64,000 nucleotides of DNA from Amycolatopsis sp. 2-15 (GTDB lineage Bacteria > Actinomycetota > Actinomycetes > Mycobacteriales > Pseudonocardiaceae), in the NCBI RefSeq assembly GCF_030285625.1, contig NZ_CP127294.1, positions 5,180,501-5,244,500 on the forward strand, read 5' to 3'. The position numbers and the translations under genes are program-made. Below, piece after piece: positions 1-64,000 of this stretch. Position 1 is the stretch's first letter, and every line of letters starts with the position of its first letter. The notes under the pieces were generated by a model. It made no database searches and had not been told where the DNA came from. It worked only from the letters and a program-made list of their open reading frames with translations.

Positions 1-219
1 CGCGTGCACTTCTCCGCGCTGCGCCACCCGTGTGTGGGCGACCTGACCTACGGCGCCGACCCGGTGCTCGCGCGCCACCTGGGCCTCACGCGGCAGTGGC
101 TGCACGCCCGCACCCTCGGCTTCGCGCACCCGGCCGACGGCCGCTGGGTCGAGTTCGAGGCCGAGTACCCCGACGACCTCGCCCGCGCGCTGGAGACCCT
201 GCGCGAGGAGAGCTACTAG
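1..219 (+). CDS. RluA-family pseudouridine synthase, C-terminal end (partial)
   Basis: The window opens inside this gene; only the last 72 codons are present and the stop is TAG. The visible tail contains [20 protein letters not shown], the conserved C-terminal part of RluA/RluD-type rRNA or tRNA uridine isomerases (usual form R-x-H-x4-G-HP-x2-GD-x2-YG). The catalytic Asp lies upstream of the window. The family converts specific uridines in structured RNA to pseudouridine in the cytoplasm. The stop overlaps by 4 bp the 3' end of the convergent gene on the minus strand. Family assignment is firm from the motif; the specific paralogue cannot be told. Confidence 0.85.
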
Positions 220-1235
220 CCCTCGACGGCCCAGGTCAGCGTGCGGTCGTCCGGCTCCGGCCGGGGGCTCCAGCGGACCGAGACCACGCGCGTCGTGTCC
301 GGGATGACGTAGACGGTGTGGCCGCCGAGCGTCTCGCCGGGCCGCACGCCGATCTTGTGCGGCGGCCGGGAGGTCAGCGACACGGGCGCCTTGGTGACCG
401 TCGTGCCGTCGGCCGTGACGAGCTCCAAGTAGTTGTCGGGCAGCGACGCGAAGGACACGTTGCCGCGGTTGGTGATCTCGGTGTGCACGACCACCGCCCG
501 CTCGCCCGCGTCGAGGCGGTAGCCGGCGGCGCCGAACAGGTAGTCGGCCGGGTCCTGCACCTCCAGCAACTGCACGGTGAGCTGCTCGCCTTCGAGCCCC
601 TGCGTCGTGAGCGTCTCGCCGATCCGGCCGTGTCTGCCCTCGGCCGGGCCCGCGCGGCGCGGTTCGTCGCCGCGCGCCCAGGACGCAGTTTGCGGCACGC
701 CCCACGTGCTCAGCGCGGGGTCGAGCCGCGGCGGGGCCGTGTATGAGCCAGACGGCATGCCATAGGGACCCGAGGGCACGCCGTACGGGCCGGACGGCAC
801 GCCGTGCACGGGGCCCGACCCTCCACCGTGGACGGACGGCGCACCCGGCATTCCGGGTCCGTTCCCGGGACGCGGAACGGGGGCGCTCGGCGGGGCCGCG
901 GCCGGGAACCCTTGTCCCGTCGGCATCCCGGGACCCGCTCCGGCGGGCATGCCGGGGCCGGGCCGTCCGCCGGGCGCGGCGACGGGCATCGCCCCGGAGG
1001 GCGGCTGGGCCTGCTGCCACGACGGCGGCGCACCCGCGATCGCCGCGCGCAGCCCGGCGGGATCGCTCTCGACGCCGACGAGCAGCGGCAACCCGCTGCC
1101 GGACAAGGCAACCAGACGGTAGGCGACCTCCCGCGGATCCATGCCCACTTTCGCGGCCAGGTCGTGCACGGCCGTTTTGCCCAGCTCGGCGAGGGCGGCG
1201 AGCAGGCGGACATCGGCGGGATCGGTCACGGCCAC
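216..1235 (-). CDS. AsnC-like N-terminal, Pro/Gly-rich linker protein of unknown function
   Basis: A 339-residue protein with three parts. Residues 1-65 look like a small winged-helix segment ([20 protein letters not shown]) of the kind annotated AsnC-like. Residues about 75-200 are a Pro/Gly/Met-rich low-complexity linker with PSGPYG repeats. The last about 120 residues are beta-rich and resemble a DUF4352-like extracytoplasmic fold ([15 protein letters not shown]). No signal peptide or membrane span is evident, so the pairing of a DNA-binding-like head with such a tail is unexplained. The frame is open to 1460, but the upstream part is Arg-rich and poor. I prefer GTG at 1235 (alternative GTG 1229), with GGAAGG upstream. 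Function unknown. Confidence 0.6.
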
Positions 1236-1462
1236 CCGGGGAACGCTACCTTCCGGGTCACCTCGGGCGCGGCAAGGCCGGGCCGCGTCGCCCGGTCCGG
1301 TGGCGGCGGCCCGGTTCAGGTGGCTCCGGGTATCCGGCACGGCCCGGATCCGCCGTTCACAATGGGTGAACGGGACGCTCGTGCCGGAACGCCACTCCGG
1401 GGTCCCGGTCTCCATTAGGGTCGGAATCGCACGGCACCACCGAACCCCGGGAGTCCGCACCC

Positions 1463-4400
1463 ATGACCGTCGTCACCGATCTCGCCGACGAGCTCGTCGA
1501 CGAGATGTTCGGCTTCGAACCGCTCTCCGCCGCGATCCTGGGCATCAAGCCCGACGCACCGGGGCTCGGCGACCCGAGCGCCGCCGCCGAAGCCGTGTAC
1601 CGCGAGCGGCTCGCCGGCCTGCTGGCGCGGGCGCGGGCGATCGAGGCCGGCGAGCTCGACGCGACGGACCGTGTAACCCGCGAGGTGGTGATCAACTCGA
1701 TCGAGGGCAAGCTCGACCTCATCGACAGCCATTTCGGCGAGTTCACCGTGACCGACCTGTTCGTCGGGCCCGCGGCGGGCCTGCTCTCGGCGCTGCCGAT
1801 GGTGCCGGTGCTGCCGGGGGAGAAGGCGTCGGTGCACCTCGACCGGCTGGCCGAGATCCCGGCCTTCCTGCGCGCAGTCGCGCTGCGGCACCGCGAGGGC
1901 ATCGAGGCCGGAATGGTGCCCGTCGAGCGGCTGGTGAAGGGCGCGATCGCCCACGTCGACCGCTACCTCGCCGAACCCGCGGGCGACCCGCTGCTGCGCC
2001 AGCCGGCGCCGGACGAGGCGTTCGCGAACCGGCGCGAGGAGCTGCTGCGCGACGTCGTGCGCCCGGCGTTCAAGGAGTACCGCGACTTCCTCGAAGCCGA
2101 AGTGCTCGCCCACGGCCGGCCCGACGACCGTGCGGGAGTGTCGTGGCTGCCCGGCGGGGACGAGATCTACGCGCGCCTCGCGCGCATGCACACCACCACC
2201 GACCGCTCGCCGCAGGAGCTGCACGACACCGGCCTCGAGGTGATCGCGGGCCAGGTCGAGCAGTACCAGGCACTGGGCGAGCGCGTGTTCGGCACCCGCG
2301 ACCTGCAGGAGATCTTCGAGCGGCTGCGCACCGACCCGAAGCTGCGCTGGACGAGCGCCGAAGAGCTGCTGGACACCGCACGCTCGGCGATCACGCGCGC
2401 GGCAGGCGAGTCGCCGAAGTGGTTCGGCACGATCCCCGCGCAGCCGTGGACGGTCGAGGCCGTGCCGGAGGACTCCGCGCCCGGCGCGCCGCCCGCGTAC
2501 TTCATGCCGCCGGCCGTCGACGGCTCGCGCCCGGGCACCTACTTCGCCAACACCTACGAGGCCACCGAACGGTTCCGGCACACGGCCGAGGCCACGGCGT
2601 TCCACGAGGCGATCCCGGGCCACCACTTCCAGCTGAGCACCGCGCTCGAGCTCACCGACCTGCCGCTGCTGCGCCGCCTCGGCGACTTCAACGCCTACGT
2701 CGAGGGCTGGGGCCTCTACACCGAGCGCCTCGCCGACGAGATGGGCCTGTACTCCGACGACGTCTCGTTGCTCGGCATGCTCACGCTGGAGTCGATGCGC
2801 GCCGGGCGGCTCGTGGTCGACACGGGGCTGCACGCGCTGGGCTGGACCCGGCAGCAGGCCGTGGACTACCTCGTCGGCAACACGCCGATGGGCCGGCTGG
2901 AGATCGAGGCCGAGGTCGACCGCTACATCGGCTACCCCGGCCAGGCGCTCGCGTACCTGGTGGGGCGCCTGGAGATCCAGCGGATCCGCGCCGCCGCCGA
3001 GACCCGGCTGGGCAGTGAGTTCGACGTCCGCGCGTTCCACGACGTGGTGCTCTCCGGCGGCGCGCTGCCGCTGTCGGTGCTCGACACGGTGGTCGCGGAG
3101 TGGGTCGCCGGTCACGGTGACACCGTCGCGGGCCTGGCCGAGGATCTGCTGGAGCTCGAGTTCGAGCGCGAGCCGATCGAGCGCACCTTGTACGGCCTGC
3201 CCGGCGACGACGGTGTGCTGCCAGACCCGAGCCTCGCCGCGACCGCGAGCTTCCGCGCCCGCTTCGCCGACTTCGCCGACCGCGCGGAGGCCATCGACCG
3301 GGCCGGGCTGTCGGCCACCGACGCCGTGACGCGCGACGTGATCATCGCCCGCGCCCGCGGCGTGGTCGACTCGCTCGACTCGCGACTGTCCGGGTTCGCC
3401 GTGAGCGACGGTTTCAGTTCACCTGCGTTGCAGCTGATCACCAACCTCTCGGCGCTGGTGCCGGAGGACGAGAAGAAGGCCCAGGGCTACCTCCGCCGCC
3501 TCGCGGGTGTCGGCGACTACCTCGACGCCGTGATCGAAGCCCAGCGCGCCACCGTGGCCGACGGCTTCGCGCCGCCGGACTTCCTGGTGCGCGTGGGCAT
3601 CGGGTACGTCGAGCGCTACCTCGCGGCCGAGGACACCGACCCGCTGCGCGTCACGCCGGCCGTGGAGGTCGCCGGGTTCGCGGAGGAACGCGACCGGCTG
3701 CTGGCCGAGGTCGTGCGGCCGGCGTATGCGCGCTACCGCACGTTCCTGGCCGACGAGGTGGCGCCGGTCGCCAAGCCCGAGTCGGAGCCGGGCATCGGAC
3801 ATCTGCCGGGCGGGCAGGAGAAGTACCAGGGCCTGATCCGCGCCGAGACCACCACCGACCGTACGGCGCAGGAGCTGCACGACACGGGCTTGCGGATCGC
3901 CGAGAAGCTGGCGGGGGAGTACCGCGAGCTCGGCGGGCGGGTGTTCGGCACCGAGGACCTCGCCGAGATCTTCGAGCACCTGCGCAGCGACCCCGAGCTG
4001 CGCTGGCGTGACGGCGAGGAGCTGCTGGCCGGCGCTCGCGCTGCCATCACGCGGGCGGAAGCCGTTGCGCCGCAGTGGTTCTCGCGCGTGCCCGCGGCGA
4101 AGTGCGTGGTGGCGCCGGTGCCCGAGGCCGACGCGGCCAGCGGCACCATCGCCTACTACCTGCCCGCCTCGCTCGACGGCTCGCGGCCGGGCACGTACTA
4201 CGCCAACACCCACGAGGCGAGCTCGCGGCCGCGGTTCACCAGCGAGGGAATCGCGTTCCACGAAGCCGTGCCGGGGCACCACTTCCAGCTCTCGTTCGCG
4301 CAGGAGCTCACGGATCTGCCGCTGCTGCGGCGGCTGGTGCCGTTCAACGCCTACATCGAGGGCTGGGGCCTCTACTCCGAGCGGCTCGCCGAGGAGATGG

Positions 4401-4788
4401 GCCTGTACTCCGACGACGTCACGCGCCTGGGCATGCTCACGCAGGACTCGATGCGCGCCGCCCGGCTCGTGGTCGACACCGGCCTGCACGCGCTGGGCTG
4501 GACCCGGCAGCAGGCCGTGGACTACGCGGTGGCCAACACGCCGATGGCGCGGATCGAGATCGAGGCGGAGATCGACCGGTACGTCGCGAACCCGGGCCAG
4601 GCGCTCGGCTACATGGTGGGGCGCCTGGAGATCGAGCGCGTCCGCGCCGCGGCCGAGGAGGCGCTGGGCGCGGACTTCGACATCCGCGAGTTCCACGACG
4701 TGGTGCTGGGCAACGGAAACCTGCCACTGTCTGCACTGGACACACTCGTGACGGAGTGGATCGCCGCCCGGCAGGCGGGGGTCGCGCG

Positions 4789-4792
<4 letters not shown>
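1463..4792 (+). CDS. Tandem-duplicated DUF885 metallopeptidase-like protein
   Basis: This 1109-residue protein consists of two consecutive DUF885 domains; single-domain members are usually about 550 residues. Each half carries the zinc-peptidase-like motif: FHEAIPGHHFQL with its first His near residue 381, and FHEAVPGHHFQL near residue 933, about 552 residues apart. Each motif is followed by a conserved EGWGLY block. Both halves keep the HExxxxH-type ligands, so both may be active. DUF885 proteins are regarded as M32-like or bacterial dipeptidase-like enzymes, but substrates are mostly unknown. No signal peptide, so probably cytoplasmic. Its stop overlaps the start of fahA by 4 bp, implying co-transcription. 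ATG at 1463 gives the natural N-terminus. Confidence 0.88.
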
Positions 4793-5994
<1,202 letters not shown>

Positions 5995-6115
5995 GCCGGC
6001 ACGCCAAACCTGACTGGGGTAACGGTCACGTCCGGAGAGCAATGGAGGCCGGCGGCGCCGTCGGCGGAGCGTCGCCGCACGGCGGGGCGGGCCGATGTGT
6101 AGTGATATGGGATAG

Positions 6116-7570
6116 GTGAAGACACTTCGCTCTTTCCTGGACAAGGCGGACGAACGGCTGGGCGACGGGCTCGAGCGCGTCCTGTGCGCCCATCACCGGC
6201 GGCGGCTGCGTGGGCTCGGCTGGGGCGCCGTGCTCGAACCGGTCGGTGGGCAGGACCGGTTCGGCGGACGAGCCCCGATCCGCCGGCACAACAGGGTCGA
6301 AGTGCTGATCGACGGCGAGGAGTCCTTGCCGGTGATCGAGAACGCCATCCGGCGCGCCCGGTCCCACGTGCACATCGCCGGCTGGCACGCGAGCGCCGAC
6401 TTCCGGCTCACGCGCGAACCTGGCGCGCTCACGCTTCGGGAGCTGCTCGCCGAGACCGCCGGACGCGGTGTCGGCGTACGCGTGCTGCTGTGGGCGGGCC
6501 CACCGCTGCCGGCGTTCCAGCCGACGCGGGGCCTGGCGCGGAAGGAGCAGCGGCAGCTCTCCACGGGGACCGGCGTGCGTTGCGTGCTGGACTCCCGCGA
6601 GCGGACCATGCATTGCCACCACGAGAAACTGGTGGTGGTCGACGACACGGTGGCGTTCGTCGGCGGCGTGGATTTCACCGCGCTGGAAGGCGACCGGCAC
6701 GACAGCCCGAACCACCCGCCGCGGGCGATCGGCTGGCACGATCTGGTGGCCCGGCTCGAAGGGCCGGTCGTCGCGGACGTCGCGGAGCACTTCCGGCAGC
6801 GGTGGACCGAAGTGGCGGGCGAAGACCTGCCGGCCCCGGATGTGCCGGGGCCCGCGGGCGACAGCGGCGTGCAGCTGCTGCGGACGGTGCCCGACAACAC
6901 CTACGCGTTCGCGCCGAAGGGCGAATTCACGATCCTCGACAGCTACCTTCGCGCGCTGCGGTCGGCACGGCGGCTGGTCTACCTGGAGAACCAGTTCCTG
7001 TGGTCGCCCGAAATCATCGAAGTGCTCCTCGCCAAACTGCGCGAGCCGCCGGACGACCGCTTCCGCGTGGTGCTGGTGCTGCCGCGCAAACCCAGCAACG
7101 GTGCCGACACCACTCGCGGCCAGCTGGGCCGGCTCATCGACGCGGACGACGGGAACAACCGGCTCCTCGCGACGACGATCAGCGCCCACGACGGCGACTC
7201 CGCCGCCCCCGTGTACGTCCACGCGAAACTCGGCATCGTGGACGACGAGTGGCTGACCGTGGGATCCGCGAACCTGAACGAGCACTCGCTCTTCAACGAC
7301 ACGGAAGTCAACATCACGACCGACGACCGTGCTCTGGTCCGCGCCACCAGGCTGCGCTTGTGGTCCGAACACCTGGGCCGCCCCGCCGCGGAACTGGACA
7401 CCGACCCGGCGGACGTGATCGACCACCTGTGGCGGCCCCTCGCGGAGGAACAAGCCGACCGTGAACGGCGCGGCGAGCGGCGCACCCACCGGCTCGTGCT
7501 GCTCCCCGGCGTCTCCCGCCGCGCCGGCCGGCTGCAGGGCCCGTTGCGGGGTCTCCTCGTGGACGGCTGA
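6116..7570 (+). CDS. Phospholipase D / cardiolipin synthase-like protein
   Basis: A 484-residue PLD-superfamily protein with two HKD motifs: HHEKLVVVDD (His169, Lys171, Asp176), followed by VAFVGGVDFT, and HAKLGIVDDEW (His369, Lys371, Asp376), followed by VGSANLNEHS. Both catalytic sites are intact, so phosphodiesterase or transphosphatidylation activity is expected, on phospholipid or related substrates. Unlike typical cardiolipin synthases it has no N-terminal membrane spans, so a soluble or peripheral enzyme is likelier. GTG start at 6116. It is monocistronic and ends before a strong hairpin. Confidence 0.85.
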   Translation: MKTLRSFLDKADERLGDGLERVLCAHHRRRLRGLGWGAVLEPVGGQDRFGGRAPIRRHNRVEVLIDGEESLPVIENAIRRARSHVHIAGWHASADFRLTREPGALTLRELLAETAGRGVGVRVLLWAGPPLPAFQPTRGLARKEQRQLSTGTGVRCVLDSRERTMHCHHEKLVVVDDTVAFVGGVDFTALEGDRHDSPNHPPRAIGWHDLVARLEGPVVADVAEHFRQRWTEVAGEDLPAPDVPGPAGDSGVQLLRTVPDNTYAFAPKGEFTILDSYLRALRSARRLVYLENQFLWSPEIIEVLLAKLREPPDDRFRVVLVLPRKPSNGADTTRGQLGRLIDADDGNNRLLATTISAHDGDSAAPVYVHAKLGIVDDEWLTVGSANLNEHSLFNDTEVNITTDDRALVRATRLRLWSEHLGRPAAELDTDPADVIDHLWRPLAEEQADRERRGERRTHRLVLLPGVSRRAGRLQGPLRGLLVDG

Positions 7571-7606
7571 GCAGGCATCCGCGGCGTCCGCCCGCCGACA
7601 CCCCGA

Positions 7607-7634
7607 GGGGCCGTACCCGCGTGGGTACGGCCCC
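7607..7634 (+). terminator. Intrinsic terminator-like hairpin
   Basis: A perfect 12-bp stem (GGGGCCGTACCC with its complement) around a 4-nt GCGT loop lies 37 bp after the PLD gene and before the convergent MFS gene at 7695. There is no U tract, as is common in actinomycetes. It can serve both directions. Confidence 0.75.
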
Positions 7635-7694
7635 CGAAGCGCGCGGACGGATCCGCGCAGCCGAAAACTCCGAGGTGATCGGGGATGGAAGTGA

Positions 7695-9065
7695 TCACAC
7701 GGAGTCGAGGTCGGCACTCCCTCGGGCCAGCGCCGCCCGGCTGACGCCCAGCACACAGCCGAGCGACAGCAACGACACCAGGCAGACGTAGACGGCCACC
7801 GAGACGACCGAGCCGGTGGCCCGGACCAGTGAAGCCGCGATGATCGGCGCGAGCGCGCCACCCAGCAGCACACCCATCTGGAAACTGGTCGACGCGGCGC
7901 TGAACCGGACCCGGGCGTCGAACATCTCCACGATGAACGTGGCCTGCGGTCCGTAGCTGACGCTGAAGAAGATCGCGCCCACGAGGTAAGCCCCCAGCAC
8001 CGCGGCGAAGTTGCCGCTCGCGACCGCGAGGATCGTCGGGTAGATCCACGCCGCCATCGCGGCGAGGCCGATCAGGATCATGCGGCGCCTGCCGAACCGT
8101 TCGCTCATCGAGCCGAAGTACGGCAGTGCCGCGCACGCGACCACACCGGAGACCATGATGGCGGTGAGCAAGGAACCCCGGTCCATCGTTTTCGCCGAGG
8201 TGGCGTAGCTCAGGGCGTAGGTGTTGACGATGTAGTAGTAGGCGCCGGTGCTGATCATCGAGCCGATGGCGAGCAGGATCTGCATGGGGTACGCGCGGAT
8301 CGCGGTGATCAGCGGCGCGCGCTGCGCCTCCTTGCGTTCACGGACCTTCTCGAACACCGGCGTCTCGCGCAGCTGCAACCGCACCACGAGCCCCACGGCC
8401 ACCAGCACGATGCTGATGAGGAACGGAATCCGCCAGCCCCACGCCATGAACTGCTGCTCGGGCAGTTGCGAGACCAGCAGGAACACCAGGGTGGACAGCA
8501 CCAGCCCGGCCGGGACGCCGATCTGCGGGAGGCTGCCGTAGAGGCCGCGCTTGCGGGGCGAGGCGTACTCCACGGCCGTGAGCACGGCGCCGCCCCATTC
8601 GCCACCGACTCCGAAGCCCTGCACCAGGCGCAAGAGCACCATGAGGATCGGCGCCCACACGCCCACTTGCGCGTAGGTGGGCAGCACGCCCATGAGGAAC
8701 GTCGCGAACCCCATCATGGTCAGCGAGAGGACCAGCATCTTCTTCCGGCCGATCCGGTCGCCGAAGTGGCCGAGGATGATCCCGCCGATCGGCCGGGCCC
8801 CGAACCCGATCGCGAAGGTCGAGAACGCGAGCAACGAGCCGGCGAGCGGGTCCGCGGAGGGAAAGTACAGCGGTGCGATGACCAGAGCGGCGGCGATCCC
8901 GTAGAGCTGGAAGTCGTACCACTCGATGGTCGTGCCGATCAGCACCGACAGGGCGACCCGCCGCATCGGTGGCCGAGCTTGGGGCGACGGCCCCGCTGGA
9001 GCATCCTGCGCGGTCGTGGATCTCGACGGACCTCGTGACCGGTCTGGCGTCGGCTCACTCGCCAT
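7695..9065 (-). CDS. MHS-family MFS transporter (metabolite:H+ symporter)
   Basis: A 456-residue 12-span transporter. The N-terminal block (GTTIEWYDFQLYGIAAAL) and loop 2-3 signature GHFGDRIGRKKML are diagnostic of the metabolite:H+ symporter branch (ShiA, KgtP, ProP relatives), which imports organic acids, shikimate, aromatic acids or betaines with protons. The substrate cannot be told from sequence. ATG at 9065 is preceded by a GAGGAG ribosome site, although the frame extends to 9131. It is divergent from a TetR gene, with two inverted repeats between them, so TetR control is likely. Confidence 0.88.
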   Translation of the reverse strand: MASEPTPDRSRGPSRSTTAQDAPAGPSPQARPPMRRVALSVLIGTTIEWYDFQLYGIAAALVIAPLYFPSADPLAGSLLAFSTFAIGFGARPIGGIILGHFGDRIGRKKMLVLSLTMMGFATFLMGVLPTYAQVGVWAPILMVLLRLVQGFGVGGEWGGAVLTAVEYASPRKRGLYGSLPQIGVPAGLVLSTLVFLLVSQLPEQQFMAWGWRIPFLISIVLVAVGLVVRLQLRETPVFEKVRERKEAQRAPLITAIRAYPMQILLAIGSMISTGAYYYIVNTYALSYATSAKTMDRGSLLTAIMVSGVVACAALPYFGSMSERFGRRRMILIGLAAMAAWIYPTILAVASGNFAAVLGAYLVGAIFFSVSYGPQATFIVEMFDARVRFSAASTSFQMGVLLGGALAPIIAASLVRATGSVVSVAVYVCLVSLLSLGCVLGVSRAALARGSADLDSV

Positions 9066-9181
9066 GTACTTCTCCTCGTCGTTTTGGGGACGGCGGGAAA
9101 CGCCGTCCGAACCTGATGACTGCATTGGCATCCAGGAGCGAGGGCGGCCGTGTGGCTGTGGCTGGACCGGCCGTTCGCGAG

Positions 9182-9229
9182 ATCGATCGGTCAGCGTCGC
9201 CGATCGATGGGTTAATTAACGTTCATTAA
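9182..9229. promoter_or_regulatory. Two adjacent inverted repeats in the MFS/TetR promoter region
   Basis: The divergent intergenic region holds two palindromes. The first is a perfect 9-bp repeat, ATCGATCGG (9182-9190) with CCGATCGAT (9200-9208), spacer 9. The second is the AT-rich 18-bp near-palindrome TTAATTAACGTTCATTAA (9212-9229), with 8 of 9 pairs matching. The AT-rich one stands out in GC-rich DNA and sits 29 bp before the TetR start. Both are plausible operators for the divergent regulator. Confidence 0.5.
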
Positions 9230-9258
9230 TGGGTGAAAAGGGACGATAGTGTGGAGCT

Positions 9259-9852
9259 GTGACCAAGTCAACGGCCGTCTCGCCGCAGGCCGTGCACGAA
9301 GCCGCTCGCGACCTGTTCGCGAGCCGGGGATACCGCGGCACCTCGATGAAGGACATCGCGCAGGTCTTGGCAGTCTCCGCGCCGAACCTCTACAACCACG
9401 TCACGTCCAAGCAGGATCTGCTCTACCGGATCATGGACGTGGCGATGGACCGCGCTCTCGCCGCACTCGCCACCGCCCTCGACGGTGTGACCGACCTGGC
9501 GGACCAGCTGCGGCGCGCCACCGAGGTCACGGTGCTGGACTTCCTCGAGAACCCCGCCGAGGTCACGGTCTGCAACAGCGAGATCCGCAATCTGGAAGCA
9601 CCGTTGCGCCAGGCCATCATCGACAAACGCGACGCCTACGGCGCGCAGATCCTCGCCATCGTCGACCGCGGCTGCGCGCAAGGCCTGTTCGACGTGCCCG
9701 AACCGCGGGTCGCCTCGTTCGCGATCCTGGAGATGGGCAACAACGCCAAGGCCTGGTTCCACCCGGACGGCCACTACACCGCGGCCGAAGTGGCCGCGCT
9801 GTACGGCACTTTCGCCCTGCGGATCGTCGGCTGCCTGCCCACGGAGCGGTGA
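9259..9852 (+). CDS. TetR/AcrR-family transcriptional regulator
   Basis: A 197-residue regulator. The N-terminal HTH is typical of TetR (ARDLFASRGYRGTSMKDIAQ, then SAPNLYNHVTSKQDLLY); the ligand-binding half follows the TetR_C_33-like pattern seen in regulators of acyl-CoA or lipid catabolism. GTG start at 9259. It is divergent from the MHS transporter and upstream of the F420 oxidoreductase in the same direction. It probably represses the transporter and itself, and possibly the downstream oxidoreductase. Ligand unknown. Confidence 0.85.
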   Translation: MTKSTAVSPQAVHEAARDLFASRGYRGTSMKDIAQVLAVSAPNLYNHVTSKQDLLYRIMDVAMDRALAALATALDGVTDLADQLRRATEVTVLDFLENPAEVTVCNSEIRNLEAPLRQAIIDKRDAYGAQILAIVDRGCAQGLFDVPEPRVASFAILEMGNNAKAWFHPDGHYTAAEVAALYGTFALRIVGCLPTER

Positions 9853-9890
9853 TCGGCGCCGGTGGTGGCCGGGCGGGTCGTGCCCCGCTA

Positions 9891-9910
9891 GGCTAAGCGC
9901 ACGCTTAGCC
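9891..9910. promoter_or_regulatory. Candidate TetR-type operator upstream of the F420 oxidoreductase
   Basis: A perfect 9-bp inverted repeat (GGCTAAGCG and CGCTTAGCC) with a 2-bp centre, 39 bp before the oxidoreductase ATG and 39 bp after the TetR gene stop. Palindromes of this size and spacing are typical TetR operators. It does not resemble the AT-rich palindrome upstream of the TetR gene, so it may belong to another regulator. Confidence 0.5.
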
Positions 9911-9948
9911 AGGCTGGTGCGCCGGGCCGTGGGAACGTGAGGAGCACG

Positions 9949-10989
9949 ATGAGGATCGGGACGGGCATCAACTACTCCGGCGGGTTCGCCGACAGCGTGG
10001 CGGACATCGTCGAGCTGGAGAAGGTGGGGCTCGACATCGCCTTCGTCCCGGAGGCCTACAGCTTCGACGCGGTGAGCCAGCTGGGATACCTCGCGGCGAA
10101 GACCGAACGGGTGCAGCTGGCGTCCGGGATCTTCCAGATCTACACGCGCACGCCGAGCCTTACGGCGATGACGGCGGCGGGTCTGGACTTCGTGTCCGGC
10201 GGCCGGTTCACGCTGGGGCTCGGTGCGTCGGGCCCGCAGGTGATCGAGGGCTTCCACGGTGTGAAGTACGACGCGCCGCTGGCCCGTACGCGCGAGATCG
10301 TGGAGATCTGCCGGCAGGTGTGGCGGCGCGAGCGCGTGGTCCACGAGGGCAAGCACTACACCATTCCGCTGCCGCCGGAGCAGGGCACGGGGCTGGGCAA
10401 GCCGCTGAAGCTGATCAACCACCCGGTGCGCGAGCGGATCCCGATCCTGCTGGCGGCGCTGGGGCCGAAGAACGTCGCGTTGACCGCGGAGCTGGCCGAG
10501 GGCTGGGAGCCGATCTTCTTCCACCCGGAGAAGGCGAACGACGTCTGGGGCGAGTCACTGGCCGAGGGCAAGGCCAAGCGCGACCCGGCGCTGGGCGAGC
10601 TGGACGTGTTCGCGGGCCCGGCGCTCGCGATCGGCGACGACGTGGAGCACCTGCTCGACCAGGTCCGGCCGCACCTGGCGCTCTACATCGGCGGGATGGG
10701 CGCGCGCGGCAACAACTTCTACAACACCCTCGCCCAGCGCTACGGCTTCGAGGCCGAGGCGAAACAGATCCAGGACCTCTACCTCGACGGCAAGAAGGAC
10801 GAGGCCGCGGCCGCCGTGCCCCTGGAATTGCTGCGCGCGATCTCGCTCGTGGGCCCCGCGTCGTATGTCAAGGAACGGGTGGCGGCATTCGCGGAAGCGG
10901 GGGTGACCACGCTCGTGGTCAGTCCACTGCAGCCCGGTCGCGAGGCTCGGCTCGACGCGGTGGCGAAGCTGAAGGAGATCGTCGGCTGA
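9949..10989 (+). CDS. LLM-class F420-dependent oxidoreductase (Rv3520c type)
   Basis: A 346-residue luciferase-like (alpha/beta)8 flavin/deazaflavin oxidoreductase. The N-terminus MRIGTGINYSGGF, PEAYSFDAVSQLGYLAAKT and the IFQIYTRTP / SGGRFTLGLG blocks match the actinobacterial F420 subfamily typified by M. tuberculosis Rv3520c. Such enzymes use reduced F420 on as yet poorly defined, often lipid or steroid-related, substrates. ATG at 9949 with GAGGAG just upstream is preferred over GTG 9937. A palindromic operator lies in its promoter. Confidence 0.85.
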   Translation: MRIGTGINYSGGFADSVADIVELEKVGLDIAFVPEAYSFDAVSQLGYLAAKTERVQLASGIFQIYTRTPSLTAMTAAGLDFVSGGRFTLGLGASGPQVIEGFHGVKYDAPLARTREIVEICRQVWRRERVVHEGKHYTIPLPPEQGTGLGKPLKLINHPVRERIPILLAALGPKNVALTAELAEGWEPIFFHPEKANDVWGESLAEGKAKRDPALGELDVFAGPALAIGDDVEHLLDQVRPHLALYIGGMGARGNNFYNTLAQRYGFEAEAKQIQDLYLDGKKDEAAAAVPLELLRAISLVGPASYVKERVAAFAEAGVTTLVVSPLQPGREARLDAVAKLKEIVG

Positions 10990-11007
10990 CCTGGTCCGAC
11001 GCGCCGG

Positions 11008-11033
11008 TGAGCGAGACGAATCAGACTCGCTCA
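11008..11033 (+). terminator. Stem-loop after the F420 oxidoreductase gene
   Basis: Perfect 8-bp arms TGAGCGAG and CTCGCTCA separated by 10 nt begin 18 bp after the stop codon. A weak terminator is the simplest reading. Confidence 0.4.
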
Positions 11034-11199
11034 GGCGTTCGGTTTATCATGTCGTGATAGAAGGTGTGAAGAAGTCGCACCTCGGGCCCGAGGCCGTGGT
11101 GGGAAAACCGTAAATCTGCCGCCGATGGATCTCATCAGGTGTAGGAACGGTCTTCCGGGGGAACACGTCGGCGAAGGCGAAAGCGAGGTAGGCCTGACT

Positions 11200-12162
11200 G
11201 TGCGCAGAAAAGCGGGGCCGGCTGCCGGGGTTCTGGACGTGGGATCGTTCAGCGCCCGCCTTGTCGTACTCGAGCCGGGCGGAACGCCGCTGGAACCGGC
11301 CCTGAGCCACCAGACGCGGCTGCGCCTCGACCGCGAGCTCGACGACGACTGCCGGCTGAGCCCGCGCGGCATCGCGGCCATTTCCGCGGCGGTCGCCCGC
11401 GGCGTGGCCGTGGCGGAAGAGCACGGCGTGCGCGACGTGTTCCCGCTGGCGACGTCCTCGATCCGCGACGCGGCCAACGCCGGCGAGGTGGTGCGCCGCG
11501 TCCGCCGCGACACCGGCGTGGAGCTGCAGTTCCTCTCCGGCCGCCGCGAAGCCGAGCTGACCTACGTGGGCGCGCGGCGCTGGTACGGCGCGTCCGCGGG
11601 CCCGCTGCTGGTGCTCGACATCGGCGGCGGCACGGTGGAGCTGTCGGCCGGGCGCGGCTCGCAGGCCGAGTTCGCCCGTTCGCTTCCGCTCGGCGCCCGC
11701 TCGGTCACGCGCGACTGGCTGCCGGCCGAGCCGCCGGTGCGCACGAAGAAGGTCCGCGCGCTGCGCGAGCACGTGCTGGAAGAGGTGGCCGGCGCACTGG
11801 GTGACGCGACGGAACACCTCGCCGACCACCGTGTGGTCGGCTGTTCGAAGGTGCTGCGCCAGCTCGCCCGCCTCGCGGGCGACCGCCCCGGCAGGGACCG
11901 CGAACTGCACCTCGAGGATCTGCGCGTCTGGATCCCGCGCCTGGCCGCCATGCCGTCGGCGAAACGCGCCGAACTGCCCGGCATCTCGCGCCAGCGCGCC
12001 CAGCAGGCCCTCGGCGGCGCTGTTGTGGCGGAAGCACTGCTGACCATTGCGGGCGGACGAATGGCCATCTGTCCGTGGTCGACCCGCGACGGCCTTCTGC
12101 TCACCCTGCTCGACGCGCTCGTCACGACCCCGGACAGCACGGGTTCGCGTCCGGCCGCGTGA
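11200..12162 (+). CDS. Ppx/GppA-family phosphatase (exopolyphosphatase-like)
   Basis: A 320-residue ASKHA-fold protein. Phosphate loop 1 is VLDVGSFSARLVV and loop 2 is LDIGGGTVELS; FPLATSSIRDAANA is the usual connecting block. Family members hydrolyse polyphosphate or pppGpp. The length matches short actinobacterial Ppx1/Ppx2-like proteins, without the long E. coli C-terminal domain. In loop 1 the usual DxGxxS is kept as DVGSFS. GTG at 11200 fits the alignment and a GAGGTAGG upstream, although the frame opens at 11125. Which activity dominates, Ppx or GppA, cannot be told. Confidence 0.85.
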   Translation: MRRKAGPAAGVLDVGSFSARLVVLEPGGTPLEPALSHQTRLRLDRELDDDCRLSPRGIAAISAAVARGVAVAEEHGVRDVFPLATSSIRDAANAGEVVRRVRRDTGVELQFLSGRREAELTYVGARRWYGASAGPLLVLDIGGGTVELSAGRGSQAEFARSLPLGARSVTRDWLPAEPPVRTKKVRALREHVLEEVAGALGDATEHLADHRVVGCSKVLRQLARLAGDRPGRDRELHLEDLRVWIPRLAAMPSAKRAELPGISRQRAQQALGGAVVAEALLTIAGGRMAICPWSTRDGLLLTLLDALVTTPDSTGSRPAA

Positions 12163-12204
12163 CATCCCTGGTGCGGCCAGGGTGGAACGGGGTATTCCGG
12201 ACCT

Positions 12205-12387
12205 ATGACACGTGAGCTCTTCCCGCGGGATCGATCCGAGGACGACGAAGACGAATTGGCGCTGCCTGATCCCAGTCGGGTGCGGTCTGAGGTGCCGACG
12301 GTGCCGGGGCCGGATCTGACGCCGGGTGAGACCAAGGAAGTGGAGGCGCCGCCGGGGACCGGCGTCGAAGACCCGGAGGACGCCTGA
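12205..12387 (+). CDS. Small acidic hypothetical protein
   Basis: A 60-residue protein rich in Asp, Glu and Pro, with no hydrophobic segment and no recognisable domain. It begins with ATG at 12205 and ends TGA. No strong ribosome site is visible, and the following 230 bp before GH65 hold nothing I recognise. Third-position GC is compatible with coding. Function unknown; it could be a chance reading frame. Confidence 0.45.
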   Translation: MTRELFPRDRSEDDEDELALPDPSRVRSEVPTVPGPDLTPGETKEVEAPPGTGVEDPEDA

Positions 12388-12617
12388 GTGGTGGCGTGGC
12401 TCGTTGCGCTGGCGCGCGACGGTGCGCGTGGGGTGGGTGGACGGCACCCCGATCTTTGAGTATCGCCGGGGGAAGGCGGGGGATCGAGGTGCAGGGCCAG
12501 GGCTGGGTGCACTGGTGAGTTGGGTGGCTGGCCGGCGGTTTTCCGAGTGGCCGCGGGCTCAGGTGCGCGGTTCGAGAACCCCGCGGACCGCATGGGTGTC
12601 CGCGGGGATCCTCTGGC

Positions 12618-14999
12618 TCAGGCCTCCGGGGACACGAACTGGCGCAGCTTCGACGAGTCCCGGCGTTGAGGTGCGCGGCCGTAGGGCTGGACCGGTGGGG
12701 TGCCCGCGTCGACGTCCGCGATGGGGAGTGTCACGGGGTCCGTGGTGACCGTGAAGCGCTCGCCGTGGTGGACGAGTTCCAAAGGGTCGCCCTCGAGGAC
12801 GTGGTAGGTGGCCTCGCCGGGGCGGATGGAGACCTGGAAGCGGGTGCCGCGGAAGGCCAGGCGGAAGGTGATGCCGCCGAGCTGGCGGGGCAGGCGTGGG
12901 GCGAACGAGAGCTGCCCGCCGTGGTCGCGCAGGCCGCCGAAGCCCGCGACGGTGCCCTGCCACGCGCCGGCGAGCGAGGCCATGTGCAGGCCGTTGCGGA
13001 CGTTGTTGTGCACGTCTTGCAGGTCGGTCAGCGCGGCCTCGGCCAGGTAGTCGTACGCGAGGTCCAGGTGGCCCACCTCGGCCGCGATCACGGCCTGCGT
13101 GCCGGCCGAGAGCGACGAGTCGCGCACCGTGCGGGCCTCGTAGTACGCGAAGTCGCGGGCCTTCTCCTCGGGGCTGAACGAGTCACCACACAGGTGCAGC
13201 GCCAGCACGAGGTCGGCCTGCTTCACGACCTGCTTGCGGTACAGGTCGAAGTACGGGTAGTTCAGCAGCAGCGGGTAGAACGCCGGGCCGGTTCCCTTGT
13301 AGTCCCACTCATCGTGCTCCAGGAAGCCCTCCGACTGCGGGTGCACGCCGAGTTCCTGGTTGTACGGCAGGAACATCGCGTCGGCCGCGGAGCGCCAGCT
13401 GTCGAGCTCGGCGACGTCCACTTCGAACTGCTGCCGGGCGTCCGGGTACTTCTCGCACACCTGCGCGGCGGCGATCAGGTTCCGGCGCGCCATGAGGTTC
13501 GTGTAGACGTTGTTGTCCGCCACCGCCGAGTACTCGTCCGGGCCGGTCACGCCGTCGATGCGGAAGTGCCCGTGCCGGTCGTAGTGGCCCAGCGAAGCCC
13601 ACAGCCGCGCCGTTTCCACGAGCAGCTCGGCGCCGCAGCCGCGTTCGAAGTCCTCGTCTTCGGTGGCGTTCACGTAGCGCTGCACGGCGTCGGCGATGTC
13701 GGCGCTCACGTGGAACGCCGCTGTGCCCGCGGGCCAGTAGGCCGAACATTCCGCGCCGGTGATGGACCGCCATGGGAACGCCGCGCCGTGCAGGCCGAGC
13801 TGGGTGGCTCGTTCCCTCGCTTTGTCCATTGTGGAGTGCCGCCAGCTGAGCGCATCGCGCGCCGCGTCGGGAATCGTGTAGGTGAGCACCGGGAGCACGA
13901 AGGTCTCGGTGTCCCAGAACGCGTGCCCGTCGTAGCCGGGGCCGGTGAGGCCCTTGCCGGCGATCGCGCGTTGCTCGCCGCGGGCACCGGCCTGCAGCAG
14001 GTGAAAGAGCGCGAACCGCACGGCCTGCTGGAGCTCGGGGTCGCCGTCGATCTCAATGTCCGAGGTGGCCCAGAAGTCGTCGAGGTACTGGCGCTGCTCG
14101 GTGATCAGCCCCTTCCACCCCGTCTGCCGCGCGCCGGCGAGCGCGGCCTCGACCTGCGCGCGCAGGGCGGGCACGGACCGCTGCGCGGACCAGCCGTAGG
14201 CCAGGAACTTCGTGATCCGCAGGCGCCCGCCCTTCGGCACGTCGACGGCGACCGTGAGCCGCGCGAGGTCGTCCTCGCTGTGGATGCGGGTGCGGATGCC
14301 GTCGTCGACCTCGATCTTGTGGTCCATCGCGGCGGCCATGCGCAGGCCGGAATTGCGCGTCTGGTGCACGAGCACGGCCTGGTAGTTCGCCGCGCGGTTG
14401 AACTGCGACACCAGCGGCGTGTCGAGAGCGGCGGCGACGCGCGGGTCACGGGTCTCGGACTCGATCGGCTCGTTGGCCAGCAGGTCGGACTGGACCACGA
14501 GCTGCAGGTCCTCGTCGAGCGGCTCCACCTCGTAGCGGATCGCCGCGATCGCGCGCTGCGTGAACGACACGAGCCGCTCGGTTTTCACGCGCACGCGCCG
14601 GCCGGTGGGGGAGGACCACTCGGTGGAGCGGGTCAGGGTGCCGCTGCGGAAGTCGAGCACGCGGTCGTGCTCCAGCGCGGTGCCGTAGCGCATGTCGAGC
14701 GGCTCGTCCTCGACCAGCAGCCGGAGGATCTTGCCGTCGGTCACGTTGACCACGGTCTGCCCCTCCTCGGGGTAGCCGTAGCCGCCTTCGGCGTAGGGCA
14801 GTTCGTGCTGCTCGTAGAAGCCGTTGAGGTACGTGCCGGGCAGCCCGCGCGGCTCGGCCTCCTCCAGCGTGCCGCGCAGGCCGATGTGGCCGTTGGACAA
14901 CGCGAACGCCGACTCCGTGCGCTGCAGCGCGTCGACGTCGAGGCCGCGCCAGCGCAGCTCCCACGGCGAGCACTCGTAGCCGAAGAGCGTTTCGGTCAT
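12618..14999 (-). CDS. Glycoside hydrolase family 65 disaccharide phosphorylase
   Basis: A 793-residue GH65 enzyme of the maltose/trehalose/kojibiose phosphorylase family, which splits an alpha-glucoside with phosphate to beta-glucose-1-phosphate and glucose. The conserved GVTGPDEYSAVADNNVYTN block carries the general-acid Glu (Glu489), and KQADLVLALHL is the usual phosphate-side motif. The N-terminal super-sandwich, (alpha/alpha)6 barrel and C-terminal sheets are all of normal length. ATG at 14999 overlaps by 4 bp the stop of the upstream beta-phosphoglucomutase gene, the partner enzyme. The same arrangement occurs at M. tuberculosis Rv3400-Rv3401. The exact disaccharide cannot be read from sequence. 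Confidence 0.9.
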   Translation of the reverse strand: MTETLFGYECSPWELRWRGLDVDALQRTESAFALSNGHIGLRGTLEEAEPRGLPGTYLNGFYEQHELPYAEGGYGYPEEGQTVVNVTDGKILRLLVEDEPLDMRYGTALEHDRVLDFRSGTLTRSTEWSSPTGRRVRVKTERLVSFTQRAIAAIRYEVEPLDEDLQLVVQSDLLANEPIESETRDPRVAAALDTPLVSQFNRAANYQAVLVHQTRNSGLRMAAAMDHKIEVDDGIRTRIHSEDDLARLTVAVDVPKGGRLRITKFLAYGWSAQRSVPALRAQVEAALAGARQTGWKGLITEQRQYLDDFWATSDIEIDGDPELQQAVRFALFHLLQAGARGEQRAIAGKGLTGPGYDGHAFWDTETFVLPVLTYTIPDAARDALSWRHSTMDKARERATQLGLHGAAFPWRSITGAECSAYWPAGTAAFHVSADIADAVQRYVNATEDEDFERGCGAELLVETARLWASLGHYDRHGHFRIDGVTGPDEYSAVADNNVYTNLMARRNLIAAAQVCEKYPDARQQFEVDVAELDSWRSAADAMFLPYNQELGVHPQSEGFLEHDEWDYKGTGPAFYPLLLNYPYFDLYRKQVVKQADLVLALHLCGDSFSPEEKARDFAYYEARTVRDSSLSAGTQAVIAAEVGHLDLAYDYLAEAALTDLQDVHNNVRNGLHMASLAGAWQGTVAGFGGLRDHGGQLSFAPRLPRQLGGITFRLAFRGTRFQVSIRPGEATYHVLEGDPLELVHHGERFTVTTDPVTLPIADVDAGTPPVQPYGRAPQRRDSSKLRQFVSPEA

Positions 15000-15727
15000 G
15001 CCTTCTCCAGAAGTTCGGCGAGGTCGTCGACCACGAAGTCGGCGCCGTGCGATCGCAGTTCGTCGGCCTGGTCGGCGCGGTTCACGCCCACCACGTAACC
15101 GAAGTGCCCGGCGTGCCCGGCCTGCACGCCCGAGAGCGCGTCTTCGAACACGGCCGCGTGCGCGGGTTCGACCCCGAGCGCTTTCGCGCCGGCGAGGAAG
15201 GAATCGGGGGCGGGTTTGCCCTTGAGGTTGTCGCGCCGGATGACCAGGCCGTCGATCCGGGCCTCGACGAACTTCGTCAGTTCCGCGGCGTCGAGCACCT
15301 TCGCGCCGTTGGCCGACGACGTCACCACGGCGATGCGCAGGCCGGCCGCCTTCGCCGCTTCGAGGTAGCGCACGGAGCCGGGGTAGGGGTTCACACCGCG
15401 CTCTTCGATGATCTTCAGGACCAGCTCGTTCTTGCGGTTGCCGACGCCGTTCACGGTCGGTTCGTTCACGCCGTCGTCGGGCGTGCCCTCGGGCAGCTGG
15501 ATGTCGCGGGAGCGCAGGAACTCGCGCACGCCGTCGGCGCGCGGGCGGCCGTCGACGAAGGCCGCGTAGTCGTGGTCGGTGAACTCCCGGAACGTGTCGC
15601 CGTCCCGGCTGCGGAGAAACTCGTCGAACGTCCGTTTCCACGCTTCACGGTGGAGCACGGCCGTTCCGGTCAGCACGCCGTCGAGGTCGAACAGACAAGC
15701 GGTGATGGTGTCCGGCAGTCCGATCAT
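14996..15727 (-). CDS. Beta-phosphoglucomutase, HAD superfamily
   Basis: A 243-residue HAD phosphatase/mutase. It has the motif I nucleophile FDLDGVLT with the acid/base Asp two residues on, motif II VVTSSAN, and the motif III/IV region KGKPAPDSFL...FEDALSGVQAG. The SSAN and KPAPD signatures match beta-phosphoglucomutase. It would convert beta-glucose-1-phosphate made by the downstream GH65 phosphorylase into glucose-6-phosphate. ATG at 15727 is chosen because the core fold begins there; the frame continues to 15787. It shares a 4-bp overlap with GH65. Confidence 0.9.
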   Translation of the reverse strand: MIGLPDTITACLFDLDGVLTGTAVLHREAWKRTFDEFLRSRDGDTFREFTDHDYAAFVDGRPRADGVREFLRSRDIQLPEGTPDDGVNEPTVNGVGNRKNELVLKIIEERGVNPYPGSVRYLEAAKAAGLRIAVVTSSANGAKVLDAAELTKFVEARIDGLVIRRDNLKGKPAPDSFLAGAKALGVEPAHAAVFEDALSGVQAGHAGHFGYVVGVNRADQADELRSHGADFVVDDLAELLEKA

Positions 15728-15737
15728 GCGTGCAAAC

Positions 15738-16112
15738 CTACCGGTCCGGATCCGCTTCCGCGGCACCCGTGTCGTGGGGCCGGACACGGTGGATCAGCTC
15801 GTGCACCGTCGCGTCCGCCAGCCGGTACCGCACCACGCGCCCGTCGCGGTGCGCGGTCACCAATCCGTGGGCCCGCAACAGCCGCAGCGCCTGCGAAACG
15901 GCGGTGTCCGTCATGCCCGTGGCCGCCGCCAGGTCGGTGACACTGATCTCGCGCGCGTAGTGGATCGACACGAGCAACGCCAGCCGCGACGGATCGGCCA
16001 CCACGGCGAACCGCCCCGCCCACTCTTCGATGACCGCCCTGTCACCCAGCCCGGCGACAGCGGCGGCCACGCGCTCCGGGTCGATCAGACGCCGGTCGGG
16101 CTCGATGCTCAC
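15738..16112 (-). CDS. ArsR/SmtB-family transcriptional regulator
   Basis: A 124-residue winged-helix protein. The recognition region is ISVTDLAAATGMTDTAVSQALRLLRAHGLV, followed by the wing HRDGRVVRYRLAD and a terminal HELIHRVRPHD. That terminal His cluster could form an alpha5-type metal site as in NmtR-like sensors, but I cannot identify a full ligand set. GTG at 16112 is the best start; the open frame upstream is non-homologous. It lies 10 bp upstream of the beta-phosphoglucomutase start and may be co-transcribed with it. Confidence 0.8.
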   Translation of the reverse strand: MSIEPDRRLIDPERVAAAVAGLGDRAVIEEWAGRFAVVADPSRLALLVSIHYAREISVTDLAAATGMTDTAVSQALRLLRAHGLVTAHRDGRVVRYRLADATVHELIHRVRPHDTGAAEADPDR

Positions 16113-16284
16113 AGGGGCCGATGATTCCACCCGGCGCTCGTGGGGACCACTGCGGCCGAGCTGTCCGTCGCGCGGGGAATGTTCAGTCGCGGTGTCGAAC
16201 CGCCGCCGGTGCGTTCGTCGAGTGGGTGCACAGGGCTTCACACCGGAGGTAGCCCGAGACGAGCCGACGAGGAGCGAGCCCATC

Positions 16285-16773
16285 ATGGCCGAGGAGAACG
16301 TGAGCGCCACCCTGACCATCGCAGTACCCGCCAGCACGGTTTTCGCGGTCCTGGCGGACCCGGCGACCCACTCCGCGATCGACGGCACCGGCTGGGTCCG
16401 GGAACCCGTCGACCGGGCGCTGCTGACCGAGGTGGGGCAGCTGTTCCGGATGGACATGTGCTACGGCGAGGGCTACCGGGTGATCAACAAGGTTCAGGTG
16501 CTCGAGCCGCCGCGCGTCGTCGGCTGGTTCACGGGGCAGGAGAAAGAAGACGGCGAGCTGGAGTTCGGGGGCTGGAACTGGCGTTACGACCTCAGGCCGC
16601 TCGGTCCGTGCGACACCGAAGTCACGCTCTCCTACGACTGGTCGGCGGTACCCTCGTTCATCCGCGATCGCGGTATCCGGTTCCCGCCGTTTCCCCCTGA
16701 CCACCTTGTCAACTCGCTGCACCACTTGGCCGCGCTGGCCAAGGCGTCCTGGCTCGTGGCCGGCTCGCAGTGA
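16285..16773 (+). CDS. SRPBCC-family (polyketide cyclase/START-like) protein
   Basis: A 162-residue START/SRPBCC-fold protein: VSATLTIAVPASTVFAVLAD begins the fold, with a central YRVINKVQVLEPPRVVGWF and a terminal helix that closes the cavity (HHLAALAKASWLV). These bind hydrophobic small ligands. ATG at 16285 has GAGGAG upstream. It is divergent from the ArsR gene and convergent (3-bp gap) with the ROK gene. Ligand unknown. Confidence 0.8.
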   Translation: MAEENVSATLTIAVPASTVFAVLADPATHSAIDGTGWVREPVDRALLTEVGQLFRMDMCYGEGYRVINKVQVLEPPRVVGWFTGQEKEDGELEFGGWNWRYDLRPLGPCDTEVTLSYDWSAVPSFIRDRGIRFPPFPPDHLVNSLHHLAALAKASWLVAGSQ

Positions 16774-16776
16774 GGT

Positions 16777-18009
16777 TCAGGCCGCCCCGACCCGACGTTC
16801 GAACACCAGTCCCTCCGCAGCCCTCAACCCCACACTCATCGCCCCCGTCAGCACGCCGTCGTCGCCCAGTTCGCCTTGGACGACGGTCGGGACGAGGGGC
16901 GTGAAGGAGCGCAGGGCGCGGTCGATGGGGTCCAGGAGCAAGTCGGCGGCGGTGCCGATGCCTCCGCCCAGGACGATGAGCTCGGGGTCGACCACGGCGG
17001 CCACGGAGGCGACCGTGTAGGCGAGGCGGTCGGCTTCCGTGCGCACCGCGCGCTGGGCGAGTTCGTCGCCTTCGCGGGCCAGGCGGAAGACCTCGCGGGC
17101 CGATTTCGCTGTGCCCAGGCCGAGTTCGCGTGCGCCGCGGACCACGGACTGGGCGGCGGTGGCCTCTTCGAGGTGGCCGCGGGCCGGGACCTCACCGCCG
17201 GACTGCGTGCGGCCGTAGGGGAGGTAGCCGATCTCGCCGGCGGCGCCCGTCGCGCCGCGGAAGACGCGGCCGTCGACCATGAGGCCCATGCCGACGCCGG
17301 TGCCGATCATGAGGCAGCCCACCACGGACGCGCCGCGGGCGGCGCCGCTTTCCCACTCGCCGACGGCGGTGAGGTTGGCGTCGTTCTCCACGACCAGGCC
17401 GGCGCCCAGTGCGGCCTCCAGGTCGTCGAGCAGGCCGGGCTTGCCCCAGCCCGGCAGATTCGGCGCGTGCCGGAAGCAGCGCTTCGCCGGGTCCGCGACA
17501 CCGGGGGAGCCCAGCACGCGCACCACGATGTCGGCGTCGGTCAACCCGGCCTCCGCCACGATCTCGCGCGCCAGCCGGCCGACGGAGGCGACGAGCGCGC
17601 TGCCGGAGCGGGCCGTGTTGCGCGCGTCGCGGCGGGCGACCATCGTGCGGCCCAGGTCCGACACGGCGACGCGGATGTGCTCGCGCCCGATGTCCACGCC
17701 CAGCACGTATCCCGCGGTGGGGTCGGCTTCGTAGAGCACGGCGGACCGGCCGGTGCCGGTGGACGTGTGCCCGGTCGCCCGCGCGAGGCCCGCGGCTTCG
17801 AGCGCCAGCAGCGCCTGGCTCACCGTCGGCTTGGACAGCCCGGTGTCCTTCGCGACCTGCGGCCGCGTGGCCGGCCCGCCCCGGCGCAGCAGGTCGAGCA
17901 CCGCCCGCTGGTTGATCCTGCGCATCCCGGCCGGCGTGCCGACCGGCGGAGTCACCGCGCCCACCACGTGCCGCCCGCTTCCTACTCGTGCCGATGTCAC
18001 CCTTGCCAA
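16777..18009 (-). CDS. ROK-family transcriptional regulator
   Basis: A 410-residue protein with an N-terminal winged helix (RAVLDLLRRGGPATRPQVAK, LSKPTVSQALLALEAAGLA) and a C-terminal ROK sugar-kinase-like domain (VLGVDIGREHIRVAVSDLG, then ENDANLTAVGEW with the catalytic-type Asp). The Cys-rich zinc motif of sugar-binding ROK proteins is not present; the aligned region reads PARGHLEEAT. That argues for a diverged repressor rather than a kinase. The start is TTG 18009 or GTG 18000. It probably responds to a sugar and may control genes elsewhere. Confidence 0.85.
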   Translation of the reverse strand: MARVTSARVGSGRHVVGAVTPPVGTPAGMRRINQRAVLDLLRRGGPATRPQVAKDTGLSKPTVSQALLALEAAGLARATGHTSTGTGRSAVLYEADPTAGYVLGVDIGREHIRVAVSDLGRTMVARRDARNTARSGSALVASVGRLAREIVAEAGLTDADIVVRVLGSPGVADPAKRCFRHAPNLPGWGKPGLLDDLEAALGAGLVVENDANLTAVGEWESGAARGASVVGCLMIGTGVGMGLMVDGRVFRGATGAAGEIGYLPYGRTQSGGEVPARGHLEEATAAQSVVRGARELGLGTAKSAREVFRLAREGDELAQRAVRTEADRLAYTVASVAAVVDPELIVLGGGIGTAADLLLDPIDRALRSFTPLVPTVVQGELGDDGVLTGAMSVGLRAAEGLVFERRVGAA

Positions 18010-18385
18010 GGTAACCGGCTTCGGCAGGAAACCTTCTTTTCACCCGTTCGGTGACCAGCGGCAGAGCGTCCAGACGACGATACGGGTTGTCGCCGCCATC
18101 CCGCGGGAGGGCGCGCGGGGCCCGGTGTCCGAAGGGCCATCCGGCGCAGCCCGCGCTCACCCGTCCGCACGCCCGTGAACGCCCGATCCGACCAGCGGTG
18201 AATGTGTCACGACGCACATTCGAAGGCGGTCGGCTGTTACCTCGTCACAGACATCAGTCGACACGACTACTGCGCGTTGCGTCGTTTCTGTCACGTCCTT
18301 AGCGTGGCGCGCCATACCTCCCGTTCCACCACCCCGCCACCCCGTGCACCGCAGCGGCGGCGCGGGTCCCCCGAAGGGATTCCCG
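18010..18385. promoter_or_regulatory. Divergent promoter region with an inverted repeat (18200-18221)
   Basis: A 376-bp gene-free stretch between the ROK regulator and the molybdenum hydroxylase. The only clear structure is GAATGTG (18200-18206) and CACATTC (18215-18221), a perfect 7-bp inverted repeat with an 8-bp spacer, 165 bp before the hydroxylase ATG. It is a candidate operator for the PucR or another regulator. I see no further gene or RNA in it. Confidence 0.45.
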
Positions 18386-20662
18386 ATGGCCAGCCCCACC
18401 ACCAGCCCCGGACCACAGGGCGGTTCCGAATCGGACAACGCCGCGCCGGACGACGACGGGCGCGTCGGCCGCCGCCGCTTCCTCACCTACCTCGTCGCCG
18501 CGCCGACGCTGACCGTCGCGACGAAGCTGTCGTTCGACACTCTCGTGCCGGACAAGGCCGAAGCCGTGGTGCCGACGCTGCCGCAGCCCGCCGAGATCCT
18601 CGACCTCGGCGACGTGCTCACGCTCTCCTGCGCGCCGACGTCCGGCATGCTCCTGCTCGAGGTGACCACCGACGGCCGCGTGCGCCTGCAGTTGCCGCGC
18701 GCCGAAGTGGGCCAGGGCATCAACACGGCCAGCGCGATGCTCGTGGCCGAAGAGATGGACCTGCCGCTCGACAAGGTCGACGTGGTGCTGGCCGACGCGC
18801 GCCCGGAGCTGCTGTTCAACCAGCTCACCGGCGGCTCCAACACCATGCGGTCGCTGTACGACCCGATCCGCACAGCCGCCGCCACGGCCCGCGCCCGGAT
18901 GGTGTCCGCCGCGAGCTCGCAGTGGAACGTCCCGGCCGCGCGCTTGTCCACCCGCGACGGTCTCGTGCGCGCCCCGGACGGGCGCAAGGCCTCCTACGGC
19001 GTGCTCGCCGGCCCGGCCGCCCGCGCGGACCTGCCCACCGCGGCTGTGAAGCCGAAGGCCGAGTCGGCCCACACGCTGGTCGGCACGCCGACGTCGCGCA
19101 AGGACGCGCTCGCCATGGTCACCGGCAAGCAGGTCTACACGCTCGACCTAGACATTCCCGGCGCGATGCCGGTGATGGTGCGGCGCCCGCCGACGATCAA
19201 CGGCACGGTGAAGAAGGTCAACAACGAGGCCGCCGTGCGTGCGATGCCCGGCATCATCGACATCGCGGTGGTGCAGACCGGCGTCGCCGTGATGGCCGAG
19301 ACGTTCGGTCACGCGCTCGACGGCAAGAACGCCCTCGACGTCACCTGGAACGCGGGCACGGTCGACGGCGAGAACAACGCGTCCATCACGAAGAAGCTGC
19401 AGGCCGCGGCGCTGCCGTTCGTGGTGCCGCCGCTGCTGACGCAGTACGTGGACGCCGAGTTCGACTTCGCGTTCGTCAGCCACGCGCCGATGGAGTCGAA
19501 CTCCGCGGTCGCGGACGTCCGCGAGGACAGCGCCACCATCTGGGCCGGGCTGAAGTCGCCGATCGTCGCGAAGCAGACCATCGCGCAGGAGCTGGGGCTG
19601 CCGGAGAACAAGGTCACCGTGCACGTCCAGCAGGGCGGCGGCTCGTTCGGCCGCCGGCTGTTCTTCGACGCCGCGCTGGAAGCCGCGCACATCTCCAAGG
19701 CGATGAAGAAGCCCGTCCGGCTCATGTGGAGCCGGATCGACGACATGCGCCACGGCCGCGCCCGCGCCGCGAGCCACCACAAGATCCGCGCGACGTTCGC
19801 GCTCGGCCAGGTGCTCACGTTCGAGCACCGCGTGGCCAGCATCGAGACCGACTGGGGCCACGGCCTCGGCGAGATCCTCACCGCGTTCGCCGCGAAGCTG
19901 CCCGTGGGCGGCAACCTGAGCTTCGCGCAGACGGTGTTCCTGCTGACGGTGAAGTCGCCCTACAACTTCGGCGTCACCACGCAGCTGCTCAACGAGGTGC
20001 CGCTGAAGTTCCACACCTCGGCGTGGCGCTCGGTGTACTCCGCGAACACCCGCGGCGCCGAGGAGATCATGGTCGACGAGATCGCGGCCAAGCTCGGCAA
20101 GGACCCGCTGGCCTTCCGCCGCGAGTTCATCAAGGAGCCGCGCCAGAAGGCGGTGCTGGACAAGGTCGCCGAGCTCGGCGAGTGGGGCAAGAAGATGCCG
20201 AAGGGCTTCGCCCAGGGCATCGCAGTGCACGGCGAGTACAAGTCCTACACCGCCTGCCTGGTGGAGATGGACGCGCGCGACCCGAAGCACCCGCGCGTGA
20301 CCAAGGCGACGATCGCGGTGGACGTCGGCAAGCCGGTGAACCCCCGCGGCATCCAGTCGCAGATGCTCGGCGGCCTCACCGACGCCATCTCGACCACGCT
20401 CACCGCGGGCTTGCACATCGACAACGGCCTGCCGCTCGAAGGCAGCTACTCACAGTTCCACTACGCGCGGCAGAAGAACGCGCCGACGGACGTGAACGTG
20501 TTCGTGATGCCGGCCAACGGCAGCGAAATCGGCGGTGCGGGCGAGCTGGGCCTGCCCGCACCGGTGGGGGCGATCGCCAACGCCTACGCGCGTGCCACGG
20601 GGATCAAGCCGCGCAGCTTCCCGATCAACTTCCCGGTCGACTTCGACCCGTTCCCCCGCTGA
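18386..20662 (+). CDS. Molybdenum hydroxylase large subunit (IorB / xanthine-dehydrogenase family), Tat-exported
   Basis: A 758-residue molybdopterin-binding subunit of the xanthine dehydrogenase superfamily, closest in layout to isoquinoline 1-oxidoreductase beta. A twin-arginine signal (VGRRRFLTYLVAAP, Arg29-Arg31) predicts folded export. Molybdopterin contacts are recognisable (AEVGQGINTASAMLVAEEMD; QQGGGSFGRR), and GSEIGGAGELGLPAP carries the catalytic-type Glu. It pairs with the [2Fe-2S] subunit 28 bp downstream; there is no FAD subunit, as in Ior-type enzymes. These hydroxylate N-heterocycles or oxidise aldehydes and pass electrons to a membrane acceptor. ATG 18386 has an upstream AAGGG. 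Substrate not assignable. Confidence 0.87.
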   Translation: MASPTTSPGPQGGSESDNAAPDDDGRVGRRRFLTYLVAAPTLTVATKLSFDTLVPDKAEAVVPTLPQPAEILDLGDVLTLSCAPTSGMLLLEVTTDGRVRLQLPRAEVGQGINTASAMLVAEEMDLPLDKVDVVLADARPELLFNQLTGGSNTMRSLYDPIRTAAATARARMVSAASSQWNVPAARLSTRDGLVRAPDGRKASYGVLAGPAARADLPTAAVKPKAESAHTLVGTPTSRKDALAMVTGKQVYTLDLDIPGAMPVMVRRPPTINGTVKKVNNEAAVRAMPGIIDIAVVQTGVAVMAETFGHALDGKNALDVTWNAGTVDGENNASITKKLQAAALPFVVPPLLTQYVDAEFDFAFVSHAPMESNSAVADVREDSATIWAGLKSPIVAKQTIAQELGLPENKVTVHVQQGGGSFGRRLFFDAALEAAHISKAMKKPVRLMWSRIDDMRHGRARAASHHKIRATFALGQVLTFEHRVASIETDWGHGLGEILTAFAAKLPVGGNLSFAQTVFLLTVKSPYNFGVTTQLLNEVPLKFHTSAWRSVYSANTRGAEEIMVDEIAAKLGKDPLAFRREFIKEPRQKAVLDKVAELGEWGKKMPKGFAQGIAVHGEYKSYTACLVEMDARDPKHPRVTKATIAVDVGKPVNPRGIQSQMLGGLTDAISTTLTAGLHIDNGLPLEGSYSQFHYARQKNAPTDVNVFVMPANGSEIGGAGELGLPAPVGAIANAYARATGIKPRSFPINFPVDFDPFPR

Positions 20663-20690
20663 TCTCCCCACCACACCAAGGAGTTCTCGC

Positions 20691-21146
20691 ATGCCCAATT
20701 ACACCTTCGAAGTGAACGGGAAGACCGTCACCGTCGACGCGCCCGCCGATCTGCCGCTGCTGTGGGCGCTGCGCGACAAGCTGAAGGTGCGCGGCCTCAA
20801 GTACGGCTGCGGCATCAACGTCTGCAAGGCCTGCACCAGCCACCTCGACGGCGAGGCGGTGAACCCGTGCGTGGTCCCGGTCTCCGAGTGCGAGGGCCGC
20901 GAGGTCACCACGATCGAGGGCCTGGCCGATGGCGACACCCTGCACCCGGTGCAGGAAGCGTGGCTGGAGCAGGACGTCGCGCAGTGCGGCTACTGCCAGC
21001 CGGGCCAGATCATGGCCGCCGTCGCGCTGCTGAAGAAGACCAAGAACCCCACCGACGCCGACATCGACGCGATCGAGAACGTGTGCCGCTGCGGTTCGTA
21101 CTTCCGTATCCGCGAGGCGATCAAGGCGGCCGCCGCGAAGATGTGA
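20691..21146 (+). CDS. (2Fe-2S)-binding small subunit of the molybdenum hydroxylase (IorA-like)
   Basis: A 151-residue protein with two [2Fe-2S] clusters: the plant-type N-terminal cluster (CGINVCKAC, with a further Cys) and the C-terminal all-helical cluster (CGYCQPGQ and CRCG). This is the CoxS/IorA fold that carries electrons from molybdopterin. It has no Tat signal and probably travels with the large subunit. ATG 20691 follows AAGGAG. The order large then small is the reverse of classical iorAB. Same operon as the large subunit. Confidence 0.9.
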   Translation: MPNYTFEVNGKTVTVDAPADLPLLWALRDKLKVRGLKYGCGINVCKACTSHLDGEAVNPCVVPVSECEGREVTTIEGLADGDTLHPVQEAWLEQDVAQCGYCQPGQIMAAVALLKKTKNPTDADIDAIENVCRCGSYFRIREAIKAAAAKM

Positions 21147-21326
21147 CCCGCGAATGCGGAAGTTCTACACCAGTTCCTCCGCATTGGCGGAAAGTGTCAC
21201 AAGTTCACCCGGCCGAGTGAGCGGGTGTCGTGTTAGATGACCTTCCCGAGGGCTCAACGACGAGTCCCCGTACGGTCACGGGCGAGGGGCGCGCGAGCGC
21301 CCTTCGCCCCGGCCTGGAGGGCGTTG

Positions 21327-22571
21327 ATGCACTACCAGACAGTTCTGCGCGACGGGCTCGCGCCCGTGGTCTCGGCGCTGGCCGCCGAGGTCGACACCGC
21401 CATGCCCGAGCTGATCGAAGCGACCACGCACCAGATCCTCGAGCAGATGCCGGTCTACCGGGACGAACGGTTCGTCACGCACGCCGAGCTGCGCAAGTCC
21501 GTGCGCGCCAACCTCGACTACGTGATGCGCACGCTGCGCGGCGAGGACGTGCCCGACCTGTCGCAGGCGCGCGCCACCGGCCGTGCGCGGGCGCTGCAGG
21601 GCGCGCCGCTACCGGAAGTCCTGCGTGCGTACCGGATCGGGCTCACTGAGGTGTGGCACCGGTTCGTGCTGCTGACCGCTCATGGGGAGCACCAGGACCT
21701 CGCGGGGCTTGTCGCCGCGACGTCCGCCGTGTGGGCCTTGGTCGACGACTACGCCGAGGCGCTCACGTCGTCCTATCGGGACACCGCGGCCGAAGTCGTG
21801 GTGGCGCACCAGAACCGGCGCTCGGCTCTGGTGGAGGCGCTGTTCGCCGGCGGCGCCGCGACCGAGGGCACGCTGTGGGACATCGCCCGTGTGCTGGAGC
21901 TGACGGTGGACGGCAGCTTCGTGGTCGTCGCGGCCGAAACGCCGCGGCTGGGCCACGAACCGCTACCGAAGATCGAGCAGCGCCTGCGCGAGGCCCAGCA
22001 CGCCTCGGCGTGGCGGCTCACGCCGGACCTGCAGGTCGGGGTGGTGTCGCTGCGCGACCCGTCGGCGTGCAAGGTGACCATCGACCTGCTGCGCGAAGCC
22101 CCGGTGGGCCGCGTCGGCATGAGCCCGGTGTTCTCGGGGCTGGGCAACACTTCCCGGGCGCTGCACTTCGCGCGAGTCGCGCTGTCCAGCATGGCGCCCG
22201 GCTCGACGGGCCTGGTGCAGTTCACGGAGTCGCCGCTCGCGGGCCTGGTCGCCAGCGCGCCGGAGGCGTCGGTGCAGCTCGCGCACCACGTGCTGCGCCC
22301 GATCCTCGACCTGCCCGGCGACGACCGCAACGTGCTGCTGCTGACGCTCCGGGCGTGGTTTGACTGCCAGGGCTCGACGAAACTCACGTCGGAACGGATG
22401 TTCTGCCACCCCAACACGATCCGCCACCGCCTGCGCCGCATCACCGACGAGCTCGGCCGCTCGCTCACAGACCCGGCGGACATCGCCGAGCTGGGTGCGG
22501 CGCTGCGGGCGCTGCACCTGTTCCCGGAGACCTCGCACCTGCCGGCACCGCGGCCGACGCGCGCCGGCTGA
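21327..22571 (+). CDS. PucR/CdaR-family transcriptional regulator
   Basis: A 414-residue protein with a RsbT-co-antagonist-like helical N-terminal half (MHYQTVLRDGLAPVVSALAA onward), a GGDEF-like middle and the PucR C-terminal HTH_30 (ERMFCHPNTIRHRLRRITDE). PucR regulators often activate purine or heterocycle catabolism. It lies 180 bp downstream of the molybdenum hydroxylase, which fits control of that operon. ATG at 21327 is preceded by GGAGG; the longer frame from 21237 is Arg-rich and non-homologous. Confidence 0.85.
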   Translation: MHYQTVLRDGLAPVVSALAAEVDTAMPELIEATTHQILEQMPVYRDERFVTHAELRKSVRANLDYVMRTLRGEDVPDLSQARATGRARALQGAPLPEVLRAYRIGLTEVWHRFVLLTAHGEHQDLAGLVAATSAVWALVDDYAEALTSSYRDTAAEVVVAHQNRRSALVEALFAGGAATEGTLWDIARVLELTVDGSFVVVAAETPRLGHEPLPKIEQRLREAQHASAWRLTPDLQVGVVSLRDPSACKVTIDLLREAPVGRVGMSPVFSGLGNTSRALHFARVALSSMAPGSTGLVQFTESPLAGLVASAPEASVQLAHHVLRPILDLPGDDRNVLLLTLRAWFDCQGSTKLTSERMFCHPNTIRHRLRRITDELGRSLTDPADIAELGAALRALHLFPETSHLPAPRPTRAG

Positions 22572-22589
22572 GCTCCCGGACCGTCCACA

Positions 22590-22619
22590 GTGGCCGGTGA
22601 CGCGAACGCCACCGGCCAC
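22590..22619. terminator. Bidirectional terminator hairpin
   Basis: Perfect 10-bp arms (GTGGCCGGTG and its complement) with a 10-nt loop lie between the convergent PucR and aldo/keto reductase genes. Confidence 0.65.
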
Positions 22620-22627
22620 CTGCGACG

Positions 22628-23656
22628 TCAGGCGTCGCTGGACTGCTTCCAGAGGTTGATGTCCGACTCGGTCGCGTACCGGTCGATCTCGGCCAGCTCC
22701 TCGGCGGTGAAGTCGAGGTTGTCGAGCGCGGCGACGTTGTCCTCGAGCTGCTTGACGCTGCTCGCGCCGATCACCAGCGACGTCATGCGCGGGTCGCGCA
22801 GGGCCCAGGCCAGCGCGAGCTGCGCCAGCGACTGGCCGCGGCGCGTGGCGATCTCGCCGAGGCCGCGGATCTTCGCCAGCCGGTCTTCGGTGATCGTGTC
22901 CGGGTCGAGGGACTTGCCCTGCGCCGCTCGCGAGTCGGCCGGCACGCCGCCGAGGTAACGGTCGGTGAGCAGGCCCTGGGCGAGCGGTGAGAACGCGATG
23001 CAGCCGGCGCCGGCCTCTTCGAGCGTGTCGAGGAGGTGGTCGTCCTCGGTCCACCGGTTGAACATGGAGTACGAGGGCTGGTGGATCAGCAGCGGCGTGC
23101 CCAGCTCGCGCAGCAGGCGCGCGGCCTCGGCGGTGCGCTCGGAGTTGTACGAGGAGATGCCGACGTAGAGCGCCTTGCCCGAGCGCACGGCGCGGTCGAG
23201 TGCCCCGACGGTCTCCTCCAGCGGCGTCTCCGGGTCGAAGCGGTGGGAGTAGAAGATGTCGACGTAGTCCAGGCCCATGCGGCCCAGCGACTGGTCGAGC
23301 GAGGCCAGCAGGTACTTGCGCGAGGCCCAGTCGCCGTACGGGCCCGGCCACATGTCGTAGCCGGCCTTCGTCGAGAGCACCAGCTCGTCGCGGTAGGGCT
23401 TGAAGTCCGTGGCGAGGATCTGGCCGAAGTTCGACTCGGCCGAGCCGTAGGGCGGGCCGTAGTTGTTGGCCAGGTCGAAGTGCGTGATGCCGAGGTCGAA
23501 GGCGCGGCGCAGGATGTCGCGCTGGACCTGCAGCGGCCGGTCGTGGCCGAAGTTGTGCCACAGGCCCAGGGAGATGGCGGGCAGCTTCAGTCCGCTGCGC
23601 CCGCAGCGCCGGTAGGGGATCGAGTCGTATCGGCTGGTCGCCGCAACGTAGGTCAC
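22628..23656 (-). CDS. Aldo/keto reductase (YghZ / Kv-beta type)
   Basis: A 342-residue NADPH-dependent aldo/keto reductase. The catalytic tetrad can be seen: Asp and Tyr in FDLANNYGPPYGSAE, Lys in LSTKAGYDMWPGPYG, His in FYSHRFDPE. The GPYGDWASRKYL block is characteristic of the YghZ (glyceraldehyde-3-phosphate reductase) clade. It reduces small aldehydes such as methylglyoxal in that clade. GTG at 23656 gives the standard N-terminus. Cytoplasmic. No operon partner. Confidence 0.88.
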   Translation of the reverse strand: MTYVAATSRYDSIPYRRCGRSGLKLPAISLGLWHNFGHDRPLQVQRDILRRAFDLGITHFDLANNYGPPYGSAESNFGQILATDFKPYRDELVLSTKAGYDMWPGPYGDWASRKYLLASLDQSLGRMGLDYVDIFYSHRFDPETPLEETVGALDRAVRSGKALYVGISSYNSERTAEAARLLRELGTPLLIHQPSYSMFNRWTEDDHLLDTLEEAGAGCIAFSPLAQGLLTDRYLGGVPADSRAAQGKSLDPDTITEDRLAKIRGLGEIATRRGQSLAQLALAWALRDPRMTSLVIGASSVKQLEDNVAALDNLDFTAEELAEIDRYATESDINLWKQSSDA

Positions 23657-23667
23657 GTGGCCAGATG

Positions 23668-23990
23668 CTAGCTCGCGAGCAGCCGCTCGGCTCCCTCGCC
23701 GTGCGGCCGGGCCACACTCGCGCCGCGGCCCGCGGCGAGCATCGGCGGCGCGGTGACCGGGCCCTCGACGAGTTCGCCCTCGCCGCCCGTCCGGTCCGCG
23801 TCGGTCGCGACCAGCCGCAGGCCGGCGAGCCGGCGCCGGGCGTGGAACGGGCAGCCGCGCTCCCACACACGATCCAGCGCGCCCGTCGCCTCGACCGCTC
23901 GCACCTACCGGTCGAGGCCCAGCGGGAGCGCGATGTCCTGGCCGTGGATCACGACGTCGAGCAGCCGTTCGCGTGGTCCAGTGCTGATCG
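23668..23990 (-). pseudogene. Maleylpyruvate-isomerase-like (mycothiol-dependent) remnant, 5' deleted, in-frame stop
   Basis: Reading leftward, this frame gives RERLLDVVIHGQDIALPLGL, then an in-frame TAG at 23905-23907, then DRVWERGCPFHARRRLAGLR and LVATDADRTGGEGELVEGP to a natural stop near 23668. This is the C-terminal half of the actinobacterial maleylpyruvate isomerase-family mycothiol-dependent enzymes. The N-terminal DinB-like half is missing: upstream of about 23990 the similarity ends. One GAG-to-TAG change would explain the stop. Right next to it, a MarR fragment on the other strand also lacks its 5' end. I read it as dead; homology is by pattern, not by alignment. Confidence 0.6.
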
Positions 23991-24222
23991 GGCTCTTCCG
24001 TGACCCGACGGTGCCGCGCAGGGTTGCGACAAGCCTCGTTCCGGACCCGGCCGACCGGCGCGCGAAGCTGATCCTCTTCACCAACCCGGGCGTCGAGGCG
24101 CTGGAGGTCGCGTTCGCCGCGATCCGCGACGACGAGCGGGAACTCGCGCAGCGGCTGGGCGAGGAGACCGCGGCGGAGCTCAACCGCGCACTCGCGCGGA
24201 TCGTGGAGACGGACCGCGGGCC
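23991..24222 (+). pseudogene. MarR-family regulator remnant, 5' end deleted
   Basis: The plus-strand frame encodes LVPDPADRRAKLILFTNPGV and then a helix-rich tail (ELAQRLGEETAAELNRALARIV), the wing and dimer-helix end of a MarR regulator. The N-terminal dimer helices and recognition helix are absent. The frame has no stop of its own and runs on into the MoxR gene region. The boundaries are approximate. It probably once lay divergent to the maleylpyruvate isomerase-like gene. Confidence 0.5.
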
Positions 24223-24263
24223 GGCCAGTACAGTGCGAGGTGAGCATCCGCTTAGGAGGTCAC

Positions 24264-25145
24264 GTGGGCACCGGGTTCTTCTCGTCCGTCGACGACGTGT
24301 CGGCGCAGCTGGCCGAGGTCGGCTACCTCGCCTCGACGGCGGTGGCGACCACCGTGTTCCTCGCCGATCGGCTGGGCAAGCCCCTGCTCGTGGAGGGGCC
24401 GGCCGGCGTGGGGAAGACGGAGCTGGCCAAGGCGGTGGCCGCCGTCAGCAGTTCGCGGCTCGTGCGCCTGCAGTGCTACGAGGGCATCGACGAGGCGCGC
24501 GCGCTGTACGAGTGGAACCACGCCAAGCAGCTGCTGCGCATCACCGCCGGGCGCGACGAGACGTGGGAGGACGCGCGCACCGACATCTTCGGTGAGGAGT
24601 TCCTGCTGCGCCGCCCGCTGTTGCAGGCCATCTCCGGCACCGAGTCCACCGTGCTGCTGGTCGACGAGACCGACAAGGCCGACGTCGAGGTGGAGGGCCT
24701 GCTGCTGGAGGTGCTCGGCGACTTCCAGGTCACCGTGCCCGAGCTGGGCACGATCACCGCCACCCGCGACCCGTTCGTGGTGCTCACGTCCAACGCGACG
24801 CGCGAGCTGTCCGAGGCGCTGCGGCGGCGCTGCCTGTTCCTGCACATCGACTTTCCCGACCCTGAGCTCGAGCTGCGGATCGTGAAGCTGCGCGTGCCCG
24901 GGATCGACGCGGCGCTGGCCGACTCCGTGGTCCGCGTGATCGCCGCGCTGCGTGCCATGGACCTGCGCAAGCTGCCGTCGGTCGCCGAGACCATCGACTG
25001 GGCGCGGACGCTGCTGGAGCTCGGCGCCGGCACACTCGACGAGCAGATCGTGCGCGAAAGCCTCGGCGTGGTCCTCAAGCACCAGGACGACATCACCAAG
25101 GCCGGCGCGGGCCTCAAGCTCGACCAGGTGCTGGACGCGTCTTGA
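24264..25145 (+). CDS. MoxR-type AAA+ ATPase (CoxD-like)
   Basis: A 293-residue AAA+ ATPase: Walker A GPAGVGKTE, Walker B LLVDETDKAD, sensor 1 VLTSNATRELSEALRRRCLF. MoxR proteins are chaperones that work with VWA proteins to insert metal cofactors or remodel enzymes. The next gene, overlapping by 4 bp, is its CoxE-like VWA partner. GTG 24264 is preceded by AGGAGG (4-nt gap); a GTG at 24240 is possible and would add 8 residues. Being close to the molybdenum hydroxylase operon, it may act like CoxD/CoxE in maturation of that enzyme; this is inference. Confidence 0.85.
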   Translation: MGTGFFSSVDDVSAQLAEVGYLASTAVATTVFLADRLGKPLLVEGPAGVGKTELAKAVAAVSSSRLVRLQCYEGIDEARALYEWNHAKQLLRITAGRDETWEDARTDIFGEEFLLRRPLLQAISGTESTVLLVDETDKADVEVEGLLLEVLGDFQVTVPELGTITATRDPFVVLTSNATRELSEALRRRCLFLHIDFPDPELELRIVKLRVPGIDAALADSVVRVIAALRAMDLRKLPSVAETIDWARTLLELGAGTLDEQIVRESLGVVLKHQDDITKAGAGLKLDQVLDAS

Positions 25146-26524
25146 GCGCGCCCGGCGTCACCGAGCGGCTCACGGCGTTCGTGCAGGCGCTGCGGGCGCA
25201 GGGCATCCCGGCGGGCCCGGCCGAGACCGTCGACGCGGGGGCCGCGCTGGAGGTGCTCGGGTTCGACGACCGCGAGCTCGTGCGGGAGGGGCTCGCCGCC
25301 GCGCTCGTGCGCCGCGGCGGGCAGCGGGCGGTGTTCGACGCCGCGTTCGACCTGTACTTCCCGGCCGGTGTGGGGGTACCCGAGCTGGCGCGCGACGACC
25401 GGCCGCGGGACCTCGAACAGCTGCGGGAGGCCGTGGCGGCCGCGCTGGCCGAGGGCGACCAGCAGGCGCTGGCGCAGCTCGCCGGCGTCGCCGTGGAGAT
25501 GCTCGGCGGGTACGGCGCGGGTTCCGGCGCCGGCGGCGGATTCTCGGCACACCAGACGCTGGACCGGCTGCAGCCGCAGACGCTGATCGTGCGCGTGCTC
25601 GCCGCGATCCGGGCCGCGGGCGGCGGCTCCGACGAGGGTGGCGAGTTCACCGACCGGCTCACGCGCGACGAGGTCCGCCGCCGAGTCGAGGACTTCCGCG
25701 GAAACGTGCGCACGGAGGCCCGCCGACGCGCGGCCGAGGTGCGGGGGCGCGACCGCGTCGCCAAGCACGCGATCGCGCCGGCCGCGGACCGCGTGGACTT
25801 CCTCATCGCCAGCCGCGCGCAGCTGGCGCAGCTGCGCCGGGCCGTGCAGCCGTTGTCGCGCAAGCTCGCGACCCGGCTCGCCGCGCGTCGCAAGCGCACC
25901 ACGCGCGGGCAGATCGATCTGCGGCGCACGCTGCGGCGGTCGCTGTCGACGGGTGGGGTGCCGGTGCGCCCGGCGTTCCGGCACCGACGGCCCGGCCGGC
26001 CCGAGATCGTGCTGCTGTGCGACCTGTCGGGTTCGGTCGCGGGGTTCGCGAACTTCACGATGCTGCTGGTGCAGGCGCTGCGCGACCAGTTCAGCAAGGT
26101 GCGTGTGTTCGCGTTCGTGGACAGCACCGACGAGGTCACGCACCTGGTCACCGCGGGCGTCGCCGACCCGGAGCACCTGGGTGCGCGCATTCTCGAAGAG
26201 GCGGCCGTGGTGCGCTGGGACGGGCACAGCGACTACGGCGGTGCCCTGCGCGGGTTCACCGGCAAATGGCTCGACGCGGTCGGCCCGCGCACCTCCGTGC
26301 TCATCCTCGGCGACGCGCGCACCAACGGCGGTGACCCCAACCTCGACGCCGTCCGCGCCATCCGCGACCGGGCGCGGCACGTCTACTGGCTCAACCCCGA
26401 GCGTCGCGCCCTGTGGTCCACGGGCGACTCGGCGGCGCTGGCGTACGCGGAGCTCGTGGAAATGCACGAGTGCCGCAACGTCCAGCAGCTGAGCACGCTG
26501 GTCACGCGCCTGCTGCCGGTGTGA
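25142..26524 (+). CDS. VWA domain protein, CoxE-like
   Basis: A 460-residue protein with an N-terminal helical region and a C-terminal VWA fold with MIDAS DLSGSVAGFANF (DxSxS), followed by VFAFVDSTDEV and HSDYGGALRGF (Thr/Asp contributors). The Arg-rich middle precedes the VWA domain as in CoxE (PF05762). It begins at TTG 25142, overlapping the MoxR stop by 4 bp. Together they form the usual chaperone pair. Its 3' end overlaps by 23 bp the convergent deaminase gene. Confidence 0.85.
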   Translation: MSAPGVTERLTAFVQALRAQGIPAGPAETVDAGAALEVLGFDDRELVREGLAAALVRRGGQRAVFDAAFDLYFPAGVGVPELARDDRPRDLEQLREAVAAALAEGDQQALAQLAGVAVEMLGGYGAGSGAGGGFSAHQTLDRLQPQTLIVRVLAAIRAAGGGSDEGGEFTDRLTRDEVRRRVEDFRGNVRTEARRRAAEVRGRDRVAKHAIAPAADRVDFLIASRAQLAQLRRAVQPLSRKLATRLAARRKRTTRGQIDLRRTLRRSLSTGGVPVRPAFRHRRPGRPEIVLLCDLSGSVAGFANFTMLLVQALRDQFSKVRVFAFVDSTDEVTHLVTAGVADPEHLGARILEEAAVVRWDGHSDYGGALRGFTGKWLDAVGPRTSVLILGDARTNGGDPNLDAVRAIRDRARHVYWLNPERRALWSTGDSAALAYAELVEMHECRNVQQLSTLVTRLLPV

Positions 26525-27485
26525 GCCACGCGGCGATCTCCTTGCGCAGCACGGTTTTCGTCTCCTCCGGCGCGAAGGACGCCGTCACGGCGGCTTCGGC
26601 CAGCGCCGTCAGCGCGGTGTCGTCGTAGCCGAACGTGTCACGCGCGGTGGTGAACTCGTCGGTCAGCGTGGTGCGCGTGACCGAGGGGACGTCAGTGTTC
26701 AGCGTGACGGCGAGGCCCGCGCCGACGAGCCGGGGGAGCGGGTGCTTCGCCAGGCTCGGCACCAGGCCGAGGACGACGTTGGACGTCGGGCACACCTCGA
26801 GCGCGATCCCGCGGTCGCGGACCTCGGTGACCAGTTCGGGATCGTCGAGGACGCGGATGCCGTGGCCCAGGCGCTCGGTGCGGCCGACGTCGAGGGCTTC
26901 GCGGATGCTCTCGGGCCCCGCGTGCTCGCCCGCGTGGTGCACGAGGTGAAGCCCGGCCTCGCGCGCTTCGGCGAAGACGCCGGCGAACGGGACGAGCGAG
27001 TGGCGCTCCTCGCCCGCCATCCCGAGGCCGACCACCTCGTCGTGGGCGAGGGCGAGCCGCAGGGTGCGCTCGGCACGTTCGACGGACCGGCGGCGCGAGT
27101 GGTCGAGAATCACCCGGGTCTCGAGCTCTCCTTCGGACAGTCCTTTGAGGACGGACACCAGCGGCATCTCCAGGTCCCCCAGCCGTTCCCCGTGTGACGC
27201 GGCCGTGAACGTCACCTCGGCATACCGCGTGCCCTGCGCGGCTTCGTCCACGCAGAACTCCCGGGCGACGCGCTCGAAGTCCTCCGGCGTGCGCAGGCAG
27301 GCGCGGATCAGGGAGTTGTAGTCGGCGAAGTCGCGGAACCCGGTGAACGTTCGCGTCTCACCGGGCAGCGCCACACCGTTCGCATCGGCCAGCTCGCGCA
27401 GCGTCGCCGGCCGCACGGTGCTCTCGAGGTGGACGTGCAGGTGCGCCTTCGGCAGCGCCGCGAGATCTCGCATGGGGCCGATCAT
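26502..27485 (-). CDS. Adenosine deaminase-family protein with an altered DD motif
   Basis: A 327-residue amidohydrolase of the adenosine/adenine deaminase family. Metal-binding HLHVHLEST, substrate-site HHAGEHAGPE (catalytic Glu), RLGHGI and CPTSNVVLG are all present. The usual NTDDP near the C-terminus reads NTDVPSV: the first Asp (zinc and catalysis) is kept, the second, which contacts the purine, is Val. That suggests a substrate other than adenosine. ATG 27485 chosen (an internal ATG at 27473 is possible). The 3' end overlaps the VWA gene. Confidence 0.82.
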   Translation of the reverse strand: MIGPMRDLAALPKAHLHVHLESTVRPATLRELADANGVALPGETRTFTGFRDFADYNSLIRACLRTPEDFERVAREFCVDEAAQGTRYAEVTFTAASHGERLGDLEMPLVSVLKGLSEGELETRVILDHSRRRSVERAERTLRLALAHDEVVGLGMAGEERHSLVPFAGVFAEAREAGLHLVHHAGEHAGPESIREALDVGRTERLGHGIRVLDDPELVTEVRDRGIALEVCPTSNVVLGLVPSLAKHPLPRLVGAGLAVTLNTDVPSVTRTTLTDEFTTARDTFGYDDTALTALAEAAVTASFAPEETKTVLRKEIAAWLTPAAGA

Positions 27486-27610
27486 GCCTGGTCAGCCGCC
27501 GCGGGTCGCGTGGATTTCCGCGGGTCCACGCCCGGAATGTTCGGATCGGGGAACTCCGGGTACTCATCACAGCGTTGAGGGGATGACGAGCAACCCGCGG
27601 GAGGACTCCA

Positions 27611-27817
27611 ATGGCAATGCTCAAACGACTCGCCGTACTGGCCGGTGCGGCCGGTGCCGTCACGTCGTACGCGAAGAAGAACCCGGAGAAGGTCAACCAG
27701 GCCGTGGGCAAGGCCGCCAACTTCGTCGACCAGAAGACCAAGGGCAAGTACCACGCGAAGATCAACGGCGTGACCCAGAAGGTCTCCGACGCGACGAAAC
27801 CGAAGCCGGGCCACTGA
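27611..27817 (+). CDS. MT0933-like antitoxin-family small protein
   Basis: A 68-residue basic protein. KVNQAVGKAANFVDQKTKGK matches the short MT0933_antitox signature (AA-x-FVDxKTxGKY) found throughout actinobacteria and annotated as antitoxin. The N-terminus is hydrophobic (LKRLAVLAGAAGAVTSYAKK). There is no toxin gene beside it. ATG 27611 follows GGGAGGA. A strong hairpin follows the stop. Actual function uncertain. Confidence 0.7.
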   Translation: MAMLKRLAVLAGAAGAVTSYAKKNPEKVNQAVGKAANFVDQKTKGKYHAKINGVTQKVSDATKPKPGH

Positions 27818-27824
27818 CCTCGAG

Positions 27825-27869
27825 GGCACCCCGATCCCGCCCGTCGCGGCGAACGGAGATCGGGGTGCC
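27825..27869. terminator. Bidirectional terminator hairpin
   Basis: Perfect 12-bp arms GGCACCCCGATC and GATCGGGGTGCC with a 21-nt loop lie between the convergent small-protein gene and recQ. Confidence 0.7.
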
Positions 27870-27904
27870 GGCGGCCGGGTGCCGCCCCTGCTCCGCCGCC
27901 GCCC

Positions 27905-29740
<1,836 letters not shown>

Positions 29741-29900
29741 CCGGCCGATTCTAGGCGCCGGGACCGACACCGCGGTGCCACCCCGGGGGCCTCGGCGCGT
29801 TTCCGGCACGAGTGTCCCGCTCGCGCCACGGAAGTCACGCTGTGTGTGATCCCCACCCTGCCACCGCGTCACGTCGCACGCGCGGGCGCAGAATGGCGGG

Positions 29901-30335
29901 GTGGACTTCGCGATCACCGACCTCGCCGCGCACTTCGCCGGCGCCTGGCGGCTCTCGCGCGACATCGTGGCCGCTGACGGCGAGCCGATGGGCGAGGTCA
30001 CCGGCACCGCGACGTTCACCCCCGACAGCGCCCGTGCCGGCGTGCTCGTCTACCACGAGACCGGCGAGCTGCGGCTGGCCGGCTACGCCGGGCCGGTGAG
30101 CCGCACCCTGCTCTACCACACCGAGGGCGCCCGCGCCGCCGTGCACTTCGACCACGGCGGGTTCTTCCACGACCTCGACCTGGCCACCGGCCGGTGGAGC
30201 ACGGACCACCCGTGCCGCGACGACCTCTACCGCGGCGAATACCGCGTGCTCGACGCCGACCACTGGCGCCAGGAGTGGGTGGTCGCCGGCCCGGCGAAGG
30301 ACCACGTGATCACCACCCGCTTCACCCGCGCCTGA
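29901..30335 (+). CDS. DUF6314 family protein
   Basis: A 144-residue lipocalin-like protein: WRLSRDI start, central FDHGGFFHDLDLATGRW and HPCRDDLYRGEY blocks, which are typical of DUF6314 in actinobacteria and fungi. The fold suggests small-ligand binding, but no function is known. GTG start at 29901, divergent from recQ. It is followed after 27 bp by a VOC gene and may be co-transcribed. Confidence 0.75.
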   Translation: MDFAITDLAAHFAGAWRLSRDIVAADGEPMGEVTGTATFTPDSARAGVLVYHETGELRLAGYAGPVSRTLLYHTEGARAAVHFDHGGFFHDLDLATGRWSTDHPCRDDLYRGEYRVLDADHWRQEWVVAGPAKDHVITTRFTRA

Positions 30336-30746
<411 letters not shown>

Positions 30747-30761
30747 CAGCGGAGAAACGGC

Positions 30762-30929
30762 TCACCGGCGCCGGTTGCGCAGGATCAGCAGCAGCACCGC
30801 GAGCGCCGCGACGATGCACACCACCGTCAGCAGCGTGCCGGCCCAGCCGGGGACGGGGACGCCGGCGATGTTGCCGAAGCCGGGCACGACGCGGAGCGCG
30901 CCGGAAGCGAGCCGCACGGTGGTGTCCAC
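30762..30929 (-). CDS. Small single-span membrane protein
   Basis: A 55-residue protein: short polar/glycine-rich N-terminus, one hydrophobic helix (LLTVVCIVAALAVLLLILRN) and a terminal Arg-Arg-Arg. GTG at 30929 has a good GGGAGGA ribosome site; the longer frame to 31064 lacks one. No recognised family; probably a membrane peptide. Confidence 0.6.
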   Translation of the reverse strand: MDTTVRLASGALRVVPGFGNIAGVPVPGWAGTLLTVVCIVAALAVLLLILRNRRR

Positions 30930-31111
30930 GCGCTGTCCTCCCGTCCGCCGGGTTCCGCCCTGATGTCCGAACCGTACCGCATCCGGGGGTACGGGCAGGG
31001 CCACTCGGCCGAAAACGCCGTTCATTCGGCGGCATTCGCGTTTCGCCTGGACAGCGGCGGGCACCCGGTCGGTACGGGGGGCTCGACAAAATCCGTGAAG
31101 GAGTTCGTGCG

Positions 31112-31777
31112 ATGCCCACTTGGCTCATCGTCGTGATCGTGGTGGTCGCCGTCGTGGTGATCGGTGCCGTGGCCTGGCTCGTCGTCCAGGAACGGCAAAG
31201 GAAACGACTGCAGCAGCAGTTCGGTCCCGAGTACTCGCGTGCGGTGGAGGAGAACGACAGCCCGCGGGCGGCGCAACGAGAACTGGCCGAACGCGAACGC
31301 CGGCACCGTGACCTCGACATCCGGCCGCTCTCGGCCTCGGCGCGCGAGCGCTACGCCCAGCACTGGGCGCTGATCCAGGAGAAGTTCGTGGACCAGCCCG
31401 CCGGGGCGCTCGACGAGGCCGACGACCTGCTCGTGGCCGTGATGTCCGAGCGCGGGTACCCGACCGAGGGCTTCGACCAGCAGCTTTCGGACCTGTCCGT
31501 GCGTCACTCCCGCACACTGGAGCACTATCGCGCGGCGCACGAGACGCACCGCCGGCACGCGGAGACGGCACTGTCCACAGAGGAACTGCGCTCGGCGATG
31601 GTGCACTACCGCACCGTGTTCGAGGACCTGCTGACCGACGACACCGGCGCCGAAAGCCGCAGTGATACGCGTACTGACACGCGTACTGGCAGCCGCACCG
31701 ACGAGCGCCGCCCCGAGCACACCGCGGCACGCGGCAGCAACCACCGCAGCGCCCACGAGCGGAACGGAGAACACTGA
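31112..31777 (+). CDS. N-terminally membrane-anchored paralogue of the next gene
   Basis: A 221-residue protein with one N-terminal transmembrane helix (LIVVIVVVAVVVIGAVAWLV), a basic stretch, a helical domain (RYAQHWALIQEKFVDQPAGA, LDEADDLLVAVM, MVHYRTVFEDLLT) and a polar Thr/Arg/Asp tail. The helical domain recurs in the following protein (RFRNRWQEVQTDFVDDPRRA, VRDADELVASVI, LRRYRSFFDQLLG). GAAGGAG precedes ATG 31112. The gap to the next gene is 1 bp. Probably a membrane-anchored partner; function unknown. Confidence 0.75.
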   Translation: MPTWLIVVIVVVAVVVIGAVAWLVVQERQRKRLQQQFGPEYSRAVEENDSPRAAQRELAERERRHRDLDIRPLSASARERYAQHWALIQEKFVDQPAGALDEADDLLVAVMSERGYPTEGFDQQLSDLSVRHSRTLEHYRAAHETHRRHAETALSTEELRSAMVHYRTVFEDLLTDDTGAESRSDTRTDTRTGSRTDERRPEHTAARGSNHRSAHERNGEH

Positions 31778-31778
31778 C

Positions 31779-32237
31779 ATGACCGATCAGGAAACCCGGG
31801 GTCTGAGCACCGCCGATCTGGCGGGTGCCGCCGAACGGCCCAGGACCGAAGAGCGCGGGGACCGTCCCGAAGAGCGCCCGCGTGAAGTGTCCGATGTGGA
31901 CGCTGACGGTCAGGGCAGAATCACCAGGGACGCGGACACCACGGCGGACCGCGGCGCCCGCACCGACAGCGCCCCGCCGCTGTTCGAAGGCGGCGACGTC
32001 GAGCGCTTCCGCAACCGCTGGCAGGAGGTGCAGACGGACTTCGTCGACGACCCGCGCCGCGCCGTGCGTGACGCCGACGAGCTCGTCGCCTCCGTGATCA
32101 GCTCGCTGGCCGAGACCTTCGCCGCGCACAAGGGCGAGCTGGAAGCGCAGTGGCGCGACGGCGAGCCCGCCACGGAGGACCTGCGGATCGCGTTGCGCCG
32201 CTACCGCTCGTTCTTCGACCAGCTGCTCGGAGCGTAG
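31779..32237 (+). CDS. Soluble paralogue with the W-x-Q-x2-FVD-x-P helical domain
   Basis: A 152-residue acidic protein. The first 60 residues are charged and likely disordered. Residues about 70-150 form the same helical domain as in the upstream membrane protein. It lacks the membrane helix. ATG 31779 is preceded by GGAGAA, and the arrangement after the 1-bp gap suggests coupled translation. A terminator follows. Function unknown; similar pairs in actinobacteria are annotated only as hypothetical. Confidence 0.75.
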   Translation: MTDQETRGLSTADLAGAAERPRTEERGDRPEERPREVSDVDADGQGRITRDADTTADRGARTDSAPPLFEGGDVERFRNRWQEVQTDFVDDPRRAVRDADELVASVISSLAETFAAHKGELEAQWRDGEPATEDLRIALRRYRSFFDQLLGA

Positions 32238-32257
32238 CCGGAGCGCCGGGTCGGCCG

Positions 32258-32298
32258 CCGCCGCGCCAGACCGCCGGAATTCGGTGGTGGCGCGGCGG
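32258..32298 (+). terminator. Strong terminator hairpin
   Basis: Perfect 11-bp arms CCGCCGCGCCA and TGGCGCGGCGG enclose a second 5-bp stem with a GGAATTC loop, 20 bp after the paralogue pair. Confidence 0.7.
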
Positions 32299-32353
32299 TT
32301 TGCGTGCGGCATGATCGGGGTAGCAGGCAGGAACGAACCGAGGAGGACTACGG

Positions 32354-32860
32354 ATGAACGTGGCCGATCTGCTCGTGGACGGCTTCGGCCGGATCCAGGA
32401 GGTCGTGCACCAGTCGGTCGACGGCCTGACCGGTGACCAGCTCGTCACCCGGCCCGTGCCGGGCGCCAACTCGATCGCCTGGCTCGTCTGGCACCTCACG
32501 CGGGTGCAGGACGACCACGTGGCCGACGCCGCGGGCACCGAGCAGATCTGGACCGCACAGGACTGGCATCGCCGCTTCGGCCTGCCCTTCCCGCCCGCGG
32601 ACACGGGCTACGCGCACAGCAGCGACGACGTCGCGGCCGTGCAGGTTGACGACCCCAAGCTGCTGACCGGTTACTACGACGCCGTGCACGAGCAGACCGT
32701 GGCGTGGGTCGGCAGCCTCGAGGGCAAAGCGCTCGACGCCGTCGTCGACGAACGCTGGGACCCACCCGTGACGTTGGGCGTGCGGCTGGTCAGCGTGCTG
32801 TCCGACGATCTGCAGCACGCCGGGCAGGCCGCCTACGTGCGCGGACTCGTGCTGGGCTGA
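32354..32860 (+). CDS. DinB / DUF664 family protein
   Basis: A 168-residue four-helix-bundle protein of the mycothiol-transferase-like DinB superfamily. Metal-ligand His are found in WHLTRVQDDH and LQHAGQAAYVRG, the conserved triad. Members are thiol-dependent transferases or unknown. ATG 32354 follows GAGGA. The 3' end overlaps the convergent soxR by 28 bp. Confidence 0.82.
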   Translation: MNVADLLVDGFGRIQEVVHQSVDGLTGDQLVTRPVPGANSIAWLVWHLTRVQDDHVADAAGTEQIWTAQDWHRRFGLPFPPADTGYAHSSDDVAAVQVDDPKLLTGYYDAVHEQTVAWVGSLEGKALDAVVDERWDPPVTLGVRLVSVLSDDLQHAGQAAYVRGLVLG

Positions 32861-33330
32861 GGGTCTGCGTAGCCGTCCCCACGGTGGTCCGGGAGCCGTC
32901 GCGGCCCCGGGCCCTCGCGGCCGAGGCGGTCGCCGGGATTCGCCAGCCGGCACTTCGTGAGCGACATGCAGCCGCAGCCGATGCAGTCGGTGAGCTGGTC
33001 GCGCAGCTGCTCCAGCTGCCGGATGCGCTCGTCGAGGTCCTCGCGCCAGCGGTGGGAGATGCGCGCCCAGTCGGCGCGGGTGGGGGTGCGGTCGTCCGGC
33101 AGCAGCGCGAGGACCTCGCGGATCTGCGACAACGGCATGCCCACTCGCTGTGACATCCGGATGAACGTGACACGCCGCAGCGTGTCGCGGCGGTACCGGC
33201 GTTGGTTGCCCGCCGTGCGCCGGCTGCGGATCAGCTTCTCGTCCTCGTAGAAGCGCAGGGCCGAGGCGGGCACCCCCGTGCGGTGCGCCAGCTCGCCCAC
33301 GCTCAGCTCGGGCAGCTCCGTCTTGGTCAT
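32833..33330 (-). CDS. soxR: Redox-sensitive transcriptional activator SoxR
   Basis: A 165-residue MerR-family regulator with an N-terminal winged helix (SVGELAHRTGVPASALRFYE), a dimer helix, and the [2Fe-2S] ligands in SoxR spacing: CIGCGCMSLTKC (C-x2-C-x-C-x5-C). It senses redox-cycling compounds through its cluster. ATG 33330 sits 18 bp from a SoxR box in the promoter of the divergent FMN reductase, which is its probable target. As in streptomycetes, SoxR likely controls a small set of enzymes, not soxS. Confidence 0.93.
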   Translation of the reverse strand: MTKTELPELSVGELAHRTGVPASALRFYEDEKLIRSRRTAGNQRRYRRDTLRRVTFIRMSQRVGMPLSQIREVLALLPDDRTPTRADWARISHRWREDLDERIRQLEQLRDQLTDCIGCGCMSLTKCRLANPGDRLGREGPGPRRLPDHRGDGYADPQPSTSPRT

Positions 33331-33348
33331 GCGGGCGAGGATAGCTTG

Positions 33349-33368
33349 ACTTCAACAATGCTTGAAGT
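33349..33368. promoter_or_regulatory. SoxR box with overlapping MerR-type promoter
   Basis: Perfect inverted repeat ACTTCAA-N6-TTGAAGT, with the architecture of SoxR sites (CCTCAA-N6-TTGAGG type). The -35 TTGACT (33346-33351) and -10 CAGACT (33371-33376) are 19 bp apart, the over-long spacing that MerR/SoxR activators need. The promoter reads toward the FMN reductase, with the site between the two divergent genes. Confidence 0.8.
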
Positions 33369-33428
33369 TCCAGACTCGGTTCCCGTGCGGGACACCCGGT
33401 CCCGCACAGGGATTCGAGGAGAACCATC

Positions 33429-34010
33429 GTGTCGGAAGTTCCCGTCCGGGTTGCCGTGATCGTCGGCAGTGTCCGGGAAGGACGGTTCGCGCCGACGGTC
33501 GCGAACTGGTTCACCCGCGAGGCCGCCGCGCACGGTGGCTTCGAGGTGGACGTGGTCGACTGCGCCGATCTGGCCCTGCCACTGGCGTTTCCCGCGTTCG
33601 GCTCCGAGCCCGCGCCGGAGGTCCGGCACCTCGCGGCCCGGCTCGCCGGGGCCGACGCGTTCGTCGTGATCACGCCCGAGTACAACCACAGCTACCCGGC
33701 CTCGCTCAAGAACGCCGTCGATTGGTTCCGCTCCGGGTGGGAGGCCAAACCCGTCGCTTTCGTGGCGTACGGCGGGCTTTCCGGCGGCCTGCGCGCGGTG
33801 GAGCACCTGCGCCCGGTCTTCGCCGAGCTGCACGCCGTGACCATCCGGGACACCGTGAGCTTTCACGGCGCCCACGGCCGGTTCGACGAGTCCGGCAGCC
33901 CCACCGACGCCGAAACCACCGGTGCGGCGGTGAAGAAGCTGCTCGACCAGCTGGAGTGGTGGGCGCGTTCGCTGGCCGACGCGCGGGCCCAGCGGGCATA
34001 CCCCGCCTGA
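33429..34010 (+). CDS. NADPH-dependent FMN reductase (SoxR target)
   Basis: A 193-residue flavodoxin-like reductase. The FMN-phosphate loop is VIVGSVREGRFAP, and TPEYNHSYPASLKNAVDW is the family signature. It reduces FMN, quinones or redox-active compounds with NADPH. GTG 33429. Its promoter holds a SoxR box, and homologous reductases are SoxR targets in streptomycetes, so a role in tolerating redox-active metabolites is a sound inference. Confidence 0.88.
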   Translation: MSEVPVRVAVIVGSVREGRFAPTVANWFTREAAAHGGFEVDVVDCADLALPLAFPAFGSEPAPEVRHLAARLAGADAFVVITPEYNHSYPASLKNAVDWFRSGWEAKPVAFVAYGGLSGGLRAVEHLRPVFAELHAVTIRDTVSFHGAHGRFDESGSPTDAETTGAAVKKLLDQLEWWARSLADARAQRAYPA

Positions 34011-34029
34011 TTCCGCCTAGAACCCCGCT

Positions 34030-34512
34030 TCAGAAGGTGCAGAGCGCGGGACCGATCCGCGAATCGGGCGTGACCACCGAAACGCCGCGCAGGTCCACGG
34101 GCAGCCCCGCCGCCGACATCGCGGCGACGGTGGTGCAGACGACCTGGTCCACGCCGAGGTAGAGGGGCTTGATCGAGAACGGGATGGTCACCGTCGGCGG
34201 CACGCTGGTGGTGTTGATGGTGACCTGGCCCTTGCCGGGGAACAGCAGCGAGTAGTAGCCGCTCTCCTGCTCGGCCGGGGTGGGGCCCTGGAACAGCTCG
34301 TTCACCGCCAGCTCCGGAGAGACCGGGCTGCCCCAGCTGCGCACGACGGGTGCGAGCTGGCCGTCGACCAGGAAGTACAGCGTGAGCTGGTTCGCGCGGG
34401 CGCTGGGGCCGAGGGCGGTCGGGGCGGGGCCGGCGGGCACGACGACGGTGGGCTGGATGCCGCACGCGGTCACGAGCAGGAGCACGGCGAGCGCGGTCAC
34501 GAGCTTCCTCAT
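34030..34512 (-). CDS. GerMN-type lipoprotein
   Basis: A 160-residue lipoprotein: MRKLVTALAVLLLVTACGIQ carries a lipobox (VTAC, with Cys17) for membrane anchoring. The mature part has a GerMN-like beta fold (LTLYFLVDGQLAPVVRSW, ELAVNELFQGPTPAEQESGY). ATG 34512 overlaps the stop of the histidine kinase by 4 bp, so it is the last gene of the RR-HK-lipoprotein operon. It may modulate the sensor outside the membrane, as CseA does for CseBC; that is inference. Confidence 0.82.
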   Translation of the reverse strand: MRKLVTALAVLLLVTACGIQPTVVVPAGPAPTALGPSARANQLTLYFLVDGQLAPVVRSWGSPVSPELAVNELFQGPTPAEQESGYYSLLFPGKGQVTINTTSVPPTVTIPFSIKPLYLGVDQVVCTTVAAMSAAGLPVDLRGVSVVTPDSRIGPALCTF

Positions 34513-35939
34513 CGCGCCCCTCCGGGCCGGGGGTGGCGGGGCAGCCACAGGGTGAATCGCGCGCCGGAACCGGTGTTGGCGGCTTCGACGTCGCCGCCGT
34601 GCAGCCGGGCGTTCTCCCGCGCGATGGACAGGCCGAGCCCGCTGCCCTCCGAGCGCGCCCGCGCGGAGTCGGCCTTGGTGAAACGGTCGAACACGTGGGG
34701 CAGCACGGCGTCGGGAATGCCGGGACCGTGGTCGGTGACCTCCAGCGTCACGGTGTGCGCGTCGGCGGCCAGGTGCACCTCGACCGGCGGTTCGCCGTGG
34801 CGCAGGGCGTTGCCGACGAGGTTCGCGACGACGATGTCGAGCCGGCGTGGGTCGACGGTCGCGACGACGCCGGCCGGCAGGTCGGCGACGATCCCGTCGG
34901 CGGCGGTCCAGCCGCGCGCCGCGAGGCTGTCGGTCACGCCCTGCGCGACGTCCCACTCCTCCAGCCGCAGCTCGGCGCGCCCGGCGTCGAAGCGGGAGAT
35001 CTCCACCAGGTCCTGCACGAGCCGGGTCAACCGGCGGGTCTCGGCCGAGACCAGGCGCGCGGCCACGGCGGTGTCGGCGGGCAGCTGCTCGGCGTCCTCG
35101 TCGAGCACGTCGGTGACCGCGTTCATCGCGGCCAGTGGGGTGCGCAGCTCGTGGGAGACGTCGGCGACGAAGCGACGCGCGTCGGCCTCCATCTCCCGCA
35201 GCGTGCCGACGGTGCGCTCCAGCTCGGCCGCGGTGCTGTTGAACGTCGTCACGAGCTGGGCCAGCTCGTCGGAGCCCTTGGCGCGCAGACGGACGTCGAG
35301 CTGGCCGTGGCCGAGCTTGCGGGCGGCGGTGTTCAGCTCGCGCACCGGGCGCAGCACCTGCCGGGCGGCCAGCAGCGCCAGCGCGACGGCGATCGGCAGC
35401 GCCAGTGCGGCCGTCTGCCACGCGCGGGTGGCCAGCTGGTCGATCGCGGTCTGCTGGGCGGCCAGCGACACCATGGAGTAGACCTCGACGCCCGTGTGCG
35501 CCACCCCGTTGTCGCCGCGCTGCAGCACCGGCATCCCGACCATCAGCAGCGGAGTATCACCGCGGATCACCCGCTTGAACTGGATCGTGGCGCCGGTGGC
35601 AACCTCCTGGCGCAGGTCGGCGGGCAGCTCGGCGGGATCGAGCGCCGACCGCGAATGCAGGTCCCGGCAGATCGCGACGGTGGTGCCTTTGAGGTTGTCG
35701 GCGAGGTTGTCGAGCTGGCGCTGGTCCGGCGGCAGCGTCATCTGCGGCAGGTACGCGGTGACCTGGTCGCGCAGCTGGACCATGGCCGGGTCCTGCACCC
35801 CTTGCAGGATGGTCGTGCGCGCCGTCCCGTAGCTGGCGCCGGCCGCCGCGGCCGCGCCGACCAGGGTCATCGCCGCGAAGGACAGCACCAGCCGGGGCCG
35901 CAGCCCCGAGAGCCACGGCCGCAGCCGGGGAACCCTCAC
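34509..35939 (-). CDS. Sensor histidine kinase (HAMP, HisKA, HATPase)
   Basis: A 476-residue membrane kinase. A TM helix lies at about residues 16-38, an extracytoplasmic sensor region at about 40-170, and a second TM at about 172-192. Then come a HAMP domain, HisKA with His263 in VADVSHELRTPLAAM, and HATPase motifs (VVANLVGNALRHG, VTDHGPGIPD, GSGLGLSIA). GTG 35939 overlaps the response-regulator stop by 4 bp. It phosphorylates the upstream regulator. Signal unknown; cell-envelope stress is plausible by analogy with CseC. Confidence 0.9.
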   Translation of the reverse strand: MRVPRLRPWLSGLRPRLVLSFAAMTLVGAAAAAGASYGTARTTILQGVQDPAMVQLRDQVTAYLPQMTLPPDQRQLDNLADNLKGTTVAICRDLHSRSALDPAELPADLRQEVATGATIQFKRVIRGDTPLLMVGMPVLQRGDNGVAHTGVEVYSMVSLAAQQTAIDQLATRAWQTAALALPIAVALALLAARQVLRPVRELNTAARKLGHGQLDVRLRAKGSDELAQLVTTFNSTAAELERTVGTLREMEADARRFVADVSHELRTPLAAMNAVTDVLDEDAEQLPADTAVAARLVSAETRRLTRLVQDLVEISRFDAGRAELRLEEWDVAQGVTDSLAARGWTAADGIVADLPAGVVATVDPRRLDIVVANLVGNALRHGEPPVEVHLAADAHTVTLEVTDHGPGIPDAVLPHVFDRFTKADSARARSEGSGLGLSIARENARLHGGDVEAANTGSGARFTLWLPRHPRPGGAR

Positions 35940-36631
35940 GAGCGGCCGAACCGGTAGCCGAAGCCCCGCACGGTCTGGACGTGGTCGGGCCGCGCCGGCA
36001 CGTCCTCGATCTTGGACCGCAGCCGCTGCACGCAGGCGTCGACCAGGCGGGAGTCGCCGAGGTAGTCGTGGTCCCACACGGCGGTGAGCAGCTGCTGGCG
36101 GCTGTAGACCTGGCCCGGCGTGCGGGAGATCTCGAGCAGCAGCTTGAGCTCGGTCGGCGTGAGTGCCACCTGCGCACCACGCTTCGTCACGAGCATGCCG
36201 GCGCGGTCGATCACCAGCTCGCCGTGACGTTCGACCTCGCCCGCGCGCGCGTCGTGATCGCTGACCGCGCGGCGCAGCACCGCGCGGATCCGCGCGTCGA
36301 GCACCCGCGGCTCCACCGGTTTCACCACGTAGTCGTCGGCGCCGGCCTCCAGGCCCGCGACCACGTCGAAGTCGTCGCTGCGCGCGGTCAGCATGATGAT
36401 GGGCACCTCGCCCAGCGCGCGCATCCGGCGGCAGGTCTCGAACCCGTCCATCCCGGGCAGCATCAGGTCGAGCACCACGATGTCGGGCAGGTGCTTGCGC
36501 ACCAGGTCCAGCCCCGCCTCGCCCGAGCCCGCGGTGTGCACCACGTGGCCCTGCCTGCGCAGGGCCAGCTGGAGTCCTTCCCGCACGGCCGCGTCGTCCT
36601 CGACCACCAACACCTCTGCCACCCCGGCCAT
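35936..36631 (-). CDS. OmpR-family response regulator
   Basis: A 231-residue regulator: receiver EVLVVEDDAAVREGLQ with phospho-Asp in VVLDLMLPGMDGFE and Lys in VVKPVEPRVL, then a winged-helix effector ending in RFGRS. ATG at 36631 is chosen although the frame extends to 36685; GTG 36622 is another option. First gene of the HK-RR-lipoprotein operon and divergent from the PAP2 gene. Confidence 0.9.
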   Translation of the reverse strand: MAGVAEVLVVEDDAAVREGLQLALRRQGHVVHTAGSGEAGLDLVRKHLPDIVVLDLMLPGMDGFETCRRMRALGEVPIIMLTARSDDFDVVAGLEAGADDYVVKPVEPRVLDARIRAVLRRAVSDHDARAGEVERHGELVIDRAGMLVTKRGAQVALTPTELKLLLEISRTPGQVYSRQQLLTAVWDHDYLGDSRLVDACVQRLRSKIEDVPARPDHVQTVRGFGYRFGRS

Positions 36632-36733
36632 TATTCGGAAAACCGCAGCGTGGGGCGAACCGGGGCGATCTTGTAGCAAAACCATGACACGGCACTGACC
36701 CGACCGCTAAATCCCGCGCCGAGACTCGGGTCC

Positions 36734-37639
36734 ATGGCAGTGACGTTCCCCGAGGCACCCCCGATCACCCCGTCCGGCTCCTCGCGCCACGCGCTCGAGG
36801 TGCGGACACCGTCGCGCACCGTGCTGCTCGTCGCGAGCGCGGTGGGCTGCGCGGTCGCGTTCCTCGCGGCGTACCTGCTCTTCGTGCGCACCGCGGCGGG
36901 CCAGGAGGCGGAGAACGGTGTGGTGCACAGCGCGCAGGCCACCGGCCCGTCCACTGTGGACTGGGCGATGCCGTTGCGCGACGTGGACCTCGTGGTGCTG
37001 CTCGGCGCGGTCGCGGTGCTCGTGCTCGCGCTGGCGTTGGTGCGGCGCCGGTTCGCCCTTGGCGTGACGGCGCTGGTGCTGCTGGCTACCCCGCTGGTCG
37101 CGGCGCAGCTGCTCAAGATCTACGTGCTCGACCGGCCCGGGAGCCACGACGGCTACGCGGTCGCGAGCCACAACAGCTTCCCGAGCGGGCACGTCAGCGC
37201 GGCGACGGCGGTGCTGTTCGCGCTGGCGGTGGTACTGCCCGCCCGGATGCGCACCTGGGTGCTCGCCGTGGGTTCACTCGGCGTCGCCTGGGTCGCCGCG
37301 GCGACCGTCGCGCTCGGCTGGCACCGGCTTTCCGACACCGTGGGCGGCTGCCTTCTCGTGGCCGCAGTGGTGTGCGCCGGCGCGGCGGTCGTCTCGGCCC
37401 GGCGTCCCGACGGACGGCGGGTACCGGTGCTCGCGACGGTGGTGGCACTGGCGGGCCCGACCGTCGTGGTGCTCGCCGGGTTCGCGGTACTGGCCTCCGC
37501 CACGTCGGAGGCCGCGCAGTTCGTGGCCGCGCTCGTGCTCGCGGGCGTGTCGGCCGTGGCGCTGGTGCTGCTGGTCGCCGGTCCGGTGCGCAAGGTGAAC
37601 TTCGACCCGGGGCGGACGCGGACGCGGCTGAGCCGCTGA
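36734..37639 (+). CDS. PAP2-family membrane phosphatase
   Basis: A 301-residue protein with about six to eight transmembrane helices and the three PAP2 motifs: KIYVLDRPG (motif 1), NSFPSGHVSAATAV (motif 2, PSGH) and WHRLSDTVGG (motif 3, with His and Asp). It lacks the usual SR before motif 3 (ALGWHRLSD). It hydrolyses lipid or isoprenyl phosphates at the outer face. ATG 36734, divergent from the response regulator, so it may be a target of the two-component system. Confidence 0.85.
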   Translation: MAVTFPEAPPITPSGSSRHALEVRTPSRTVLLVASAVGCAVAFLAAYLLFVRTAAGQEAENGVVHSAQATGPSTVDWAMPLRDVDLVVLLGAVAVLVLALALVRRRFALGVTALVLLATPLVAAQLLKIYVLDRPGSHDGYAVASHNSFPSGHVSAATAVLFALAVVLPARMRTWVLAVGSLGVAWVAAATVALGWHRLSDTVGGCLLVAAVVCAGAAVVSARRPDGRRVPVLATVVALAGPTVVVLAGFAVLASATSEAAQFVAALVLAGVSAVALVLLVAGPVRKVNFDPGRTRTRLSR

Positions 37640-37683
37640 GCGGGCCAGTTCCCGGGGAAAGAGAGGCCCGCGGTGTCGTACGG

Positions 37684-37734
37684 TTCGCTCGTCGCCACAC
37701 GGTTCACTTGGCGCACCGCGTGGCGACGAGCGAA
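37684..37734. terminator. Long-arm inverted repeat after the PAP2 gene
   Basis: Perfect 15-bp arms (37684-37698 and 37720-37734) with a 21-nt loop, 44 bp after the PAP2 stop. Terminator is the likeliest role; the loop is long and no U tract follows, so an operator is possible. Confidence 0.5.
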
Positions 37735-37757
37735 ACTGGCCGCGCCGGCTCGGAGGC

Positions 37758-37858
37758 TCAGACCAGCGCGATGTCCTTGTCCTTCATCCGGAACTCCTCA
37801 TCGCGAGTCTTGATCTGCAGGGCGCCCGAAGACCGCGCGGCGACCGGGGCGCCCGAGC
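37758..37858 (-). pseudogene. 3' fragment of an unidentified gene
   Basis: On the minus strand the last about 33 codons before a TGA at 37758 read GALQIKTRDEEFRMKDKDIA plus Leu-Val and stop, which looks like a real C-terminus. There is no start upstream, because the TetR reading frame begins there on the other strand. I cannot name the family. It may be the stump of a gene removed by deletion. Confidence 0.3.
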
Positions 37859-38423
37859 GTGGGCTCACCCGCCGTACCGAACGACAACGAGGTCCTGGCG
37901 AAGGGGCTCGAAGTGTTCGCCGAGCTGGGCTATGACGCGGCGTCCGCCCGGGAGCTGGCCCGGCGTCTCGGGGCCAGCCACAACTTCATCAACGACAGGT
38001 ACGGATCGAAGGCCGCCTTTTGGCGCGCGGTCGTGGATGCGGCCATGGTGCCGCAGCTCGCCCGCATCCCGCCGGCCGACCCCGCGGAGCAGCTGCGCTC
38101 GATCGTCACCGCGTTCTACCGGACGACTGTGGACACCCCCTGGCCTCGGCCGGGTGTGCGTGGACGAGTTCTCCCGGGACACCGACCGCTGGACTACCTC
38201 TACACGTGCTACGTCGAGCCCACCTTGCGCAGAGGCGAACCGGATGGCACGGATCTCCAGGGAAGTCCTGCACTTCACCGTCGTCTCACCGGTCTCGCCC
38301 ATGACCCAGATTCCGCTGGCCCGCCGTCTGGGCCGCTCGGTGCGCGTCGAGCACCGGCAGCGCATCGCGACCGCGGAGACACGCGCCGGGATGGCGGTCG
38401 ACGCGCTCCTGTCCACGGCGTGA
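37859..38423 (+). pseudogene. TetR-family regulator broken by several frameshifts
   Basis: The N-terminus is normal TetR: LAKGLEVFAELGYDAASARE, LARRLGASHNFINDRYGSKA and a following AFWRAVVDAAM. After TTVDTPW the homologous sequence jumps between two frames: VCVDEFSRDTDRW in the second, DYLYTCYVEPTLRR in the first, and HFTVVSPVSPMTQIPLARRL to DALLSTA in the second, ending at 38423. At least three small indels are needed. No single frame gives a regulator, so this is a recent pseudogene. Confidence 0.7.
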
Positions 38424-38531
38424 CCTGTGCTGGTGACGCAGGTGCGCGATCACCGCGCCAAGACCAGTTCCCGGGGATTGGCCTGCGACGGGCGCGGCCG
38501 CGCGCAGCTAGGGTCGCCGCAGGAGGTGGCT

Positions 38532-39923
38532 GTGTACTCGAAGCTGGTCGAAGACCTCGACGGCCTGCCCGCACTGCTCGACGCCGCGCGGGCGCAGGCC
38601 GGCGAGTTGCTCGCGGGGGTGGCGGACCGCCCGGTGGCGGTGCCGCCGGGGACGTTCGAACCCGCGGAGCTGCCGGAGGACGGCGTGGGTGCGCGGGCCG
38701 CGCTCGCGGAGTTCGGGCGCCGCTGGGCGCCGGGGTTCGCCGCGAGCGCCGGGCCGCGGTACCTGGGCTTCGTCACGGGCGGCGCGACGCCCGCGGCGGT
38801 GGCCGGTGACTGGCTCACCGCCGCGGCGGACCAGAACCCCGTGTCGTCGCTGGATTCCTCGGCTTCGGACCTCGAACGCGAGACGGTGGGCTGGCTCGCG
38901 AAGCTGTTCGGCCTGGGGCCGGAGTTCAGCGGCGCGTTCGTGTCCGGCGCGACGATGTCCAATGTGGTCGGTCTGGCGATCGGGCGCGAGTGGCTGGGGG
39001 AGCGGCTCGGCGTCACGGTCGCCGACGCCGGGGTCGCGGCGCTCGGCCCGGTCGAGGTGCTGAGCGGATCACCGCACTCCAGCGCGCTCAAGGCGATGTC
39101 CGTGCTGGGTCTCGGCCGCTCGGCCCTGCGGCCGGTGACCGTGCAGCCTGAGCGCGAGGCCGTGGACGTCGAGGCCCTGGACCGGGAGCTCGCCGCGCTG
39201 GGTGGGCGGCCCGCGATCGTGATCGCCAACGCCGGCACGGTCAACACCGTCGACTTCGACGACCTGCGGGCGATCGCCGCGCTCAAGGCGAAGTACCCGT
39301 TTTGGCTGCACGTCGACGCGGCGTTCGGCGGGTTCGCCGCCCTCTCGCCCGAGCACGCGGCGCTCGTCGGCGGGCTGGAGCTGGCCGACTCGGTGTGCGT
39401 CGACCTGCACAAGTGGCTCAACGTGCCCTACGACTCGGCCATCCAGTTCAGCCGCCGCCTCGACCTGCAGGTGCGCGTGTTCCAGAACTCCGCCGCCTAC
39501 CTCGGCCACCCGGGCGACAACCCGGACTTCGTGCACCGCACGCCCGAATCGTCGCGGCGGCTGCGGGCGCTGGCGGCGTGGTGCACCCTCGCGGCGTACG
39601 GCCGGGCGGGCCACCGGGAGATCGTGGAACGCTGCGTCGCCCACGCCCGTGACCTCGGCGACCGCCTGGCGGGGACGCCGCAGTGGCGGCTGCTCGCGCC
39701 GGTGCGGCTCAACGTCGTGTGCTTCACGCTGGCCGAAGACCCGACGCAGGAGCGCATCGACGCCGTGGTGCGCGCCGTCGCCGCCGGCGGCGAGACGTTC
39801 GTGACGCCGACGGTCTACGCGGGCGTGCCCGCGCTGCGGGCCGCGTTCAGCAACTGGCGGACCGGGCGAGAGGACGTGGACCGGATCTTCGCGGCGCTCG
39901 TCAGCGGTTCCGGCGCGGCTTGA
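38532..39923 (+). CDS. PLP-dependent group II decarboxylase / aminotransferase-fold protein
   Basis: A 463-residue fold-type I PLP enzyme of the aromatic-L-amino-acid decarboxylase group. FVSGATMSNVVGLAIGRE (cofactor phosphate region), WLHVDAAFGGFAALSPEH (PLP-contacting Asp) and VCVDLHKWLNVPYDS with Lys294 as the Schiff-base Lys are visible. The substrate may be an aromatic or related amino acid. GTG 38532 has AGGAGG five bases upstream. The 3' end overlaps the convergent pirin gene by 23 bp. Confidence 0.85.
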   Translation: MYSKLVEDLDGLPALLDAARAQAGELLAGVADRPVAVPPGTFEPAELPEDGVGARAALAEFGRRWAPGFAASAGPRYLGFVTGGATPAAVAGDWLTAAADQNPVSSLDSSASDLERETVGWLAKLFGLGPEFSGAFVSGATMSNVVGLAIGREWLGERLGVTVADAGVAALGPVEVLSGSPHSSALKAMSVLGLGRSALRPVTVQPEREAVDVEALDRELAALGGRPAIVIANAGTVNTVDFDDLRAIAALKAKYPFWLHVDAAFGGFAALSPEHAALVGGLELADSVCVDLHKWLNVPYDSAIQFSRRLDLQVRVFQNSAAYLGHPGDNPDFVHRTPESSRRLRALAAWCTLAAYGRAGHREIVERCVAHARDLGDRLAGTPQWRLLAPVRLNVVCFTLAEDPTQERIDAVVRAVAAGGETFVTPTVYAGVPALRAAFSNWRTGREDVDRIFAALVSGSGAA

Positions 39924-40872
39924 TCCGTACGTTGGGCAGGACCGGCGCGGGCAACCGCGCGGGTGCGCCCGGCACCTCGGGGATCGCCCCGAATTGCGGC
40001 GCCTCGGCCTGCCACGCCTTGCGGTACTCCACGATCTCCTCGTGCGTGCGGGCCACGAAGTTCCACCACATCACGATCTCCTCGCCGAACGGCGGCCCGC
40101 CGAGCAGCATCACGCGCGCGCGGCCGTCGCCGGTGTTCGCGAGCTCGAGCGTGGCCCGGCCGATGCCGAGGTACCCGAGGTCGGTGCTGTGCAGCGCCGA
40201 GCCGGCGAAGGCGACCTCGCCGGTGTCGACGAGCACGCCGTGTTCGTACTCGGGGTCGACGTCGAGCGTCACGCGGGCGCCGGGCTCCAGCACCAGTTCC
40301 GCGCCGAGCAGCGGGGTGAACGTCTTGACCGGCGAGGTCGCACCGGCGAGCGTGCCGAGGAAAACGCGTGCGGTGGCGTCGCCGAGGTCGGTGGCGGGCG
40401 GGGCGTAGTGCTGGAAGTCGCGTTCGGCATGGCGGTGCGCGTCAGGCAGCGCGACCCACAGCTGCACGCCGTGCAGTGCGGTCGTCTCCGGCGTCGAGAC
40501 CTCGGAGTGGCAGATGCCGTGGCCGCCGGTCATGAGGTTCAGCTCGCCCGGGCGGATCATCGCGTGGGAGCCGAGGCTGTCGCGGTGCTCGATCTCGCCG
40601 GCGAACAGCCAGCTCACCGTCTGCAGCCCGGTGTGCGGGTGCGAGCCGACGGACATGCCGCCGGTCGTCCTCGGGTCGTCGGGGCCGTAGTGGTCGGCGA
40701 AGCACCAGGCGCCCACGAGCGAACGCTTGCGCTGCGGCAGCGTGCGGCGCACCTTCATCGCACGCGGCCCGCCCAGCGGCACGTCCCGCGCGCCGAGGAC
40801 CTCGACGCCGCCGTGGCCGGCCGCGTCGTCCCCGCAGTCCAGGACGGGTGGCTCGGTCTCGACGTTGCTCAT
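39901..40872 (-). CDS. Pirin-family bicupin protein
   Basis: A 323-residue pirin: the N-terminal cupin contains HPHTGLQTVSWLFAGEIEHR with metal-binding His/Glu, then MTGGHGICHSEVST; the second cupin is C-terminal (GGPPFGEEIVMWWNFV). Bacterial pirins can be quercetinases or protein regulators. ATG 40872. Monocistronic. Function not assignable beyond family. Confidence 0.87.
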   Translation of the reverse strand: MSNVETEPPVLDCGDDAAGHGGVEVLGARDVPLGGPRAMKVRRTLPQRKRSLVGAWCFADHYGPDDPRTTGGMSVGSHPHTGLQTVSWLFAGEIEHRDSLGSHAMIRPGELNLMTGGHGICHSEVSTPETTALHGVQLWVALPDAHRHAERDFQHYAPPATDLGDATARVFLGTLAGATSPVKTFTPLLGAELVLEPGARVTLDVDPEYEHGVLVDTGEVAFAGSALHSTDLGYLGIGRATLELANTGDGRARVMLLGGPPFGEEIVMWWNFVARTHEEIVEYRKAWQAEAPQFGAIPEVPGAPARLPAPVLPNVRIKPRRNR

Positions 40873-40983
40873 CCTGGTGCCTCCACTCGCGCGGTTCCGT
40901 CACCGAAACCTTAGCGGGAAGGCTTGTGGCGCGTCGTTTTCGAGGCGCTGGGGTGCCAAGCGCGGTGGGTTCGAAGCGGCGGC

Positions 40984-41439
40984 TCAGTCGTGCGAGTTGG
41001 GCGTGGCTTCGTGCCCGGGCAAGCCGGGGGTGCGGTTCTCGCGCTTCACCCGGGCCTCGGCGAGGTGGCGGACGCCGCGGGTGAGCTCGCGCACACGCGT
41101 CTCGTGGTCGTGGAACACGCGGTAGTAGGTGGTGTCGTACTCCTCCACGATCTGGAACGTCCAGCGTCCGTGCAGCACGTTGCGGCCGAGGAGGTGCTCG
41201 GCGAGGCGGTCTGCGTGGCCGGGGTGGCCCGCCGCGCGCAGCATGGCGATGCCGGCCGAGAGCTTCTCGTCCGCGGAGCCGGTGAGCTGGTGGAACTCGT
41301 AGAGCCGGCCGCGGGCGATCTCGACGGTCTCCATCGCCTCGGTGATCTTGCCGACGGCTTCGAGCGTCGCGCGGTCGGGTTCGAGGTGTTCGGCCGCGGT
41401 GTCGTCGAGCCGGAGGTCTGGGTGCGCGTCTGGGTCCAT
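40984..41439 (-). CDS. Conserved actinobacterial hypothetical protein
   Basis: A 151-residue, mostly helical, charged protein (TAAEHLEPDRATLEAVGKIT; RNVLHGRWTFQIVEEYDTTY). I do not recognise a domain. ATG 41439 is preceded by GAGGT, and the frame upstream is poor. It is divergent from the hydrolase gene with 63 bp between starts. No catalytic motif seen. Confidence 0.6.
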   Translation of the reverse strand: MDPDAHPDLRLDDTAAEHLEPDRATLEAVGKITEAMETVEIARGRLYEFHQLTGSADEKLSAGIAMLRAAGHPGHADRLAEHLLGRNVLHGRWTFQIVEEYDTTYYRVFHDHETRVRELTRGVRHLAEARVKRENRTPGLPGHEATPNSHD

Positions 41440-41502
41440 ACCTCGCGAAGTACCCCGCGAACGCCGTTCCCTCACGCGCCGCGGCCGCTAGAGTCGCGCC
41501 GC

Positions 41503-42330
41503 ATGGGGCCCTCACACGACCTGACCCTCGCCGGCGACCGCGTGCTGCGCGTGCACGACAGCGGCCGCGGCGACACCCTCACCGTGGTCTGGCTCCACGG
41601 CACGCCGCAGACCGGAGCGCTGCTGGCACCGGTTCTGCAGGCCGCGGACGCGCGCGGGATCCGCGTCGTCTCCTACGGCCGCCCGGGCTACGGCGGGTCG
41701 ACGACGGTGCCGGGCCGCACCGTCGGGTCCGCGGCCGAGGACGTGCGCGTGCTCGCCGACGCGCTGGGGCTGGGCCGCTTCGCGGTGGTCGGCGCTTCGG
41801 GCGGCGGGTCGCACGCGCTGGCGGCCGCCGCGCAGCTGCCGGACCGCGTCACGGCGGCGGTGGCGCTGGCCGGGGTCGCGCCGTACACCGAGGAGTTCGA
41901 CTGGTTCGCCGGCATGGCCGACCCGACCTCGCTGCGCGCGGCGCGCGAAGGCCGCGACGCGCGGATGACCCACGCGCTCACGCACGAGTTCGACCCGGAG
42001 AGCTTCGTCGCGCTCGACTGGGCCGCGCTGGAAGGCGCGTGGGGACCGCTCGGCGCGGACGCCGGGGAGGCCGGCGGCGCGGGCCACGACGGTGAGGTCG
42101 ACGACGACGTCGCCTACGCGTCCGGCTGGGGCTTCGAACTCGCCGACGTGCGCACGCAGGTCCTGTTGGCGCAGGGCGGCGCCGACCGCGTGGTCCCCGC
42201 GTCGCACGCGCAGCACCTGTTCACGCACCTGCCCGACGCCGAGCTGTGGCTGCGGCCCCGCGACGGGCACATCTCGGTACTCAACGCCCTGCCCACCGCG
42301 CTGGACTGGCTGCTCGCGCGAGCCCGGTGA
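41503..42330 (+). CDS. Alpha/beta hydrolase
   Basis: A 275-residue alpha/beta hydrolase: oxyanion HGTPQTG, nucleophile elbow GASGGGSHA (GxSxG), a cap region of about residues 130-205, and acid and base in QGGADRVVPASH and RDGHISV. Substrate unknown. ATG 41503. Convergent with ku. Confidence 0.85.
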   Translation: MGPSHDLTLAGDRVLRVHDSGRGDTLTVVWLHGTPQTGALLAPVLQAADARGIRVVSYGRPGYGGSTTVPGRTVGSAAEDVRVLADALGLGRFAVVGASGGGSHALAAAAQLPDRVTAAVALAGVAPYTEEFDWFAGMADPTSLRAAREGRDARMTHALTHEFDPESFVALDWAALEGAWGPLGADAGEAGGAGHDGEVDDDVAYASGWGFELADVRTQVLLAQGGADRVVPASHAQHLFTHLPDAELWLRPRDGHISVLNALPTALDWLLARAR

Positions 42331-42351
42331 CTCCGGTTTCCCGGCGGACGG

Positions 42352-43278
42352 TCAGGACGCCTCTTCCAACGCCCGTTCCAGATCCGCGCGCTTCATCTTC
42401 GAGCGGCCCTTGATCTCGCGTTCCCTGGCCAGCTCGTCGAGCTCGGCCTTGGTGAGGTCCGAGAGCTGCGGTCCCTTCTCCTTCTTGCCGCGCCGCTTCC
42501 CGTTCTTCACGCTGCGCTGCAGGGCCTCGAACAGGTCGACCACCTTCGTCGGCTCCGCGGCCTCGGCGGCCGGCGTGACCTTGTCGCCCTTGCGCTTGGC
42601 CGCGATCAGCTCGTGGACGCGGTCGGTGAACGAGTCGCGGTAGTCCTCGGGCCGCCAGTCCTCGGTGAGGGCCTCGATGAGGTCCACGGCCATGTCGAAC
42701 TCCTTGCCGCGCGCCGGTGCCTTCTCCGGCAGGTCCGGCAGCGACTTCTCCCGGTCCCGCAGGTCCGCGGCGAAGTGCAGCGTGTCGAGCAGCATCACGC
42801 CGTCGCCGGCCCGCACGAGCGCCAGGTACTCGCGCCCGCGCAGCACGAACTTGGCCACACCCGCCTTGTCCGTCTTCGCCATCGCCGCCAGCAGCAGCGA
42901 GTACGGCTTGTCGTAGTCGGAGCTCGCGGGGGCGAGCCAGTAGGTGCGGTCGAAGAACATCGGGTCGATGTCGGCGATGTCGGCGAATGCCTCCACGTCG
43001 AGCGACTTGCTGCGCCCGGGCGCGATCTCGTCGAGCTCCTCGGGCTCGACCAGCACGTAGTCGCCGTCGTCGAGCTCGTAGCCCTTCACGATCTCGGCCA
43101 GCTCCACCTCGTCGCCGGTGCGCTCGTTCACACGCCGGTAGCGGATACGGTCGCTCGTGCCGCGCTCGAACTGGCGGAAGTGCACGGTGTGGTCCTCGAT
43201 CGCGCTGTAGAGCCGCACCGGCACCGTCACCAGGCCGAGGGTGAGCGAGCCGCTCCAGACGGGCCGTTTCGGTGCCAT
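42352..43278 (-). CDS. ku: Non-homologous end-joining protein Ku
   Basis: A 308-residue bacterial Ku: it opens with WSGSLTLGLVTVPVRLYSAI and contains the Ku core (FRQFERGTSDRIRYRRVN, VLVEPEELDEIAPGRSKSLD). A Lys-rich segment and a SAP/Rho-N-like helical tail follow (LSDLTKAELDELAREREIKG). It forms a ring that binds DNA ends and recruits LigD. No ligD is in the window. The extra C-terminal tail may bind DNA or the ligase. ATG 43278. Confidence 0.93.
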   Translation of the reverse strand: MAPKRPVWSGSLTLGLVTVPVRLYSAIEDHTVHFRQFERGTSDRIRYRRVNERTGDEVELAEIVKGYELDDGDYVLVEPEELDEIAPGRSKSLDVEAFADIADIDPMFFDRTYWLAPASSDYDKPYSLLLAAMAKTDKAGVAKFVLRGREYLALVRAGDGVMLLDTLHFAADLRDREKSLPDLPEKAPARGKEFDMAVDLIEALTEDWRPEDYRDSFTDRVHELIAAKRKGDKVTPAAEAAEPTKVVDLFEALQRSVKNGKRRGKKEKGPQLSDLTKAELDELAREREIKGRSKMKRADLERALEEAS

Positions 43279-43340
43279 GGCGCACTCCTTTCCCGACCGG
43301 GGAGTACCCGCTTTCGCCCGCGCCGACGCATCGCCCCGCG

Positions 43341-43760
43341 TCAGGCCAGGCGGTCCAGCAGCTCGTCGTGCCCGCCCGCGTCGCGCAGCTTGCGCGGGTC
43401 GGGGCGGCCGAGGGAGTGGTCGGCCGCGCGCAGCGCCCCCAGGAACCGCTCGACGGCCGCCGGCTCGGCGAGCACGTCGTCACCGTCCAGGTAGGCCAGC
43501 ACGATCAGGTCCTCCCCGCACGAGGCCTCGATCGCCGCCGACCAGCCGTGCACCTCGTCCCACAGCAGCGCCAGGTCCCGGTCGGGGAACCGTTCGAGCC
43601 GCCGGTCGAGGGCGATGTAGGCCGAGACCGGCAGGTCGAGGTCGACCGTGCAGGACTCCAGTCCCACGCCGACCGCGGCGGCCACCCGGGAGAGGTAGCC
43701 GCGCAACGCGCGGTCGAAGCGGTGGTCCACGCCGAGGTCCGCATCCACGAAGCTGCTCAC
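43341..43760 (-). CDS. DUF6292 family protein
   Basis: A 139-residue protein with RALRGYLSRVAAAVGVGLES, SAYIALDRRLERFPDRDLAL and LLWDEVHGWSAAIE, the usual DUF6292 blocks of Pseudonocardiaceae and relatives. No known function. GTG 43760 has GAGAGG upstream; the frame to 43997 is open but unlikely. Confidence 0.72.
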   Translation of the reverse strand: MSSFVDADLGVDHRFDRALRGYLSRVAAAVGVGLESCTVDLDLPVSAYIALDRRLERFPDRDLALLWDEVHGWSAAIEASCGEDLIVLAYLDGDDVLAEPAAVERFLGALRAADHSLGRPDPRKLRDAGGHDELLDRLA

Positions 43761-43944
43761 GAGGGACACCCTCTCTGTCGCCGGGGAAGGGGATCGCCCT
43801 GTCAGGCGAGCATCGGCTACCCGGATCCGGGTCGCCTCACACCCCATTTTCGGGTGAATTTCCTGCCACGCGGGCGATCCGGCGCAAGTGGCTCCGATCG
43901 GACGTACGCGGTCCCGGCGACCGGAACCCCTCGTGAGCGCGCGG

Positions 43945-44319
43945 CTACCGTCCGGCCAGCCGCCGCACCGCCGCGACGATCTCGCGGTTCGGCACACCCT
44001 TCGCGAGGTACTCGACCGCGCCCGCGGTCTCCATGGAGGCCATGGACGCGTGGTCGGAGTAGGCGGAGAACGCGAGCACCGCCGTCCCCGGGCAGCGGGT
44101 CACGATCTCGCGCGCGGCGCGGGCCCCGCCGCCGCCGGGCATGCGCACGTCGAGCACCGCGACGGCGGGCCGGTGGCGCTCGGCGAGCGTGATCGCGTCT
44201 TCCGCGTCGCGCCCGACGCCGACGACCTCGATGTCGGGCTGCTCCTCGAGCACCTCGCGCAGGGCGTCGCGGATCATGTCGTCATCGTCGCTGATCACGA
44301 CGCGCAGGGGGCCGGTCAT
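43945..44319 (-). CDS. Stand-alone receiver-domain response regulator
   Basis: A 124-residue CheY-like receiver: VVISDDDDMIRDALREVLEE (acid pocket), VAVLDVRMPGGGGARA (phospho-Asp), LAFSAYS and LAKGVPNREIVAAV (Lys). No output domain, so it may act through protein contacts. ATG 44319 overlaps the histidine kinase stop by 4 bp, making it the kinase partner. Confidence 0.85.
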   Translation of the reverse strand: MTGPLRVVISDDDDMIRDALREVLEEQPDIEVVGVGRDAEDAITLAERHRPAVAVLDVRMPGGGGARAAREIVTRCPGTAVLAFSAYSDHASMASMETAGAVEYLAKGVPNREIVAAVRRLAGR

Positions 44320-45743
44320 CGCTGCTCGTCCGGGGCGCTCGGCAGCCAGAACTCCACACTCGTCCCTTCACCGGGTCTGCTGGACATCGACCACCAGCCG
44401 TGGGCCGACTCGGCACGTTCGCGCATCTCGATCAGCCCGAAGTGGTCGCGGCCGGGGTCGGTGCCGGTCACGGCGGTGCCGACCCCGTCGTCGGTCACGC
44501 GGAAGAGCGTGCCTCTGTCCACTGTGGACAACGAAACCTCCACTCGTGCCGCGCGGGCGTGCTTGTGCACGTTGGTGAGCGCTTCCTGGCAGATCCGGTA
44601 TCCCGTCACGGCGGCTTCCGAGGTGGGCTCGGCCGTGAGGTCGTGGCGCAGCGTGTACTCCAGGCCCCAGCCGGGCAGGACCTCTTCGAGGTGACCGGCG
44701 AGCGCGATCACGAGCCCGTGGCGGTCCAGGTCGGGCGGCCGCAGCCGGGAGACGAGCGTGCGCAGCCGGCCCACCGCCGCGCGCACCGACTCGTCGAGCG
44801 TGTACAGGCCTTCGCGGTGCTCCTCGGGCAGCCGGTCGGCCAGCAGCTGCAACCGCATGCCGACGGCGACCATCGACTGGATCGAGTCGTCGTGCACGTC
44901 CCACGCGATGCGCCGCCGTTCCACCTCCTGGGCGTCCACGAGGTGCCCGACCAGGCGGCTCCGTTGCACCAGGGCCCGTTCGGCGGTGCGGCGTTCGGTC
45001 ATGTCGCGGGTGACTTTGCCGAAGCCGCGGTGGTTGCCGGCGTCGTCGAACAGGGCGGTGATGACGACGTTGGCCCAGAAGCGGGTGCCGTCCTTGCGCA
45101 GGCGCCAGCCTTCGTCTTCGAGGCGGCCGTCGATCAACGCGGTTTCGAGCTCGCGCTCGGGTTTGCGCGCGGCGATCTCCTCCGGCGGGTAGAACACGGA
45201 GAAGTGCTGCCCGATGATCTCCTCGGCCCGGTAACCCTTGATGCGCTGGGCGCCGGCGTTCCAGCTGACGATGCGGCCGCCGGGGTCGAGCATGAAGATG
45301 CCGTAGTCGACCACGTCCTGCACCAGCAGGCGGAAGCGTTCCTCGCTCTCGCGCAGCGCTTGTTCGGCGGTGCGGCGTTCGGTCATGTCGCGGGTGACTT
45401 TGCCGAAGCCGCGGTGGTTGCCGGCGTCGTCGAACAGGGCGGTGATGACGACGTTGGCCCAGAAGCGGGTGCCGTCCTTGCGCAGGCGCCAGCCTTCGTC
45501 TTCGAGGCGGCCGTCGATCAACGCGGTTTCGAGCTCGCGCTCGGGTTTGCGCGCGGCGATCTCCTCCGGCGGGTAGAACACGGAGAAGTGCTGCCCGATG
45601 ATCTCCTCGGCCCGGTAACCCTTGATGCGTTCGGCACCCGCGTTCCAGCTGACGACCCGGCCGGTCGGGTCGAGCATGAAGATCGCGTAGTCGAGGACGC
45701 CGCGCACCAACAGGCCGAGGTCGTCGCCCGCGGGTTCGTCCAT
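44316..45743 (-). CDS. Double-PAS sensor histidine kinase (HisKA_3)
   Basis: A 475-residue soluble kinase: PAS1 about 10-130, PAS2 about 138-258, and a NarL-type HisKA_3/HATPase at about 270-475. VERRRIAWDVHDDSIQSM has the phospho-His; HATPase is GYRICQEALTNVHKHARAAR and FRVTDDGVGT. The two PAS domains share a stretch of about 89 identical residues because 268 bp are duplicated exactly. The PAS pattern (SWNAGA-x-RIKGYRAEEIIG) suggests flavin- or heme-like or redox/light sensing, but cofactor residues cannot be assigned. ATG 45743 or 45761. Confidence 0.87.
   Translation of the reverse strand: MDEPAGDDLGLLVRGVLDYAIFMLDPTGRVVSWNAGAERIKGYRAEEIIGQHFSVFYPPEEIAARKPERELETALIDGRLEDEGWRLRKDGTRFWANVVITALFDDAGNHRGFGKVTRDMTERRTAEQALRESEERFRLLVQDVVDYGIFMLDPGGRIVSWNAGAQRIKGYRAEEIIGQHFSVFYPPEEIAARKPERELETALIDGRLEDEGWRLRKDGTRFWANVVITALFDDAGNHRGFGKVTRDMTERRTAERALVQRSRLVGHLVDAQEVERRRIAWDVHDDSIQSMVAVGMRLQLLADRLPEEHREGLYTLDESVRAAVGRLRTLVSRLRPPDLDRHGLVIALAGHLEEVLPGWGLEYTLRHDLTAEPTSEAAVTGYRICQEALTNVHKHARAARVEVSLSTVDRGTLFRVTDDGVGTAVTGTDPGRDHFGLIEMRERAESAHGWWSMSSRPGEGTSVEFWLPSAPDEQR
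44978..45629. repeat. Two perfect 268-bp direct repeats inside the PAS kinase gene
   Basis: Bases 44978-45245 and 45362-45629 are identical as far as I can compare, with 384 bp between repeat starts, i.e. exactly 128 codons. Differences begin immediately outside. This is an in-frame duplication or a recent gene-conversion tract between the two PAS modules. Confidence 0.85.
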
Positions 45744-45786
45744 GCCCCAACTGTGCCCCATCGAGGTCAGCGGGGCAGCCTCCGGC

Positions 45787-46176
45787 TCACTCGCGCGGAG
45801 TGCGGCCCAGCTCACACCACACGACCTTCCCCGACGCGCCGGGGGTGACGCCCCACGCGAGCGAGAGCTCCTGCACCAGCCGCAGACCCCAGCCACCGTC
45901 CGGACCGGACTCGCGGGTCGCGGGCAGCGCGGTGCTGTCGTCGGCGATCTCGAGCCGGACCACCGAGCCCGTGTACTTGAGCCGCAGCACGGGTTTCCCC
46001 TTGCCGTGCTGCACCGCGTTGGTCGCCAACTCGGTCACGATCAGCTGGGCGTCGTCGGCCACGGCGCCGAAACCCCACCCGGTCAGGGTCGCCCGGGTGA
46101 AGTCGCGCGCCGACGCGAGACCGGCCACCGACTCGGGCAGCGCGCACTCGGCGTCGACAGGGGCGGGAACCTCCAC
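45787..46176 (-). CDS. RsbW/SpoIIAB-like ATP-binding protein (HATPase_c_2)
   Basis: A 129-residue GHKL ATPase. VTELATNAVQHG is the N box, LEIADD the G1 region and GWGLRLVQELSLAWG the G2 box. These are anti-sigma kinases or regulators in actinobacteria. ATG 46176. It is 43 bp downstream of nothing else on its strand; the next gene downstream in transcription is the PAS kinase. No sigma factor is in the window. Confidence 0.82.
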   Translation of the reverse strand: MEVPAPVDAECALPESVAGLASARDFTRATLTGWGFGAVADDAQLIVTELATNAVQHGKGKPVLRLKYTGSVVRLEIADDSTALPATRESGPDGGWGLRLVQELSLAWGVTPGASGKVVWCELGRTPRE

Positions 46177-46247
46177 GTCCCCACTCTCGGCGAAACAGCG
46201 GCGGCGCGGCAGACGCAGATCACCACCGCGTCACTGACGCAGGTGCA

Positions 46248-46898
46248 TCACTCCAGCAGGCCCTCGCGCCGCGCGAAGGCGACCGCTTCGAGCTTTGAGC
46301 GCGCGCCGAGCTTCTCGAGCACGCGCTGCACGTGGTTGCGGGTGGTGTTGCGGGTGACGCCGAGGCGGTCGCCGATCTCTTCCGTGCTCGCGCCTTCCGC
46401 CAGCAGCTGCAGCGTCTCCTGCTCTCGCGCGGTCAGCGCCGAGCCGTTGCCGCGGACGCGGCCGGTGAGCCGGTCGAGCACCCCGGGCAGCAGGGCCGCG
46501 TCGAACACCACCTCGCCTTCGGCCACGCGCTGCACGGCTGACTCCAGCTGGTCGAGCGGCGCGGACTTGAGCAGCAGCCCCCGGCCGCCGGCCTCGGCCA
46601 CGCGCGCGGCGACGGCCGGAGTGGCGTCGCCGGTGAGAACGAGGACCTGCGAACCCAGTGCGGCGAGGTCGCCGATCGCGGCCACGGCGTCGCCGTCGGG
46701 CAGGCGCCGATCGAGGACCACGACGTCGGGCCGCAGCCGGGCCGTGTCGGTCGTCGCGGCTTCGCGTGAGCGGGCGCGCCCGACCACGGAGATGGCGGGG
46801 GAGCGTTGGAGGGCCAGTTCGAGAGCCTGGGCCACCATGTCGTGGTCTTCCACGAGCAGCACCCGCACCGGGTCGGCGAAGCGAGGCTCGACAGGCAT
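46248..46898 (-). CDS. NarL/FixJ-family (LuxR) response regulator
   Basis: A 216-residue regulator: receiver VRVLLVEDHDMVAQALELAL with phospho-Asp in VVVLDRRLPDGD, LuxR HTH (LTAREQETLQLLAEGASTEE, GVTRNTTRNHVQRVLEKLGA). ATG 46898 has GGAAAGG upstream. Orphan here, although a HisKA_3 kinase lies 1.2 kb away on the same strand and could be its partner. Confidence 0.85.
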   Translation of the reverse strand: MPVEPRFADPVRVLLVEDHDMVAQALELALQRSPAISVVGRARSREAATTDTARLRPDVVVLDRRLPDGDAVAAIGDLAALGSQVLVLTGDATPAVAARVAEAGGRGLLLKSAPLDQLESAVQRVAEGEVVFDAALLPGVLDRLTGRVRGNGSALTAREQETLQLLAEGASTEEIGDRLGVTRNTTRNHVQRVLEKLGARSKLEAVAFARREGLLE

Positions 46899-46995
46899 GT
46901 CGCTGCCTTTCCACTGGCGCCGGGGACTGGGGCGGAGTTTCCGAACTGGGCCACTCATCGTAACCGGGTGACGGCACGGCCACCGTCCGGGCGGG

Positions 46996-48096
46996 TCAGG
47001 CCGGCGCCGGTCTCGCCGCGCCGGCCGGGACGGCGAAGCGGTCGACGACGTCGAGGGCGCTTTCCCGGTTCGCGAAGACCCGCCGCTGGCGGTCGGCTCC
47101 GCCGCCGTCGCGAGCGAGCCGCGCGAGGCCTTCGCTGACGAATTCGGTGTCCCCGGCGGAACCGAGGGCGGGCGCGCAGAACTCGGTCAGCCGCTTGAGC
47201 ACCTCGACCGCGGGCAGCAGGTCGCCGGTGCCCGGGTCGGAGCAGTGGCCGGTGACGCCTTCGCGGGAGGCGCGCCAGAGCCGGCCGCGCAGCACCTCGT
47301 TGGACAGGTGCGGGGGTTCACCGGCGTCGAGCACCGTGGCCACGAGCGCCCGGCACAGCACGCCGAGCAGCGTGGCCTCTTCGGCGGTGGCGGCGACGTC
47401 GGCGACGCGGAACTCGATCGTCGGCTGCTGCTCCGACAGTCGCACGTCCCAGTAGACCATCCCGCGGTCGAGGATCGCGCCCGCGCGCAGCCACGCGTCC
47501 ACGACGCCCTCATAGTCCGCGTGGGAGGCGAACCGCGGCGGCGGCCCGGCCGAGGGCCAGCGCGCCCACTCCTGGTGGCGCCAGCTGCAGTACTCCGTGT
47601 CGCGGCCGTCCGCGATCGCCGAGTTGGCCGTGACGGCCAGCAGCGCCGGCAGCCACGGCCGCACGTGCCCGAGCACACGCGTACCGGTCTCCGGGTCGGG
47701 CACGGCGACGTGGACGTGGCAGCCGCAGGTGAGCGTGGTGCGCGCGGTGGCGCCGAAGTGCGCGGCCATCCGCTGGTAGCGCGGGGTCGCGGTGATGGCG
47801 GGGAGCTCGCCGGCGGAGACGGGCGAGCTGGCGCAGGCGAGGATCCGCAGCCCGTGCCGGTCGGCTGCCCGGGCGAGCGAGGTGCGCATCGTCTGCAGCT
47901 GCTCGACCGCTTCGTCATGGGTCACGCAGATGCCGGTGGCGGTTTCGGCCTGTGCCTTGGTGAGCTCCTGCTGGAGCTCTCCCGCGCCGCTGTCGTCGGC
48001 CGAATCGAGCACGGCGGCGGCCGCGTGCGCCGGGCGGCCCCGGTCGTCGACGACCAGGAACTCTTCTTCGATCCCGAAGGTGAGCACGTCGGCCAT
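46996..48096 (-). CDS. GCS2-family carboxylate-amine ligase (YbdK/EgtA type)
   Basis: A 366-residue glutamate-cysteine ligase-type 2 enzyme: FGIEEEFLVVDD (metal/ATP Glu residues), GCHVHVAVPD (CGCHVHV motif) and TIEFRVADVAATAEEA. Such proteins make gamma-glutamyl-amine or -cysteine bonds. EgtA works in ergothioneine biosynthesis, but other egt genes are absent, so generic YbdK-like assignment is safer. ATG 48096. Operon with the M20 gene 27 bp upstream. Confidence 0.87.
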   Translation of the reverse strand: MADVLTFGIEEEFLVVDDRGRPAHAAAAVLDSADDSGAGELQQELTKAQAETATGICVTHDEAVEQLQTMRTSLARAADRHGLRILACASSPVSAGELPAITATPRYQRMAAHFGATARTTLTCGCHVHVAVPDPETGTRVLGHVRPWLPALLAVTANSAIADGRDTEYCSWRHQEWARWPSAGPPPRFASHADYEGVVDAWLRAGAILDRGMVYWDVRLSEQQPTIEFRVADVAATAEEATLLGVLCRALVATVLDAGEPPHLSNEVLRGRLWRASREGVTGHCSDPGTGDLLPAVEVLKRLTEFCAPALGSAGDTEFVSEGLARLARDGGGADRQRRVFANRESALDVVDRFAVPAGAARPAPA

Positions 48097-48123
48097 GGTG
48101 GGTCCTTTCCGTGTTCTTTCGGG

Positions 48124-49317
48124 TCAGCCCGCGCGCTCGGCGCGGGCCTGGTCGGCGAAGCAGTCCCACGCCTGGCTCACCAGAGCCGGGTGTGCCAGCA
48201 GGTCCACAGTGGTCCTTCCGAGCGCCGCGGCCGCCGCGAGGAGCACCGAACGGGCCCGCGGGGACGCGGCCGCCGCAGTGAACTCCGGCGTGCGCTCGGC
48301 GTGGCCGGGGTCGAGGATCGCGACGAACGGGTGGATCGTAGGCACTTTCAGGCTGACGTCACCGACGTCGGAGGAGCCGGGGAACACACCCGGGTCCGGC
48401 GGCGTCGCGTGGATGCCGCGCGCGGCGAGGTGGCGGGCGAAATGGCCGGACAGCACGGGGTTGTCGCGCAAGTGCGCGCAGCCGGGCCCGAGCCGGTCGG
48501 TCTGCGCTTTCGCGCCGGTGGCCAGGGCCGCGCCCTCGGCGCACGCCGTCACGTCGGACACCAGTTTTTCGAGCGCCGCGGTGGTCGGTGCGGACAGCCC
48601 GAACCGCGCCTCGGCCAGGTCGGGCACCACCGCGGTGGACTCGCCGCCGCGCGTGATGATGCCCTGTACGTGGAAGCCGGCGGGCAGGCGCGACTGCAGC
48701 GCGGCGACGGCGGTGAAGGTCTGCACCAGCGTGGCCACCGCGTCGACGCCACGGCGGGGCTCGGCGGTCGGGTGCGCGGCGCGCCCTTGCACAGTCACGC
48801 GCACGTCGGTGCGGGCGGTGAGCGGCGCCCACGTCCAGGTGTGCGTGCCGGGGTGAAAAACCAGTGCCGCGTCGACGTCGTCGAACACCCCGGCGGCGGC
48901 GAGGGCGCCCTTGCCCGTGGCCGGTTCGGCGGCGGGGCAGCCGACGACGAGGATCGAGCCGCGGTCGTCACCGGTCACTTCGCGCGCGGCGAGCGCCGCC
49001 CCGAGGCCGGCCGCCGCGACGAGGTTGCGCCCACTCGCGTGGCCGAGGCCGGGCACCGCGTCGTACTCCAGCAGCAGCGCCACGCACGGCCGGGCCCCGC
49101 CGCGGCGCGCGGTGAACGCCGTGGGCAGGCCGGCGACGCCGTGCTCGACGGCGACCCCCGCCTCGGCCAGCTCGCCGGTGAGCGCGCGGACGGCCTCGTG
49201 CTCGGCGTTCGCCGGCTCGGGTTGGGAGTGCAGCGCGCGGGCGATCGACCACAACCGCTCGTCGAGCCGCTCGATCTCCTCGTCGACCCGCTCGTGCCGG
49301 GTTTCGTCCGCTTCCAT
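48124..49317 (-). CDS. M20-family amidohydrolase/peptidase
   Basis: A 397-residue dizinc hydrolase of the AbgB/IAL-like M20D group: LLEYDAVPGLGHASGRNLVA, VVGCPAAEPATGKGAL (catalytic Glu region; the usual Glu-Glu reads AAEP), VTVQGRAAHPTAEP (dimer domain) and FPGSSDVGDVS. It probably hydrolyses an N-acylated amino acid or dipeptide. The AAEP replaces the common PAEE arrangement; check the ligand. ATG 49317 or GTG 49326. In an operon with the GCS2 ligase. Confidence 0.82.
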   Translation of the reverse strand: MEADETRHERVDEEIERLDERLWSIARALHSQPEPANAEHEAVRALTGELAEAGVAVEHGVAGLPTAFTARRGGARPCVALLLEYDAVPGLGHASGRNLVAAAGLGAALAAREVTGDDRGSILVVGCPAAEPATGKGALAAAGVFDDVDAALVFHPGTHTWTWAPLTARTDVRVTVQGRAAHPTAEPRRGVDAVATLVQTFTAVAALQSRLPAGFHVQGIITRGGESTAVVPDLAEARFGLSAPTTAALEKLVSDVTACAEGAALATGAKAQTDRLGPGCAHLRDNPVLSGHFARHLAARGIHATPPDPGVFPGSSDVGDVSLKVPTIHPFVAILDPGHAERTPEFTAAAASPRARSVLLAAAAALGRTTVDLLAHPALVSQAWDCFADQARAERAG

Positions 49318-49446
49318 GCGCCACACATACCCACCCGGCTCCGATTCGATACCGGCGGGGTCCGCGAGTGGGTAATTCGGCCGTGTGCCGGGCGCGGTCG
49401 GTGGGGAATTCTCGACGAGAAAGCAGCCGAGTCGGACGGAGCAGGC

Positions 49447-50379
49447 ATGACAGCGGGAAGCTACCGGGTACTGCCGACCGAGGTGTCATCGATCGTGAAG
49501 AACGTGGAGAGCCTGGGCTCCTCGGCGTTGTCCTCGACACGCGACCTCGAGTCGCTCGTGATCGACGCGCTCTCGTTCGCCGGGATCGGCAGCGGAGTGG
49601 CCGCGGCGAACTCGGCGCTGCAGTCGCAGCTGGTCTCTTCGCTGGGCAAGTTCGTGAGCCTCATCGGCGAGGTGAGCGGCAAGGTCCAGTCGGCGGTGCA
49701 GGGGTACACCGACGCCGATACGGCTGTGGCGCAGGGGCTCGGTGGCGGTACTCAGGCTGCCGCAGCCCCGGCTGCCGCGCCGGCTGCCGGGGGTGGCGCT
49801 GCCGCACCGGCCGCCACTCCGGCGCAGCTGGACGACCGCGTCGTCGACTCGATCATGCGATCGGAGGGCGCCACCGGCGAGCAGGGCGGCGTGCCCGAGG
49901 TCTACGGCTTCCGCCAGAACATGCACAACGGCTACGACGACATCATGGCCGCGCGCAACCAGTACGGCATCGGCAGCCCCGAGGAGCACGCCGTCGTCGC
50001 CCGCCTGATGTCCGACAACGCCCGCACGGCCGGCGCCCTCAACTTCACCGACCCCGGCACCCAGGCCGCCGTGATGTCCGGCGCCCACATGCGCGGCGCC
50101 GGCGGCGTGCGCGCCATCCTCAACCACATGGGCGGCGCCGACATCGTCCGCAGCGCGGGCACCCTCGACCCGGCCGCCGTGCAGCACATCCAGGGCCTCA
50201 CACCCGAACAGTTCCAACAGGACTTCCACGACGCCCGCATCGAGTACGACCGCCAGGTCTACGGCGCCACGACCACCACACAAGGCGGACACACCCAGAA
50301 CTGGTGGGACCGCTACGGCAACGGCCTCACGCAGCGGTATGACCGCGAACAGCGGGAGTTCCTCGGCTTTTCGCAGTAA
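49447..50379 (+). CDS. ESX-like (type VII) substrate with a lysozyme-like C-terminal domain
   Basis: A 310-residue protein in three parts. Residues 1-97 are two helices ending in SAVQGYTDADTAVAQG, with Y87-T-D-A-D91 as a YxxxD type VII export signal, as in EspC/WXG100-like proteins. Residues 98-128 are an Ala/Gly/Pro linker. Residues 129-310 form a compact domain: VVDSIMRSEGATGEQGG with Glu140 as a possible acid catalyst, VYGFRQNMHNGYDDIMAA, FTDPGTQAAVMSGAHMRGAG. The last resembles phage-type peptidoglycan hydrolases (GH108-like pattern), but that is pattern-level. No immunity gene seen. ATG 49447. Its stop is 1 bp before a repeat-rich region. Confidence 0.65.
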   Translation: MTAGSYRVLPTEVSSIVKNVESLGSSALSSTRDLESLVIDALSFAGIGSGVAAANSALQSQLVSSLGKFVSLIGEVSGKVQSAVQGYTDADTAVAQGLGGGTQAAAAPAAAPAAGGGAAAPAATPAQLDDRVVDSIMRSEGATGEQGGVPEVYGFRQNMHNGYDDIMAARNQYGIGSPEEHAVVARLMSDNARTAGALNFTDPGTQAAVMSGAHMRGAGGVRAILNHMGGADIVRSAGTLDPAAVQHIQGLTPEQFQQDFHDARIEYDRQVYGATTTTQGGHTQNWWDRYGNGLTQRYDREQREFLGFSQ

Positions 50380-50446
50380 TATCTGCCCCGGCTGGATCTT
50401 CTGCCCCGGCTCCGGCTGGATCTTCTGCCCCGGCTCCGCCGGGCGT

Positions 50447-50542
50447 GCGAGATCGCTTTAAGCCGGCTTCTTCCCTCCCGGTTTTCGCGCGGCCAAGGGG
50501 CCGCGCGAAAACCGCTCAGTCCAGAAGCCGGCGCGATCTCGC
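50447..50542 (+). repeat. 96-bp multi-palindromic element, left copy
   Basis: Nested inverted repeats: outer GCGAGATCGC/GCGATCTCGC (50447-50456/50533-50542), middle GCCGGCTTCT/AGAAGCCGGC (50462-50471/50523-50532) and a perfect 15-bp inner stem with an AAGG loop (50480-50513). A near-identical inverted copy is at 52163-52258. A further stretch of GCCGGGGCAGAAGAT-type short repeats flanks it outward (50381-50446). It could be a MITE/REP or a strong bidirectional terminator. Confidence 0.85.
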
Positions 50543-50546
50543 GTGT

Positions 50547-50910
50547 GGGCTGGGGCGGGTGAGGGTGGCTTAGTGGTGGGTCACGCCGCGGGTGGTTGGC
50601 GCAGGAGAGCGGCGATGCGGCGCGACGGGCGCCGCGCTATGGCGCCGAGTTGGCTGCCGTCGGTGGCTGGGTCGGGTGAGGGCGCCGTGTGGTGGCGAAG
50701 GGCTACTCCGCGGGTGGTTGGCGCAGCAGTGCGGTGATGCGGCGCAGTGGTCGGCGCGCGATGGCGCGGAGGGGCTGCCGTCCGTGGCTGGGTCGGGTGA
50801 GGGTGGCGTGTGGTGGCGAATGCCTACTTCGCGGGTGGTTGGCGCAGCAGAGCGGTGATGCGGCGCAGTGGTCGGCGCGCGATGGCGCCGAGGCGGGTGC
50901 CGTCGGTTTC
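50547..50910 (-). repeat. Three tandem copies (about 121 bp) of the FUSC gene 3' end
   Basis: GCGGGTGGTTGG anchors occur at 50588, 50710 and 50831: periods of 122 and 121 bp. The third copy is the true end of the FUSC gene. The others on the minus strand still encode variants of the same terminus (DGSQLGAIARRPSRRIAALL in one, frameshifted in the next). Thus the 3' end was triplicated downstream of the stop. Confidence 0.8.
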
Positions 50911-51801
50911 GGCGTTGTGCAGGAGGGCGGCTTCGGCGGTGGCCAGGGCCGAGGGGTCGGGCGTGCCGGTGAGGACGGCGGTCACGGCGTCGGAGAGGGG
51001 GCCCGCGACTTCCGACGTGTCGGTCGGTTCGCCGCGGGCGGTGAGCTCGGTGGTGTCCTCGAAGTGGATGCGCACGAGGGTGCCGATGTCGGCGGCGGTG
51101 CGGGCGAGGGGCACGAGGGCGGCGAGGCGGTCGGTCTCGGTGCGGCGCCACCACGGGTGGGCGCGCACCGCTTTCCGTGCCAGGGCGAGCTTTCCGGGCA
51201 ACGCGCGGGCGCGGGACTCGACCGCGCGCACCGACTCCTCGCCGAGTGGCGCCCGGAGGTTCTGGGCCAGCTCGGCCGCGATCTCGTGGAGTTCGTTCAC
51301 GAACGTGCGGGCCGGGTTCGCCGGCACCAGCAACGGTGCGAGCACCACGGTCACCCCGGCGCCGACGGCCGTCTCCCACAGGCGCGACACCGCGTAGGAG
51401 TCCGGGTCGGTGCTGGCGAACACGAGCAGCGCCGACACGGCGACCTGGATGTTGAGCGTGCCGCCGATGCGCAGGACGATGCCCATGGCGAGGGCCAGCG
51501 CCAGCACGAGCGTGAGCGCCCCGGTGGACGGGTGGACCACGCGCAGCACGAGGATCCCGATCGACAGCCCGCACACCACGCCGGCCACGCGCGCGAGGGA
51601 CACGTTGAACGTCGAGTACGGCGCGTCCCGCATGGACACCAGTGGCACGACCACCGCGTACACCGGCGGCTGCCGCGCGCCCAGCCACACGCAGATCTGC
51701 CACGCCACGGCCGCCGTCACCACGATCCGCAGCGCGAACGGCCCGTCCGCACGCAGCAGCTCGCCCGCGCGGCCCACGTGACGGGCGAGGACTCCGGTCA
51801 T
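50824..51801 (-). CDS. FUSC-family (aromatic acid exporter-like) membrane protein
   Basis: A 325-residue protein with about five to six transmembrane helices in the first 150 residues (LRIVVTAAVAWQICVWLGAR, VYAVVVPLVSMRDAPYSTF, LVLALALAMGIVLRIGG) and a cytoplasmic helical C-terminal region. This matches the FUSC/DUF939 half-transporter pattern linked to export of aromatic acids. ATG 51801 chosen; the open frame to 52056 is repeat DNA. It is bracketed by inverted repeat elements and its own duplicated end. Confidence 0.82.
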   Translation of the reverse strand: MTGVLARHVGRAGELLRADGPFALRIVVTAAVAWQICVWLGARQPPVYAVVVPLVSMRDAPYSTFNVSLARVAGVVCGLSIGILVLRVVHPSTGALTLVLALALAMGIVLRIGGTLNIQVAVSALLVFASTDPDSYAVSRLWETAVGAGVTVVLAPLLVPANPARTFVNELHEIAAELAQNLRAPLGEESVRAVESRARALPGKLALARKAVRAHPWWRRTETDRLAALVPLARTAADIGTLVRIHFEDTTELTARGEPTDTSEVAGPLSDAVTAVLTGTPDPSALATAEAALLHNAETDGTRLGAIARRPLRRITALLRQPPAK

Positions 51802-51890
51802 CGCCCCATCCTCGGGCCGGGCGCGGGATCCGTCCAGCTGACCCCTGCAGCAGAAAAGGCCTGGGCAGGCCCCCGCCCGGAGCGCGCTAC

Positions 51891-52150
51891 GCGCACGCAA
51901 CCTCACCGGCGGCGGGCAGGGCATAGGCGGTCTCACCGACGGCGCCGGGCAGGGCGCACGCAACCTCACCGACCTGGCCCGGCCGGGCGCACGCAACCTC
52001 GCCGACCGCGGCGGGCAGGACCGGGAGCGGGCGACTTCACCGACCGCGGCGGGCACGACCGGGAGTGAGCGACTTCACCGACCGCGGCGGGCTGGGCGTG
52101 GGCGGTCTCACCAACAGCGGCGGGCCGGCCATCGGCGAGTTCACCCGCGA
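51891..52150 (+). repeat. Degenerate minisatellite (about 33-39-bp units)
   Basis: About seven imperfect units, each built on a CTCACCGAC-GCGGCGGGC core with unit lengths near 33 or 39 bp (multiples of three). Plus-strand frames give short peptides like LTDGAGQGARN and LTDLARPGARN; minus frames give PAAVGEVAHSRSCPP. There is no start or stop pattern typical of a gene, and the 442 bp between FUSC and TetR hold no other gene that I can support. Confidence 0.6.
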
Positions 52151-52162
52151 CGTAACCCCTCC

Positions 52163-52258
52163 GCGAGATCGCGCCGGCTTCTGGACTGAGCGGTTTTCGC
52201 GCGGCCCCTTGGCCGCGCGAAAATCGGGAGGGAAGAAGCCGGCTTAAAGCGATCTCGC
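52163..52258 (-). repeat. 96-bp multi-palindromic element, right copy (inverted)
   Basis: Reverse-complement copy of 50447-50542, same length, with one clear substitution in the inner stem (a G-T pair). Outward similarity continues for at least about 24 bp (one indel), then short GCCGGGGCAGAAGATACA repeats up to about 52310. It contributes the final codons and stop of the TetR gene that comes from the right. Confidence 0.85.
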
Positions 52259-53008
52259 ACGCCCCGGCGGAGCCGGGGCAGAAGATACAGCCGGGGCAGA
52301 AGATACAGCAAAAGGTAGAGATCGGTACCAGATCTGGCCGATCACCGCGCCGAGGTCCTGGATGCGCTCGGGCCGGGGGGTCACGGGCAGGAGTCCGATG
52401 TGGACGTAGGCCATCTGCTCGATGAGCGAGCCGAGGGCCTCGGCGTGGAGCTCGTAGTGGGTCGCCTCGATCACGCCGGCCTCGTGCAGCCGCCGCAGCC
52501 AGCGTTCGGTGCGGTGCACGAAGCCGGAGCGCACCTGCAGCCACAGCTTGAGGAATCCCTCGTTCTCGCTCGCCGCCGCGGCTTCACGCATCACGCGTAG
52601 CAGGTGGCGGTTGCGCGCGTACGAGTGCAGATAAGCGATGGTCTGCTCCACCAGGTGGTGCTGCTCGTCGCCGGAGCGTGGCGCGGTGGCCGACGCCGCC
52701 GCGAGCTCTTCCAGCGCCGGCTGCAGTGCCGCGAGGAAGATGTCGTCGAGGCTGGTGAAGTGGCGGTAGAAGTTGCCCTGCGCGGTGTCGGCCCGGTTGG
52801 TGATGTCCGAGACGCGGGTGCGCGTGTAGCCGTACTCGGAGAAGCACGCCGTGGCGGCCTGTACGAGCTTGTCGCGGGTCTGCGCGCCGCGTTTGTTGGG
52901 GCGCTTGTCCACCGCGTCGGGTTGCAGCGCGGCGATCAGCTCGCGGACGCGTACGCGCGCGGCCTCTGCCCGGTCCTCGCCGGTCGTCTCCTGCGTGCTA
53001 CTGCTCAT
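52244..53008 (-). CDS. TetR-family regulator with a repeat-derived C-terminus
   Basis: A 254-residue TetR regulator: KLVQAATACFSEYGYTRTRV, TAQGNFYRHFTSLDDIF (HTH), then a normal ligand-binding domain. The last 20 residues (VSSAPAVSSAPAPPGRARSL) are encoded by the repeat element, and the stop lies within it. It starts 19 bp after the PPDK-like gene stop, on the same strand, so it is the last gene of the P450 operon and probably its repressor. ATG 53008 or TTG 53023. Confidence 0.82.
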   Translation of the reverse strand: MSSSTQETTGEDRAEAARVRVRELIAALQPDAVDKRPNKRGAQTRDKLVQAATACFSEYGYTRTRVSDITNRADTAQGNFYRHFTSLDDIFLAALQPALEELAAASATAPRSGDEQHHLVEQTIAYLHSYARNRHLLRVMREAAAASENEGFLKLWLQVRSGFVHRTERWLRRLHEAGVIEATHYELHAEALGSLIEQMAYVHIGLLPVTPRPERIQDLGAVIGQIWYRSLPFAVSSAPAVSSAPAPPGRARSL

Positions 53009-53027
53009 CTTCTGCTCACCCAACCGG

Positions 53028-54521
53028 TCATTCGCGTCCGCCGACCTTACTGTGCACCAGCGCGAGCAGCTCAGGCAGCGCGCCGTCGCCGCCGGTCCGC
53101 GCGGTGGCCCACTCCGTGAGTGTCGCCGCGGGACCGTCGACGGTCGTGCCCGCTCCGCTCGCCCGGTCGCCGTCGAGCACCGCGCCGGTCGTGCCGTCGA
53201 CAGTCACGAGCCGCCCGCGCAGCGCGTCGACGGTGCCGTCGCCACAGCCGACCACGCAGGGGATGCCCGCCTCACGGCACACGAGGGCCGCGTGGGAGGT
53301 CGACCCGCCGTGCTCGGTCACGACGGCGGCCGCCGCGAACATCGCCGGCACGTCCTCCGGGGAGGTGAACGGCCGCACGAGCACCACGGCCGTCCCGTCG
53401 TCCGAGGCGTCCAGCGCTTCGTCGGGGTCGGTCACGACCCGGCCTACACCCAGGCCGGGTCCCGCGCTGGTGCCGCGGGCCAGCTCGACGCCCTCGGCCG
53501 CGCCGGCCGTCTCCAGCAGCTGCGTGGCCTGGGCCGGGGTCACGCGCGTGAGCGCCGTGTCGGTGTCGATCAGGCCTTCGCCGACGAGGTCCACGGCGAT
53601 GCGCGCCGCCGCGCCGGGCGTGCGCTTGCCGGCCCGCGCCTGCAGCACGTAGAGCGTGCCGGACTCGATCGTGAACTCCACGTCGACCATGTCGCGGTAC
53701 TCGCGCTCCAGCACCCCGGCCAGGCGGAGCAGCTCACGGTGGTTGCCCGGCTGCGTGCGCGCGAGCTCGTCCAGCCGGGCCGGGGTGCGCTCGCCGGACA
53801 CCACGTCCTCACCCTGCGCGCGGGCCAGCCACTCGCCGTAGACGTCGGGCTCGCCGGTGCCGGGATCGCGGCTGAACAGCACGCCGGTGCCGGACTCGGC
53901 GTCGCGGTTGCCGAACGCCATGGCCTGCACGGTCACGGCCGTGCCGCCGAGATCGGTGATGCCGTGGTGCTCGCGGTAGCTCACCGCGCGCGGCGAGAAC
54001 CAGGAGCGGAACACGGCGCCGATCGCCGCGCGCAGCTGCTCACGCGGGTCCGCTGGCGGCGGGCCGCCGACGATGCCGGAGTACGAGCGCTCGAACCGTT
54101 CCCACGTGTCCGCCGCCCACGCGGGGTCGCCCGACTGTTCGGCCAGCGCGTCGCGCAGCTCCTGCGTGAGGCCGAGGTTGAGGACGGTGTCCATCATCCC
54201 GGGCATGCTGCGGGCGGCGCCGGAACGCACGGACACCAGCAGCGGCCAGCCTGGTCCGCCGAAGCGGCGGCCGGTGCGCTCCTCCAGGTGCGCCAGGTGG
54301 TCGAGGACCTGTGCCCAGACGGCGTCGGGCAGCGTGCCGCCCGCGTGGTAGGCGGTGCAGACGTCCACGGTGATCGCGAACGCCGGGGGCACCGGCAGTC
54401 CGAGCGAACGCATCCGGTTGAGGCTGTGGGCCTTGCCGCCCACGAGGTCGCGGCCCAGCGGGCGCGTGCCGTCGAGGGGGAGCACGGTCTCGGTCGACTC
54501 GGGAAGCGCCGTGGTGGTCAC
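53028..54521 (-). CDS. Truncated PPDK-like phosphotransferase (ATP-grasp + swivelling His domain; CreI-like)
   Basis: A 497-residue protein equal to the first two domains of pyruvate phosphate dikinase. The ATP-grasp region begins LVGGKAHSLNRMRSLGLPVP and includes LVSVRSGAARSMPGMMDTVL; the phosphohistidine domain is TEHGGSTSHAALVCREAGIP with His410. The PEP/pyruvate TIM barrel (about 350 residues) is missing, so the phosphate must go to another acceptor. In C. glutamicum CreI with CreH phosphorylate p-cresol in such a way. GTG 54521 overlaps the SDR stop by 4 bp. Role in phenol phosphorylation is inferred from context. Confidence 0.82.
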   Translation of the reverse strand: MTTTALPESTETVLPLDGTRPLGRDLVGGKAHSLNRMRSLGLPVPPAFAITVDVCTAYHAGGTLPDAVWAQVLDHLAHLEERTGRRFGGPGWPLLVSVRSGAARSMPGMMDTVLNLGLTQELRDALAEQSGDPAWAADTWERFERSYSGIVGGPPPADPREQLRAAIGAVFRSWFSPRAVSYREHHGITDLGGTAVTVQAMAFGNRDAESGTGVLFSRDPGTGEPDVYGEWLARAQGEDVVSGERTPARLDELARTQPGNHRELLRLAGVLEREYRDMVDVEFTIESGTLYVLQARAGKRTPGAAARIAVDLVGEGLIDTDTALTRVTPAQATQLLETAGAAEGVELARGTSAGPGLGVGRVVTDPDEALDASDDGTAVVLVRPFTSPEDVPAMFAAAAVVTEHGGSTSHAALVCREAGIPCVVGCGDGTVDALRGRLVTVDGTTGAVLDGDRASGAGTTVDGPAATLTEWATARTGGDGALPELLALVHSKVGGRE

Positions 54522-55327
54522 CGGGAGGTCCTTTCGGTGCTGGGCTCGGCGGTGCCGGGTTCCCGCACCGCGGCCAGGTGCGTGCGCGCGGCGGCCAGAC
54601 CGCCTTCGACGGGCAGGTCGATGCCGTTGACCCACGAGGCCGCCGGGCTGAGCAGGAACGCGGCCGCCGCGGCGACCTCGCCGGGCTGCGCGTGCCGTCC
54701 GACCATGGCGCCGGCGCGGTCGATCGACTCGGCGCCCATCGACTCGCGGAAGTCGGCCAGGATCGGCGTGTGCACGGGGCCGGGGCTCACACTCACCGCA
54801 CGGGCGCGCGGCAGCAGCCGGGCCGCCAGTCGTGCGCTCCACGCGACGAGCGCGGCTTTCGACGTGTCGTAGGCGGCGGCGCCCGAGAGCGGGAACTCCG
54901 CGAGCCAGTCCGCCAGCTCGGCGTCACTGTCCACAGTGCACAGCCGGTCGAGAGCTTCGGCCGGGAGCGTGTTGCGGTGGGCGGCGATGGACGCCACCGT
55001 CACCACGGCGCCGCCCTCGGCCAGTCGCGGCAGCAGCGCGTCGGTGAGCACACGCGTGCCGACCACGTTCACCGCGAGCACGGTGGCGGCCGGCGCGGTG
55101 CCGGGCACGCCGGCGACGTTGGCGATGCCGTCGAGCTCGGGGACGCTCGCCGCGGCCTCGCGCACGGCGGCGAAGTCGGTGAGGTCCACCCGCAGGGCCC
55201 GGTCCACGGGCACGGGGATCTCAGCGCGGTCGACGCCGATCACGGCCACTCCTTCGTCGGCCAGCTGCCGGGCGAGCGCGAGGCCGACGCCCGACGCGGC
55301 GCCCGTGACGAGGATCCGGCGCGTCAT
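54518..55327 (-). CDS. Short-chain dehydrogenase/reductase (CreG-like position)
   Basis: A 269-residue SDR: ILVTGAASGVGLALARQLAD (Rossmann), NVAGVPG, catalytic Ser in VASIAAH, and YDTSKAALVAW (Tyr-x3-Lys). A tail of about 20 residues extends beyond usual length. In the cluster it would oxidise the hydroxymethyl (benzylic-type) alcohol to aldehyde with NAD+. ATG 55327 overlaps the aldehyde dehydrogenase stop by 4 bp. Substrate inferred. Confidence 0.85.
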   Translation of the reverse strand: MTRRILVTGAASGVGLALARQLADEGVAVIGVDRAEIPVPVDRALRVDLTDFAAVREAAASVPELDGIANVAGVPGTAPAATVLAVNVVGTRVLTDALLPRLAEGGAVVTVASIAAHRNTLPAEALDRLCTVDSDAELADWLAEFPLSGAAAYDTSKAALVAWSARLAARLLPRARAVSVSPGPVHTPILADFRESMGAESIDRAGAMVGRHAQPGEVAAAAAFLLSPAASWVNGIDLPVEGGLAAARTHLAAVREPGTAEPSTERTSR

Positions 55328-56745
55328 CGCAGCACCGCCTGCACCGCGGTGAGGTCGGCGATGCCTTCGGCGCCGAGCTCGCGGCCGTAGCCGGAGGCCT
55401 TGCGCCCGCCGAACGGCACGCCGGGGCGCTCGCGGGTGCGCACGCCGTTGATCTTGACCTGGCCCACGCGCAGCGTCCGCGCGAAGCTCTCGGCCCGGTC
55501 GGGGTCGGCGGACCAGACCTCGGCGGACAGGCCGAAGTCGCTGTCGTTCGCGACGGCGGCGGCGTCCGCCTCGTCGGTGTAGGGCTGCACGACGAGCACG
55601 GGACCGAACACCTCCTGGCGCACCAGCGGATGCCGGGCGTCGAGTCCGAAGTAGACGCGCGGGCCGACGAAGAATCCGTGCGAGGGCAGCAGCTGCAGTG
55701 GTGGTGTCACCGCGCGGTCGTCGCCGGCGGTGTCGAGCAGGTGGCGCACGCGGTCGCGCTGGCGCGCCGAGGCCAGCGGCCCGAACGTGGTGGCCGGGTC
55801 ACGCGGATCACCGGCGACCATCGCGTCGAGCGCGTCGATGACGAGTGCTTCGACGTCGGTGAGGGCACTGCGCGGCACCACGATCCGCGTGGTCGCGTTG
55901 CACGCCTGGCCCGAGTTCACGAGGCCACTCTTCACCGCTGCCGGGACCGCGCGCGCCAAATCCACGTCCGGCAGCAGCACGGCGGCCGACTTCCCGCCCA
56001 GCTCCAGCGTGGTCGACGCCGTGTGCCCGGCGGCGAGCGCGGCGACCGCCTGCCCGGCCGGGACGCTGCCCGTGAACGACACGTGGGCCACCCGCGGGTC
56101 GGCCACGAGTGCCTCGCCGGTCACCGGCCCGGTGCCTTGCACGACCGAGAGCACTCCCGGGCCGAACCCGGCTTCGAGCGCGGCGGCCGCGATGAGGTTC
56201 GCGTCGAACGGCGTGGCCTCACTCGGTTTGAGCACCACGGTGTTGCCCGCGGCGAGTGCCGCGCCGACCTTGGCGATGATCTGGTGCGCCGGCATGTTCC
56301 ACGGCGTGATCGCGCCGACCACACCGAGCGGCACCCGGTGCAGCTGCGCGCCGTCGATCTTCTCGGTCCACGGGAACGCGCGCGTGGCGGTGGCGAACGC
56401 GCGCAGCACCCGCGGCGGCAGATCGCCCTGGCTCGCCGCCGAGAGCGTGGCGGGCATGCCCATCTCGCGCGTGATCAGCGCCGCCAGCTCACCCGAGCGG
56501 GCCGCCAACAGGTCGGCCAGGCGGTCGAGCAGGTCGGCGCGATCGGCCGGACTGGTCCGTTCCCACTCCGGGCGCGCCGCCTCCGCCGCCGTGACGGCTT
56601 CGGCGGTGAGACCGGGGCCGGCCTCGGCCGTCTCGCCGATCGGCTGCTCGGTGTACGGGTCGACGACGGGGATCGCGGGGCCGTCGGGCGTCCGCCACTC
56701 GCCGCCGACGAGGCACGCCGCGCGCCCCAGCCACTGCTCAGCCAC
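55324..56745 (-). CDS. Aldehyde dehydrogenase (CreC-like position)
   Basis: A 473-residue NAD(P)-dependent aldehyde dehydrogenase: GVVGAITPWNMPAHQIIAKV, VVLKPSEATPFDANL, ELGGKSAAVLL (general-base Glu), NSGQACNATTR (catalytic Cys) and the terminal PFGGRKASGYGRELG. It would turn the aldehyde made by the SDR into the acid. GTG 56745 overlaps the P450 stop by 8 bp. Same operon. Confidence 0.88.
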   Translation of the reverse strand: MAEQWLGRAACLVGGEWRTPDGPAIPVVDPYTEQPIGETAEAGPGLTAEAVTAAEAARPEWERTSPADRADLLDRLADLLAARSGELAALITREMGMPATLSAASQGDLPPRVLRAFATATRAFPWTEKIDGAQLHRVPLGVVGAITPWNMPAHQIIAKVGAALAAGNTVVLKPSEATPFDANLIAAAALEAGFGPGVLSVVQGTGPVTGEALVADPRVAHVSFTGSVPAGQAVAALAAGHTASTTLELGGKSAAVLLPDVDLARAVPAAVKSGLVNSGQACNATTRIVVPRSALTDVEALVIDALDAMVAGDPRDPATTFGPLASARQRDRVRHLLDTAGDDRAVTPPLQLLPSHGFFVGPRVYFGLDARHPLVRQEVFGPVLVVQPYTDEADAAAVANDSDFGLSAEVWSADPDRAESFARTLRVGQVKINGVRTRERPGVPFGGRKASGYGRELGAEGIADLTAVQAVLR

Positions 56746-57955
56746 GGTCGCTCACCAGCCGTACCGGCAGCCGCTTCACGCCGCGGAAGAAGTTGCTGCG
56801 CAAGCGTTCCGGCGGCGCCTGCACGTCCACGCGCAGGCCGCGCTCACGCAGGCGGCGCAGGAACAGCTGGGCCTCCAGCCGCGCGAGGTGCGCGCCGAGG
56901 CAGGCGTGCACGCCCCAGCCGAAGCCGAGGTGCTCGTTGGGCGTGCGCTCGGCGCGGAACTCGTCGGGCGCGGCGAACACGGTCTCGTCGCGGTTGCCCG
57001 AGGCGAACCACAGCACCACTTTCTGCCCGGCCTCGATCGTGCGGCCGTGCAGCTCGACGTCGCGCGTCGCGGTCCGCCGCATGCACAGCACCGGCGACAC
57101 CCAGCGCACCATCTCCTCGACCGCGCCCGGGATCCGGTCCGCGTCGGCGCGCAGCGCGGCCCACTGCTCCGGGAACGCGCCGAACGCGATCATCCCGCCG
57201 GTGAGCAGGTTCCGGGTGGTCTCGTTGCCGGCGACCATGAGCAGCAGGTAGTACGCGTCGAGCTGGCCGCGGTTGAGCGGCTCGCCACCGGGTGCCGCGT
57301 GGGCTAGCACGCTCACCAGGTCTTCGGCGGGGTTCGCGCGCCGCTGCGCCTCCAGCTCGTGGAAGAAGGCGAAGATCTCGTCGCGCGCCCGGGCGGCGGT
57401 CTCCGGACCCGAGCTGTACTCGGGATCGTCCGACGCCATCTGGTTGGTCCAGCGCTGCATGTGCGGGCACGCCTCGGGCGGCGCGCCGAGCAGGCGGCCG
57501 ATCACCAGCAGCGGCAGCTGGGCCGCGACCGTGTGCACGAAGTCGAACGTGCCGTCCTGGGCCAGCGCGGTGTCGAGCAGCTCGTCGATGACCGTGACGA
57601 TGTCGCCCTCGAGCGGGCGGACCTTCGCGGGCCGCACGTGCGGCACCACGAGCTTGCGCAGCGCCCCGTGGCGCGGCGGGTCCATGTTGTGGATGCTGGG
57701 TTCGCCGTGCCCCTCGGCGCGGCGGTCCGGGATCTGCGTCCCTTCGGCGGAGGAGAAGCTCTCGTGGTCGGCGGCGATGCGCTTGATGTCGGCGTACCGC
57801 GTCACCGACCAGAAACCGCGGCCGCCGGGTTCGTCGTTCCAGTGCAGCGGATCGTGCTCACGCAGCTCGCGGAACGCCTCGTGGTCGGACCCCGTGGCGA
57901 ACAGGTCCAGATCCATGAGGTCGACGGCTGTCGCGCCGGACGTCTGTTCGGACAC
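56738..57955 (-). CDS. Cytochrome P450 (CreJ-like position)
   Basis: A 405-residue soluble bacterial P450: I-helix AGNETT (242-247), ExxR at Glu281-Arg284, heme loop FGWGVHACLGAHLA with Cys352. It needs external ferredoxin and reductase, which are encoded in this cluster at 62.2-63.5 kb. In the C. glutamicum cre system the homologous P450 hydroxylates the alkyl group of the phosphorylated phenol. GTG 57955, first gene of the operon. CYP family cannot be read without alignment. Confidence 0.9.
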   Translation of the reverse strand: MSEQTSGATAVDLMDLDLFATGSDHEAFRELREHDPLHWNDEPGGRGFWSVTRYADIKRIAADHESFSSAEGTQIPDRRAEGHGEPSIHNMDPPRHGALRKLVVPHVRPAKVRPLEGDIVTVIDELLDTALAQDGTFDFVHTVAAQLPLLVIGRLLGAPPEACPHMQRWTNQMASDDPEYSSGPETAARARDEIFAFFHELEAQRRANPAEDLVSVLAHAAPGGEPLNRGQLDAYYLLLMVAGNETTRNLLTGGMIAFGAFPEQWAALRADADRIPGAVEEMVRWVSPVLCMRRTATRDVELHGRTIEAGQKVVLWFASGNRDETVFAAPDEFRAERTPNEHLGFGWGVHACLGAHLARLEAQLFLRRLRERGLRVDVQAPPERLRSNFFRGVKRLPVRLVSDRG

Positions 57956-57982
57956 CGCTGTCCCTTCTGTCGCGCCTTGCTG

Positions 57983-58000
57983 GATTGCGAACGCTCAATC
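57983..58000. promoter_or_regulatory. Inverted repeat GATTG-N8-CAATC before the P450 gene
   Basis: Perfect 5-bp arms, 28-45 bp upstream of the P450 start in the 169-bp divergent region. Possibly the TetR operator. Short arms make this tentative. Confidence 0.4.
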
Positions 58001-58082
58001 ACTACAGCACATCCCGTCCGAGAACGGAAGAGCCGTTTACGAAGAGAAGGGCCATGCAAGAGCGTTGCGGTGGCGCTCGTTC

Positions 58083-58099
58083 GTGACATAGCATTCACA
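58083..58099. promoter_or_regulatory. GTGAC-N7-TCACA motif upstream of the acyl-CoA ligase
   Basis: An imperfect palindrome (GTGA-N8-TCAC core) 26 bp before the ligase GTG and 128 bp from the P450 start. The same GTGAC-N7-TCACA arrangement occurs before the ferredoxin gene at 63531, so this may be a cluster-wide operator. Confidence 0.5.
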
Positions 58100-58124
58100 A
58101 ACAGTCGAGAAGGAGGTTGATGGC

Positions 58125-59660
58125 GTGTACCCCGCCCCGATTGCGCGCGAGCGGCCCGGCGCCCGGGCGTACGTGATGGCGCCGAGCGGCGAGAGCCTCA
58201 CCTACGCCGAGCTCGAGGCCCGCTCCAACCAGGTCGCGCACCTGCTGCGCGAGCGGGGGATCGGCCCTGGCGGCACGCTGCTGCTCGTCCTCGAGAACCG
58301 GCTGGAGTGGCCGGTGCTCGTCGCCGCGGGCATGCGCTCCGGACTCTACGTGACGCCGGTGAACTGGCACCTGCGCGCCGGCGAGCTCGGCCCGCTGCTC
58401 GCGGAGGCGGTGGGCGACGGCGCGTCGTGCGCGATCGTCACCAGCGCCCGCTGTGCCGACGTCGTCGCCGAAGCCCTGCGCGAGGTCGGCAAGCCGGCGC
58501 TGCTGCTGTCCGTGGACGCGGGTGGTGACCTGGAGTTCCTCGGCGACGCCGTGGCGGGCCTGCCTGAGACGCCGATCGAAGGCGAGCTGCTCGGCGCGCG
58601 GGTGCTCTACAGCGGCGGCAGCACCGGGCGGCCCAAGGCGTTCCGCCAGCAGTTGCTCGGCGTGCACCCGGCCGACGCGCCCGCCCGCCACGCGGGGCTC
58701 GCGGCGAAGCTGGAGCTGGCCGCCGACACCGTGTTCCTCTCGCCTGCGCCGAACTACCACGCCGCGCCGTTCACCTTCCAGCTCATCACGCTCTCGCTCG
58801 GCGGCACCGTGGTGTGCCTCGACCGCTTCGACGCGGAGCGCTCGCTCGCGGCGATCGCGGCGCACGGCGTGACGCACTCGCAGTGGGTGCCCACGATGCT
58901 GCTGCGGCTGCTGCGCCTGTCCCCGGAAGCCCGCGCGCGCCACGACCTGAGCAGCCACCGCGTCGCGTTCACCTCCGGCGCGCCGTGCCCTCCCGAAGTC
59001 AAGACGGCGATCATGGACTGGTGGGGCCCGATCCTGCACGAGTACTACGGCGCGTCCGAGGGCTACGGCCACACCTACGTCGGCCCGCACGACGCACTGG
59101 CGCACCCGGGCACGGTGGGGAAACCGTTGTCCGGCAGCGTGCACGTGACCGACGACGCCGGGCGCGAGGTCCTGGCGGGCACCGTCGGGAAGGTGTGGTT
59201 CGCGCCGGGCGGCTCGGTCTACCGCAACGCCGGCGACGCGGGCGCCGACCTGCGCAGCGTCGGTGACCTCGGCCGGCTCGACGAGGACGGGTTCCTCTAC
59301 CTCGTCGGCCGCGAGGGACACACGATCATTTCCGGCGGCGTGAACGTCTACCCGACCGAGGTCGAGGACACCCTGCTCACCCACCCGGCCGTGGCCGACG
59401 CCGCCGTGATCGGCCTGCCCGACCCCGAGTTCGGTGAGGGCGTGGCGGCTGTCGTTGAACTGACCGTCGAGCGCGCCGGCGACGTGAGCGGGGCCGAGCT
59501 GATCGAGTACTGCCGCGAGCGGCTGGCCGGGTTCAAGGCGCCGCGGCGCGTCGAGTTCGTGGCGAGCCTGCCCCGGCTGCCGACGGGCAAGCTGAACAAA
59601 ACCCTGCTGCGAGACCGAATCCTGTCCGGCGACTCCGGTGCAACCGGCGAAGGAGCATGA
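58125..59660 (+). CDS. Acyl-CoA synthetase / acid-CoA ligase (ANL superfamily)
   Basis: A 511-residue adenylate-forming ligase: P-loop YSGGSTGRPKAF, core YYGASEGYG, LGRLDEDGFLYLVGREGHTI (hinge), and PRLPTGKLNKTLL with the catalytic Lys. It makes acyl-AMP then acyl-CoA. Beside the P450/ALDH operon the acid is likely an alkylphenol-derived or aromatic acid. GTG 58125 has AGGAGG. It is divergent from the P450 operon and followed after 3 bp by a regulator gene. Confidence 0.87.
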   Translation: MYPAPIARERPGARAYVMAPSGESLTYAELEARSNQVAHLLRERGIGPGGTLLLVLENRLEWPVLVAAGMRSGLYVTPVNWHLRAGELGPLLAEAVGDGASCAIVTSARCADVVAEALREVGKPALLLSVDAGGDLEFLGDAVAGLPETPIEGELLGARVLYSGGSTGRPKAFRQQLLGVHPADAPARHAGLAAKLELAADTVFLSPAPNYHAAPFTFQLITLSLGGTVVCLDRFDAERSLAAIAAHGVTHSQWVPTMLLRLLRLSPEARARHDLSSHRVAFTSGAPCPPEVKTAIMDWWGPILHEYYGASEGYGHTYVGPHDALAHPGTVGKPLSGSVHVTDDAGREVLAGTVGKVWFAPGGSVYRNAGDAGADLRSVGDLGRLDEDGFLYLVGREGHTIISGGVNVYPTEVEDTLLTHPAVADAAVIGLPDPEFGEGVAAVVELTVERAGDVSGAELIEYCRERLAGFKAPRRVEFVASLPRLPTGKLNKTLLRDRILSGDSGATGEGA

Positions 59661-59663
59661 CCC

Positions 59664-60284
59664 ATGACGACGTCCACCCGAGCGCGGTTCCTCGTGCTCC
59701 ACGCGTTGCGAGTGAAGGGCCTGGCCCCCGACCCCGTGCTGCAGGCGCTCACCGGACTGCTGGCGGACGAGGTGGCCGCCGAGGTCGCCGCGCTGGTGGC
59801 GGACGGGCTCGCGGTGCGCCGGGAAGGCCGCCTCGCCGGGACCATGCCGACGCCGGCCGGGCGCGCCGCCCACCCGGAGCTGCTCGCGGCCGATGTCGCG
59901 GACTCCACCGAGGCGCTTTCCACGGCGTACGAAGCATTTCTGCCCGTGAACGGCGAGTTCAAGCGAGTCTGCTCGGCCTGGCAGCTGCGGCCCTCCGGTG
60001 AGCCCAACGACCACGCCGACGCCGCGTATGACGCCGAGGTGGTCGAGGCGCTGGCGGAGGTGAACGGGAAGGTGGCCGGCCTGCTCGACACGCTCACCGC
60101 GTCCGCCGGCCGGTTCGGCACCTACCCGGTGCGCCTCGCCGGGGCGCTGGAGCGCGTGCGGGCGGGGGAAACCGCCGCGTTCGCCCGGCCGATGGCCGAC
60201 TCGTACCACGACATCTGGATGGAACTGCACCAGGACCTCCTGCTGTCCGCCGGCCGGGAACGCTCGGCCGCCGACGAAGGCTGA
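59664..60284 (+). CDS. Winged-helix (MarR/PadR-like) probable regulator
   Basis: A 206-residue protein. The first 70 residues fit a winged helix (RARFLVLHALRVKGLAPDPV, VAALVADGLAVRREGRLAGT, MPTPAGRAAH); the remaining 130 are helical (EALAEVNGKVAGLLDTLTAS; YHDIWMELHQDLLLSAG). It is not a clear member of MarR or PadR. It starts 3 bp after the ligase, with GGAG upstream. Regulator by inference; the helical part could bind ligand. Confidence 0.6.
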   Translation: MTTSTRARFLVLHALRVKGLAPDPVLQALTGLLADEVAAEVAALVADGLAVRREGRLAGTMPTPAGRAAHPELLAADVADSTEALSTAYEAFLPVNGEFKRVCSAWQLRPSGEPNDHADAAYDAEVVEALAEVNGKVAGLLDTLTASAGRFGTYPVRLAGALERVRAGETAAFARPMADSYHDIWMELHQDLLLSAGRERSAADEG

Positions 60285-60300
60285 GCCGCCGAAGGCTTGT

Positions 60301-60356
60301 CCGGCAACGGAAAGGGCCTGCACCCCACGCGGAGTGCAGGCCCTTTCCATTGCCGG
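60301..60356. terminator. Strong bidirectional terminator
   Basis: Perfect 15-bp stem (60309-60323 with 60334-60348), a 10-nt loop and an outer 7-bp stem CCGGCAA/TTGCCGG (60301-60307 with 60350-60356). It is between the convergent regulator and PEP-utilizing gene. Confidence 0.85.
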
Positions 60357-60358
60357 GG

Positions 60359-62098
60359 CTAGACTTCCAGCACCGTGACGGTGCCGGTGGTGCCGTCGAC
60401 CTCGATGAGGGCGCCGTTCGGGATCCGGGCGGAGGCGGCCGTCGCCGAGACCACGCACGGGATACCGAGCTCGCGGCTCACGATCGCGGCGTGGGAGAAC
60501 GGCGCGCCGACGTCCACGACCACCGCGGCGGCCGGCACGAACAGCGGCGTCCACGACGGGTCGGTCAGCGGGGCGACCAGGATCTCACCGGGCTCCAGCG
60601 CCGACGGGTCGTCGGCGCTGGTGACCACGCGGGCGCGCCCGCGCGTCGAGCCGTTGCAGCCCGGCACGCCCTGGATGACCTCGCCGGCGACGGCGGGCCG
60701 CACCTCACGGCCCGAGCGGCGCGGCCAGTTCTCCACGGGCTCCGGCTGGCCCACGACCACGAACGGCGGCTCGCGGTCGAACAGGTCCAGGTAGGCCGCT
60801 TCACGGTCGCGCAGCGTCGTGGCGAAGCTCGCCGGGTCGGCCAGGAACGCGTCGAGCTCGCCGGCGAACAGCATGAAGATCTGCTCGGGGCGCTCCAGGT
60901 GCCCTTCGGCGGTGAAGCGGCGGCCCAGCTCGAGCGCGGGCAGGCGCAGCTCGTGCATGACCATGGCGCACGACGTGCGGCCGCGCTCACGGCCCCGCAG
61001 CCACAGCGCGGCCGCGTGCAGCACGGCCTCGAACTGGCCCAGCGCCTCGTCGTTGCCCGCCAGCGCGGCCCGCACACCGGCGGAGGCCGCCTCGCGCTGC
61101 TCGACGCGTTCGGCGTTCTTCACCGCGGGCGATGCGGAGTCGTCAGCCTGGCGCATGCGGTCCACAGTGGACAGAACGAGCGAAGGCTTGACACCCCACG
61201 TCTTCGCGCGGATCTCCCACTCCGACGGGCCGCGGAAGTCCCACGCCGTCAGGAATTCGTCGAGCTGACGCGTGAAGGCCACGACCTCGGGGTCGCCGCT
61301 CGCGCGCAGGCGCTCGACCAGGCCGTCCAGGCCCTCGTTGAACAACGCGGCCACCGGGCCGGTGCGGGCCAGGCGCGAGAGTGCCCACATGCCGGTGGAC
61401 GGGCCGGTCGAGTCGATGTCGCCGATGCCGGCCACCAGCGTCAGCGCCAGTTCGGGCTTGCCGATCGCCTCGGTGAACTGCGCGACGGCACCCAGGCCGA
61501 CGCCCGCCTTGAGGCTTGCTTCGATGTGGCGGCTCAGCAGCGGCTGCAGTACGTCGTTGAACGACGTGATCCGCTCGCGCAGCTCCTGGTCGCCCAGGTC
61601 CCCGATGGCGGGGCGGTTCTTGCGGATGTCCTCCACGGTGCGGCGGTCGGCGTCGTAGGCCGCGAGGTCCGTGGCGCCGAGCACCTGCTCGGCCAGCCAC
61701 TGCCCGGCCGTGGCCTCGAACTCGGGGTTCTCGTCGAAGTCGCGCTTTTCGCTTTCGTACGAGGGGATGCCGGGCATGTCGCCGAAGTACTGCAGGTCCA
61801 CCGCTTCCGGCGTCATGCCGGGCACGCGCACGCCGAACAGGCGCATCAGGGACATGTTGATGTAGAGGTAGCTGCCGAAGGCGGGGAGCACGTTGTGCTG
61901 CACGGCGGAGTCGTAGGTGGCGTGGTCCCACACCCCGCACGCGACGAACGCGTCGTCCCAGCCGGGCGAGAGGTTCGCCTGGAAGCCCGCCGACGCGTTG
62001 AGCGGGCTGATCGGGTCGGGGAAGATCTCGCCGATGTTGGCGCGCGAGTAGATCGGGAAGACCGCCGACGCGTCGTCGTAGATGGGCCACTGGGTCAT
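60359..62098 (-). CDS. PEP-utilizing-domain protein (CreH / phenylphosphate synthase alpha-like)
   Basis: A 579-residue protein: a long novel helical region (DFDENPEFEATAGQWLAEQV, FTEAIGKPELALTLVAGIGD) that would bind the acceptor, then a terminal swivelling domain with phosphohistidine GAPFSHAAIVSRELGIPCVV, His536. The ATP-grasp domain is missing and lies in the separate PPDK-like gene. The combination of a His-domain protein and a separate ATP-binding protein is that of phenylphosphate synthase (PpsA, PpsB) and CreHI. ATG 62098 follows GAGGAGAGG. Third gene of the fdx-reductase operon. Confidence 0.85.
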   Translation of the reverse strand: MTQWPIYDDASAVFPIYSRANIGEIFPDPISPLNASAGFQANLSPGWDDAFVACGVWDHATYDSAVQHNVLPAFGSYLYINMSLMRLFGVRVPGMTPEAVDLQYFGDMPGIPSYESEKRDFDENPEFEATAGQWLAEQVLGATDLAAYDADRRTVEDIRKNRPAIGDLGDQELRERITSFNDVLQPLLSRHIEASLKAGVGLGAVAQFTEAIGKPELALTLVAGIGDIDSTGPSTGMWALSRLARTGPVAALFNEGLDGLVERLRASGDPEVVAFTRQLDEFLTAWDFRGPSEWEIRAKTWGVKPSLVLSTVDRMRQADDSASPAVKNAERVEQREAASAGVRAALAGNDEALGQFEAVLHAAALWLRGRERGRTSCAMVMHELRLPALELGRRFTAEGHLERPEQIFMLFAGELDAFLADPASFATTLRDREAAYLDLFDREPPFVVVGQPEPVENWPRRSGREVRPAVAGEVIQGVPGCNGSTRGRARVVTSADDPSALEPGEILVAPLTDPSWTPLFVPAAAVVVDVGAPFSHAAIVSRELGIPCVVSATAASARIPNGALIEVDGTTGTVTVLEV

Positions 62099-62166
62099 GG
62101 AGACCTCTCCTCGTCTTTGAGTTGGGCAGTTGGGTGGTAGTGGTGGTTTTCTTGCGGTGCGGTGAC

Positions 62167-63315
62167 TCAGGCGGACGTGAGCCGCCGCCGTTCGAGGGCG
62201 AGCTGTTTGGGCAGGCCGAACGCGACGGAGCCGACGTGCCGGCCGCCCGTCGAGTAGCGGGCGACGAACTTGTCCCCGGCGAGGTTGCCGTGCACGAGCT
62301 CCACGTGCTCGCCGCGGCCGGGCAGGCCGACGCCCTGGATGCGCAGGCCGCACTGGTCGGACCAGAACGAGGGCACGGCGTCGAACGGGGCCGACGGGCC
62401 GTGCAGCAGCGTGCGCGCGGCCGCGGCGGCACCGAGCGCGGCGGTGGTCCAGTGCTCCACGCGCACCGGCGCGCCGAGCAGCGGGTGGGTCCAGCGGGCG
62501 ACGTCGCCCGCGGCCACCGCGTCCGGCACCACAGCGCCGGATTCGTCGAGCACGCGCAGGTATTCGTCGCAGCGGACGCCGCCGGACACGTCGACGCCGC
62601 TGCCGGCGAGCCAGCCGGTGGCCGGGCGGACGCCGGTCGCGATGACGACCACGTCGGCGCGCACCACGCGGCCGTCGGACAGCACCGCGCCGCTCACGCG
62701 GTCCCGGCCGAGGAACTTCACGACCTGGGTGCCGAGCAGCCAGCGCACGCCGCGTTCGCGGTGCAGCCGCTCGACGCGGCGGGCGACGTCTTCGCCGAGC
62801 ACACGGACGAGCGGGTGGGGGAGCGGGTCGGCGACGGCCACGGGGAGGCCGAGGTCGCGGCACGTCGAGGCGAGCTCGCAGCCGATGAAGCCGGCACCGA
62901 GCACGAGCACGCGGCCGGTGAGGTCGGCTTTGAGGGCGCGGGCGTCGTCGAGCGTGCGCAGGACGTGCACACCGGGCGGGCGGTTGAGGCCGGCAGGGAT
63001 CACGGGGGCGGAGCCGGTGGCGATCACGAGGCCCGTGAAGTCGAGCTCTTCGCCGTCTCCGAGGACGACGGTGCGGCCGCGCAGGGTGGCGACGGGGTTA
63101 CCGAGGCGCCAGGTGACTTCGGTGTCACTGTCGGACAGGGCCAGCGCGGCTTCTCCGGTGGCGCCGGTGAGCAGGCCCTTGGACAGCGGCGGCCGGTCGT
63201 AGGGCCGGTGCGCTTCGGCGCCGGCCACCACGATCTCACCGCGGAACCCCTCGGCGCGCAGCGCTTTGGCGGCCCGCCAGCCGGCGAGCCCCGCTCCCGC
63301 GACCACGATTCGCAC
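62167..63315 (-). CDS. Ferredoxin reductase, FAD/NAD(P)-dependent (CreE-like position)
   Basis: A 382-residue FAD-NAD(P) oxidoreductase: MRIVVAGAGLAGWRAAKALR (FAD), RPPLSKGLLTG, GRVLVLGAGFIGCELASTC (NAD(P)), DAVAAGDVARW and a C-terminal clamp. This is the rubredoxin/putidaredoxin-reductase type that feeds P450s through a ferredoxin. It starts 3 bp after the ferredoxin gene, so both are an electron-transfer pair for the P450. Confidence 0.88.
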   Translation of the reverse strand: MRIVVAGAGLAGWRAAKALRAEGFRGEIVVAGAEAHRPYDRPPLSKGLLTGATGEAALALSDSDTEVTWRLGNPVATLRGRTVVLGDGEELDFTGLVIATGSAPVIPAGLNRPPGVHVLRTLDDARALKADLTGRVLVLGAGFIGCELASTCRDLGLPVAVADPLPHPLVRVLGEDVARRVERLHRERGVRWLLGTQVVKFLGRDRVSGAVLSDGRVVRADVVVIATGVRPATGWLAGSGVDVSGGVRCDEYLRVLDESGAVVPDAVAAGDVARWTHPLLGAPVRVEHWTTAALGAAAAARTLLHGPSAPFDAVPSFWSDQCGLRIQGVGLPGRGEHVELVHGNLAGDKFVARYSTGGRHVGSVAFGLPKQLALERRRLTSA

Positions 63316-63318
63316 CGG

Positions 63319-63507
63319 CTACTCCGCGATCCGGATCGCGCGGGTGGGGCAGGCGCGGGCGGCGCGGTGCACCGCTTCGCGCAGGTTCGCGACCGGCCCG
63401 AGGTCGATGTGCAACACGGCTTCGTCGTCGAGGCTGAACACCTCGGGCGCGGCGAACTCGCACTGCCCGTGGCTTTCGCACAGGACCGGGTCGACTTCGA
63501 CGTTCAC
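63319..63507 (-). CDS. P450-type 3Fe-4S/4Fe-4S ferredoxin (CreF-like position)
   Basis: A 62-residue ferredoxin: LCESHGQCEFAAPEVF has C-x2-H-x2-C, with His replacing the second Cys, and ARACPTRAI has the terminal Cys-Pro. Such single-cluster ferredoxins ([3Fe-4S] or His-ligated [4Fe-4S]) donate electrons to actinobacterial P450s. GTG 63507. First gene of the operon, with a GTGAC-N7-TCACA repeat upstream. Confidence 0.9.
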   Translation of the reverse strand: MNVEVDPVLCESHGQCEFAAPEVFSLDDEAVLHIDLGPVANLREAVHRAARACPTRAIRIAE

Positions 63508-63530
63508 GGGTTACTCCTCGCGGCCAGTTT

Positions 63531-63547
63531 GTGACGTGCAGATCACA
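63531..63547. promoter_or_regulatory. GTGAC-N7-TCACA motif upstream of the ferredoxin operon
   Basis: An imperfect palindrome (TGTGA-N8-TCACA counted from 63530) 24 bp before the ferredoxin GTG, the same spacing as the site at 58083. It resembles CRP-like palindromes but with two extra centre bases, so it is probably another regulator's operator. Confidence 0.5.
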
Positions 63548-63699
63548 TAATGCGGATCCGTGGGCTTCTGGTCAAGGGGGAGACGTGCGTATTTTGGCTG
63601 GACAGCTTCATTTCTTTTGGCTTGGGCGTGGACACAACAGCGAACGTGTGGTCACAATCTAGCGATCCGAACACTCCGACGAACCGGGAGCGGGCGACA

Positions 63700-64000
63700 G
63701 TGCGGGTACTGCTCACGAACGACGACGGCATCGAAGCCCCGGGCCTGCTCGCGCTGGCCCACGCCCTGCGGGACGCGGGGCACGACCTCGTCGTGGCCGC
63801 GCCCGCGGGGGACAGCAGCGGCAGCGGCACGTCGCTGGGCGCCATCGACCACGGCACGATCGTCGCGTGCGAGCCGCACGCGCTGCCCGGCCTCGACGGC
63901 GTGCCGGCGCACCGCGTGTCGGCGCCACCGGCGTTCGCCGTGCTCGCGGCCTGCTTCGGCGCCCTCGGCCCGCCGCCCGACGTGGTGGTCGCGGGCATCA
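63700..64000 (+). CDS. surE: 5'/3'-nucleotidase SurE (partial, runs off the window)
   Basis: The first 100 residues, from GTG 63700. RVLLTNDDGIEAPGLLALAH carries the metal-binding Asp-Asp; AAPAGDSSGSGTSL and PDVVVAGI are the next SurE blocks. The family dephosphorylates nucleotides and other phosphate monoesters. The gene is divergent from the cre-like ferredoxin operon. Whether it serves the phosphate-removal step of that pathway is untested. C-terminus not in the window. Confidence 0.82.
   Translation, partial: MRVLLTNDDGIEAPGLLALAHALRDAGHDLVVAAPAGDSSGSGTSLGAIDHGTIVACEPHALPGLDGVPAHRVSAPPAFAVLAACFGALGPPPDVVVAGI

What the first reader, a model, noticed from the sequence alone, without database searches (positions are those of the whole stretch)
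52244..63507. A cre-like alkylphenol phosphorylation/P450 cluster in an actinomycete, divided in two operons and extended by a CoA ligase
Seen: P450, ALDH, SDR, truncated PPDK-like protein and TetR in one overlapping minus-strand operon; ferredoxin, reductase and PEP-utilizing-domain protein in a second; ANL ligase and wHTH gene between. Known: C. glutamicum cre genes (CreHI phosphorylate p-cresol; CreJEF oxidises; CreG and CreC oxidise alcohol and aldehyde). Inference: here phenolic OH is phosphorylated, the alkyl side chain oxidised and the acid activated to CoA, suggesting longer-chain alkylphenols or a CoA-based downstream route. The arrangement seems not to match the C. glutamicum order.
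Basis: partly seen in the sequence, partly recalled or inferred. Interest (0 to 1): 0.87.

Follow-up and report, generated by a model that had tools for sequence, protein, structure and literature searches.

The report
Three-part kinase in P450 gene cluster
A soil actinomycete carries a conserved set of genes that seems to put a phosphate on a greasy alcohol, oxidise its far end and take the phosphate off again, using a kinase in three separate proteins that also hints at the missing partner of a kinase known from the tuberculosis bacterium.

Summary
The 'cre-like' logic (phosphorylate, P450, two dehydrogenases, phosphatase, CoA ligase) holds: 13 of 80 fetched loci carry all eight core genes, in at least three gene orders, and these 13 also carry SurE or a histidine phosphatase. 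But the kinase is not CreHI. The ATP half (53028-54521) is a truncated PPDK with its own phosphohistidine domain, like mycobacterial VadK (Rv1127c). The acceptor half (60359-62098) has the fold of rifampin phosphotransferase without its ATP domain and is 21-22% identical to HpeH/CreH-like proxies. The 'wHTH regulator' (59664-60284) is homologous to VadK's partner, so probably a kinase subunit. Both phosphohistidines are kept in 21 of 21 trio loci from three phyla, suggesting a His-to-His relay. Substrate unknown; the P450 is nearest CYP125-like hydroxylases. In 118 mycobacterium-like genomes VadK-type kinase and an epimerase-acceptor fusion co-occur (49 of 53 each), and two loci place such a pair beside a PKS-fusion operon: a candidate for VadK's missing acceptor, though one genome keeps the kinase with a broken fusion. 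No biochemistry was possible.

The parts
52244..53023 (-). TetR-family regulator, last gene of the P450 operon
   Evidence: TetR_N 44.8 bits; one of the eight genes that define the full clusters
53028..54521 (-). PpdK: truncated PPDK, VadK-type (ATP-grasp + swivel domain, His410), ATP half of the kinase
   Evidence: (PRK05878 617.9 bits, cut-off 456)
54518..55327 (-). SDR dehydrogenase (coniferyl-alcohol dehydrogenase / 3-alpha-HSD-like); inferred alcohol to aldehyde step
   Evidence: (PRK12428 230 bits, cut-off 242)
55324..56745 (-). aldehyde dehydrogenase; inferred aldehyde to acid step
   Evidence: Aldedh 440.5 bits
56738..57955 (-). cytochrome P450, nearest solved relatives CYP125-like; heme Cys and I-helix motifs present (motifs recalled)
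58125..59660 (+). ANL-family acyl-CoA ligase (FadD4-like, 458.5 bits, below that model's cut-off of 850)
59664..60284 (+). small subunit: winged-helix N-terminus and more conserved helical C-terminus; same family as the protein beside vadK (annotated MarR in databases)
60359..62098 (-). PEPu: acceptor half of the kinase (RPH-like substrate domain + swivel, His536), no ATP-grasp
62167..63315 (-). ferredoxin reductase, presumed P450 redox partner
63319..63507 (-). small ferredoxin, presumed P450 redox partner
63700..64000 (+). 5' part of a SurE-family phosphatase (start inferred; continues outside the window to about 64476)
   Evidence: 47% identity over 251 aa to the SurE of L016, which scores 135.2 bits to Pfam SurE

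Best explanation
The cluster encodes a masked-alcohol oxidation pathway started by a three-component dikinase. PpdK (VadK-type) takes a phosphate from ATP onto its own His410. The phosphate goes on to His536 on the swivel domain of PEPu, which carries it to a hydroxyl group of a substrate held in PEPu's rifampin-phosphotransferase-like substrate domain. The small winged-helix protein is a structural or docking subunit of PpdK. The phosphorylated alcohol (or phenol) is hydroxylated at a distant alkyl carbon by the P450 with its ferredoxin and reductase, oxidised by SDR and ALDH to the acid, dephosphorylated by SurE and activated to a CoA ester by the ligase for beta-oxidation. Shown here: gene content, conservation, fold of the acceptor, conservation of both histidines. 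Shown elsewhere for the homologue VadK: autophosphorylation on the equivalent His, and binding of Rv1126c firm enough that 2 M NaCl was used to separate them. Inferred: that the three are one kinase, the His-to-His relay, the order of steps, and the substrate, which is most likely a hydrophobic, perhaps methyl-branched or isoprenoid, alcohol rather than p-cresol.
Against: No biochemistry. In this window the small protein is not beside PpdK but in the ligase operon. For 11 of 50 small-protein loci these searches found no ATP half nearby, and only 5 of 50 hold a strong PpdK and a PEPu match together. 62 of 80 PEPu loci show no PpdK in the fetched stretch. A further PpdK glutamate that I scored (E286) is kept in only 16 of 21 trio loci, and among 35 PpdK matches of the order sample K30 is replaced by H in 4. 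The VadK authors interpret VadK as a regulatory protein kinase that pulls down PrpC and PrpD; the five proteins of their Table 1 as printed include no acceptor of this type. Histidine phosphatases are common genes. The order of P450 and dephosphorylation steps is by analogy with cre.
Confidence: 0.66

Rival explanations
1. It is an alkylphenol pathway: the kinase phosphorylates the phenolic OH of a 4-alkylphenol, a PPDK-type ATP half having replaced CreI, and the CoA ligase serves longer side chains.
For: Same chemistry set as cre (kinase, P450, Fd, FdR, ADH, ALDH, phosphatase). PEPu and HpeH share the RPH-like acceptor architecture. Known relatives phosphorylate phenols (PMC12167813).
Against: PEPu is 21-22% identical to HpeH/CreH-like proxies and the ATP half is of another family. 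P450 nearest CYP125-like, CreJ not in the best 60. R. opacus 1CP is reported to degrade p-cresol by ring attack, and the word kinase does not occur in that paper's main text (whether 1CP has this cluster was not checked).
Confidence: 0.27
2. PpdK plus the small protein is a separate regulatory histidine kinase (as proposed for VadK) that only shares the cluster; PEPu is charged by another source or is not an enzyme.
For: VadK is published as a regulatory kinase with co-IP to methylcitrate-cycle enzymes. The small protein is annotated MarR and models as a winged helix plus a helical domain. Most PpdK/small-protein loci of the order sample lack a PEPu match nearby.
Against: Own genome has no other free-standing ATP half by PF01326; the trio is a same-strand gene run in four of the five non-actinobacterial-type loci (L060, L070, L072, L084); VadK-type kinase and acceptor-type fusion occur together in 49 of the 57 genomes that hold either.
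Confidence: 0.15
3. PEPu's swivel docks directly on PpdK's ATP site, as modelled for HpeH on HpeI, and PpdK's own swivel is vestigial or regulatory, so there is no His-to-His relay.
For: This is the mechanism proposed for HpeHI and RPH (PMC12167813).
Against: PpdK His410 is present in 21 of 21 trio loci although its own substrate domain is gone; VadK does autophosphorylate that His.
Confidence: 0.25

Closest known systems
VadK (Rv1127c) with Rv1126c, M. tuberculosis (PMC13400623)
   Same: Truncated PPDK with ATP-grasp and His domain, no PEP/pyruvate domain; small partner protein of the same family (judged from vadK-like loci, not from Rv1126c itself).
   Different: Here embedded with an RPH-like acceptor protein and a P450/dehydrogenase/ligase/phosphatase set; the small protein sits in another operon. 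VadK's published role is regulation of the methylcitrate cycle.
CreHI / HpeHI / PpsAB two-component phenol dikinases
   Same: Separate ATP and acceptor proteins; acceptor = substrate domain + swivel with catalytic His; in cre, the same kinase-P450-dehydrogenase-phosphatase logic (cre gene roles partly recalled; passages).
   Different: Their ATP protein is a bare PEP-synthase-type ATP-grasp; here PPDK-type with its own swivel, plus a third protein. Acceptor about 21% identical to proxies.
Rifampin phosphotransferase (RPH)
   Same: PEPu matches RPH residues about 318-867 across substrate and swivel domains.
   Different: RPH carries its ATP domain in the same chain; PEPu does not.
Pyruvate phosphate dikinase
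   Same: ATP-grasp and TSH swivel motif of PpdK.
   Different: No C-terminal PEP/pyruvate barrel.
Epimerase-PEPu fusion PRK05865 (the architecture described for Rv2047c in PMC7058343)
   Same: C-terminal part is homologous to PEPu over its whole length (29-31% in L162/L163).
   Different: Fused to an NAD-epimerase-like domain; in L162/L163 it follows a PKS-length gene.

Membership tests
CreHI/HpeHI two-component phenol kinases | ATP component is a free-standing ATP-grasp protein of PEP-synthase type, without swivel | tested here: not met
   PPDK_N plus PEP-utilizers domain; groups with PPDK
CreHI/HpeHI two-component phenol kinases | acceptor component with RPH-like substrate domain and swivel His, no ATP-grasp | tested here: met
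CreHI/HpeHI two-component phenol kinases | acceptor belongs to the CreH/HpeH/PpsA sequence group (about 45% mutual identity, PMC12167813) | tested here: inconclusive
CreHI/HpeHI two-component phenol kinases | phosphorylates a phenolic OH | not testable with these tools
   needs an assay
VadK/Rv1126c family | truncated PPDK with ATP-grasp and catalytic His, no PEP/pyruvate domain | tested here: met
VadK/Rv1126c family | Rv1126c-type partner protein | tested here: met
   homologous protein in the cluster, but not adjacent to PpdK here; Rv1126c itself was not fetched
VadK/Rv1126c family | autophosphorylation on the swivel His | not testable with these tools
   needs an assay
Rifampin phosphotransferase | ATP-grasp, substrate and swivel domains in one chain | tested here: not met
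   579-aa PEPu has no ATP-grasp match
Pyruvate phosphate dikinase | C-terminal PEP/pyruvate-binding domain | tested here: not met
   no such match in the 497-aa protein
cre-type phosphorylation/P450 pathway | kinase, P450 with redox partners, alcohol and aldehyde dehydrogenases and phosphatase in one cluster | tested here: met
   (gene content only)
cre-type phosphorylation/P450 pathway | P450 of the CreJ (CYP288A2) type | tested here: inconclusive
   best solved matches are CYP125-like; CreJ not among the 60 best shown of 482

The most novel reading that the evidence does not exclude
VadK-type truncated PPDK plus Rv1126c-type protein is a general ATP module that charges RPH-like acceptor proteins, each acting on its own hydrophobic alcohol. 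In this window the acceptor is PEPu in a P450 catabolic cluster. In mycobacteria the acceptor is the epimerase-PEPu fusion (Rv2047c type) encoded after Pks12, so that VadK-type kinase, Rv1126c-type protein and Rv2047c-type fusion together would be the unassigned kinase (and perhaps reductase) that turns the methyl-branched alcohol mycoketide into phosphomycoketide.
Probability: 0.38. Interest if true: 0.93.

Novelty: new variant of a known kind. Interest (0 to 1): 0.8.

Why it matters
It would define a third layout of the swivel-domain small-molecule dikinases: PPDK-type ATP module with its own phosphohistidine, separate acceptor with a second phosphohistidine, and a third subunit now annotated as a MarR regulator. 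It gives the bacterial 'pyruvate, phosphate dikinase' of about 500 aa and the 'PEP-utilizing enzyme' a joint function, and it makes two open questions testable: what VadK hands its phosphate to, and which enzymes reduce and phosphorylate mycoketide (a 2012 review, PMC3318773, passages seen, states that none had been identified). The cluster itself could be a new tool for selective C-H oxidation with a removable phosphate handle.

Tried and rejected
CreI identity of 53028-54521: rejected. RPH or PEP synthase: rejected for the ATP half; the acceptor is RPH-like in fold but lacks the ATP domain. MarR-type regulator only, for 59664-60284: judged less likely, because the C-terminal domain is the more conserved part and the homologue binds VadK; not excluded. 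Steroid 25-OH kinase of Sterolibacterium as a parallel (PMC7411048, parts 1 and 2 of 6 read): mainly ADP-forming there, genes not named in the part read, dropped. Literature for a known substrate of this cluster: searches gave none (zero hits; uninformative because 'sure' matches the common word). Foldseek of the small-protein model was never accepted, so its fold was read only from the predicted secondary structure. A script for conserved neighbours failed at its last step and that step was repeated. In the ATP-half tree several rows were stop-to-stop frames longer than the gene before trimming, and the row for L058 has a very long branch, probably a wrong frame; it does not bear on the split quoted. 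In the conservation script the PEPu family itself was lost from the community list; only neighbours were used. L080 showed no match to the swivel pattern and was not followed up.
Full report
WHAT IS THERE. The window lies in a 10.05-Mb single-contig genome; the nearest proteins are from Amycolatopsis (PEPu 93%; small protein 94%). A minus-strand operon runs P450 (56738-57955), ALDH, SDR, PpdK (53028-54521), TetR (52244-53023), with overlaps of 4-8 nt and a 4-nt gap before TetR. A plus-strand pair is the acyl-CoA ligase (58125-59660) and a 206-aa protein (59664-60284). A second minus-strand operon is ferredoxin (63319-63507), reductase (62167-63315) and a 579-aa PEP-utilizing protein, here called PEPu (60359-62098). 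Just beyond the ferredoxin, on the plus strand, a SurE-family phosphatase starts at about 63700 (start inferred) and leaves the window. The ten frames to the left that I scanned (38427-52056) look unrelated by Pfam: FUSC-like exporter, GCS2-type ligase, a two-component system, Ku and others.

CONSERVATION. By tblastn with the window's proteins, 13 of 80 loci (L009-L019 from Pseudonocardia, Nocardioides, Rhodococcus/Rhodococcoides, Gordonia, Nocardia and Aldersonia, and L058 and L073 from gammaproteobacterial bins) hold all eight of PEPu, PpdK, small protein, ligase, P450, ALDH, SDR and TetR, in at least three gene orders. Of the other 67, five (L048, L060, L070, L072, L084) hold PEPu, PpdK and small protein without the rest, and 62 show no PpdK in the stretch fetched, five of these (L008, L020-L023) being short contigs with PEPu at 56-76%. 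The window's ferredoxin and reductase were not found in these loci at the thresholds used. All 13 full clusters also carry a phosphatase: SurE in nine, and a histidine phosphatase in the four without SurE (L009, L014, L058, L073) and in four beside SurE (one of them, L013, only a 92-residue piece). Two unrelated phosphatase families filling one functional slot is the best evidence that a phosphate ester is an intermediate. Several clusters add EcKL-type kinases and an F420-dependent oxidoreductase. The R. pyridinivorans plasmid pA carries the same set, annotated 'pyruvate, phosphate dikinase', 'coniferyl-alcohol dehydrogenase', 'MarR' and 'SurE'.

THE ATP HALF IS A TRUNCATED PPDK, NOT CREI. 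It passes the NCBIfam model PRK05878 (617.9 bits, cut-off 456). Against solved structures it gives 371 bits to PPDK and 41.5 bits to 9goj_A, a 387-aa chain that is probably HpeI (my inference from its length). In a 28-sequence tree it lies among truncated and full-length PPDKs; the own RPH-like protein, a context-defined HpeI (L155), CreI-like proteins and two other ATP halves fall on the other side of a branch with support 1.000. The own genome has only two PPDK_N proteins at E <= 0.001, this one and a fused RPH-like 893-aa frame, so this is the only free-standing ATP half that PEPu could use.

THE SMALL PROTEIN. No Pfam or NCBIfam model matches at E <= 0.001 and databases call it MarR. It is homologous to the protein beside PpdK on an M. 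avium plasmid (37% over 191 residues) and a Diaphorobacter plasmid (45% over 136). Its C-terminal part is the more conserved; the model is a winged helix plus a helical domain, pLDDT 94. In the order, 48 of 249 genomes have it. Of 52 match rows I fetched 50 (not the own one, nor one 59-residue fragment): 31 of 50 have a PpdK of over 150 bits, 37 of 50 some PpdK match, two more an ATP-grasp/swivel protein (L112, L144); for 11 these searches found none. Five of 50 hold a strong PpdK and a PEPu match. Loci L098 and L100 have PrpR and PrpD neighbours (and PrpC in L098), the setting described for M. tuberculosis vadK (PMC13400623).

WHAT IS PUBLISHED ON THE HOMOLOGUE. PMC13400623 (EMBO Rep 2026; first part of the text, one Results section and search passages read): VadK = Rv1127c lacks the pyruvate domain, autophosphorylates on His422, co-expression with operon partner Rv1126c improves solubility, and 2 M NaCl was used to separate the two. 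The authors propose a regulatory histidine kinase of the methylcitrate cycle and state that the genome has no gene for the missing pyruvate domain. The main text does not mention Rv2047c (paper search).

MECHANISM. In 21 of 21 trio loci (13 full clusters, 5 trio-only loci, 3 plasmid loci, one of which is a full cluster) both swivel histidines are present: His410 of PpdK and His536 of PEPu. Of the PpdK residues that I recall as ATP-site in PPDK, K30 is kept in 20 (one not covered) and R99, E282, Q294 and R296 in 21; a sixth that I scored, E286, only in 16. Among 35 PpdK matches of the order sample the His is kept in 34 (one not covered), but K30 reads H in 4 and other ATP-site residues differ in a few. 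Retention of both histidines after loss of PpdK's own substrate domain suggests a relay ATP, His410, His536, substrate. HpeH alone moves phosphate from one phenol to another, and its His is needed for kinase activity (PMC12167813, parts 1-3 of 6 read), which fits the last step. Direct docking of PEPu on the ATP domain is the rival. Estimates: three proteins form one kinase 0.75; relay rather than direct docking 0.6; phosphate removed later by SurE 0.7; phenolic substrate 0.27.

SUBSTRATE. Unknown. The P450's best solved relatives are CYP125MRCA (354 bits), CYP126, CYP125, CYP153 and CYP124, followed closely by P450terp; several of these are known for terminal methyl hydroxylation of sterol side chains, alkanes and methyl-branched lipids (established knowledge, not tested). 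With SDR, ALDH and ligase this points to an alkyl or isoprenoid chain end being oxidised and CoA-activated while the far hydroxyl is masked.

THE MYCOBACTERIAL LINK. A fusion of an NAD-epimerase-like domain to a full PEPu (NF004520/PRK05865) occurs in 10 of 249 genomes of the order at E <= 1e-60, and these ten all have the small protein and a PpdK. Four genomes of the same family with PpdK but no fusion were looked at: G021, G230 and G234 have a PEPu beside the pair (L107, L106, L108) and G148 one elsewhere (L154). In 118 genomes of one genus, VadK-type PpdK (E <= 1e-130) is in 53 and the fusion (E <= 1e-100) in 53, together in 49; four genomes have only the one, four only the other, 61 neither (Fisher p = 1.5e-23 with no correction for shared ancestry, so only suggestive). 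Against it: in G348 the PpdK frame is open while the fusion appears only as two pieces with stops inside, so the fusion cannot be the sole acceptor there; G313, without PpdK, has it in pieces too. In nine cases in eight genomes the two lie 10.4-13.2 kb apart on one contig. In most of these the PpdK concerned is a divergent copy (about 50-53% identical to the prp-locus type of L100), and in G278, G296 and G305 it is the only one found. In L162 and L163 small protein and PpdK stand divergent to a gene of about 4200 codons followed directly by the fusion; in L162 Pfam shows that gene to be a bimodular PKS, in L163 it was not scanned. In L164 the fusion stands beside an ALDH and a P450. PMC7058343 (search passages only) describes Rv2047c as epimerase plus PEP-utilizing domains in an operon with pks12, and its Table 1 gives rv1127c NE ES GD NE NE ES, rv2047c NE ES ES NE NE GD and pks12 NE GD GD NE NE GD; the column order (cMBT, high MBT, low MBT, hemin, hemoglobin, hemin + MBT) is taken from a figure legend. 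Other genes, such as mmpL5, share that pattern, so it is corroboration and not proof. PMC3318773 (passages) says mycoketide alcohol is phosphorylated and mannosylated and that the reducing and phosphorylating enzymes had not been identified as of 2012; later work was sought only by the title and abstract listing. Hence the novel reading.

VERDICT. Observation confirmed and extended. Pathway logic supported; CreHI membership not. A new variant of the swivel-domain dikinases, found in three phyla, with a testable link to VadK.

Noticed in passing
window 50441-50543 and 52162-52264: A 103-nt inverted repeat, 99% complementary, 1618 nt between the arms; one arm covers the 3' end of the TetR gene, giving its last codons. 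It looks like a mobile or REP-type element framing the FUSC-like gene.
   Followed up: partly
L094 (Rhodococcus sp. ZPP plasmid pRZP2): Two PEP-utilizing proteins, one 37% identical to PEPu, with a phosphotransferase-family kinase, histidine phosphatase, AMP-binding protein, acyl-CoA dehydrogenases, MaoC, enoyl-CoA hydratase and P450, but no PPDK annotated in the 21.7 kb shown: another PEPu pathway whose ATP half is not visible.
   Followed up: no
L011, L012, L016, L018, L019: Two EcKL (ecdysteroid-kinase-like/APH) kinases and a TIGR03857 F420-dependent oxidoreductase (identified by model in L016, by tblastn in the others) follow PEPu but were not found beside it here; their role in the pathway is unexplained.
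   Followed up: partly
L053, L059, L071, L072: Tandem PEPu copies (three in L053, two in the others) without PpdK in the fetched stretch except in L072; possibly acceptor paralogues sharing one ATP half.
   Followed up: no
L112:9400-10614 and L144:9186-10334: Beside the Rv1126c-type protein stands a protein of about 380-400 aa with ATP-grasp and swivel domains that falls on the RPH/HpeI side of the tree, so the small protein may also serve another class of ATP half.
   Followed up: partly
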